A stretch of 36,725 nucleotides of DNA from Armatimonadota bacterium (GCA_017993055.1 JAGONM010000034.1:1-36725); one strand, 5' to 3'. Positions 1 to 36,725 are shown, numbered from the stretch's first letter. Made by a program: numbers and translations. The notes: generated from the letters alone by a model not told the origin.

Positions 1-3000
1 CCGCATGAGCACCTCATCCTTCCCGTCGGGCCGGTCCTCAATATCCAGGTCCGCGGTCCAACGGCTCGAGACGTCCAGGTCAGGATTGTAGCGGCTGAGA
101 TAGATGTCGGTACTCTTGTGATATTGAGAGTACGCTGAGTAGACTACATCCAGCACCTGCTTCGGGTTGCCGCTCCTCGTGTAGGCCGTTCTGGCGATGA
201 TGGACGGCTCCGCAGCCGAGACGAGACCGCGCGGGAGCGAGAGCCTGGCATCGTTCGACCAGGAGTCCCGCTCGCCCACCTGATACAGGTTCCGATCATA
301 GGGGCTCATGTTGTAGTATATGCGCCACTCATTGTTGTTCCCGCCGTACCAGAAACTCCACAGCGTCGGGCCGCCGATGTTGGCGTAGACGCCGCGTACC
401 CCGTACTTCGGCATCGTCCAGTCCTTGGTCGTCGAGTACGCCTGTCCGATTGGATCACCGTTCGGGTCGAGCGGCCAGTAGAAGACCCTGTGCTGCTGAG
501 CCTTGGTATCCGTCACCGGGTTGTGCCGGAACGCCTCTCCACCGAAGAACAGCCATGCCTGACCGTTCGCCGGATTGCGGGCGATAGAAGGGCTGTTGAA
601 CTTGGCCGAGTTGCGCTGCACCTGCCCCGGTCCCGCGTCAAAGAACGTGGCGAGGTCGCCGGGGGCCGGTATCGGAGTGTCACCGGTCGGCGACCACCAC
701 TGCGTGTAGCCGGGTTGGGCGAGCGCCCAGGAGTTGTTGTCGAGCCTCATCGAGGACTTGTACAGGTACCAGGGATCGCCGGGCGCCGGAGCGTTGCCCG
801 CGCCGCCGCCGCCGCCCGTCACCGAACCTCGACGGGAACTCGACCAGTACATGTGCAGGCTGTAGTCGGGACCCATATACACGGCGGGCGAGACGTCGCC
901 GACCGAGAAACTAGGATCCGGCAGATCAACCTGAGGGAGCGCACCCGGCATGAAACCGTCCGTCATGCGGTTCTCAGTGACAGTCAGCTTCACCTGCATC
1001 AGCGGGTTGCCGACGGCCTCCCCGGGGTCGTACACGCCGCTGTTGTTGGCATCCTCGAAGAGCGTGATCGAACGAGAGTACGTGCCAGTAGGCGTACCGA
1101 CCGGTACGGCGACGCTGAAGAACGGCAGAGGCGGCGGCTCCAGGGGAGCGAAGCCGGCCGTCGTGTAGAGCCGCTTCGGCATGTCCGGCAGACGAAGCAC
1201 AGTCGGCGACTCACCCACCCTCGGCTTGTGGAACGTGCGCGACGTCAGACCCATGATCGGAGGAAGATTCGTCAGGGCGGCGGTCAGGAACCGGTTGTCC
1301 AGCGCGCTCGTGATCGCCGCGGCAGGCACGTATGCCCCGTAGGACACGAGGTTGTTTCCGCTAGGGTAAATGCTGCCCTCCGCCGTGTCGCTGAACAGGT
1401 CGAAGTTGTACGACGGACCGGCCGACGGATTGACTCTCTTGGCCATCTTGAGGTTCAGCATGTTGACGTTGCCCTGGTTGTACGCGGTAAACGTCTTGAA
1501 CCAGGGATCGAACACCCCGGGAGTATCCGAGCCACCGAGACGAAGCTTAGCGTTGTCGCCGAGCGTCGGCAGGAACAGATTGGGCGACACTCCGCCGGAC
1601 TCGGTCAAGCCGAAGCCGTGAGGGACCGCGCCGATGTCGTATGTCTTCTCACCGACCTCGACCCGATAGTCCGCCGGCACGTGCGCCTGCGCGTAGAACT
1701 CGCGGTACGCCTCGGACCTCGCGCCGCTCACGCTCTGCTGAACGAGTTGCGAAGAGCCGAGCTGACCCGAGCGGTTCAGGCGTCCGTCCCCGTTGGAGTC
1801 TATGAACGTGTACACCCTGCCCGTGTAACCCGATGCTCGCAGTGAGTCCACCGTAGCGGGCATGATGAACGGCATGTTCGGCGGCTGGAACCTCGGCACG
1901 GCGATCACCTGACCCACCGGGTTCTGACCGACCGGCCAGGGGTCGTCGGTGGCGGGAACGGTGAGAGCGCCTCCGAATCGAATCTCCACGTCCTCCTGCG
2001 TCGGATCGAGGCGGCTCTCCGCCATCGCGTAGCTCAACTGGCGCGAGCGGATGTCAGGATAGTCGAGGCTGCCGTTCGGCCCGACGAGAGGAGGCAGGGG
2101 CTTCTCCCAAGGCAGTGCAGTGCTGATCCCGTTGCTGCGCCAGATCTGCGCGTCGCCGCCCTGCCAGTCGAGATCGCTGCGCTCTATCCTGAAGCGCGAG
2201 ATGTTGTTTCCCGTGAGGCTCAGGAGGCTGCGGTCGCAGGCAACGAACCTGCGCTCGTCGGAGTTGGTACCGTGCGCAACTACGCCCGACCGCAGCCACG
2301 GCATGATCTGACGGCGGTTTCCGTTGTCGTGCACCACGGAGCCGAAGTTACTGGCATCGCGGGTAGTCGCGGCGCTCGAGTTCACGCCCACATACCAGGG
2401 CCCGTCGAGCCCGCTCGGGTCCACGCATATCAGGGCGAGCGGGTTGTTGATCGAGACGCGCTGAGGAAGGTACTTGGTGCGGTCGTATATCGTGCCGAGT
2501 ACCGGGTCCTGAGTCGTCGGAATCGGGTGCTCCGGCGCGACACACTCGGCCGCCTTGCCGCCCCGGTTGACGCTGTCGGACTTGGTGCTGGGCAGTTCCT
2601 GCACGCTGAGTGTAATCCGGCTTCCCGGCGATTGAGTGTTGCTACTCGAAGACGTGCCGAGCACATACGCGTACTTCGTGAAAAAGACCGGTCTTCCCGC
2701 CGCTGAGTCCCATATCGAACCCTTGTCGGTCATCGTAAGCGTGGTAGACTGATCGCTCTGGTCTCCCGGGCCGCGGCTCCTGATCGAGAGCCTCAGCGTG
2801 CTGTCGGTGGACGCGACGAACTTGCTGCCTCGACTGCCGGCGCCGCTCGACAACCATTTAGTCTCGTCATCGGTCGAGTCGGGATCGTTGGGGTCCAGGC
2901 AGTTCCACGCGATGACGTATGCCGTCTCGCCCCATTCGTAGTAGTACGGCGCATTGTGGCTGTGCCCGGGCTGGTGGCCGGGATTGTAGTCCTTTTCCGC

Positions 3001-5592
3001 GCGAGCGAGCTTGTGAAGATCACCGTCGGGGATAGTGACCCCGTCCTTGATAGAGTCGTACTGCTCCTTCGCGAAGATATCCAACTCGACGACCGACTGG
3101 ACGTCGCTGTCGGAGTTCTCGGGAGTCGGCGGCCCGTCGGGCAGCTGTTGGTAGTTCCACTCCTCGAATCCGTCGGCACCGCTGCCCGCGCGCGTCGAGA
3201 ACGCCCATGTGACGCCGGACATGTCGCCGACGTACATCCTGCCCTCCGCCAGCGCAGGCGACGAGGTCACCGCCCCCAGCAGAGCGTGAGACCAGTGCTT
3301 GTTGCCGGTCCGAAGGTCAATGCCGTGCAGGTAGCCGCTCTGGCTTCCGACGAAGGCCATCGGAATGTTCTCGCCCGGGATCATCGCCCCGGCAGGGCTC
3401 GAGTAGATCGGATTCCCGAGATCGGGGAACTCCGTCCACTTCGCATGGCCGTCGGCCGGGTCGAGTGCGAGCAGGGCGCCGTCCGACGAGCCTATCGCCA
3501 GCGTGCCGATGCTGTCGAATATGAGCGGCGAGGAGTAGAGGAAAGACCCCCTCGCCTCTTCCCCCGCATCAGGGTAAATCCACTGAAGAGCGCCGGTCGC
3601 CTTCGACAGACAGATCACGCGCCCGACGTAGGTGTCGTCGGTGACAAACATCGGCGGGATGTTCGCATCACTGCCGACGCCGACGTACAGGCTGCTCCCG
3701 CGCACGGCGATCGTGCTGGACACCTCGCCGAGAACTTGGAAGTTGCCGTCGGAGTCCGGCACGGTCTTGCTCGGGTAAACCCAGTTCTCGATGCCGGTCG
3801 CCGCGCTGACAGAGTAGACGTGCCCGTCAGTCGAACCTATGAAGATCGAGCTGCCGTCGAGGGTCGGCGACGCGTATATGGCGCCGATCGGGTTGGCATC
3901 CAGCGTGGGGTAGACCCAGACCGGGTCGGGATCGCCGACTTTGAAGCACCAGAGCCTCCCGCCGGTACCACCGATGTAGATTCTGGAGCCGTCGCTGCTG
4001 AGTGCCGGAGAGGACCAGTCGAACGATCCGAGCCCGGACAGCACGACCTTGACGGCGTCTGCGGCAACATAGCGAGTGGTCGTTCCTCCGGCCACGCTGC
4101 TCACGTTCGAGAGCTTGACCGTCGTGTTGCCCGCGCCCGTTCCTGACGCGCCCACGTCATAAGTGCCAAGAAGTATCCAGCGGCCGCCACTCCTCTGGTC
4201 GCCGGTCGCGGCATAGTCGGTCCCGCCCACCGATATGGTGTACCGCGCATCCGGCACCTGCGGCTCGGTCTGGCTCGAGGGCGGCACCCAGGCGTAGAAA
4301 GAGTACTTGCCCTGCATGCCGATATCGAAGCTCCATGCGGCGAAGGTCTCGCTCCCGGAAGAGGTCACGGCCGTCGTCCGCAGGAAGTCGTCGCCCTGGC
4401 GTCCGGAACCCAGGATGGGTGTCCAGCTAGCGGGCGCGGTCGGCTCATCGAGGTAGCCGGGGCCCTGCCAGACGATACGAGCGCTATCCTGCACGCTACC
4501 AGGAACCGTCGTAAGAACGTAGATCTGGCCGTCGAGCGCGGGGCAGTACGCGACCTCTGCGTTGTTGTATGTGCCGATGAGCGGCGAGGAAGAGAAACCA
4601 CCAGCCACCCAGTTGTCCGTGTTGAACGGGAAGACCCATTTCTGCAGGCCGCGCTCGTCTGCGCCGCCCGTGGTGAGATCATCCTCGGCCGCTATGCCGT
4701 AGACCGCGCCGACCCGCACCGAGCCCGACTGTATGGTGGACGACTCGTAGAGGACGTTGCCGTCTTCATCCCGCACGACATTGCCCCACTCATCCACCAT
4801 CGGCGACGTCGCGTTGACGATCGGCAACCGGCGGTTCTCCAGAATGGAGGTCACAACCAGGTCATTTCGTCGGTCTGCGGGATCCTCCGTCCCTGGAGCG
4901 AACGCCGGCGAACCGATCACGGCGCCGAGGTCCTGCTCAAGCATGACGGCGTCCGCGACGACGATACCGTTCGCGCCGGACGTGGTCAGTTCAACGACTA
5001 CATACTGATCGTCGCGGACCATGAACGGGCTCGACGAGAGGATGACCCAGTTGCCGCCGGATGTCTGGTCTATACGAAACGATGCCGAGGAGTCCTCCGT
5101 CCCGCTGTCGTTCATGATCCTGACACGGTAGAGCGCGTTGGTCGCATGCTTCGGTTGGGACGCGCCGGTATGTGAGGGGAACCAGACGTAGACGTAGTAC
5201 GCCACCGTCTGCGACCTCTGGGTAGTGAGAGGGAAGGTCCAGGTCGCCGTGCCGGAATCCGAGGCCAATGAGTAGAGGAAGTTGCCGCCATAGGCGTTGG
5301 GCGACACGACCGAATCCGCGGGGACCCATGTGCCCACCGCATTGAAGTTCGCCTCGTTCTTCCCGCTCGGAGGATAGTCGTTGTCCACCGGCTCGACATC
5401 AGGCTCGGGATACGGGAACACCCAGATCGGCACCGGCCGGGAAGACAGCAAGGCGTTGGTATCGGACAAACCCGTCCGGGCCACGTCGTGCCGATACATC
5501 GGCCATTTCGTGGCACCCTGGGCCAGAACGGTCCCCAAAGCCGCGAAGACCAGTATGGAAATCAGCGCACAGGCCAATACTCTAGGTTTCAT
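1..5592 (-). CDS. Giant secreted PQQ-like beta-propeller protein with two golvesin-like domains (C-terminus beyond window)
   Basis: The frame is open from an ATG at 5592 to the window edge, giving at least 1864 residues with no stop. An SD (GAGGT) lies 8 bases before the ATG. A Sec signal peptide (MKPR, then a hydrophobic core ending near LAQGA) is followed by the PQQ-protein opening WPMYRHDVARTG. Residues about 100-210 and 400-510 look like two golvesin-C/xanthan-lyase type carbohydrate-binding domains, ending in IVVADAVMLEQ and YVAADAVKVV. Residues about 515-810 hold PQQ_2-type propeller blades (IYIGGTGGRLWCF, IFIGSTDGHVYSV, LAIGSSDGALLALD, YVGDMSGVTWAF). Further on are EF-hand-like loops DSNGDGRLN (about 1264) and DANNSGVYDPGE (about 1516). 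The last 600 residues match no family I know. Catalysis is not expected, since such propellers usually bind partners. As the last gene after three pilin-like genes and another propeller, it is probably exported with them. A PilY1-like role is inferred. Confidence 0.9.
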   Translation of the reverse strand, partial: MKPRVLACALISILVFAALGTVLAQGATKWPMYRHDVARTGLSDTNALLSSRPVPIWVFPYPEPDVEPVDNDYPPSGKNEANFNAVGTWVPADSVVSPNAYGGNFLYSLASDSGTATWTFPLTTQRSQTVAYYVYVWFPSHTGASQPKHATNALYRVRIMNDSGTEDSSASFRIDQTSGGNWVILSSSPFMVRDDQYVVVELTTSGANGIVVADAVMLEQDLGAVIGSPAFAPGTEDPADRRNDLVVTSILENRRLPIVNATSPMVDEWGNVVRDEDGNVLYESSTIQSGSVRVGAVYGIAAEDDLTTGGADERGLQKWVFPFNTDNWVAGGFSSSPLIGTYNNAEVAYCPALDGQIYVLTTVPGSVQDSARIVWQGPGYLDEPTAPASWTPILGSGRQGDDFLRTTAVTSSGSETFAAWSFDIGMQGKYSFYAWVPPSSQTEPQVPDARYTISVGGTDYAATGDQRSGGRWILLGTYDVGASGTGAGNTTVKLSNVSSVAGGTTTRYVAADAVKVVLSGLGSFDWSSPALSSDGSRIYIGGTGGRLWCFKVGDPDPVWVYPTLDANPIGAIYASPTLDGSSIFIGSTDGHVYSVSAATGIENWVYPSKTVPDSDGNFQVLGEVSSTIAVRGSSLYVGVGSDANIPPMFVTDDTYVGRVICLSKATGALQWIYPDAGEEARGSFLYSSPLIFDSIGTLAIGSSDGALLALDPADGHAKWTEFPDLGNPIYSSPAGAMIPGENIPMAFVGSQSGYLHGIDLRTGNKHWSHALLGAVTSSPALAEGRMYVGDMSGVTWAFSTRAGSGADGFEEWNYQQLPDGPPTPENSDSDVQSVVELDIFAKEQYDSIKDGVTIPDGDLHKLARAEKDYNPGHQPGHSHNAPYYYEWGETAYVIAWNCLDPNDPDSTDDETKWLSSGAGSRGSKFVASTDSTLRLSIRSRGPGDQSDQSTTLTMTDKGSIWDSAAGRPVFFTKYAYVLGTSSSSNTQSPGSRITLSVQELPSTKSDSVNRGGKAAECVAPEHPIPTTQDPVLGTIYDRTKYLPQRVSINNPLALICVDPSGLDGPWYVGVNSSAATTRDASNFGSVVHDNGNRRQIMPWLRSGVVAHGTNSDERRFVACDRSLLSLTGNNISRFRIERSDLDWQGGDAQIWRSNGISTALPWEKPLPPLVGPNGSLDYPDIRSRQLSYAMAESRLDPTQEDVEIRFGGALTVPATDDPWPVGQNPVGQVIAVPRFQPPNMPFIMPATVDSLRASGYTGRVYTFIDSNGDGRLNRSGQLGSSQLVQQSVSGARSEAYREFYAQAHVPADYRVEVGEKTYDIGAVPHGFGLTESGGVSPNLFLPTLGDNAKLRLGGSDTPGVFDPWFKTFTAYNQGNVNMLNLKMAKRVNPSAGPSYNFDLFSDTAEGSIYPSGNNLVSYGAYVPAAAITSALDNRFLTAALTNLPPIMGLTSRTFHKPRVGESPTVLRLPDMPKRLYTTAGFAPLEPPPLPFFSVAVPVGTPTGTYSRSITLFEDANNSGVYDPGEAVGNPLMQVKLTVTENRMTDGFMPGALPQVDLPDPSFSVGDVSPAVYMGPDYSLHMYWSSSRRGSVTGGGGGAGNAPAPGDPWYLYKSSMRLDNNSWALAQPGYTQWWSPTGDTPIPAPGDLATFFDAGPGQVQRNSAKFNSPSIARNPANGQAWLFFGGEAFRHNPVTDTKAQQHRVFYWPLDPNGDPIGQAYSTTKDWTMPKYGVRGVYANIGGPTLWSFWYGGNNNEWRIYYNMSPYDRNLYQVGERDSWSNDARLSLPRGLVSAAEPSIIARTAYTRSGNPKQVLDVVYSAYSQYHKSTDIYLSRYNPDLDVSSRWTADLDIEDRPDGKDEVLMR

Positions 5593-5629
5593 ATCTGTAT
5601 ACCTCGAACCGACAGGATGCCCGACCGGG

Positions 5630-8600
5630 CTACTGGAGCAGCCGCTCGGCGCTGGACGGCTGCTCGAGCGGATAGCTGCCCTTCCCGACGTCTACGCCGG
5701 CGCCCGGCCACACTATCTTCGAGAAATCGGCAAGTAGTTCGAACACCTCTCCCTGGGCGGCAAACGACTTCCGGACGGTCCCAAGGCTCGGCGCCCCGTT
5801 TGTGACGAGAACGTTGCCGCTCGGTAGCAGTTGGGCGGAAGATATCACCAGCGGCTTCTCAGGGTGATTTCGGGCAAGGTGGATCCGCGGATTGGGGTGC
5901 CCGAGGCTCCCTGGGTTGACCGTCTGCAGGTTCGCGTTGTAGAAGTGCGTGACGTACAGCCCGTTCGCGTCGCCGATGACATCCACGAACATCCCGCCGG
6001 CCTTGAACTCCCGCGAGAAGAAGGTCGGATTGACCAGCCGCGTCAAACCCTGAGTACCGTCAGGCGTCTCGACGAAGCGCCTCACGCCGCTGTTCGCAAT
6101 CCGCCCGGTGGCATCATCAATCGTGACGATGGCCCCGCCGGTCGTCTCCAGCCTGGAGGACTCGGGAACATAGTTGTCCACGACACAAATCACTTCGGTG
6201 CCGGTGCCGTCCGGCTTCGGGTACCTTCGCGCGCTGACGTACCTGTAGCGCTTGCCCTGCTCGAGGGTATGCGTCGCCCAGCGCAGTTCCTGGCGGCTGT
6301 AGCGGCCGGTAGAGGGGTCGTATGTCGCCTCCACCTCGACCACCCGGTAGTTCCCGCTGTCCGCGATCAGGAACCGGTATGCCGTCGAACCGGCGACCGG
6401 ACCCGCGACCGGCCAGACCCACGCGTCGGTCGGCGTGCTGAGCCTCAAGGGCGAACCGGGAGGCAGAACCCCCAGCGGATCTCTGAACTCGGAGACCTCG
6501 CACAGGACGTTGCCTGCGCGGTCTATCATGGCGACCCGGTTGTTCCCCGTGTCTGCGAACAGGATGTTGCTCGATCCCGCGCGACGCGCTACCGACGGTC
6601 GGTTGATAGGCGTCTTGGTCGCTCCGAAGACCGGGGTCGCCGTCGCATCGAGCCGCGTGACGGAGAACGAAGTGGTGCTGTCGCACGACCAAACCACCCG
6701 GCCGGAGGAATCCATCTCGAGCAGTCGGCGGTTGTCGGCCACCAGAGTGAGCGCGTTGTGCAGGACGGCGATGCCTTCGGCGGAACTGACCACAATCGAG
6801 CCGTGCGCGCCGGCGACCGTCGAGAGTATCGGCTGGCCGCCGCCGAGAGCAGGCTGATCCGGATCCGGCCACAACCAGTGGATGCCGTCGTTCACGGGCA
6901 CTACCGCGTGCCGATCGGTCGTCTGGGATATGCGCTGGACGTTGACAGCGTGCAGGCGGCCCGCCGCGGTCCCGAAGTACAATATGTTGCCCATCAGCAT
7001 GGGGGAGGAAGTGATCGTAGCGCCGTCAATCTTGAGCGCCCAGGCCAGGTTGTTCCAGGAATCGTCGAACTGGGGCGTAGTCGTGAACGCCGGATGAATC
7101 TGCTCGATGCGAGTGCCGGGCCCGGAGCCTTCGGTCGGCGGGTAGAACCGCACGATCAGGTCCTGCGACGCGCTCAGCGGATCGAGGAAGTTCTCGATCG
7201 TGATGCGGCCCGCATCGTAGTCAACCTTGAAGGCGACGCGCCGACGGGAGGTGTCCGTGCCTTCCGCCGCTCCGCTGACGGCCCTCGGCTCACTGCCCGG
7301 GTTCATGCTGTCGTACTGCAGAACCTCGACCGGCCGTCTCGAGTCTATGGGGCCGCCTACGCTGATCCGGAATGTGGGATCGGCATCGAACGCGAGGATA
7401 TACGCCGTGCCCCCGGCATTGACCGCGAAGTAGGCCATGTCGTTCCCTACCGCGGCCGACCCGACGGCCACGGCGCTGCCGCCGAGCAGACTCCTCGGGC
7501 CCGGATCGCCCATGTACCAGCGCCACTTGGTCGTGAGCCCCCAGCCGTCCTCCATGACCGCGTAGAACGAGCCGTTCTCGGTCGCGTAGTACAGCGTGTC
7601 GTTCGGCGCGATAGCCGGAGTGTCGGTCACGCCGAGTCCCGGAGGACTCGTGCCGGTGGTCGCCACGTTCTTGACGTCTATACGCTGGCGGTAGTTCGGC
7701 GGGTAGGCCGTGTTGCTCGAATCAATCTCGTAATCGGCGATCACGGAAGAACCGCTCGGCACGTTAGTCGTCAGCACGAACGTTCCGGGCTGTTTGACGG
7801 TCACGCTCGCATCGGCCACTTCGACCAAGGTCCCGTCCGGCTGGCTGATGTAGAGTTGGAACGTGGACGGGTCGCTCTTGACGGCCATCGTCTGATATCG
7901 GCGTACGCGGTACTCGTTCGCGCCAGTCGCTCGAGTGAGCACCTCGTTGAAGACCCTTATCGGGAAGCTGTAGACGCATCCGTTCACGCTGCCGACCCGA
8001 CCGCGCGCCGCCATGTAGACCAACTGGTCCACCGACCCGGTGATCGGGTTTCGGAAGTACCCGACCGCCGGAGCGGTCAGCGTCGGCGGGAGGTTGAGCG
8101 GACTCGCGGGCCACTTCCACTGCGTGTTGTCGAGCAGGTTCTTCCCGCGAAGGCATCCGAGAGCGTCCCCGGCATAGACCACTCCGTCGAAGTAGGTCGG
8201 GGCGGGAATGCCGATAATCCCGTTCGCGGGGTTGTCAGCGGCGTATCCGTCCACGGTCATGATCGGGTTGCTGCCGGTGAGAGGCGCCCCCGTCGCCGCA
8301 TTGAAAGCCAGTATGCCTCCGCCCTGATTCGCCACGAAGACAGCGGGCAGCGCGGCCCCACCGCCGACCGGCACGTATGCGGCCGTCGGCGAGGATGACG
8401 GCCCCCCGCAGTTCGCTTCCCATATCCTGTCGTAAGGTGCGCCGCTCGCGTAGTCCGGCAGACCATCGTCAGGGTTGCCGTCGCCATCCACGTCCTGAGC
8501 GGGAGACAGATCAAACGCCCGCAGAACGCCGCGACCGTCCACGTAGAAGACCATGTCGTTCAGGATCGCGGGCGACGAACCGGTGGGGATATTTCCGCCG

Positions 8601-9670
8601 CCGTCGTAGTACCACTTGAGGGCGAGAGGAGCCCCGACCTCATCATAGGAGAAGCCGCTCCGGCGCGCGTTCTTGTGGAAAGTGGTGTGCTCGCCACCCC
8701 AGGAGGCGATATTCACCGCCATCTTGAGGTCCTCGGCCGGAGCAACTGCGACCCGTTCGGTCGGGCAGTAAGTTCCGTTCCGGACCGTCGCGCCGCCGTA
8801 GTCAAAGGTCGAGGCGAACGCACTTATCGCGTAGCCGACGTTCTCAGCGCACGCAACCACATGTCCGCTGCCGTACTGAGCCGCGGCAACGACCGGCGCC
8901 GAGGTATTCGCGTTAACGCCGATGATCGTCTGGAAGTACCGGTCTCCACCGGCAGAGAACGCGACGGTCCTGGCACCGACCAGATACATACCCGACCCAT
9001 TCAGCTCGCTCGCGCTGGTGCCGAGCTTCGTCATCTCATCCCAAGAGAGAGTGTACGGACGCCGCGCCAGGGGGTGCATCGGATTGGGCGCGCCGGCCCA
9101 TGCCGCGCCGCCACCGCTGCTGAAGGCGAAGTCGCAGGTGAAGAAGTTCCTCAGACCGCCCACACCTCCGGGCGCACTCTCGATCCAGAGCACGCCGCCC
9201 GAATCCACCAGTTTGCGGAGTTTCTCCCTCTGCAGGCGACCTAGATCGTACGTGCCGGATAGAGCCACGAAGAGAACGTCGAACTGGGACAGCTCGGCAA
9301 CGCCGGCGTCAATCTTGACTTCCCAGTAGCATCCCATCTCCTTCGTGATGCCGTCGCCCTCGGCATAGGGCGGACCGCCAGCGCCGGCCCATCGCGCCAT
9401 GATCTCGCCGGTCACGCGGGAGGACGCGAGCGGATTCACAAACTCCCAACCCTGCGGCTTGAGATCCATCCTGTTGTTCAGAACGTGGAAGACATAAGGA
9501 GCCGCGGGGCGCACCGTATAGAGTCCGCCTGCGTCCGGGAAGATCAGGACGCCCGCCTTGATCTCCTTGCGCTGGCTCGCGTATGTAAAACTGGCGCAGT
9601 CGGCAAAGCCCGCCGCAAAGACGGTCAGAAGAATCGCGAGTATCAGAAAGCTTAGTGTCCGGTTGCTCAT
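5630..9670 (-). CDS. Large secreted PQQ/NHL beta-propeller protein with N-terminal DUF4159-like domain
   Basis: This 1346-residue protein starts at an ATG with a GGGGTGG SD 8 bases upstream. The N-terminus is a Sec signal peptide (SNRTLSFLILAILLTVFAAG). Residues about 40-300 resemble DUF4159/glutamine-amidotransferase-like folds: a 'FDVLFVALSG' strand, then 'LRKLVDSGGVLWIES'. From about residue 340 come PQQ-type blades introduced by HTTFHKNARRSGFSYD. One blade carries the calcium-loop-like DVDGDGNPDDGLPD at about 392. NHL-like repeats follow at about 1030-1115 (ILFADTGNNRVAMID, FLIADSGNYRVVEVE). Between them, about residues 813-845, is a beta module also seen in the upstream pilin-like proteins. 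The gene lies 51 bases after the PilX-like gene and 37 bases before the second propeller, so one transcript is likely. It is probably an extracellular scaffold or adhesin. Kinship to PilY1 is by context and fold only. Confidence 0.9.
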   Translation of the reverse strand: MSNRTLSFLILAILLTVFAAGFADCASFTYASQRKEIKAGVLIFPDAGGLYTVRPAAPYVFHVLNNRMDLKPQGWEFVNPLASSRVTGEIMARWAGAGGPPYAEGDGITKEMGCYWEVKIDAGVAELSQFDVLFVALSGTYDLGRLQREKLRKLVDSGGVLWIESAPGGVGGLRNFFTCDFAFSSGGGAAWAGAPNPMHPLARRPYTLSWDEMTKLGTSASELNGSGMYLVGARTVAFSAGGDRYFQTIIGVNANTSAPVVAAAQYGSGHVVACAENVGYAISAFASTFDYGGATVRNGTYCPTERVAVAPAEDLKMAVNIASWGGEHTTFHKNARRSGFSYDEVGAPLALKWYYDGGGNIPTGSSPAILNDMVFYVDGRGVLRAFDLSPAQDVDGDGNPDDGLPDYASGAPYDRIWEANCGGPSSSPTAAYVPVGGGAALPAVFVANQGGGILAFNAATGAPLTGSNPIMTVDGYAADNPANGIIGIPAPTYFDGVVYAGDALGCLRGKNLLDNTQWKWPASPLNLPPTLTAPAVGYFRNPITGSVDQLVYMAARGRVGSVNGCVYSFPIRVFNEVLTRATGANEYRVRRYQTMAVKSDPSTFQLYISQPDGTLVEVADASVTVKQPGTFVLTTNVPSGSSVIADYEIDSSNTAYPPNYRQRIDVKNVATTGTSPPGLGVTDTPAIAPNDTLYYATENGSFYAVMEDGWGLTTKWRWYMGDPGPRSLLGGSAVAVGSAAVGNDMAYFAVNAGGTAYILAFDADPTFRISVGGPIDSRRPVEVLQYDSMNPGSEPRAVSGAAEGTDTSRRRVAFKVDYDAGRITIENFLDPLSASQDLIVRFYPPTEGSGPGTRIEQIHPAFTTTPQFDDSWNNLAWALKIDGATITSSPMLMGNILYFGTAAGRLHAVNVQRISQTTDRHAVVPVNDGIHWLWPDPDQPALGGGQPILSTVAGAHGSIVVSSAEGIAVLHNALTLVADNRRLLEMDSSGRVVWSCDSTTSFSVTRLDATATPVFGATKTPINRPSVARRAGSSNILFADTGNNRVAMIDRAGNVLCEVSEFRDPLGVLPPGSPLRLSTPTDAWVWPVAGPVAGSTAYRFLIADSGNYRVVEVEATYDPSTGRYSRQELRWATHTLEQGKRYRYVSARRYPKPDGTGTEVICVVDNYVPESSRLETTGGAIVTIDDATGRIANSGVRRFVETPDGTQGLTRLVNPTFFSREFKAGGMFVDVIGDANGLYVTHFYNANLQTVNPGSLGHPNPRIHLARNHPEKPLVISSAQLLPSGNVLVTNGAPSLGTVRKSFAAQGEVFELLADFSKIVWPGAGVDVGKGSYPLEQPSSAERLLQ

Positions 9671-9721
9671 AGTTAACCACCCCGGCTCAGCCGGAAATCC
9701 CGGCGAGAGTCACTCGTCTGG

Positions 9722-12382
9722 CTAGGTCGGCCGTCCGATGTAGATCGTCTGCGGGCTGACAGGGAGCCTCGGCGCGATCGGCAGCGGCCTGCGGAACTCA
9801 TCTCGCCTGAGCGCGTCGGTCGTACCCGGGAACAACGGATGCGAGAGCAGTTCGTCATACACGATGGTCAGCCCCTTGCGCCTCTCGTCGTTCGGCGTAT
9901 TCGGGTCGAGCGGCGGACGATAGGCCTCGGTCAGCTCGCCCGAACTGCCGTGCTCGATGGGAATCCATCCCCACTTGCCCATCCATGCGCTGGAATCGCC
10001 CACGGAGGCAGCCAAGTTCTCGCTGATCGCTCCGGAGATGACGATGCGGACATCCGGCGGCTGGCCGTAGAAAGGCCAGCGGCTATCCGTCGGGCCGTCT
10101 GGAAGGCGACGAACCATGTTCGGGGCGTCAGCTCGGTTACCTCTCAGATCCTCGGGGTCGGGATTGACCCACTCGCCCGGGATCACGAAGAACGACTTGT
10201 TCTGCGCGTACATCATCGCCTCGACGCGAACATCCATCGGCTGGACGATAGCCCGCGAGACATAGTAGTCCTGAGCGCCGGAAGGAAGCCTCAGGCTCTG
10301 GTCCAGCTGGAAGCCTATCCGGTTCTCGACTCCGGGTAGGACTCTGAAATCATACTCCCCGGCGGAAATCGGCCAGAGACCGAACACCTGGTGCTCCCAG
10401 CTCTCATACTGCTGGCTCGAAAACTTGGCAGGCCACGCCGCCGCATCACCCAGAGGGTAGATGTATCGCATCGGAACGCTCGCCGCCCATCCCGCGAGGT
10501 TGAACTGATAGAAGGAGTAGTAAGGCGACCCGCTCAACTGCGCGTCGGTCGGCGGCCAGTTGACCAGCATGTTCATGTAGGTCGCGCCGCCCGGCGCGGC
10601 GGTATGCCGGACCAGCAGTTCGACGCGCCGATTGTACGCGGCGGGATGCTCTCCGAACGCGAAAGTGAACCAGAAGGACGAGGTAGGCGACACATCGAAG
10701 AACCCCGATCCCGGACCGGGATACGGGACCTCCTTCATCGGGCCGAAGAACTGCGTGGTGTTCACGCAAACGTAGTCCTCGGCGAGCAGGGCCGCCGAAC
10801 AATCGGGGGCGATCTCACCGGTCTGCGGATTGCGGTATTTCAGGATGTTCCCGTCCACGTATATCGTCCCGCCGGATACGACCGTCATCTGCTTCCCGGG
10901 AGCGAGCATCCCCTTGATACGGATGTTGCCCTCCGCGAAAAGAACGCCGTTCTTCGGATACGGCATCGTCATCTGCTCGCCGGTCTCGGACATCGGGGCG
11001 CCGTTCCTGTCGAGCCAGATGTACCTGTCACGCTCGTTCCTCGTGATCAAGATGTCGGGACCGTCTATGACGCCGTCACCGTCCCTGTCGGCTCCATCGG
11101 AATCATACGGCAGCAGCACGACGGTTATGCCGGGAGGATCGTAGTACGGGCCGTGCCAGTATTGAGACTCCCCGGGCTGCGTCCAGTCGGAGCGCAGGGT
11201 GTATCCGACGCTCTCTTCCTGAATGTCGCGAGTGTTGTCAATGTATATTCCGTCGCCCCATCCGTAGTAGCCGGTGTTGTACCAGTTGCCCTGAGGGTCA
11301 CGACGCCACTCGCCGGAGTTGCGGGTGAGCTCGCGATAGCGGCTCAGCCTTCCGCTGACACCGACCGCGTCGAGGTTCGGCGGCTCGAGGCGGGTGATCT
11401 CCCTCGGCCGGCCGAGCGCATCCTCGCCGGGATTCCCGTCGCGATACCAGCCGATCTCGGGATCGGCGGGGTTCACGGGAGCGGTAGTTACTCCCGGGGC
11501 CGTGTTGAAGTCCGCCAGCACGCTTTCCAGGGCCGGCTCGCCGTTGACATAGACCTCGCCAGGGCTTCCGTTGGCGGAGTCCTCATGTCGGATGTCGCCG
11601 GCAACTTCGACGCCCTGCCCCCTCGCCGGATCGAGCCAGATGAGGTTGCGGCCCTGCCAGATGAGATCGCCGTTCACGCGGATCGGCGCGCCGAGGACGT
11701 GGTTCGCGCCTTGCTCGCCGAAGGACGTTACGAACTCCGGGACGCCGAGAGTGGTAGCCGCCGGGCGTCGGTCTTTGTTCGTAACGAAACGGGCGTAGTC
11801 TGTTATCGCTATCGGCTTGTAAGCGACGAGTTCCTTCCGAAGCCGAATCGGCTGCCTGTTCTGGAAGGTCGTCGGATCGTTAGGATCGACAACCCCCATT
11901 CGCCCGATGGATTCCACCTTGATGAACTTAGACATCGGGTCACCCGGCCTCGGATCGTACGTGATCCGCAGGAGGAAGCGGCCCTTGCCGTAGGAATAGC
12001 GACTGAATCCCTCCATGAGCCACGTATAGTCCGGGTCGTCCGTGCTGGGCCGCTGCGAGGCGTTGGAAGCGGGGCCACCGTTCTTCTCGATCACAACCGC
12101 CGGGTAATCAGGCACGGGACGCCAATCGGCGCCTTCCTCACTGTAGGTGAGCTGGTGGTCAGCATATCGGATGCCTGCCTCGGCCAGGTACTGCACGCTG
12201 AGGACCTCTCCGCTCCTCTGCGCCCTGAGGATGTTACGACCGACGATGCCGATGAAGAGCCCGCCTATGAAGACGAGCAGAAACATGACGGAGAGCGCAA
12301 GTATCAGCGACTGCCCCGCCTGACTTCGCAATACCGACGCCAGCCTTGTCCGCGGCCCTTGAATCCGTGTGTGCATATCCAT
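9722..12382 (-). CDS. Very large PilX-like minor pilin/pilus-associated protein
   Basis: The protein has 886-887 residues and an N-terminal basic stretch followed by a single pilin-like transmembrane helix (AGQSLILALSVMFLLVFIGG). Next comes an amphipathic run with 'SVQYLAEAGIRYADHQL', which matches the PilX_N pattern of Gram-negative pilus assembly proteins. There is no Glu at +5, as is normal for PilX. Classical PilX proteins are about 170-200 residues, so about 700 residues of globular C-terminus are extra. That part includes a calcium-loop-like stretch DRDGDGVIDGPD at about residues 431-442. The start overlaps the PilW-like stop in TGATG, with a GTG option 3 bases upstream at 12385; both imply translational coupling. 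A short segment near residue 480-500 (MLAPGKQMTVVSGGTIYVDG) resembles beta-helix text found in PilX-like proteins of deep-branching phyla. The exact function is unknown. Confidence 0.85.
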   Translation of the reverse strand: MDMHTRIQGPRTRLASVLRSQAGQSLILALSVMFLLVFIGGLFIGIVGRNILRAQRSGEVLSVQYLAEAGIRYADHQLTYSEEGADWRPVPDYPAVVIEKNGGPASNASQRPSTDDPDYTWLMEGFSRYSYGKGRFLLRITYDPRPGDPMSKFIKVESIGRMGVVDPNDPTTFQNRQPIRLRKELVAYKPIAITDYARFVTNKDRRPAATTLGVPEFVTSFGEQGANHVLGAPIRVNGDLIWQGRNLIWLDPARGQGVEVAGDIRHEDSANGSPGEVYVNGEPALESVLADFNTAPGVTTAPVNPADPEIGWYRDGNPGEDALGRPREITRLEPPNLDAVGVSGRLSRYRELTRNSGEWRRDPQGNWYNTGYYGWGDGIYIDNTRDIQEESVGYTLRSDWTQPGESQYWHGPYYDPPGITVVLLPYDSDGADRDGDGVIDGPDILITRNERDRYIWLDRNGAPMSETGEQMTMPYPKNGVLFAEGNIRIKGMLAPGKQMTVVSGGTIYVDGNILKYRNPQTGEIAPDCSAALLAEDYVCVNTTQFFGPMKEVPYPGPGSGFFDVSPTSSFWFTFAFGEHPAAYNRRVELLVRHTAAPGGATYMNMLVNWPPTDAQLSGSPYYSFYQFNLAGWAASVPMRYIYPLGDAAAWPAKFSSQQYESWEHQVFGLWPISAGEYDFRVLPGVENRIGFQLDQSLRLPSGAQDYYVSRAIVQPMDVRVEAMMYAQNKSFFVIPGEWVNPDPEDLRGNRADAPNMVRRLPDGPTDSRWPFYGQPPDVRIVISGAISENLAASVGDSSAWMGKWGWIPIEHGSSGELTEAYRPPLDPNTPNDERRKGLTIVYDELLSHPLFPGTTDALRRDEFRRPLPIAPRLPVSPQTIYIGRPT

Positions 12383-14190
12383 CACTCGGCTATGTTCCTC
12401 AGTGTGACCTTGTTGGTAAGCTGCACGACCTGCGGCTTGCCGGTGATCGGGTCGTAGATGCGTATACCCATCATGACCGTCATCAGGCTCTTGGTCACGT
12501 AGCTCGCACGCAGGCTGTCGCCCTTCTTGTTGTTCTGCACCTCGTAGTAGACGAGGACGTTATTCGTGCCGCCGGGAAGTTCCATGCCGGAGCCCGGCTG
12601 GTGCGTCTGGTACGAATGGAAGAACAGACATGCCAGACCCGGCTTGTCGAGGGGCGCGCCGGACGAGTCAACCGCCTGGTAGTTCACATCGAGTTGATAC
12701 TGATTGAGTCCCGGTTCATAGAGATAGCTCGGGATGCGCTGATACCTCGTCGCGCGGCCGTAGTTGGCACCGGGAGACGCATCCGGGGCGACGACCCGCT
12801 CCGAACCGGGCACGACCGTTGCGTTGGCGATCGGCGCGAGCCCGACGTCCGGGTCGTTGATCCACAGGGACCGGTAGCGGTCCTTGTAGCTCGTGAACGC
12901 CTCGTATCGGGCGTTGATGTCGTCCGTACCGGCGACCATGCTGACCGCCATCCGTCCCATCGAACTGCTTGCATCAAGATCCACGACAGGGAACGAGAAG
13001 TTGACCGCGCCCTTCGTATCATCAATCGTGAACGCCACATCCGGCCTCTGATTGGGGAAGCGCCCTACCCCGTACGGCCGACCGGGATAGTTCGCCCTCG
13101 GGTCGGTCTTCGTGTAGATGTAATCGGTTATGTCGAATATCACGCTGCCGCCGGGATCGCGCAGGACGCAGGCCTGGCCGGGCTTTCTCTCGGCCTTGAA
13201 AGTAACCGTACCGCCGTTTGGAAGCTTGCGGAAGAGCGTCACCTCAATCGGGGTCGTCCATTGTCCGTAACTCGCCTTGTATACCGTCGGCAGCAGATCG
13301 CCGTGCTCGGGGTCATCGCCGGATTCGACGGTCGGCACCAGGGGATCGTTGTAGATGGCGGTCGGCATGAACTTGACCGTGGGCGTGACTATCGGGCTAC
13401 CGCCGACCCCGTACTTCGCCTCACCGTTCTCCATCTCCTGAACGATCAGATCGGTGTGTTCGAGCGTAACCATGGGACGGCTGATCTTCCTCCAGGCGGC
13501 GCTGTGCGGCCCGTAGAAGAAGTTCGGATCGCTAAGATTGGCGCCGGCGTCGTCGGAGTTGCCGAACAGGTTGTCGTCGTAGGGGCTGAACTCCACCCGA
13601 TACAGAACGAACATGTTGTCCTCACCGGTTGCGAACCTGTTCGTGTAGCCGTTGGAGTAGGGCTTGCTCGGGTCGCGCAGGCCGATGAAATACCGCACGA
13701 TATACTTGTCCGCGGCGAGCGGCTGGGCGGGACGAAGCTGAAGTGGAGCCCCACAGACCGGGCAGAGCGGCGTCGCCTCGTCGAGTTCCGGATGCCCGGG
13801 ATCGTGACGGGCGAAGTCCCTCGGGTCGCCGTCCGAATGGATCGAGGACGGGGCGGTGCAATATGCACGGATGCGCGGCAGGACGATGTCTACCTTGGCA
13901 TATAGCACCGGGACAGGAACAACGTTCCCGGCGGCGTCGGGCATGGGGAAGTTGATCGGCTGATTCGTATTGTCGTACACGAACATCGCGTCGGCGAGGT
14001 CGCGGCTGACCTGCTCGAGCGCGAATCGGGCGTTGTCCTGCGCGCGCACCATGATCTCGGCGCTGCGTGTAAAGCCGAAGGTGCGGATGACCGGGCCGAA
14101 CACAAGCCCCAGGATCAGGATGGTCAGCGCGAGGACCACCATGATCTCGACCAGCGTGAACCCGTTTCTATTGTTCGTGGTGTATCTCAT
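12382..14190 (-). CDS. Large PilW-like pseudopilin with type III prepilin signal
   Basis: This protein of about 602 residues has a clear class III signal: NRNG|FTLVEIMVVLALTILILG, with Gly at -1, Phe at +1 and Glu at +5. It is processed by the prepilin peptidase encoded nearby. After the helix, 'RAQDNARFALEQVSRDLADAMF' is the typical PilW/GspJ amphipathic continuation. Ordinary PilW is about 250-350 residues, so this one is roughly doubled. A CPVC knuckle (ATPLCPVCGAPLQL, about residues 145-155) is unusual for a pilin. Residues about 386-419 contain a 'D-G-V-F' beta module shared with its neighbours. I chose the ATG at 14190; a TTG at 14199 is an alternative, and neither has a strong SD. The gene starts just after the PilV-like stop (14209), and its own stop overlaps the PilX-like start. 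Confidence 0.9.
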   Translation of the reverse strand: MRYTTNNRNGFTLVEIMVVLALTILILGLVFGPVIRTFGFTRSAEIMVRAQDNARFALEQVSRDLADAMFVYDNTNQPINFPMPDAAGNVVPVPVLYAKVDIVLPRIRAYCTAPSSIHSDGDPRDFARHDPGHPELDEATPLCPVCGAPLQLRPAQPLAADKYIVRYFIGLRDPSKPYSNGYTNRFATGEDNMFVLYRVEFSPYDDNLFGNSDDAGANLSDPNFFYGPHSAAWRKISRPMVTLEHTDLIVQEMENGEAKYGVGGSPIVTPTVKFMPTAIYNDPLVPTVESGDDPEHGDLLPTVYKASYGQWTTPIEVTLFRKLPNGGTVTFKAERKPGQACVLRDPGGSVIFDITDYIYTKTDPRANYPGRPYGVGRFPNQRPDVAFTIDDTKGAVNFSFPVVDLDASSSMGRMAVSMVAGTDDINARYEAFTSYKDRYRSLWINDPDVGLAPIANATVVPGSERVVAPDASPGANYGRATRYQRIPSYLYEPGLNQYQLDVNYQAVDSSGAPLDKPGLACLFFHSYQTHQPGSGMELPGGTNNVLVYYEVQNNKKGDSLRASYVTKSLMTVMMGIRIYDPITGKPQVVQLTNKVTLRNIAE

Positions 14191-14208
14191 AGTTATCAAA
14201 CCGTACGA

Positions 14209-16008
14209 TCAGTCCTGAAGGCGCATAAGGTAGGTCTGCAAGTCCACCGATCGCCACCGGCCCGCGTTGAATCCGCGGCCGCCTTCGCGCCAGATGACCC
14301 TGGTACCGACCGATACGCCGTTCACGCGGGTGATGCCCAGGATCTGAACGTCGCCCACGGACACGTTTCGCAGCTTGGCGATACGCTCCCTCGGCTCGAT
14401 ATAGCACGTGCCCTGAAACCCCGTCGCCTCGGAGGTCCTGTAGGTATCGCCCTCGACGGTGAAGACCTCAGCGTTCCCGGCGATGCGGTACGTGTAGTCG
14501 AGGGCGACGCTCATACCCGAGTAGCAGCGCGCGAAGTATATCTTATCGCTGAAGTACTCGACCCCGCCGGCGTCCGAGGTCGGCCCGTACCATTCGCGGT
14601 GGTCGAGCGGCGACGACGAGCCGGCGCTGAAGTTGTAGCTCCTGCGATACGACTCGAAGGCCTTGAAGACCTGCAGAGCCCAGTCGCCCTCGGCGCGGTA
14701 GTATATACGGAAAGTCCGGCCGGCCAAACTCGGATGGAACCTGACGATACCGTCCTTGTAGTTGACGATCATCGCCCACTGGCCGGACCCCATGGAAGAC
14801 TCCTCGTTGAACCATTCGCCGGTCTGTATGTCAATCGCGAGGATGCTAAAATCAAGCCCGGGAGCAAGCCCGGTGTACCGACTGCCGTCAAACTCGACGG
14901 TGGCTGTCTCGCTCGAGGGAGCCGCGCCAGGCACCGCGGCGTTCTTGATGAAGCGGAGAGTCAGCTTGACGCCGAGATCCGCCTCGCTCAGGACGGTGTC
15001 GGGTATCTTTCGGTCCTCGCGAATGATATGCCAGTCGAGAACGTTGTAGTCTATGTAGGCGGTCAGCGGCACCCTGCCCCACTCCGTGAACTCCTCGTAG
15101 CCGTAGCCAGCCGGGTTGAAGCCGACCACGCCCCGCAAAGTGTCGAGCACCTTGTACTGGTAGGGGTTGTCCGGATCCCAAGCCGCCGAGGCGTCTATCT
15201 GCATGAAACTTCGGTGTAGAGTGTCGCTTCCGTTGTCTATGAACATGTACCCGGTTTCGTTCTTGACCGGCGAAGGCGAAGCGGCATTGCCATTCGGTAT
15301 CTCCACGTTGGCAGCGTCCCTGGGAATGAAGACCCTGGCGCTGAGAACCGGCCGCAGTTCGGGACGGCCGCTGACCTGGCTCCAGTAGGAATAGCTGATG
15401 ACGAACTCCCGGTCGTAGTTGGTCGGGCGGACGTGCAGCACGGCGTTGTTGTAGTCAACCGCGTATTCCGAAGAGCTTCTGACAGTCCTGGGGGACTCCG
15501 GCACGGAGCGTCGGCGCATCGGTCCACTGCGAACAGTAATCGAAGTGGTGCCCGCCCACTCGATCGGGCTGAAGTTCACGACGTACATGGACACATCGCC
15601 CCACAGGGGCGTAGTCATCGGTGCAGGTATCCTGGTGGACTCGGCATATATGCGCCGGAACTTGTTCACGTCCGAGTAGTAGCGGGAGTCCGGCGGAGAT
15701 GACATGCCGGAGAGGCCCGGCAGCTCGCCGAGGTCCTCCGGGTTCACGTCAATCAACACTCCACCGTTCACTATATCCCAGCCAAGAATGCCCGCGGGAA
15801 GGTTGGATGTCGAGCCCTTGAGCCGCTCTAGTTCGGCCTGGGCCAGCCGGTTTGCGAGGGTGACGTTCTCACTCTGCTTTACGACGAGGAAACCTGGGGG
15901 GAACATCCTCACGATCACGAGTATACCGACTACGAACACGGCGAGGGCGGCCAATACCTCGACCAGGGACATACCACGATTATCCGAGATGTGCGTCCGC
16001 AGCCTCAT
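14209..16008 (-). CDS. Large PilV-like pseudopilin with type III prepilin signal
   Basis: The product has 599 residues. The signal NRG|MSLVEVLAALAVFVVGILV has Gly at -1, a Met at +1 (as in PilV/GspI) and Glu at +5. It is followed by 'SENVTLANRLAQAELERLKG', the PilV/GspI helix continuation. I start it at the ATG at 16008, which has a GGAG 6 bases upstream, rather than the in-frame TTG at 16020. Normal PilV is about 160-200 residues, and the C-terminal 500 residues here are beta-rich. They contain two copies of a 'VDY..G.V.F.P....F.I.Y' type module, at about residues 180-210 and 411-443. This is the first gene after the terminator that follows the pilin gene, so it opens the minor pilin-propeller unit. 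Its likely place is the pilus tip or the initiation complex. Confidence 0.9.
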   Translation of the reverse strand: MRLRTHISDNRGMSLVEVLAALAVFVVGILVIVRMFPPGFLVVKQSENVTLANRLAQAELERLKGSTSNLPAGILGWDIVNGGVLIDVNPEDLGELPGLSGMSSPPDSRYYSDVNKFRRIYAESTRIPAPMTTPLWGDVSMYVVNFSPIEWAGTTSITVRSGPMRRRSVPESPRTVRSSSEYAVDYNNAVLHVRPTNYDREFVISYSYWSQVSGRPELRPVLSARVFIPRDAANVEIPNGNAASPSPVKNETGYMFIDNGSDTLHRSFMQIDASAAWDPDNPYQYKVLDTLRGVVGFNPAGYGYEEFTEWGRVPLTAYIDYNVLDWHIIREDRKIPDTVLSEADLGVKLTLRFIKNAAVPGAAPSSETATVEFDGSRYTGLAPGLDFSILAIDIQTGEWFNEESSMGSGQWAMIVNYKDGIVRFHPSLAGRTFRIYYRAEGDWALQVFKAFESYRRSYNFSAGSSSPLDHREWYGPTSDAGGVEYFSDKIYFARCYSGMSVALDYTYRIAGNAEVFTVEGDTYRTSEATGFQGTCYIEPRERIAKLRNVSVGDVQILGITRVNGVSVGTRVIWREGGRGFNAGRWRSVDLQTYLMRLQD

Positions 16009-16110
16009 AGACTTCTCCAACAGAGCAGTTGCAGGAATGGAACGCGCCCGATCGCAACGTTCCTACGTTTTCGACTATCCGGAGCCGGGAAATGTTCCTT
16101 GCATAGAAGC

Positions 16111-16152
16111 CAAAACGAGGCAACTGCCGAGCCTGCGGCGGGCAGTTGCCTC
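16111..16152 (-). terminator. Rho-independent terminator after the pilin gene
   Basis: On the minus strand, a perfect 12-bp stem GAGGCAACTGCC / GGCAGTTGCCTC (16152-16141 and 16128-16117) encloses a 12-base loop. It is followed at once by GTTTTG (16116-16111). It lies 25 bases past the pilin stop. This separates the pilB-to-pilin transcript from the minor pilin-propeller genes, or attenuates read-through between them. Confidence 0.85.
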
Positions 16153-16177
16153 AGGGACGTATGAAGTTATGCGGGGA

Positions 16178-16960
16178 TCACGGCTTTGCGTTCACCCACA
16201 CCACGCTCCAGTTCAGGGTTCGCAAGTCGTTGTCGTAGAGCTTTGCCGAAGGCATCGGCTGCACGTGACCGTCGAGGAACAGCACGAGGTCCATGCTGCC
16301 CGACCTGACCTCCGCGTTCTTGTACTCCCTATGGTAGCCACACCATGTGACGACGGTATCCTCAGGCGGCGATTTCCACCTGAGCTGGCGCATGAAGTCC
16401 GGGAATACCTTGGCGAACTGAGCCGCAGTCTGGTTGCCCGGCGGATCGAGCCAGGCCGTCGAGTAGTGGGCCTCCCACTGCCGACTGTTGCGCATGTTCT
16501 GCACATCGTAGGTGCTGAAAGGATACACCTGATATGCCGGATTCGCCGTCCCACGCAAGCCGGGAACCCTACCCTTGAGCGGATCGGCGATGGTCATCAT
16601 GCGCGTGTACTCGGTCATCATCCCGTTCTTGACAGCCATCGGGCAGTAGAGTATCTGCTCAGACTTGATGTACTCGGGATAGAGCGAGACCGCTCGCCCT
16701 CCGTCTACGCCGGGTATGTCCTTGATGTCAACCCCGGCCGCGGGAGACGGGCCCGCAATGAAGTCGGGATACCTGCCCTCGTTCTGCTGGAACATCTTGA
16801 GCGCGGTCCAGACCTGGTGCATGTTGCTGGTACAGCTCGTCTTCTTAGCGTTGTTCCTCGAAGACGCGATCACGGGAAACAGGAATGCGGCCAGCACCCC
16901 GATGATAGCGATAACCGTTAGAAGTTCGATGACGGTGAAGCCGTTTCGTCTCTTAAGCAT
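16178..16960 (-). CDS. Type IV pilin / pseudopilin (DGHV-type)
   Basis: This 260-residue prepilin has the leader MLKRRNG and the mature start FTVIELLTVIAIIGVLAAFL, with Gly at -1 and Glu at +5. The stretch after the helix, SCTSNMHQVWTALKMF, is typical of the pilin-like proteins common in Planctomycetes and Armatimonadota. Those proteins end with a motif like FLDGHVQPM, present here near residue 235. The start at 16960 is set by a GGAGGT 7 bases upstream; an open extension to 17059 would overlap the prepilin peptidase gene and has no comparable SD. The gene is closely linked to pilD and followed by a terminator. It could be the major pilin, or a pseudopilin acting with the downstream minor pilins. 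The sequence alone does not settle which. Confidence 0.92.
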   Translation of the reverse strand: MLKRRNGFTVIELLTVIAIIGVLAAFLFPVIASSRNNAKKTSCTSNMHQVWTALKMFQQNEGRYPDFIAGPSPAAGVDIKDIPGVDGGRAVSLYPEYIKSEQILYCPMAVKNGMMTEYTRMMTIADPLKGRVPGLRGTANPAYQVYPFSTYDVQNMRNSRQWEAHYSTAWLDPPGNQTAAQFAKVFPDFMRQLRWKSPPEDTVVTWCGYHREYKNAEVRSGSMDLVLFLDGHVQPMPSAKLYDNDLRTLNWSVVWVNAKP

Positions 16961-16967
16961 TGCTGGT

Positions 16968-16973
16968 ACCTCC
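16968..16973 (-). promoter_or_regulatory. RBS fixing the pilin start
   Basis: GGAGGT with a 7-base spacer to the ATG at 16960. It supports this start over an upstream in-frame extension. Confidence 0.8.
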
Positions 16974-17024
16974 ATTGTCGAGACGGAATGGGCCGTTTGC
17001 GACCCATGAGTCATATCGGACGGG

Positions 17025-17864
17025 TCAGGACAACCCGACGTAGTTTCTCCACATTCCAACCAGTTCCGCGCCGTAGAAGAGCGCTATCAACGCCCCGGCG
17101 ACCATCATCGGTCCGAACGGCACGTAGTCCTTGCGGGTCTTCTTGCCGACAACTATCAGCCCGATCCCGATCACACTCCCCAGCGCGACGGCCAGGAAGA
17201 AGGACAACAGCGCCGGACCGAGCGCCAGGTTAGCACCTATCGCGGCCGCCAACTTGATGTCTCCGCCGCCGAGGGCCTCCTTCTTGAACACGTAGTAGCT
17301 CAGTACTGCTATCGCCAGGAATATCCCGCCGCTCACGGCCATCCCTACGACCGACTGCAGCATCGGCAGGCCGTTCTCGAGTCCCGGTACAGCCAGACGC
17401 ACCGGCTCGTAGCCTTCCCTCCGAAGCGCCAGCCCGATAACCTCGTGGACAATGCCTACCGCTATGCCGAAAACACTGAGCTGGTCCGGTATGATCCAGT
17501 GGTCAAGATCAATGAACAGTATCGCGATCAGCGATGCCCCGAACAGCGCAAACGCCACGAACCGAAGCAAGTCGTAGCCGAAAGCGTTGTACAGCACCGC
17601 AAAGTAGACCGCCGTTATCAACTCGACGGTGAAGTAACGCCAACTGACCTTAGCCCCACAGTACCGACACTTGCACCGCTGCGCCAGGAAACTGAAGAAG
17701 GGCACCAGGTCCCATGCCCGGAGCAGAGTACCGCAGCTCGGGCAGTGAGAGCCCGGCTTGACGATTGACTCGTCCCTGGGCAGCCGCCAGATAAGGACAT
17801 TCAGGAAACTACCGACTACCGCGCCGTAGATGAACGCTATTGTGATTCCGAGCCATTCCGGCAT
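17025..17864 (-). CDS. pilD: Prepilin peptidase / N-methyltransferase (type IV leader peptidase)
   Basis: This 279-residue integral membrane aspartic protease cleaves class III leaders after Gly and methylates the new N-terminus. An N-terminal membrane segment (GAVVGSFLNVLIWRLPR) leads into the cytoplasmic zinc domain with CPSC and CRYC pairs (about residues 41-44 and 70-73). The two catalytic aspartates sit in the family motifs FIDLDHWIIPD (about 121-131) and GGGDIKL (about 200-206). About eight membrane segments can be read. It should process the four pilin-like proteins encoded immediately downstream (16960 to 9722). The gene sits 27 bases after pilC and is probably in the same transcript as pilB, pilT and pilC. 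Its length is normal for the family. Confidence 0.97.
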   Translation of the reverse strand: MPEWLGITIAFIYGAVVGSFLNVLIWRLPRDESIVKPGSHCPSCGTLLRAWDLVPFFSFLAQRCKCRYCGAKVSWRYFTVELITAVYFAVLYNAFGYDLLRFVAFALFGASLIAILFIDLDHWIIPDQLSVFGIAVGIVHEVIGLALRREGYEPVRLAVPGLENGLPMLQSVVGMAVSGGIFLAIAVLSYYVFKKEALGGGDIKLAAAIGANLALGPALLSFFLAVALGSVIGIGLIVVGKKTRKDYVPFGPMMVAGALIALFYGAELVGMWRNYVGLS

Positions 17865-17891
17865 TGACGAGTCCGATCTTCCCAGGCTCCG

Positions 17892-19118
17892 CTATCCCGC
17901 ATTCGTGAGGTTCGTGATGACCGCAAGCATCGGCATGAACATCGCCACGACGATGAATCCGACAGCGCCACCCAGGAAGACGATCATGAGAGGCTCAATG
18001 GCGGACGTCAGGCTCTGCAGGGCAACGTCAACTTCGGACTCGTAGAAGTCCGCGATCTTTCCGAGCATCTGATCGAGCGCGCCCGACTCCTCGCCGATAT
18101 TGATCATCTGTACTACCATCGGCGGGAAGAGCTTGCTCTTCTGAAGCGGGTCGCCGATCCGGTCGCCCTCACGAATCCTTGTCCTCGCCTCCAGGATGGC
18201 GTCACCGATGACGTCGTTCGCGACAGTGCCGGCGACCGTCTCCATCGCCTGCAAGATCGGCACGCCGCTGACCAGCAGAGTGCCCAGCGTCCTCGAGAAC
18301 CGGGCAAGACATATTTTGTGGTTCAGTTTCCCAAAGACCGGAGCCTTGAGCTTGAACCAGTCGAATGACCGCCGGCCCACTTTCGTCTTGACGAACATTC
18401 GGAAAGCAGTGACGAAGACGATCAGAATCAGAATCATGAAATACCACTTGCTGGTAAGGAAGTGGCTGAAGTTCATGAGCATCAGCGTCATGGCCGGCAT
18501 CTCAGTATCCTTCATCCCGAGTTCTTTGAACAGGTCCATGAACTTGGGCAGAATGACCGTGACCAGACCTATGACGATGACCAAGGCGACTATCATGACG
18601 ATCACGGGATAGGTCATCGCGCCCTTGACTTTGCGGCGGAGTTCCATATCCTTTTCGAGGAATGTGGACAGCCTGTGCAGGCTTTCCTCAAGCGCGCCGC
18701 CAACCTCACCGGCCCGGATCAGACCGATGAACAGGTTACTGAAGACGTTGGGGTACTTCGCCATCGCCTTGGAGAGCGTCTGACCGGCCTGCACTTCCTG
18801 CTCGATGTCCTGAATAACCCTTCGGAGTTTTGCGCTCTGGGTCTGCTCGCTGAGAACGTTCAGGCATCTGACCAGTGACACGCCCGCGTCAACCATGGTC
18901 GAGAACTGGCGGCAGAATATGGACAGGTCGGTCAGTTTGACGCGTCCGAAGCCGCCGCCTGCCGATTTCGGCCGGGCCGACTTGACCTGTTGGATCTTCA
19001 TGACCATGTAGCCCTGCTCCTGGAGCTTTCGCGCCAGTGCAGCCTCGCTCTCGGCATCGGAACTGCCCTGCCTCAGAGCGCCGGTCGTGTCCTTAAATGT
19101 GTACGCGAAACTCGGCAT
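17892..19118 (-). CDS. pilC: Type IV pilus inner-membrane platform protein PilC (GspF family)
   Basis: This protein of 408 residues has the opening MPSFAYTFKDTTGALRQG, typical of PilC/GspF. Two T2SSF domains follow: one with FCRQFSTMVDAGVSLVRCLN, then a repeat with RFSRTLGTLLVSGVPILQAM. Each is followed by membrane helices (VIVMIVALVIVIGLVTVIL; the C-terminus ends PLMIVFLGGAVGFIVVAMFMP). PilC couples the ATPases PilB and PilT to pilus assembly and disassembly. I chose the ATG at 19118 because GGAGGTGAT lies just upstream; an in-frame upstream ATG at 19154 has no such site. The gene is 42 bases after the pilT stop. Confidence 0.97.
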   Translation of the reverse strand: MPSFAYTFKDTTGALRQGSSDAESEAALARKLQEQGYMVMKIQQVKSARPKSAGGGFGRVKLTDLSIFCRQFSTMVDAGVSLVRCLNVLSEQTQSAKLRRVIQDIEQEVQAGQTLSKAMAKYPNVFSNLFIGLIRAGEVGGALEESLHRLSTFLEKDMELRRKVKGAMTYPVIVMIVALVIVIGLVTVILPKFMDLFKELGMKDTEMPAMTLMLMNFSHFLTSKWYFMILILIVFVTAFRMFVKTKVGRRSFDWFKLKAPVFGKLNHKICLARFSRTLGTLLVSGVPILQAMETVAGTVANDVIGDAILEARTRIREGDRIGDPLQKSKLFPPMVVQMINIGEESGALDQMLGKIADFYESEVDVALQSLTSAIEPLMIVFLGGAVGFIVVAMFMPMLAVITNLTNAG

Positions 19119-19122
19119 CGAG

Positions 19123-19131
19123 ATCACCTCC
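19123..19131 (-). promoter_or_regulatory. RBS fixing the pilC start
   Basis: GGAGGTGAT, a near-perfect anti-SD match, placed 4 bases before the ATG at 19118 (7 from the GGAGGT core). It argues against the earlier in-frame ATG at 19154. Confidence 0.8.
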
Positions 19132-19160
19132 GGCCCGGAGTCCTGCCCGGGCATTCTGCG

Positions 19161-20327
19161 CTAGGCGTTGCCGCTCGGTCTGGCGCCCGCGCGACTGACG
19201 CCCCCAGTGGAAACCATCGTCTTGAACTCCTCCGGGTTCATCGCACGAGAGAGCGCCTCGTCGTAGCTGACCATGCCTCTCTGATAGAGATCTCGCAGGC
19301 TCTGGTCCATCGTCTGCATGCCCAGGGCCGCGCTCGTCTGAATCGCGGACGTGATCTGATGCGCTTTGGCCTCGCGGATCAAGTTGCGGATTGCAGGCGA
19401 AGCAGTCATGATTTCCATCGCGCAGATGCGGCCCGGCGTGCCCGCTCTCGGCAGCAGCGTCTGGCAAAGTACCGCCTCGAGGTTGTTCGACAGCATGAAG
19501 CGAATCTGTTCCTGCTGTTCCGGCGGAAAGACGTCCACCATGCGGTCCACGGTCTGCGGAGCGTTGTTGGTATGCAGGGTGGCAAAGACCAGGTGGCCCG
19601 TTTCCGCGCAGGTGATGGCGGTCGAGATAGTCTCCAGGTCGCGCATCTCACCCACCAGGATCACATCCGGATCCTCGCGCAGAGCGGCTCTCAGCGAGTT
19701 CGAGAACGACTTGGTGTCCAATCCCAGCTCGCGCTGGTTGATGACGCTCATCTTGTGCTGATGCAGATACTCGATCGGGTCCTCGATGGTAATGATGTGA
19801 TGCGCCACCTCGCTGTTGATCTGGTTGATCATCGCGGCCAGCGTGGTGGACTTGCCGGAACCTGTGGGACCGGTGACCAGTATCAACCCTCTGGGCTTCC
19901 TGGTCAGGTCCTCGAGAATCGGCGGGAGGCCGAGTTCGCGGATCGTGGGTATCCTGGTGGGAATGACTCTGAACGCGACCGCAACGTTGCCCTTGTCGCG
20001 GAAGATATTGACGCGGAATCGAGAGAGTTTGGCAATCGAGTATGAGAAGTCGAGTTCCAGGGCTGACTCGAAACGCTGAATCTGCTCGTCCGTGAGAATG
20101 TCATAGGCCAGTCTCTGGCTGTCTCGCGGCGTCAGCTTGTCGTAGTTAGTCTGTATCAGCTTGCCGTCAATGCGAAGCACCGGCGGAACACCGACTGCAA
20201 GATGCAGGTCTGACGCGCCCCTCTCTACTATCAGCCTGAGCAGATCATCCACATGGATCTCGTCCAGTGGGAGCGTTTTCGCCGTCGGACGCGGCGGCAT
20301 CTGAGTGGTTACCATTCCTTCCTGCAA
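19161..20327 (-). CDS. pilT: Type IV pilus retraction ATPase PilT
   Basis: This 388-residue hexameric ATPase powers pilus retraction. Visible motifs are GASDLHL near the N-terminus, Walker A GPTGSGKST (about residue 153), the Asp box (ITIEDPIEYLH), Walker B (VILVGEMRD), and the His box GHLVFATLHTNN. The PilT-type tail has AIRNLIREAKAHQI, the AIRNLIRE motif known to be needed for retraction, followed by QTMDQSLRDLYQRG. Translation most likely starts at a TTG (20327), because GGAGGT lies 5 bases before it. The first ATG (20315) would be 17 bases from that site. The gene is 58 bases after the pilB stop. Confidence 0.97.
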   Translation of the reverse strand: MQEGMVTTQMPPRPTAKTLPLDEIHVDDLLRLIVERGASDLHLAVGVPPVLRIDGKLIQTNYDKLTPRDSQRLAYDILTDEQIQRFESALELDFSYSIAKLSRFRVNIFRDKGNVAVAFRVIPTRIPTIRELGLPPILEDLTRKPRGLILVTGPTGSGKSTTLAAMINQINSEVAHHIITIEDPIEYLHQHKMSVINQRELGLDTKSFSNSLRAALREDPDVILVGEMRDLETISTAITCAETGHLVFATLHTNNAPQTVDRMVDVFPPEQQEQIRFMLSNNLEAVLCQTLLPRAGTPGRICAMEIMTASPAIRNLIREAKAHQITSAIQTSAALGMQTMDQSLRDLYQRGMVSYDEALSRAMNPEEFKTMVSTGGVSRAGARPSGNA

Positions 20328-20332
20328 AACAC

Positions 20333-20338
20333 ACCTCC
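20333..20338 (-). promoter_or_regulatory. RBS selecting the TTG start of pilT
   Basis: GGAGGT followed by 5 bases and TTG. The spacing favours the TTG over the ATG four codons later, which would tend to lower the initiation rate. Confidence 0.7.
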
Positions 20339-20385
20339 GGATGTGCGCGACTCAAGGACAGCGCCGAGGCTCAGCATGAGCCGGC

Positions 20386-22182
20386 TCAGTGCTGTCCGGC
20401 AGTGAAGACTACCTTCCTGACCTCTTCGGAGGTGGTGACCCCGGTGAGCACCTTCTCGAGACCATCCTCGCGAAGCTCGGTCATGCCGTTGGCCTTGGCC
20501 GCCTCGCGGATATCCGCAAGCGGCGCCCGGCGCACTATCAACTCGGCTATTTCATCGTTCATCGTCATCAACTCGTGGATTCCGGTACGTCCCTTGTACC
20601 CGGTGTGCCTGCATACCTCGCAACCGCGGCCTCTCGCCAGAGTAACCATCTCGTCCTTATCCTTTGGTTGGTAGCCGAGAACCCTCAGATCGGTTGCAGG
20701 AGTCTGGTACTCCTCCTTGCAGTTGGAGCAGACTTTTCGGGCGAGCCTCTGGGCACAGACGCCGATGACCGTGGCCGAGATCAGGTAAGGCTCCACGCCC
20801 ATATCCACCATTCGGATGACCGCGGACGGCGCATTGTTCGTGTGCAGAGTGGACAGCACGAGGTGGCCTGTGAGCGATGCCTCGACCGCGATCTCGGCGG
20901 TCTCAAGGTCTCTCATTTCACCGACCATGATGATATCGGGGTCCTGCCTCAGGAACGATCGAAGGGCGGTGCCGAAAGTCAGCCCCGCCTTGACGTTGAC
21001 CTGCACCTGCGAGATACCGTTCAACTGGTACTCGACCGGATCCTCGACCGTGATGATATTCTTGTCCACGGAGTTGATCTTGTGCAGTACTGAGTATTGG
21101 GTGGTGGTCTTTCCGCTACCTGTCGGGCCGGTGGACAGGACCATTCCGTTAGGCTGGACTATGAGTTCTTCGAGTCTCGCAAGCGTCGCGGGATTGAAGC
21201 CGAGCTTGCTCATGCCGATCATGACGCTCGACTTGTCGAGGATTCGGCATACGATCTTCTCTCCGTAGACGGTCGGCAGGCAGCTCACGCGAAGGTCGTA
21301 GTCTTTGCCGTCCTTTCGGACGCCGATGCGGCCGTCTTGAGGGACACGCCGTTCGGCGATGTTCATGTCGGCCATGATCTTGAACCGGGAGATCAGCGGG
21401 GCCTGGATATACTTCGGGACTGTCATCTCTTCGTGCAGCACGCCGTCAACACGGTATCGCACGCGGACGTGCCGCCTGTCGGGTTCGACGTGAATATCGC
21501 TGGCACCCATTCCGACGGCCTGCTGGATCACAACATTCGCGACCTTGATGATCGGGGCTTCTTCGGCAACCTTCGCCAGCGCGTCGGCATCCTCTTCATC
21601 GGCCTCACCGCGAGACTTGTAGGCATCAATGGCGTCCTGCACGCTGGCCATCCCCGTGCCGCCGCCGACGCTGCTGGAAGTTGCCAGCAGACCGGCCAAG
21701 CCGCCGGCACCGGGAGCCTCGCTCCCTTCTGATGCCGCATCGCCCCCGTTTCCGGAGTAGTTGCGGTCTATTGCCTCGAGGATCGCGTTCTCGGTTGACA
21801 GGACCGGGGTGACCTGAAGGCGGGTGACCGAGCGCAGATCATCCAGCGCCATGATGTTGTTGACGTCCGCCATCGCGACGCTCAACTTGCTGCCGTTCTT
21901 GAAGATCGGCATCACCTTGTGCCGCCGGGCTATATTCTCAGGCACGGCTTTGATCGCGTTGGGGTCTATCTTCTGCGTGGTGAGGTCCACGAACGCGATA
22001 TTCAACTGGCGCGCGCGCGCTTGCACGACCTGTTTCTCATTGGCAAAACCCAGGTCAATGACGATCTGGCCGATCTCCCCCGGAGCCGCCTTCTGGGCCT
22101 CTCTGATCTGCTGCAACTGCTCAGGGGTGATCACCTGCGCTTCGACCAGAAGATCCGCGATGTCTTTTCGTACTGTTGCCAT
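20386..22182 (-). CDS. pilB: Type IV pilus assembly ATPase PilB (GspE family)
   Basis: This 598-residue protein has an N-terminal MshEN/T2SSE_N domain (about residues 1-140; IGQIVIDLGFANEKQV, FVDLTTQKIDPNAIKAVPE). A low-complexity Gly/Ser/Ala linker (about 145-190) follows, then the ATPase core. Core motifs are GASDIHVEPD, Walker A GPTGSGKTTT (about 351), the Asp box TVEDPVEYQL, Walker B (IIMVGEMRD) and the His box (GHLVLSTLHTNN). The tetracysteine zinc site is CSNC plus CEVC (about 483 and 522), typical of extension ATPases and absent from PilT. It drives pilus extension with PilC. The ATG at 22182 lies 11 bases after GGGGAGG. A promoter lies directly upstream. Confidence 0.97.
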   Translation of the reverse strand: MATVRKDIADLLVEAQVITPEQLQQIREAQKAAPGEIGQIVIDLGFANEKQVVQARARQLNIAFVDLTTQKIDPNAIKAVPENIARRHKVMPIFKNGSKLSVAMADVNNIMALDDLRSVTRLQVTPVLSTENAILEAIDRNYSGNGGDAASEGSEAPGAGGLAGLLATSSSVGGGTGMASVQDAIDAYKSRGEADEEDADALAKVAEEAPIIKVANVVIQQAVGMGASDIHVEPDRRHVRVRYRVDGVLHEEMTVPKYIQAPLISRFKIMADMNIAERRVPQDGRIGVRKDGKDYDLRVSCLPTVYGEKIVCRILDKSSVMIGMSKLGFNPATLARLEELIVQPNGMVLSTGPTGSGKTTTQYSVLHKINSVDKNIITVEDPVEYQLNGISQVQVNVKAGLTFGTALRSFLRQDPDIIMVGEMRDLETAEIAVEASLTGHLVLSTLHTNNAPSAVIRMVDMGVEPYLISATVIGVCAQRLARKVCSNCKEEYQTPATDLRVLGYQPKDKDEMVTLARGRGCEVCRHTGYKGRTGIHELMTMNDEIAELIVRRAPLADIREAAKANGMTELREDGLEKVLTGVTTSEEVRKVVFTAGQH

Positions 22183-22238
22183 CCTACTAACGGCCTCCCC
22201 AATCTCCTGCCGCCAAGCCTGCGACTGCCATTCTTGAC

Positions 22239-22268
22239 ATTATATCAGCACCGGACCCTCTCCCGCAA
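22239..22268 (-). promoter_or_regulatory. Sigma70-like promoter for the pil operon
   Basis: Minus-strand -35 TTGCGG (22268-22263), an 18-base spacer, and a consensus -10 TATAAT (22244-22239). It lies in the gap between aroE and pilB, and transcription would begin about 50 bases before the pilB ATG. The -10 is perfect; the -35 matches at four of six positions. Confidence 0.7.
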
Positions 22269-22274
22269 GCACCG

Positions 22275-23159
22275 TCAGCGGCCTGCGGTCATCATCTCGA
22301 GCCCGGCCAGGACCGCTTGTTCCATCACGTCAGTCGGCGGCTTTCGGCCGGTCCAAATCTCGAACGATATTGCCCCCTGGTGAACCAACATCCCGACTCC
22401 GTTGGCTGTCCGCGCCCCCGCAGTCGCCGCGGCATCCAGAAGGCGGGTTTTCAGAGGATTGTAGATAAGATCGTACACGAAAAGCCGATCGTGCATCCAT
22501 TCGGACGGGATCGGCTGTTTGTCGGTATCAGGATGCATTCCCACCGAAGTGCAGTTGACCAGCAAATCGGCTTCCGCTATCTCCCGCCGGGCATCAGGAC
22601 TGTTCAGCGCCACAGCTCGCAGGGATTGGCGGCCTTCGGGCAGAACGCCGTTCAACTCGGAGACCAAATCAACGCCCCTGATCGCGGTACGATTCAGCAC
22701 GCTGACCATCGCGCCCCTCGCTGCAAGCGCATATGCAACCGCTCTCGCCGAACCTCCGGCCCCCAGAAGTGCGGCACGGCTGCCTTCAGCCGATTTCCCC
22801 TCGGCCTCAAGCGCTCTCATGAACCCTTCACCGTCGGTGCTGTATCCCCTCAACTCACCATCCACATTGTGAACGGTGTTCACCGATCCGATTCGATGGG
22901 CCTCGTCACTCACGGAGTCCATCAAGCCAACCGCGCGCTCCTTGTGCGGGATCGTCAGGTTTGCTCCGACCATACCGAGCGTCCTGACCGCATCGAGCGC
23001 AGCGGGCAAATCTTCGGGACTGATGCTGAACGGAACGTACACACAGTCGAGATTCAGCTCCCGGAACGCCGCGTTCTGCATTCCCGGAGAAAGACTGTGC
23101 CGAACCGGATACCCGAAAACGGCGACTACGCTTGTACGTCCGGTCAACGTCCCTGTCAA
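22275..23159 (-). CDS. aroE: Shikimate dehydrogenase
   Basis: This 294-residue enzyme carries out NADPH-dependent reduction of 3-dehydroshikimate to shikimate in the aromatic amino acid pathway. The substrate-binding SLSP (HSLSPGMQN), catalytic Lys in NLTIPHKE and Asp in YSTDGEG are all present. The Rossmann fold has GAGGSARAVAYAL, followed by NRT, the NADP-phosphate-binding motif. The C-terminal GVGMLVHQGAISFEIWTG is the family ending. It starts at a TTG one base after the yqeG stop, with GAGG 8 bases upstream, so translation is probably coupled to yqeG. A second in-frame TTG lies four codons later (23147). Confidence 0.96.
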   Translation of the reverse strand: MTGTLTGRTSVVAVFGYPVRHSLSPGMQNAAFRELNLDCVYVPFSISPEDLPAALDAVRTLGMVGANLTIPHKERAVGLMDSVSDEAHRIGSVNTVHNVDGELRGYSTDGEGFMRALEAEGKSAEGSRAALLGAGGSARAVAYALAARGAMVSVLNRTAIRGVDLVSELNGVLPEGRQSLRAVALNSPDARREIAEADLLVNCTSVGMHPDTDKQPIPSEWMHDRLFVYDLIYNPLKTRLLDAAATAGARTANGVGMLVHQGAISFEIWTGRKPPTDVMEQAVLAGLEMMTAGR

Positions 23160-23160
23160 C

Positions 23161-23751
23161 TCATCGCCTCGATTTACTTTGACTGCCGGGTGCGGCCGAT
23201 TGTTCCCGTTCCTCAGCGGTCTCAGCCAAACTATTAGACGACTTCGCCAGCGCTTTCAGGATCAGCCGCTCAAAGAAACGGCTGATCCTGGTGCCGAAGA
23301 ACTCGCGGCGGCCCATAGGCTTCACCAGCACCGTATAGAGACCAAGCCTGTTACCACCTAATATATCGGTAAAAATCTGATCGCCCACTACTGCAGCGCG
23401 CTCCACAGGGACCTGGAGGAGTTCGAGCGCGGGCCGAAACGCGCTCCTCAGAGGCTTGAGCCTTCCCTTGACGAACGGCACTCGAAGCTGCTCAGCCAGA
23501 CGCCTGAGCCTGCCGGGATATCGGGTGTTGGAGACTATGCACATTCGCACGCCCTGCTTCTCGACATCCCGCAACCAGGACACGACCTCCACCGGCACGT
23601 CATAGCCGTGCCAGGGAACGAGGGTGTTGTCGAGATCCAGCAAGAGAGCCTCGATGCCGCGCGACTTCAGATCGGCGACGTCCACCGAAACGATCGAGTC
23701 GGCAGTGCGGTTCGGGCGGCATATCTCGAGGATGTCCAGCAGCCTACCCAC
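23161..23751 (-). CDS. YqeG family HAD-IIIA phosphatase
   Basis: The product has 196 residues. HAD motif I is DLDNTLVPWHG (nucleophile Asp and general acid Asp), motif II lies in CIVSNTRYPGRL, a conserved Lys is in GRLKPLRSAF, and motif III is VGDQIFTDILGGNRLG. This is the YqeG/HAD-IIIA phosphatase family; the substrate is not established. The reading frame is open far upstream, but the GTG at 23751 has GGAGG 7 bases before it and overlaps the mltG stop by 8 bases, so I take that as the start. The basic, low-complexity C-terminus (about residues 170-196) is not part of the domain. It sits directly before aroE, a common type of neighbourhood in Gram-positive genomes. Confidence 0.92.
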   Translation of the reverse strand: MGRLLDILEICRPNRTADSIVSVDVADLKSRGIEALLLDLDNTLVPWHGYDVPVEVVSWLRDVEKQGVRMCIVSNTRYPGRLRRLAEQLRVPFVKGRLKPLRSAFRPALELLQVPVERAAVVGDQIFTDILGGNRLGLYTVLVKPMGRREFFGTRISRFFERLILKALAKSSNSLAETAEEREQSAAPGSQSKSRR

Positions 23752-24742
23752 CTCGTTCCCTCCGGGCCTTCTTGATCGCCTGCTGATGTTCGACGAATGT
23801 CCGGCTGAATATGTGAGAGCCGTCGGGTCTTGCCACGTAGTAGAGGTAGTCAACCGCGGCGGGATGCAGGGCGGACCTGACGGCATCCAGACCCGGCGAC
23901 GCGATCGGCCCCGGCGGAAGCCCGTCATTCCGATAGGTGTTGTAGGGCGAATCCACTTCCAGGTCTCCGTAGAAGACGCGCTCCTTGTGCCCTCCGAGGG
24001 CGTAGAGTACAGTAGCGTCTATCTCGAGCCGCATCCCTCTCCTCAGGCGATTGTGGATGACCGCGGATATCAGGGCGCGGTCCTTCGGGACCGCCGCCTC
24101 GCGCTCGACGAGCGATGCGATGGTGACGCACCGATGGAGGTCCATGCCACTCGATCTGAGGTCGTCCGCGACAGGCCCGACAATCTTCCGGCCGAACGCG
24201 TCCAGCATCATCCTGATTATGTCCTCCTCCCGCGCGCCGACAGGCACCAGATATGTGTCGGGGAAGAGGTACCCTTCCAGGTTGTCGCCGGGATGCTGCC
24301 AAGAGGTCGGGAACGACCGGCCGGAGTGACTTGCCAACTCGACGAAACGCTCCGCGCGGCCCAACTTCGCCTCATCCAGTCGCTCGCCGATGCGCCGGAT
24401 TGTGTACCCTTCCGGGATCGTGACCCATCGGGCTGAGACGTCGCCGCGGGCGATCTTACCCAACGCGGACAGAGGCCCGGCGGCAGGGTCAATCTCGTAT
24501 CCTCCCGGCTTCAGCGAACCGCTTCGACCAGTGACCGCCGCCAGCAGCTTGAAGCCGAATGCGCTGCGGACGGCACGGTGCCGCGCGAGGACCTCGGCGA
24601 CATGTGAGGCAGACGCTCCCTTGGGGATCATGACTGCGACCTTACCCTTCGGGCCCGTGGCGAGCATTACGAAGGCCAGCCACGCCAGTATCAGCACCAC
24701 CAGGGCAGCCGCTGCAACGGCAACTCGTCTACTCCTCGTCAT
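23744..24742 (-). CDS. mltG: Endolytic murein transglycosylase (YceG-like)
   Basis: This 332-residue, single-pass membrane enzyme cuts nascent glycan strands of peptidoglycan in the periplasm. An N-terminal membrane anchor (about residues 8-29) is followed by a LysM-like region and the YceG domain. Signature motifs are NLEGYLFPDTY, ASLVEREA (the Glu of this motif is the catalytic residue in the family) and SPYNTYRNDGLPPGPIASPG. The first 14 bases overlap the end of ruvX, and GAGGG lies 9 bases before the ATG. The ruvX-mltG pairing is a widespread arrangement. Confidence 0.96.
   Translation of the reverse strand: MTRSRRVAVAAAALVVLILAWLAFVMLATGPKGKVAVMIPKGASASHVAEVLARHRAVRSAFGFKLLAAVTGRSGSLKPGGYEIDPAAGPLSALGKIARGDVSARWVTIPEGYTIRRIGERLDEAKLGRAERFVELASHSGRSFPTSWQHPGDNLEGYLFPDTYLVPVGAREEDIIRMMLDAFGRKIVGPVADDLRSSGMDLHRCVTIASLVEREAAVPKDRALISAVIHNRLRRGMRLEIDATVLYALGGHKERVFYGDLEVDSPYNTYRNDGLPPGPIASPGLDAVRSALHPAAVDYLYYVARPDGSHIFSRTFVEHQQAIKKARRERGG
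23759..23763 (-). promoter_or_regulatory. RBS selecting the GTG start of yqeG
   Basis: GGAGG with a 7-base spacer to GTG at 23751. It lies inside the last codons of mltG, as expected for coupled translation. Confidence 0.65.
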
Positions 24743-25178
24743 CGGCGCGTTCCCTCGGCGCGGAGGACTTCCGCGAATCCATGTAGGTCTGCAGTATGAC
24801 GGCCGCGGCGTGCATGTCTATGATCTCTCTACGCTTCTCTCGCCTGTGTCCTGTCTCGATCAGCATCCGTTCAGCTTCGGCGGTAGTCAGTCGCTCATCC
24901 CAGGTCTCGATCGGAACCCGCATCCGCCTGCGCAACTCGTCCACGAATGCCAGCACTTTCTCAGCCTGAACGCCGGTCTCGCCTGAGAGCATTATCGGTA
25001 CGCCGACGACTATCCGCTCCACCTCGTGCTGCTCGGCCAACTCGCGCAACCTGCCGATGTCCTTCCGCACGCTATCAGTGCGCTTCAGCACGGTTACGGG
25101 ATGCGCGCCGAGGCCCAACTCGTCGCTCACCGCAACGCCGATTGTCCTGTCGCCAATATCCAGGCCCATCAACCGCAT
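24729..25178 (-). CDS. ruvX: Putative Holliday junction resolvase YqgF/RuvX
   Basis: This 149-residue RNase H-fold protein has the catalytic Asp motif MGLDIGDRTIGVAVSD, then VVGVPIMLSGETG, the WDERLTTAEAERML motif, and the C-terminal DMHAAAVILQTYM with a metal-binding Asp. The family acts in 16S rRNA 5' processing and has Holliday-junction resolvase-like folding. The start ATG at 25178 has AGGCGG nearby; a second ATG three codons later (25169) is possible. It lies 92 bases after alaS. Confidence 0.94.
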   Translation of the reverse strand: MRLMGLDIGDRTIGVAVSDELGLGAHPVTVLKRTDSVRKDIGRLRELAEQHEVERIVVGVPIMLSGETGVQAEKVLAFVDELRRRMRVPIETWDERLTTAEAERMLIETGHRREKRREIIDMHAAAVILQTYMDSRKSSAPRERADDEE

Positions 25179-25270
25179 ATATATCTACCGCCTGCACAAA
25201 CTGGTATATACGCCATGCTTGGCAACTTGGAATCATCGTTCGGGGAAGCTGAGGAAGTGATGATCGGAGT

Positions 25271-27925
25271 CTAGCCGCCGGCCTGACCGCGCACGAGTTC
25301 TTCAGCCCTCGAGAGGGCTTCGTCGAGCTTGGAAGCGTCCCGTCCGCCGGCCTGCGCGAAGTCCGGCCGCCCTCCCCCGCCGCCGCCGGCTACCTTCGCG
25401 ATCTCTCGAACCAGATTCCCCGCATGGAAGCCGCGCTTCACCAGGTCAGGGGTGACCTTGGCGACGAACATCACCTTGCCGTCCGAAGGTCCTGCGAGAA
25501 CGATCACCGCAGACTCCATGGACTCGGCGAGCCTGTCGGCCATCGAACTCATCTGGTCCGCATCGGATGTCTCGACCTTCGCGGCCAGGAAGCTGACTCC
25601 GCCGCAATCCACCGCTCGTGATGCCAGGCCGCCCGCGTGAGACGCCGCGGCCTGCTTCTGCAGTTCCTCGACGCGCCTCTCTGCCGACCGGGCAGATTCG
25701 AGCATCCTCTCGACCGCCTCCGGGACCCCGGCAGGACTCACCTTCAGCATCTCGGCGGCCGATGCGAGCAGTCTCTCCCGCTCGCATATATGGTCCAGCG
25801 CGCCCTCGCCGGTCACCGCCTCGATCCTTCGCAGGCCCGCGCCGACGCTGCTCTCGCTCAGTATCCGACAGAGGCCGATTTGAGAACTGCGGCCGACGTG
25901 AGTACCGCCGCACAACTCCACGCTGAAGTCACCGATTCTCACGACTCGCACGACGCCTCCGTACTTCTCACCAAAGAGAGCCATCGCGCCGTCCTCCCGC
26001 GCCTGTTCGAGAGTAGTCTCGCTGATCGAGAGGTCCAGGTCGTCGAGTATAGCCCGGTTGACTATCTTCTCGACCTCCGCCAGTTCGTCCGGGGCCACGG
26101 CTTGGAAGTGGGAGAAGTCGAAGCGCAGGCGACCCGGCTCGACTAGCGAACCGGACTGCACGACGTGGTCGCCGAGAACCGTGCGGAGCGCTTTGTGGAG
26201 AAGATGGGTCGCGGTGTGATTGCGCATCGTAGCCATTCGCCGGCGCGCGTCAATCCTCGCGGTCGCATGCTCGCCGGATTTGATCTCTCCCGACGTGACG
26301 CTGCCCGAATGGATGACGAGCGATCCGACCTTCGCCGCGTGCTCGACGGCGAGTTCGCCGCCATCGCCGCTAACCGTGCCGACGTCCGACACCTGGCCGC
26401 CGGACTCCGCATAGAAGGGTGTCTTATCAAGCACCAGGTCAACCTTGTCGCCGGACTGCGCGGAGTCCACCAGCTCGCCATCTCTTAGTATGCCGACGAT
26501 GCGAGACAAGGATTCGAACGCCTGGTAGCCGACGAACTCTGTCTCGGGCTCGGCCTTCTCGATCTCGGCGAGCGCCCCGAGGCTGCCGGCGAAGACGTCG
26601 GTCGAGATGTCGCTGCCCTCGCGAGCCCTGCGGCGCTGCGCGTCCATCGCCTCATCGAAACCCGGAACGTCCACGGCTATGCCCCGCTCGCCGGCGATCT
26701 CCTGTGTCAGTTCGAGCGGGAAACCGAATGTATCGTAGAGGACGAAGGCTTCCATCCCGGGCATCTCGGCCTTCTTCGAGGCCAGAAGCGCTTCGATGCA
26801 TTCATCGAGCTTCTGCATTCCCATCTCGAGCGTTCGCCGGAACTTCTCTTCCTCCGCACTGAGTGTCCGTGTGATGTGACCCTGGCGCTCCTCCAACTCG
26901 GGATAGGCGCCTTGCATGATCGCGACTACGACCGGTACCAGTTTGTCGAGGAAGCTCTCGTCGAGCTCGAGCAGTCTGCCTTTGAGCACCGCACGCCGGA
27001 TCACCCTGCGGAGAACGTAGCCTCGCCCGACATTGGATGGCATGACGCCATCGGCGAGACAGAACACCATTGCGCGGATGTGATCGGCGATCACCCGGAA
27101 GGCGACATCCGCCTCATGGTTCCCGGCGGCGTACTTCTTGCCGGAGATCTCGGATATCGTGTCAATAATCGGCTTGAACAAATCGGTCTCAAAGTTGGTC
27201 GGGGTTCGCTGGAGGACGGCCGACACACGCTCCAAGCCCATGCCGGTGTCGATGTTCTTCTTCGGCAGCGGGGTCAACACCCCACCCTCTTCGCGGTTGT
27301 ACTGCATGAAGACGAGGTTCCAGACCTCGCTGAATCGGGCGCAGTCACAGTCGGGATTGCACTCGGGCCAGCCGCACCCGACGTCCTTGCCGAAGTCGAA
27401 GAATATTTCCGAGCACGGGCCGCAGGGGCCATTCGGACCCTCGCTGGGGGCGTTGGCGGGCCAATAGTTCGACTTCTCGCCGAGCCGTACGATGCGGCCC
27501 GCGGGAATCCCGATTTTGTCGTGCCAGATGCCGTAGGCCTCATCGTCGGTCTGGAAGACAGTCACCCAGAGGTCGTCGGGCTCAAAGCCGACAACCTCGG
27601 TCAGGAACTCCCAGGCCCAGGAGATCGCCTCGTCCTTGAAGTAGTCGCCGAACGAGAAGTTGCCCATCATCTCGAAGAAAGTGTGGTGAAACGGCGTCGT
27701 ACCCACCACCTCGAGGTCCCCGGTACGGAGACACTTCTGAGCGGTGGCCATCCGTGTGCGGGGAGGCACCCGATCTCCGACGAAGTAGGGTTTGAACTGC
27801 ACCATCCCGGCGCTCGAAAACAGCAGGGTGGGATCGTCCGGGACGAGCGAATCGCTCGGCGCCACCAGGCACCCCTTTCCTTCGAAGAACCTCAGGAATC
27901 TCTCTCTCAGCTCACTGCTCAGCAT
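25271..27925 (-). CDS. alaS: Alanine--tRNA ligase
   Basis: This class II synthetase has about 884 residues. The catalytic core begins with the usual SSELRERFLRFFEGKGC and continues with FSSAGMVQFKPYF and ANAPSEGPNGPCGPCSEIF. The editing domain holds the zinc ligands NHTATHLLH (about 567) and the Cys/His pair in LCGGTHVGRSSQIG (about 670). The C-Ala domain has the glycine run GGGGGGRPDFAQAGG. I start at 27925, where GGGAG sits 5 bases upstream and the sequence matches the family N-terminus. An ATG at 27955 lacks an SD. A REP-like repeat lies before the gene; no T-box was recognised. Confidence 0.97.
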   Translation of the reverse strand: MLSSELRERFLRFFEGKGCLVAPSDSLVPDDPTLLFSSAGMVQFKPYFVGDRVPPRTRMATAQKCLRTGDLEVVGTTPFHHTFFEMMGNFSFGDYFKDEAISWAWEFLTEVVGFEPDDLWVTVFQTDDEAYGIWHDKIGIPAGRIVRLGEKSNYWPANAPSEGPNGPCGPCSEIFFDFGKDVGCGWPECNPDCDCARFSEVWNLVFMQYNREEGGVLTPLPKKNIDTGMGLERVSAVLQRTPTNFETDLFKPIIDTISEISGKKYAAGNHEADVAFRVIADHIRAMVFCLADGVMPSNVGRGYVLRRVIRRAVLKGRLLELDESFLDKLVPVVVAIMQGAYPELEERQGHITRTLSAEEEKFRRTLEMGMQKLDECIEALLASKKAEMPGMEAFVLYDTFGFPLELTQEIAGERGIAVDVPGFDEAMDAQRRRAREGSDISTDVFAGSLGALAEIEKAEPETEFVGYQAFESLSRIVGILRDGELVDSAQSGDKVDLVLDKTPFYAESGGQVSDVGTVSGDGGELAVEHAAKVGSLVIHSGSVTSGEIKSGEHATARIDARRRMATMRNHTATHLLHKALRTVLGDHVVQSGSLVEPGRLRFDFSHFQAVAPDELAEVEKIVNRAILDDLDLSISETTLEQAREDGAMALFGEKYGGVVRVVRIGDFSVELCGGTHVGRSSQIGLCRILSESSVGAGLRRIEAVTGEGALDHICERERLLASAAEMLKVSPAGVPEAVERMLESARSAERRVEELQKQAAASHAGGLASRAVDCGGVSFLAAKVETSDADQMSSMADRLAESMESAVIVLAGPSDGKVMFVAKVTPDLVKRGFHAGNLVREIAKVAGGGGGGRPDFAQAGGRDASKLDEALSRAEELVRGQAGG

Positions 27926-27930
27926 GTGCA

Positions 27931-27935
27931 CTCCC
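27931..27935 (-). promoter_or_regulatory. RBS selecting the alaS start
   Basis: GGGAG, 5 bases before the ATG at 27925. It supports this start, which aligns with the family N-terminus. Confidence 0.6.
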
Positions 27936-27963
27936 ACACTCGGCGTACCCGGCATCTTGGCGC

Positions 27964-28037
27964 CGCGTCATGCTGAACTTGGTTCAGCATCCAATCGCGT
28001 GCGGTGGTAGACCCTGAAACGAGTTCAGGGTGACGCG
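27964..28037. repeat. REP-like palindromic intergenic repeat with two hairpins
   Basis: Outer arms CGCGTCA (27964-27970) and TGACGCG (28031-28037) pair perfectly. Inside are two hairpins: ATGCTGAAC-TTG-GTTCAGCAT (27970-27990; 9-bp stem, 3-base loop) and ACCCTGAA-ACGAG-TTCAGGGT (28011-28031; 8-bp stem, 5-base loop). Together they can fold as a three-way junction. Similar TGAAC/GTTCA palindromes occur as dispersed repeats in many bacterial genomes. It lies between the PfkB kinase gene and alaS and could also act as a terminator-like or mRNA-stabilising element. Confidence 0.8.
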
Positions 28038-28055
28038 CCCGGTCCAGGTTACCTA

Positions 28056-28979
28056 CTACCCCATAAACGCCAAGGTATCCTCGAGGCTCCTGATGCCGGT
28101 GGTCGCGCCAATCGCCGTGACGCAGAGCGCGCCGACCGCATTGGCAAACCGGCCGGTCTTCTCGAGGTCCCAGCCTCTCGCGACGCCGGTCAGAAAGCCC
28201 GCAGCAAAAGCATCGCCCGCGCCACAGGCGTCCACTGCGTCAACATCGTATTTCGGTATTCGGATCTCTGCGTCGGCCGACCGGATGTAGCACCCATCCT
28301 CGCCCATCTTGAGGCCGACGACCTTCACCCCTCGATCCATGAGCGCCTTCGCGACATCCGCCGGTTCATGCCGGCCGGTGACCATCCGCGCCTCCTCAAT
28401 GCTCGGAACGGCATAGTCCATATACGGCAGGCACGGCGCGAGAAGCTCCATCCAGCGGCCTCGGGAGTCCCAGGCGGTGTCGAGTGATGTCGTTATGCCC
28501 ATCTGCTGCGCCTTCTTCAGCACGTTCGCCGTCGGTTGGCCGTCGAACGAGGGCATGAGGAAGGTGCCCGCCACATGCAGAATCTTCGCCCCTTCGACGA
28601 ACTCGAAGTCGACATCCGACTCGACCAGGGTCGCGTTCGCGCCGAGATAGTGAATGAAACTGCGCTCTCCGTCGGAGTGGATCATTACCATAGTGCCGGA
28701 GGTGTTGTTCCGCGGATCGCGCGCGATTCCCCGCGAGTCTATTCCATGTCCCTGCACGGTGCTGATCACGAAATCGCCGAATCCGTCCTCGCCCACTTTT
28801 CCCACGAGTCCGGTGTCTATGCCGATCTTTGCCAGAGCAACTCCGGTATTGGTCGCACATCCGCCCGTATGAAGCTCCATCTGATCGGCCAGCACCAACT
28901 TGCCCCGGCCCGGATACTCGTCAACGGGCTTTGCGAGTACATCGGCAACTAGGATACCCAGGCAGACTATCTCAGCCAT
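28056..28979 (-). CDS. PfkB-family carbohydrate kinase
   Basis: This 307-residue ribokinase-fold enzyme has signature 1 region GGCATNTGVALAKIG (about residues 38-52), which binds the sugar, and signature 2 DACGAGDAFAAGFLTG (about 251-266) with the catalytic Asp in GAGD. It phosphorylates a sugar or nucleoside hydroxyl. The substrate cannot be read from the sequence (ribokinase-, 2-keto-3-deoxygluconate kinase- and fructokinase-type are all possible). GGAAG lies 8 bases before the ATG. The gene is 30 bases after the DUF624-like gene and is the end of a probable carbohydrate module. Confidence 0.93.
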   Translation of the reverse strand: MAEIVCLGILVADVLAKPVDEYPGRGKLVLADQMELHTGGCATNTGVALAKIGIDTGLVGKVGEDGFGDFVISTVQGHGIDSRGIARDPRNNTSGTMVMIHSDGERSFIHYLGANATLVESDVDFEFVEGAKILHVAGTFLMPSFDGQPTANVLKKAQQMGITTSLDTAWDSRGRWMELLAPCLPYMDYAVPSIEEARMVTGRHEPADVAKALMDRGVKVVGLKMGEDGCYIRSADAEIRIPKYDVDAVDACGAGDAFAAGFLTGVARGWDLEKTGRFANAVGALCVTAIGATTGIRSLEDTLAFMG

Positions 28980-29009
28980 GCCAGCAACTTCCTTTCAAGT
29001 CATCCCGCC

Positions 29010-29795
29010 TTACCCTCGGTCTCTGGGCACAGCCGACCGTGGGTCTCTACCACCGGCGCGGGGATCGTCGGCAACCGCTTCCCATGGATCATCGTCGGGA
29101 GACGGTTCCCTCTCGGGCGGCAGGAGTTCGTACTTGACGAACAGGGCGCGCAGAGCGCGGGTCAGAATCACCCCGGCGAGACCCGCCCAGAGCAGAGCCA
29201 TCGGCAGCATGACAGCCACCGACAGAAAAGTAAGCAGTATTATAGCAAAGAAGACCCCTGCGGTAAAGGCCGGGTTGTCGAGCGTGACAAGGAATCCACG
29301 CTTCACGATCTTGACGAGGCCGGGGCGCTGCTCGATAAGGATCGGATAGTGGTACATGGCACTCATGAGCCAAACCACCAGTGCGTAGAGGAATACCCCA
29401 CCCAACGCTCTGAAGACGAGTGTCTTGTGACCAAAGTAGAACCATGCGTTGACGCCTATCACCGTCGTGATCGTAGTCTGTCCCAGCGCGAGGAGAACCG
29501 CGCCGCCCCAGTATTCGCGGGCACCCCTGAACATCTCGACCCACGTAGGATCATCGCGAGTGACGATCTTCCTGCCGACGTGAAACACTCCGGCGGTAAG
29601 GGGTCCCAGAAGCAGTGAGTAGAATCCGACGGCGAACGCCATCCATGCGATCGGCGACCTGGTTCCGAGCCCCGCCCACGCGGAGACCGTTCCGAGCAGA
29701 ACACCGAACCAGATGAAGCTACAGATGATGACCGTTCCGAGATAATCGTATGCGTCGCCGAATGACTTCCGTATCGTCTTCCAGAATCCTGGCAT
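29010..29795 (-). CDS. DUF624/YesL-like membrane protein
   Basis: The product has 261 residues and about five membrane segments (for example IICSFIWFGVLLGTVSAWAG and AVMLPMALLWAGLAGVILTR). It has the DUF624 pattern of short loops and GPLTAGVFHVGRKIVTRDDP, with a polar C-terminal tail (about residues 225-261). Members of this group are often beside carbohydrate transporters or glycosidases, consistent with the neighbours here. The function is not established. AGAGGT lies 5 bases before the ATG at 29795, directly after a strong hairpin. Confidence 0.8.
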   Translation of the reverse strand: MPGFWKTIRKSFGDAYDYLGTVIICSFIWFGVLLGTVSAWAGLGTRSPIAWMAFAVGFYSLLLGPLTAGVFHVGRKIVTRDDPTWVEMFRGAREYWGGAVLLALGQTTITTVIGVNAWFYFGHKTLVFRALGGVFLYALVVWLMSAMYHYPILIEQRPGLVKIVKRGFLVTLDNPAFTAGVFFAIILLTFLSVAVMLPMALLWAGLAGVILTRALRALFVKYELLPPEREPSPDDDPWEAVADDPRAGGRDPRSAVPRDRG

Positions 29796-29814
29796 GCTAA
29801 CCTCTGAACAGATG

Positions 29815-29872
29815 GCGGCCGTGCTTCTGCGCCGACCGATGAGCCTATCCGCCGGCGCAGAAGCACGGCCGC
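29815..29872. repeat. Perfect 20-bp inverted repeat between ADH and DUF624-like genes
   Basis: Arms 29815-29834 and 29853-29872 are perfectly complementary over 20 bp (GCGGCCGTGCTTCTGCGCCG and its complement) with an 18-base loop. It lies 4 bases past the alcohol dehydrogenase stop and only a few bases before the SD of the next gene. No T-tract follows on either strand. It may be a transcript-stabilising or attenuating stem-loop that lets the two genes be expressed unequally, or a remnant of a mobile repeat. Confidence 0.85.
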
Positions 29873-29876
29873 AAGA

Positions 29877-30887
29877 CTAGCGAGCGGCTATCTGCACTTT
29901 GATCGCTCGAGCGCCGGAGGCGGTCTCGAGCGCCTTCGCGGCCTCATCGAGTCCGAACCGATGCGTGACCAGCGGGCGAACGCTGACTGCCCCGGATGCA
30001 AGCATCTCGACGGCACGCGCATGGGTGAACGGGTTTACGAACGACCCGACGATGGACAGCTCTCGGTAGAAGACATCGTAGGGCGAGATGCGCACGGTTT
30101 CGTGCTGGCTGACAACCCCGAACTGGAGTATCGTTCCGCCCCTCCTCGCAAGCTTCGGCGCCGTCTCGGCCGTGCGCGGTAGACCTGCGCACTCGATGAC
30201 GACATCCGCGCCGCGATCCGTGAGTTGAAAGACCTCCTCCACGACATCGCGGCTCGTCGGGTCAATGCAGGCACTCGCCCCAAGTTCGGACGCGAGTCGG
30301 CGTTTCGTTTCGTCCGGCTCGCTAACGAGTACCCTCGCGCCCGCGGCCCGGGCCAATTGCACCATCAGCAGGCCGATCGAGCCGGCGCCGAGTACCACCG
30401 CAACGCGCCCCGGAATCAAGTCCGCCCGGTCGAGACCATGGATGCAGCAGGCCAGCGGCTCCGCGAACGCCGCGTCGTCGAGGCTCACACTGTCGGGCAC
30501 CCTGTACACCTGCGATGCCGGAACCCGGCAGTACTCGGCAAAACCGCCGTCGTAGTTGACACCGACGGCGGTGAGGTTCTCACACAGATGAACCTCGCCG
30601 TCGGCACAGAAACTGCAGGTATGACAGACAATGTTGGGGTCAATCGTTACGCGGTCCCCGACGCCTACACTTGTCACCTCCGGGCCGACATCCGCTATCT
30701 CGCCCGAAAACTCGTGACCGGGCACGACGGGAAATCTCACGATGTGTTCGCCCGCGAAGATGTGCATATCCGTGCCGCAGACGCCGCACGCGTGAACCTT
30801 CACCAGCACGTCGCCGGAGCCGATCTCAGGGACCGGCCTTTCTTCGACGATCAGCCGTCGCGGTTCGATGAAGACAACGGCTTTCAC
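29877..30887 (-). CDS. Zinc-dependent alcohol/polyol dehydrogenase (MDR family)
   Basis: This 336-residue NAD(P)-dependent medium-chain dehydrogenase has catalytic zinc ligands in HACGVCGTDMH and GHEFSGE. The structural zinc cysteines are in CHTCSFCADGEVHLC. The Rossmann motif is VVLGAGSIGLLMVQLA (GAGSIG), followed by an acidic residue in SEPDETKR, which suggests NAD preference. It is closest in look to threonine/sorbitol-type dehydrogenases; the substrate cannot be assigned. It starts at a GTG that overlaps the stop of the preceding gene by 4 bases (GTGA), indicating coupling. Confidence 0.93.
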   Translation of the reverse strand: MKAVVFIEPRRLIVEERPVPEIGSGDVLVKVHACGVCGTDMHIFAGEHIVRFPVVPGHEFSGEIADVGPEVTSVGVGDRVTIDPNIVCHTCSFCADGEVHLCENLTAVGVNYDGGFAEYCRVPASQVYRVPDSVSLDDAAFAEPLACCIHGLDRADLIPGRVAVVLGAGSIGLLMVQLARAAGARVLVSEPDETKRRLASELGASACIDPTSRDVVEEVFQLTDRGADVVIECAGLPRTAETAPKLARRGGTILQFGVVSQHETVRISPYDVFYRELSIVGSFVNPFTHARAVEMLASGAVSVRPLVTHRFGLDEAAKALETASGARAIKVQIAAR

Positions 30888-32947
30888 TCCTGGCGCACCT
30901 CCGGCGCGCCCTCCAGCCCCCTGAGGCGGCGAGTCAGTTCGTCCATCGAGACTTGCACCATGTCCAAGGCGATGAATAGGCTGCCGTTCTTGACGAGTTC
31001 CTGAACGCGGCTCAGCGTTGCGTTGTAGCCCGAGACATTCATGCCTTTGGCGTCCCCTCGCGCGATCACCTCTTTGAACTTGACGATGGCCTCTTCGACA
31101 ACCTCCACCGGGAGGAACACGTCGGCCTCGATGCCGGTTATGAGCGAGGGTTCGTCGGTGAGCGGCAACTCCACGAGGTTCTTCTTAGGCTTGACCTCAA
31201 TCGTCTCGCCGGACGGACCCGTCACGCCGACCGCCTGACCGGCAGGCACTCGGATCAACCTGGGGCCAGCGAGCGACCAGACGTAGAGCCGCACAGTTTC
31301 ATCGGGCATGGTGATCGAATACCCGGAGATTCCTCCGCCAGGGACCACTCCGCGACCCGGCAGGAACGAAGGAAGCCACCAGACTCCGCCGGACAGCCGC
31401 CTGACGCCCGTGCCCGCTACCTTTTCGGGATAGTAGATCGCAGGCGGGCGACGCGCCGCGAACTGCTTGTCCGAGGAGGCCGAAGCCGCGTACTCCGCAA
31501 GCCAGACCAGAGCATCGGCCCCGGATGCCCCGCTGGGGATTGCGCCTTCCTCCACATAGAAACCCTTAGCGCCAAGACCGCTGAGCGGATTGATGTACCC
31601 GAAGAGTTCATCCTTCTTGCCCAGGGGCACCCCGCTCGAGCCTATTCGCGAGATGATCCACACGCGACGGGAAGAATGCTCCGCCAGAGAGAACGCACTC
31701 CCCGCCTGACTCTCGGCACCCTGGATCGCCGGCGCCAGGACCGAGAGCCCGTCGAAGCCGACCGATCCACTTCCCAGGAAGAAAGGCTGAAATCCGTTCG
31801 CGGTGAAGACAACCGGCACATCGGCAACCGTGCGCTTCAGAACATCGGATATGCCGTCCATGAACTGCCGCACCGACTCGGACCGATAGTCGCGCAGGTC
31901 GCTCCAGATTCCGGAGTTCGGCACGTCAACGTCGTGTTTCTTGCCGGTCTTCTCGCTGTAGACTGCGGCAAGTCCTCTGCCCTCGCTCCACAGGGGGATC
32001 ATCCGCGAGGCCTCATCGAACGACGCGATCTCATACTGCCTCACCGCCCACGCTGTCTTGAGGCCGTTCAGGGATCGGTACTTGCGACTCAACCAGGCGG
32101 CGTATCCGATGCGAAACTCGGGCGAGGCCGGGACGAGGTACTCTGCCTCGCCCCGCAGACCCATGTGCGCGCCGAAGGGGTCGGCCAGGAAACGCAGACC
32201 CTTGCCGAACTTGATCTTCGACAGAAACGCCGCCAGCCTGTCCCGATGCCTGTCCCCCCCGCTCCACAGATCGGGAAGGCTCCAATCCTGCGAACCCGGC
32301 GCGATGACTTTTTGAGGATAGAGCAGGAGCAGGTGTTCGACGCCCGGCTCGATGTTGGCGCGCACGGTGACGGACCCGGCGGCGGCTATCTCCTGGCCAA
32401 TGGCGGTCACGCCGGACGTCCTGACATCGCACAGGGCATAGATCGCGAGCTTCGAATCAGCGAGGACGTAAGTGATCTCACCCGGGGACATGATCCCGGA
32501 TGCCCTATAGGTGACGGGGTCTATCACGTAGCCCGAGAGAGCCTCGTAAGGCGAATCGTCAAGCTCGATACCGTACCTCAGGCCGGCGCTCTCCAGGAGA
32601 TTCACGACTTTCTGAAACGCTTCTACGGGAAGGGACGAGAGCGCCTTGCCGGGCCTGACGATCACGTCCTTGACCCCAGCGAGCGTGAGAGCCTCGATGT
32701 CGCCCGCGTCCGCGGTGAGGTTCTCGTCGGTCTGCGCGCCGGCCAGGTATCTCGGCCGGATCACAATCCCGAACGGCACGTACGGCTCACCCTCCCAGAT
32801 GAGAGCGTGCGCCTCGTCTATCGTCCAAGCATGCTTACCCCCGTCCCGATCGAGAAACTCACCCGCGGCGGCGGCGGTCAGAATCAGCGCGGCGATCGCG
32901 CCGGCAAGGAGCGTGACTTCGAACATCCGAGTTGTGCGCGTTTTCAT
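30884..32947 (-). CDS. Secreted GH42-like (beta-galactosidase-fold) protein, possibly inactive
   Basis: The product has 687 residues and an N-terminal signal peptide (TLLAGAIAALILTAAAAGEF). Residues about 45-350 look like a TIM-barrel glycoside hydrolase of the GH42 type. The segment EFRIGYAAWLSRKYRSLNGL, then KTAWAV, resembles the GH42 'F..WL..KY.SL..LN.AW' pattern. I could not see the usual Asn-Glu acid/base pair at the corresponding strand, so it may be a non-catalytic relative or a distinct family. Residues about 540-620 look like a beta-sandwich, and the last 80 are helical. Overlap with the dehydrogenase suggests joint expression in carbohydrate use. Confidence in the gene is high, in the family moderate. 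Confidence 0.8.
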   Translation of the reverse strand: MKTRTTRMFEVTLLAGAIAALILTAAAAGEFLDRDGGKHAWTIDEAHALIWEGEPYVPFGIVIRPRYLAGAQTDENLTADAGDIEALTLAGVKDVIVRPGKALSSLPVEAFQKVVNLLESAGLRYGIELDDSPYEALSGYVIDPVTYRASGIMSPGEITYVLADSKLAIYALCDVRTSGVTAIGQEIAAAGSVTVRANIEPGVEHLLLLYPQKVIAPGSQDWSLPDLWSGGDRHRDRLAAFLSKIKFGKGLRFLADPFGAHMGLRGEAEYLVPASPEFRIGYAAWLSRKYRSLNGLKTAWAVRQYEIASFDEASRMIPLWSEGRGLAAVYSEKTGKKHDVDVPNSGIWSDLRDYRSESVRQFMDGISDVLKRTVADVPVVFTANGFQPFFLGSGSVGFDGLSVLAPAIQGAESQAGSAFSLAEHSSRRVWIISRIGSSGVPLGKKDELFGYINPLSGLGAKGFYVEEGAIPSGASGADALVWLAEYAASASSDKQFAARRPPAIYYPEKVAGTGVRRLSGGVWWLPSFLPGRGVVPGGGISGYSITMPDETVRLYVWSLAGPRLIRVPAGQAVGVTGPSGETIEVKPKKNLVELPLTDEPSLITGIEADVFLPVEVVEEAIVKFKEVIARGDAKGMNVSGYNATLSRVQELVKNGSLFIALDMVQVSMDELTRRLRGLEGAPEVRQE

Positions 32948-32971
32948 GGTGACACTCTCTTCCCGTCCCGA

Positions 32972-34648
32972 CTACATCTTCTCCGGGGCGCCGATCCCGA
33001 GAAGCCGGAGGTTGTTCGCCAGAACCGTTCGCGCGGAATCCACGAGTACGAGCCGCGCCGCAGTCAACGCAGCGTCTTCGCTGATGACGCGGCAGTCCGT
33101 GTAGAACCCGTGAAACACGGCGGCAAGGTCCTGCGCGTAGCGGGTCAGCCTGTGGGGCTCGCGTGCCTCGGCCGCCATCTGTACCAGGTCCGGAAACTCC
33201 CCGAGCTTCTTCATCAGTTCGATCTCGGATTCGTGCCTGAGAACCGAAAGATCCGTTTCGGATGCCCGAGAAATGCGGATGCCTTCCTCTTCCAAGGCCT
33301 TCCGAAGGATGCTGCATATCCGCGCGTGGGCGTACTGCACGTAGTAGACGGGGTTGTCATTCGACTGGGACTTCGCCAGTTCGAGATCGAAGTCGAGCCC
33401 GCTGTCGTGGCTTCTCATCAGGAAGAAGAACCTGGCCGCGTCCCGGCCGACCTCTTCAATGAGATCGGCGAGAAGCACGACGTCCCCCGCCCGCTTCGAC
33501 ATCATCACCAGTTCGCCGCCGGAGTACAGCCTTACGACTTGAAAGATGATGATCTCGATATTGTCGGAATCGTATCCGAGCGCCGCGACGGCGGCCTTCG
33601 TGCGCGAGATGTAACCGTGATGATCCGGCCCCCAGACGTCAATCACGCGGTCGAAACCCCTATCGAGCTTGTCGGCATGGTATGCGGCGTCGGCGGCAAT
33701 GTAGGTCGGCTGGCCGTTGCTTCGTACCAGCGTTCGATCTTTGTCGTCTCCGAACTCCGTGGACTTGAGCCACAGGGCATCTGCTTTCTCGTAGGCGTAT
33801 CCCCGGTCCTTGAGGCGCTCGACCGCCTCCTGGACCTTGCCGGTGTCGTGCAGAGCCTGCTCTGAGAACCACACATCGAACTTCACGCCGAACTTCTCGA
33901 GGTCGGCCTTCTGCTCTTCGAGCATCATTTCCTCGCCCAAGTCGGTAAACAGACGGACCCGCTCGTCCTCAGACAAGGAGAGATGCGCTTCGCCGTCCTT
34001 CTCGACTATCTTCCTGGCGATATCCGTCACGTATTCGCCCCGGTATGCGTCGTCCGGCAGCGGAAAGTCGTGTCCAAGCGCCTGCATATAGCGGGCGTTG
34101 ACGGACCGGCCGAAATTCTGCATCTGGAGGCTGGTACGGGCATCGTTGATGTAGGACTCGCGCGTGACGTCACAGCCGACGGCCTCTAGCATGTTGGCGA
34201 TGACGTCCCCGACCGCACCCCCTCGTCCATGGGCGATGTGGATCGGGCCGTTCGGATTCGCGCTGACGTACTCGACCTGCACCTTCGTCCCTCTGCCGGC
34301 CTCCGACCGCCCGTATGCCTCGCCCTCGTCAGCGATGCGAATCAGGGTATCGTGCAGCCATTCCGGTTTGAGATACAGGTTGATGTAACCGCCGCCCGCA
34401 ACCTCGGCACGCTCGATGAGGCCGTCGGCGGTCGAGAGTCGCGCCAGCACGAGTTCGGCCAGTCGGCGAGGCGCCATCCGGGCCTCACGAGCCATCATCA
34501 TAGCGATATTGGTCGTGAAGTCGCCGAACTCTCTGCTCTTCGGCGGCTCGAGCGCGATCTCAGGGATCTCGGCGCAGTTCACCTCTCCCGCTTCCCGCGC
34601 GTCCGCTATCGCCTTTGTCACGGCTGCTGCCAGCTTGTCACGAATCAT
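32972..34648 (-). CDS. argS: Arginine--tRNA ligase
   Basis: This 558-residue class I synthetase has an N-terminal ArgS-specific Add-1 domain (KSREFGDFTTNIAM). The HIGH-like motif is in SANPNGPIHIAHGRGGAVGD (about 134), and the KMSKR-like motif is MMSKRAGDVV (about 382). The anticodon-binding helical domain ends in LLGIGAPEKM, the normal family C-terminus. The SD AGGAGAG is a few bases before the ATG. It is 8 bases after the DUF1858 gene, so it is in the same transcript. Confidence 0.97.
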   Translation of the reverse strand: MIRDKLAAAVTKAIADAREAGEVNCAEIPEIALEPPKSREFGDFTTNIAMMMAREARMAPRRLAELVLARLSTADGLIERAEVAGGGYINLYLKPEWLHDTLIRIADEGEAYGRSEAGRGTKVQVEYVSANPNGPIHIAHGRGGAVGDVIANMLEAVGCDVTRESYINDARTSLQMQNFGRSVNARYMQALGHDFPLPDDAYRGEYVTDIARKIVEKDGEAHLSLSEDERVRLFTDLGEEMMLEEQKADLEKFGVKFDVWFSEQALHDTGKVQEAVERLKDRGYAYEKADALWLKSTEFGDDKDRTLVRSNGQPTYIAADAAYHADKLDRGFDRVIDVWGPDHHGYISRTKAAVAALGYDSDNIEIIIFQVVRLYSGGELVMMSKRAGDVVLLADLIEEVGRDAARFFFLMRSHDSGLDFDLELAKSQSNDNPVYYVQYAHARICSILRKALEEEGIRISRASETDLSVLRHESEIELMKKLGEFPDLVQMAAEAREPHRLTRYAQDLAAVFHGFYTDCRVISEDAALTAARLVLVDSARTVLANNLRLLGIGAPEKM

Positions 34649-34656
34649 GCTCTCTC

Positions 34657-34881
34657 CTATCCATCGTTCCGTTCATCGGAGGCGCAGGCGTTTAGCTCGG
34701 CAAGGACTGCATCCACGTCCAGGCCGTGCGCCGTCAGTCCTTCTTCGATTGTCTCCGAAGACGAGATCAGGCACACGGAGCAACCCATCCCGTGGCCCTG
34801 CAGGATCTCCGGAGCCCGCGAACACAACTCCATCGCCTCGGCGATCGTCATGTCCCTGGTGATCACGAGATCCGTTTCCAT
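34657..34881 (-). CDS. DUF1858 (CxxC redox-disulfide) protein
   Basis: This 74-residue protein is of the DUF1858 / hybrid-cluster-protein-associated redox disulfide type: DMTIAEAMELCSRAPEIL, then the CxxC loop HGMGCSVC followed by SETIEEGLTAHGLD. The two cysteines may form a redox disulfide or bind metal. The partner is unknown. Its start (AGGAGG in front) is 9 bases after the CBS-DUF1385 stop, and argS follows 8 bases after its own stop. Confidence 0.9.
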   Translation of the reverse strand: METDLVITRDMTIAEAMELCSRAPEILQGHGMGCSVCLISSSETIEEGLTAHGLDVDAVLAELNACASDERNDG

Positions 34882-34890
34882 GATACCCTC

Positions 34891-36039
34891 CTACATGAGT
34901 TCAGGCGCCACTATACGAAGCACCTGCTCTCCCAGGCCGAATGCGAAGGCCGCACCGATCATCACCTGGGGCATTCCCGTATTCCATAGTCTGCGCAGAC
35001 CGGCAACGTGAGAGGCCGGGTTGTCCCGGTACTCCCGAAGTATGCCCTCACCCGCCCGGATGCCGCTCTGCAACTGTTTCAGGCTGGGTGGACGGGTCGT
35101 CACGTACTGCTGAAAGTACGCTCCGATGGTGCGCCAGGAGAACACGAGTATGAACACGGCGATCATCGCCGCGACCTCGCTCGAAACCGCTTCGGACACC
35201 ATGAAGAAAACCACCACTGCGGCCACGATGTTCGTGCCGCAGCGCGGGTGCACCCGCGGCATCGTCTTGACGACCTCGGGGGTAAGAGGCTCCCCGCGCT
35301 CGATTGCATGCACGACCTGATGCTCGGCCGCATGGTATCCCGACAGCGGCGAGAGCCTCAACAGCAGCAGAAATATCGGCGCCGACAGACCGAGCAGCAC
35401 GCTTCGAGCCGGGTCCACCCATTCGGCGTTGATCGCCCACGGAGTTCTCAGGGCGGTCCACAGAGGAAACCCCAGAGCCTTCTCCACGAACAATGCCAGG
35501 CCGACTATAATCAGCAGCCCGACGTAGTTGAGCACCATCAGCGACGCCCCGGCAAGGAAGAGCCCGAAGTCCCCGGCGCCCGCCCGTATATGGCCGGTCG
35601 TCAGGTAGACCCCCAAGGGAGTTGCCAGGCCGCCTACACTCGGCGGTCGAATGCTTCCGGCGAGCGCCCCGACCAAGTCGGACCTGGTGACGACGCCCAT
35701 GTATCGCCCGAACTCGTCCACGATCGGCAGCGACTGAAGGGAGCGGGAATCCATGACCTCCGCGGCCTGCACGACCGACATACGGCTGCCTCCGAGGACG
35801 GCCTCGCGGAACACGAGCGGACCGATTGACGCGAGCGCGGCTTCCTGAGCGCCGCCTCGCCTTACGATCTCCGAGAATACATCCGCCTCCCGGATGACCC
35901 CGACCAGGCGGCCGTCTTCGAGAACGGGCAGTTCGGAGACGCCCGCGACTCTCATAGCTTCCGATGCCCTGCCCAGACTGTCAGTGATCGCGACGGGCGC
36001 CGCGACCCTGAGGATGCGTGTTATCGGCTTGTCCCGCAT
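34891..36039 (-). CDS. CBS-pair fused to DUF1385 membrane protein
   Basis: In this 382-residue protein, two CBS domains (about residues 1-130; MRVAGVSELPVLEDGRLVGV and SRSLQSLPIVDEFGRYMGVV) precede a DUF1385/YqhQ-like part. That part has the diagnostic YHAAEHQVVHAIERGE and RVHPRCGTN (about residues 235-270), with several membrane helices between about 160-230 and 270-310. CBS pairs usually bind adenosyl nucleotides. The function of DUF1385 is not established. The fusion suggests a nucleotide-sensing membrane protein. The ATG at 36039 has AAGG close in front. The gene is divergent from rpmB. Confidence 0.9.
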   Translation of the reverse strand: MRDKPITRILRVAAPVAITDSLGRASEAMRVAGVSELPVLEDGRLVGVIREADVFSEIVRRGGAQEAALASIGPLVFREAVLGGSRMSVVQAAEVMDSRSLQSLPIVDEFGRYMGVVTRSDLVGALAGSIRPPSVGGLATPLGVYLTTGHIRAGAGDFGLFLAGASLMVLNYVGLLIIVGLALFVEKALGFPLWTALRTPWAINAEWVDPARSVLLGLSAPIFLLLLRLSPLSGYHAAEHQVVHAIERGEPLTPEVVKTMPRVHPRCGTNIVAAVVVFFMVSEAVSSEVAAMIAVFILVFSWRTIGAYFQQYVTTRPPSLKQLQSGIRAGEGILREYRDNPASHVAGLRRLWNTGMPQVMIGAAFAFGLGEQVLRIVAPELM

Positions 36040-36055
36040 ATTGCCTTCAAAGTCC

Positions 36056-36085
36056 TTGCCAAAGCTTGTCGTTCTGTGCTATATT
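36056..36085 (+). promoter_or_regulatory. Putative sigma70-like promoter for rpmB
   Basis: TTGCCA (36056-36061), an 18-base spacer and TATATT (36080-36085), about 70 bases before the rpmB ATG in the divergent gap. It is a reasonable match but not verified. Confidence 0.55.
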
Positions 36086-36156
36086 GTCTTTTGTGCGTCT
36101 CCGATGTTCCGAGACCAGGAAGTCTTTCCACCGTTTCGCAGGAGGTTTACTCAATA

Positions 36157-36375
36157 ATGGCACGAACTTGTGATGTCTGCGGCAAAGGCCCGCAGTTTGG
36201 TCAGAATATCCGCCACCAGCACTCGGGATCGTGGGCCCTGCGCGCTCCGAAGACCAAGCGCAGATGGAATCCGAACCTGCAGACCGTCCGCGTCGCCAAC
36301 GGCAGGAGCAGCACCCGCCAGATGTCCGTGTGCGCCAAGTGCCTGAAGGCCGGCAAGGTCATCAAGGCCGCTTGA
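36157..36375 (+). CDS. rpmB: 50S ribosomal protein L28 (zinc-binding, C+ form)
   Basis: This 72-residue protein has the family opening MARTCDVCGKGPQFGQNIRH and KTKRRWNPNLQTVRV. Cysteines at 5, 8, 59 and 62 form a four-Cys zinc site, so this is the zinc-dependent form of L28. It is part of the large ribosomal subunit. I start at the ATG at 36157, which fits the family and has AGGAGG upstream; an in-frame ATG at 36076 would add 27 unrelated residues. It is the only plus-strand gene in the window. Confidence 0.97.
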   Translation: MARTCDVCGKGPQFGQNIRHQHSGSWALRAPKTKRRWNPNLQTVRVANGRSSTRQMSVCAKCLKAGKVIKAA

Positions 36376-36388
36376 CCGGAAAAGCGAA

Positions 36389-36457
36389 GTCAGGAGTCGG
36401 AAGGCAGGAGTCAGAATCGGTTCCTCGCCTTCTGACTTCCGGCTCCCGGCTCCTGAC
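36389..36457. terminator. Long inverted repeat, probable bidirectional terminator
   Basis: Arms 36389-36416 and 36430-36457 match over 23 of 28 positions, separated by 13 bases. It lies between the converging rpmB and minus-strand gene ends. It is built of repeated GTCAGGAGTC/GGAGTCAGAA units, so it could also be a dispersed repeat that happens to serve as terminator. No long T-run follows. Confidence 0.6.
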
Positions 36458-36488
36458 CAGCGACCTCTGGATTATACTACAGCCCACC

Positions 36489-36725
36489 TCATTCCGCAAC
36501 CCAGTCATGAAGCGCGTCGGGCGACTCGAGCGACGCGGCCCCTCGATCCAACAGACCCCTCAGCAGACTCTCCACCTCGCCGTTCGCGAAATCCCTCTCC
36601 GAATAGGCATCCGACCTTCCTATCACCGCAAGCCTCTTGCCCTGATCGAGAGCTTGCGCGGCCTGACGCAGGTTGGAGAGATTGCCCAACCCGAAGGGCG
36701 TCTCCGACACCACTATGACATCGGC
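36489..36725 (-). CDS. C-terminal fragment, probable ABC transporter ATP-binding protein
   Basis: Only the last 78 residues lie in the window; the frame is open to the edge and ends at TAG/TGA-type stop near 36489. The visible part, ADVIVVSETPFGLGNLSNLR, resembles the C-terminal region of some cobalamin/iron-siderophore ABC ATPases ('ADVVVV..PFG.GNL.NLE'). The Walker and signature motifs would be outside the window. The identity is tentative. Confidence 0.5.
   Translation of the reverse strand, partial: ADVIVVSETPFGLGNLSNLRQAAQALDQGKRLAVIGRSDAYSERDFANGEVESLLRGLLDRGAASLESPDALHDWVAE

Follow-up and report, generated by a model that had tools for sequence, protein, structure and literature searches.

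The locus described here raises the question whether a run of three oversized minor pilin genes, followed by genes for two giant secreted propeller proteins, encodes the tip of a type IV pilus in Armatimonadota, a phylum with few cultures. Most descriptions of type IV pilus tips come from proteobacteria, Myxococcota, Thermus, and streptococci. The window, that is, the whole stretch of DNA that was analysed, comprises bases 1 to 36,725 of a 40,925-base contig (C34) from a 3.7-Mb Armatimonadota genome that is 99.6% complete. On the minus strand the order is aroE-side genes, pilB, pilT, pilC, pilD, a pilin gene, three minor pilin genes called V, W, and X here, propeller B (propB), and propeller A (propA), the last of which is open at the contig end where the window begins (Table 1). 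An earlier note on this DNA had described the five genes from V to propA as a minor pilin operon with the logic of PilV-PilW-PilX-PilY1. All five ORFs are present on the minus strand, near-abutting or overlapping by a few bases, in the order and with the signals that had been claimed, and a Sec-type signal sequence was recognized by eye at the start of both propA and propB. The five genes stand as a set but the real unit is larger; it takes in pilB-T-C-D and the pilin gene upstream and, in relatives, the genes from pilM to the secretin gene downstream.

Table 1. Features of the pilus locus in the window (positions counted from the first base of the window).
Feature	Coordinates	Strand	Remarks
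pilB, extension ATPase	20386..22182	-	
pilT, retraction ATPase	19161..20327	-	TIGR01420, 509 bits (cut-off 319)
pilC, platform protein	17892..19154	-	
pilD, prepilin peptidase	17025..17864	-	
GspG/PilA-type pilin, FimU position	16178..16960	-	Likely start ATG 16960; ORF open to 17059
Intrinsic terminator in the pilin/V gap	16116..16153	-	13-bp stem, TTTT tail
V, minor pilin in PilV/GspI position, 603 aa	14209..16020	-	599 aa from ATG at 16008; Glu5 conserved
W, minor pilin in PilW/GspJ position, 605 aa	12382..14199	-	Glu5 conserved
X, giant minor pilin in PilX/GspK position, 887 aa	9722..12385	-	Without Glu5; N-terminus a long helix; extension beta-rich, partly jelly-roll-like
Pilin-like core of X, mature Q25 to about residue 190	11816..12313	-	Helix to residue 81 and the next strands; boundary inferred from modelled secondary structure
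propB, secreted, 1346 aa	5630..9670	-	N-terminal DUF4159-like alpha/beta domain, PQQ-type propeller, NHL-type propeller; proposed PilY1 counterpart
DUF4159/ThuA-like N-terminal domain of propB	8801..9562	-	Approximate; weak in the window protein, clear in orthologs
EF-hand-like loop DVDGDGNPD, propB residues 393-401	8468..8494	-	Fits Dx[DN]xDGxxD, the calcium motif of PilY1
propA, secreted, N-terminal part, 1864 aa	1..5592	-	Truncated at the contig end; has two domains of Golvesin_C type plus PQQ-type propeller repeats
Top-scoring Golvesin_C domain, propA residues 80-219	4936..5355	-	Pfam search

PilB, PilT, PilC, and PilD are all encoded inside the window and, together with the genes downstream in the closest relative, they make up a type IVa machine. 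In the closest complete relative the A-type ORF is followed by PilM (1.7e-55), a trio in the positions of PilN, PilO, and PilP, a short protein with an STN domain, and a secretin (1.6e-38). The proteins of the trio are short and membrane-anchored, and they were assigned by position and anatomy, there being no Pfam match. Since the PilM-to-secretin genes continue downstream in this relative, the proposed tip cassette is part of a complete locus for a type IVa pilus. In the genome of the window, the stretch from pilM to the secretin gene falls in an assembly gap. The remainder of propA and pilM-pilQ were sought on another contig of this genome and the candidate was rejected, no matching C-terminal part being found; the other PilM matches are accounted for by a second pilus operon, by a type II secretion system (T2SS), and by an FtsA-like gene that lies in a cell-wall cluster. 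The second pilus operon is a separate pilM-N-O-P-Q-B-T-C operon on another contig (C1). The T2SS is a separate locus as well (on C2), with GspE, GspG, and GspD above curated cut-offs and its own GspK just below.

The N-termini of V and W are of the prepilin type (N_methyl), W scoring above the Pfam cut-off and V just below it in the protein search and above it in the genome scan; the best NCBIfam matches were PilV for V (1.5e-5) and HpsC for W (1.5e-8). All 33 orthologs of V and all 36 of W have Glu5 in the mature pilin and none of the 37 of X does, and position 1 of X is Gln in 37/37. It is known that Glu5 is lost in PilX and GspK and that PilX is at the outer end beside PilY1 (PMC7541494). 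The N-terminus of X reads AG^QSLILALSVMF...LAEAGI. By position X has the marks of a tip pilin of the PilX/GspK type: it lacks Glu5, it follows a PilW-type gene, and its N-terminus is predicted to form a pilin helix. This helix, residues 16-81 of the single-chain model (mean pLDDT 84, pTM 0.86), agrees with the pilin-like N-terminus that had been proposed for X. It is followed by strands at 128-190, which may be read as a small pilin core, and by a beta-rich extension of about 700 residues. Sequence searches with X gave no confident Pfam match and no relative in the PDB, and PilX_N (PF14341) did not match any of the 37 orthologs at E-values up to 0.1. Foldseek with the whole model of X gave weak matches, mostly to carbohydrate-binding jelly rolls and CBM-type modules (E of about 0.01-0.05); multi-domain enzymes had better E-values but TM-scores near 0.1. 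The strand order suggests where the jelly-roll domain may lie in X, and reading the extension as a carbohydrate module is a lead and not a result. V, W, and X belong to the type IV pilins, their heads being enlarged, and so the description of the parts as apparently non-homologous does not apply to them; it can be kept for the propellers, in the sense that no homology to PilY1 is detectable.

Among the propB orthologs, 26/31 matched DUF4159 (best 2.7e-10), 15/31 NHL (best 1.6e-5), and 12/31 PQQ_2 (best 1.4e-9), and the propB of the window by itself gave no confident Pfam match. The gene is single copy in the window genome and in most genomes. Residues 330-1346 were modelled with a pLDDT of 78 as almost all beta, a predicted tandem propeller. 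Foldseek matched the model to multi-propeller proteins and to BamB, the best single-propeller match, with a target-normalised TM-score of 0.69, a result that is generic for propellers. The PilY1 structure 3HX6 was absent among the 50 best Foldseek matches of propB. The PilY1 family (PF05567) matched none of the 31 propB orthologs at E-values up to 0.1 and was not found across 201 genomes of the phylum, a scan in which the control genomes gave no match either.

PilY1 proteins are defined by a C-terminal propeller while the N-terminal part varies, one third of the compared proteins having a vWFA domain (PMC13190605), and propB, which has no PF05567 match, shares with them the outline of an N-terminal alpha/beta domain and a propeller. 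An EF-hand-like motif, Dx[DN]xDGxxD, has been described for PilY1 (PMC8833165). In propB the strict motif is present at one aligned site in 22 of 33 orthologs, that of the window included, compared to 0.45% of shuffled proteins; the remaining 11/33 are without the strict motif. D401, G403, and D414 are invariant, and in the model the loop 393-401 sits between strands. Judged by its sequence, this loop may bind calcium. Because the motif is also found in other calcium-binding proteins, it supports a similar function and not common descent. A further mark of PilY1, adjacency of its gene to pilX, holds for propB, which lies at most three ORFs downstream of X in 60 of the 63 named loci that have downstream sequence. 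PilY1 itself is placed at the tip and joined to PilX by beta-strand complementation. We consider propB to be most likely a functional counterpart of PilY1 and not a demonstrated homologue.

The role of propA is the least certain. The part in the window matched PQQ_2 (3.5e-20) and Golvesin_C (9.6e-28). The size of at least 1864 residues given earlier is that of a truncated part: in ten relatives with continuing contigs a giant A-type ORF of 2,115-3,565 aa follows propB, and these ten ORFs are homologous to propA, sometimes weakly. In the closest complete relative propA is 2156 aa and matched Golvesin_C (1.4e-32) and PQQ_2 (6.8e-22). Among the members of the cassette propA is the most variable in sequence.

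Conservation was examined in 40 regions from across the phylum and then in 74 named loci, which were annotated by means of profiles of the window genes; ortholog calls were ORFs of at least 60 aa with profile hits and not curated annotation. The first alignment was too diverged for patterns and a nine-sequence alignment was usable. The order B-T-C-D-pilin-V-W-X-propB recurs in members of the same family and out to the most diverged lineages of the phylum. W is directly upstream of X in 58/59 named loci, and the median lengths of V, W, X, and propB are 639, 628, 928, and 1561 residues. Because this gene order recurs throughout the phylum, the V-W-X-propB arrangement is more than chance. The earlier note had staked its proposal on co-occurrence in related genomes, and here it was borne out; the pattern is phylum-wide and not the local rebuilding of an operon. 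X was found in 186/201 genomes of the phylum (135/140 of good quality) and propB in 157/201 (120/140). Both were present in 154 genomes, X only in 32, propB only in 3, and neither in 12 (Fisher p = 9e-7, only indicative given shared ancestry among the 201 genomes); the count of 154 assumes that G093, G142, and G167 are the genomes with propB and without X. X itself is weak in several of the X-only families, where propB may be missed, and some absences may reflect fragmentation of genomes.

In the 201-genome scan some lineages have X without detectable propB. One locus, L143 (Armatimonadetes isolate CS1-C002), has a PilM-like gene 125 bases after X, followed by genes that, judged by eye, are PilN/O/P-like and secretin-like; propellers are absent, X is short, and there are runs of N inside X and pilM. 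If this exception holds, the propellers form a block that can be removed. From L143 and the lineages without detectable propB it seems that the propellers are not indispensable everywhere. Relatives retrieved through the conserved X are Armatimonadota records. A scan of 84,980 species likewise placed X in Armatimonadota-type or vaguely named records, with a few titled Actinomycetota or Propionibacteriaceae; as a single-protein query against genome contigs X gave no match.

The terminator that had been reported ahead of V is real in the window genome: it has a 12-nt loop, which a simple terminator scan (loops of up to 8) missed, and the 166 nt around it fold with a z of -3.1. A conserved terminator dividing the pilin gene from V was rejected since such an element was found in 5/38 relatives against a background of 8%. 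Not being kept in relatives, it is a local feature.

The gene order, the context, the Glu5 pattern, and a propeller with a calcium-type loop are best accounted for by a pilus tip or priming complex. We propose, with a probability of roughly 0.7, that the cassette is the tip (priming) module of an Armatimonadota type IVa pilus, in which V, W, and X are minor pilins and propB, the counterpart of PilY1, docks on X. V, W, and X, with heads several times the textbook size, would enter the fibre through their N-terminal helices, V and W carrying Glu5 and X, which is without it, most plausibly being outermost as the filament cap. PropB, with its DUF4159 domain, tandem propeller, and EF-hand-like loop, would dock on X, and the complex would prime polymerisation of the pilin encoded just upstream. 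Extension by PilB would carry the complex outward at the tip, where a surface or polymer may be bound, and it would return with PilT. PropA, with its PQQ propeller and Golvesin domains, could be a second exported partner at the tip or the surface. Formation of the complex, its location at the tip, a ligand, and binding of calcium are what we infer from these features. A bolder version, which we regard as possible and rather doubtful, is that PilY1 was replaced independently in Armatimonadota by an unrelated DUF4159-PQQ-NHL tandem propeller on a PilX-type cap and that a second giant propeller protein was added, which would give a two-adhesin tip of about 600 kDa (the sum over the five gene lengths). 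We know of no larger tip complex than this.

The positions of PilV-W-X are equivalent to those of GspI-J-K, and so the same genes could encode a T2SS-like pseudopilus with V, W, and X as GspI, GspJ, and GspK and with propA and propB as secreted substrates that are not retained at the tip. A published survey placed Armatimonadetes systems in T2SS (PMC6668835), and Golvesin and PQQ repeats as in propA are typical of exported proteins. We consider this explanation unlikely; PilT is in the cluster with a score above its cut-off, PilM and the secretin are present in relatives, and because the T2SS of this genome is a separate locus with its own GspK, V, W, and X are not its pseudopilins. The propellers could also be no pilus subunits at all, V-W-X alone forming the tip as modular pilins that carry binding domains themselves, while propA and propB are co-expressed BamB-like helpers of secretion or folding at the surface or outer membrane. 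The lineage with a cluster but no propellers, the rank of BamB among single-propeller matches of propB, and the carbohydrate-module-like jelly rolls among the top structural matches of X all fit this explanation. It is nevertheless improbable in view of propB following X directly in nearly all genomes, mostly as a single copy that co-occurs with X, and being far larger than BamB, with a PilY1-type motif.

We found no description of the cassette in the literature on type IV pili and PilY1 in Armatimonadota and Chthonomonas, and the accessible part of the Fimbriimonas genome paper (PMC4072686) lists Pil proteins and many pseudopilins and no such cassette. The tip module proposed here points to a function for poorly annotated genes that span about 18 kb in strict order. 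If it is true, the design that joins minor pilins to a propeller predates PilY1 or is more evolvable than it, and the cassette offers independent families for testing how tip complexes dock on PilX.

The PilV-PilW-PilX-PilY1 logic is supported by co-occurrence and order, by the type IVa machine locus, by the minor pilin N-termini, and by Glu5 being lost in X alone. The FimU-PilV-PilW-PilX-PilY1 complex of Pseudomonas and Myxococcus (PMC7541494, PMC13190605) has in common with the Armatimonadota cassette a gene order in which a large secreted propeller follows pilin-V-W-X, a loss of Glu5 confined to X, the EF-hand-like motif, a variable N-terminal alpha/beta domain, and a machine with PilT. The Armatimonadota cassette differs in that its minor pilins are about 500-1160 aa, propB, a tandem propeller protein, has DUF4159 and NHL parts and no match to the PilY1 family, a second giant propeller protein is added, and the cassette separates the motor genes from pilM-pilQ. 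In Thermus thermophilus, ComZ (PMC6561018) is likewise a minor pilin of giant size, its pilin core holding a large inserted beta domain, and it was argued to fit only at the tip. ComZ is one such pilin, with a beta-solenoid and DNA binding, whereas in Armatimonadota the heads of all three, V, W, and X, are enlarged and there are two propeller proteins. The modules of Streptococcus sanguinis PilB and PilC are smaller than the Armatimonadota extensions. In the accessible parts of the papers on these modular pilins (PMC8179133, PMC9934059) an adhesive module is grafted on a pilin in a monoderm system with no propeller partner mentioned, and the module of PilC is a glycan-binding lectin, to which the carbohydrate-module-like jelly-roll neighbours of X may be likened. 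Finally, GspI-GspJ-GspK of T2SS occupy positions equivalent to V-W-X and GspK is likewise without Glu5, but T2SS has no PilT, and that of the window genome is encoded at a separate locus.

The genome to which the window belongs carries another pilM-N-O-P-Q-B-T-C operon on its contig C1, and the tip cassette was not found beside it within the fetched stretch, C1 182000-201900. A cluster of the tip-cassette kind without either propeller gene is present in L143, a locus of the isolate CS1-C002. At the propeller A position of locus L165 lies an ORF of 3,565 residues, which gave no Pfam matches at E 0.01. The matches to X, the giant minor pilin, in genomes G028, G045, G083, G100 and G160 are reported to contain single in-frame stop codons.

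Features and their coordinates (G000, the window's genome; L161 and L177, stretches of it)
Feature	Position	Locus coordinates	Gene order
Second pil operon	G000:C1 182000-201900	L161 2011-11672	pilM-N-O-P-Q-B-T-C
GspK-like protein, type II secretion	G000:C2 58000-77900	L177 7552-8709	
Propeller-less cluster		L143 about 6598-19061	V, W, short X, then directly pilM, N/O/P-like genes, secretin
Propeller A-position ORF		L165 5302-15999	
aroE	window 22275-23159		

The GspK-like protein (385 aa) of the type II secretion locus has a ComEA-type helix-hairpin-helix region at its C-terminus, which matches TIGR00426 at 63.7 bits, above the cut-off, and hints that this protein may handle DNA.

The pilus locus is flanked by aromatic-pathway genes, with aroE upstream in the window and, in some relatives, shikimate kinase, dehydroquinate synthase or chorismate synthase, assigned by reading, past the secretin (flanks of L143, L179 and L180). 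In proteobacteria the arrangement is pilQ-aroK-aroB, which the aromatic-pathway genes around the Armatimonadota pilus locus resemble.
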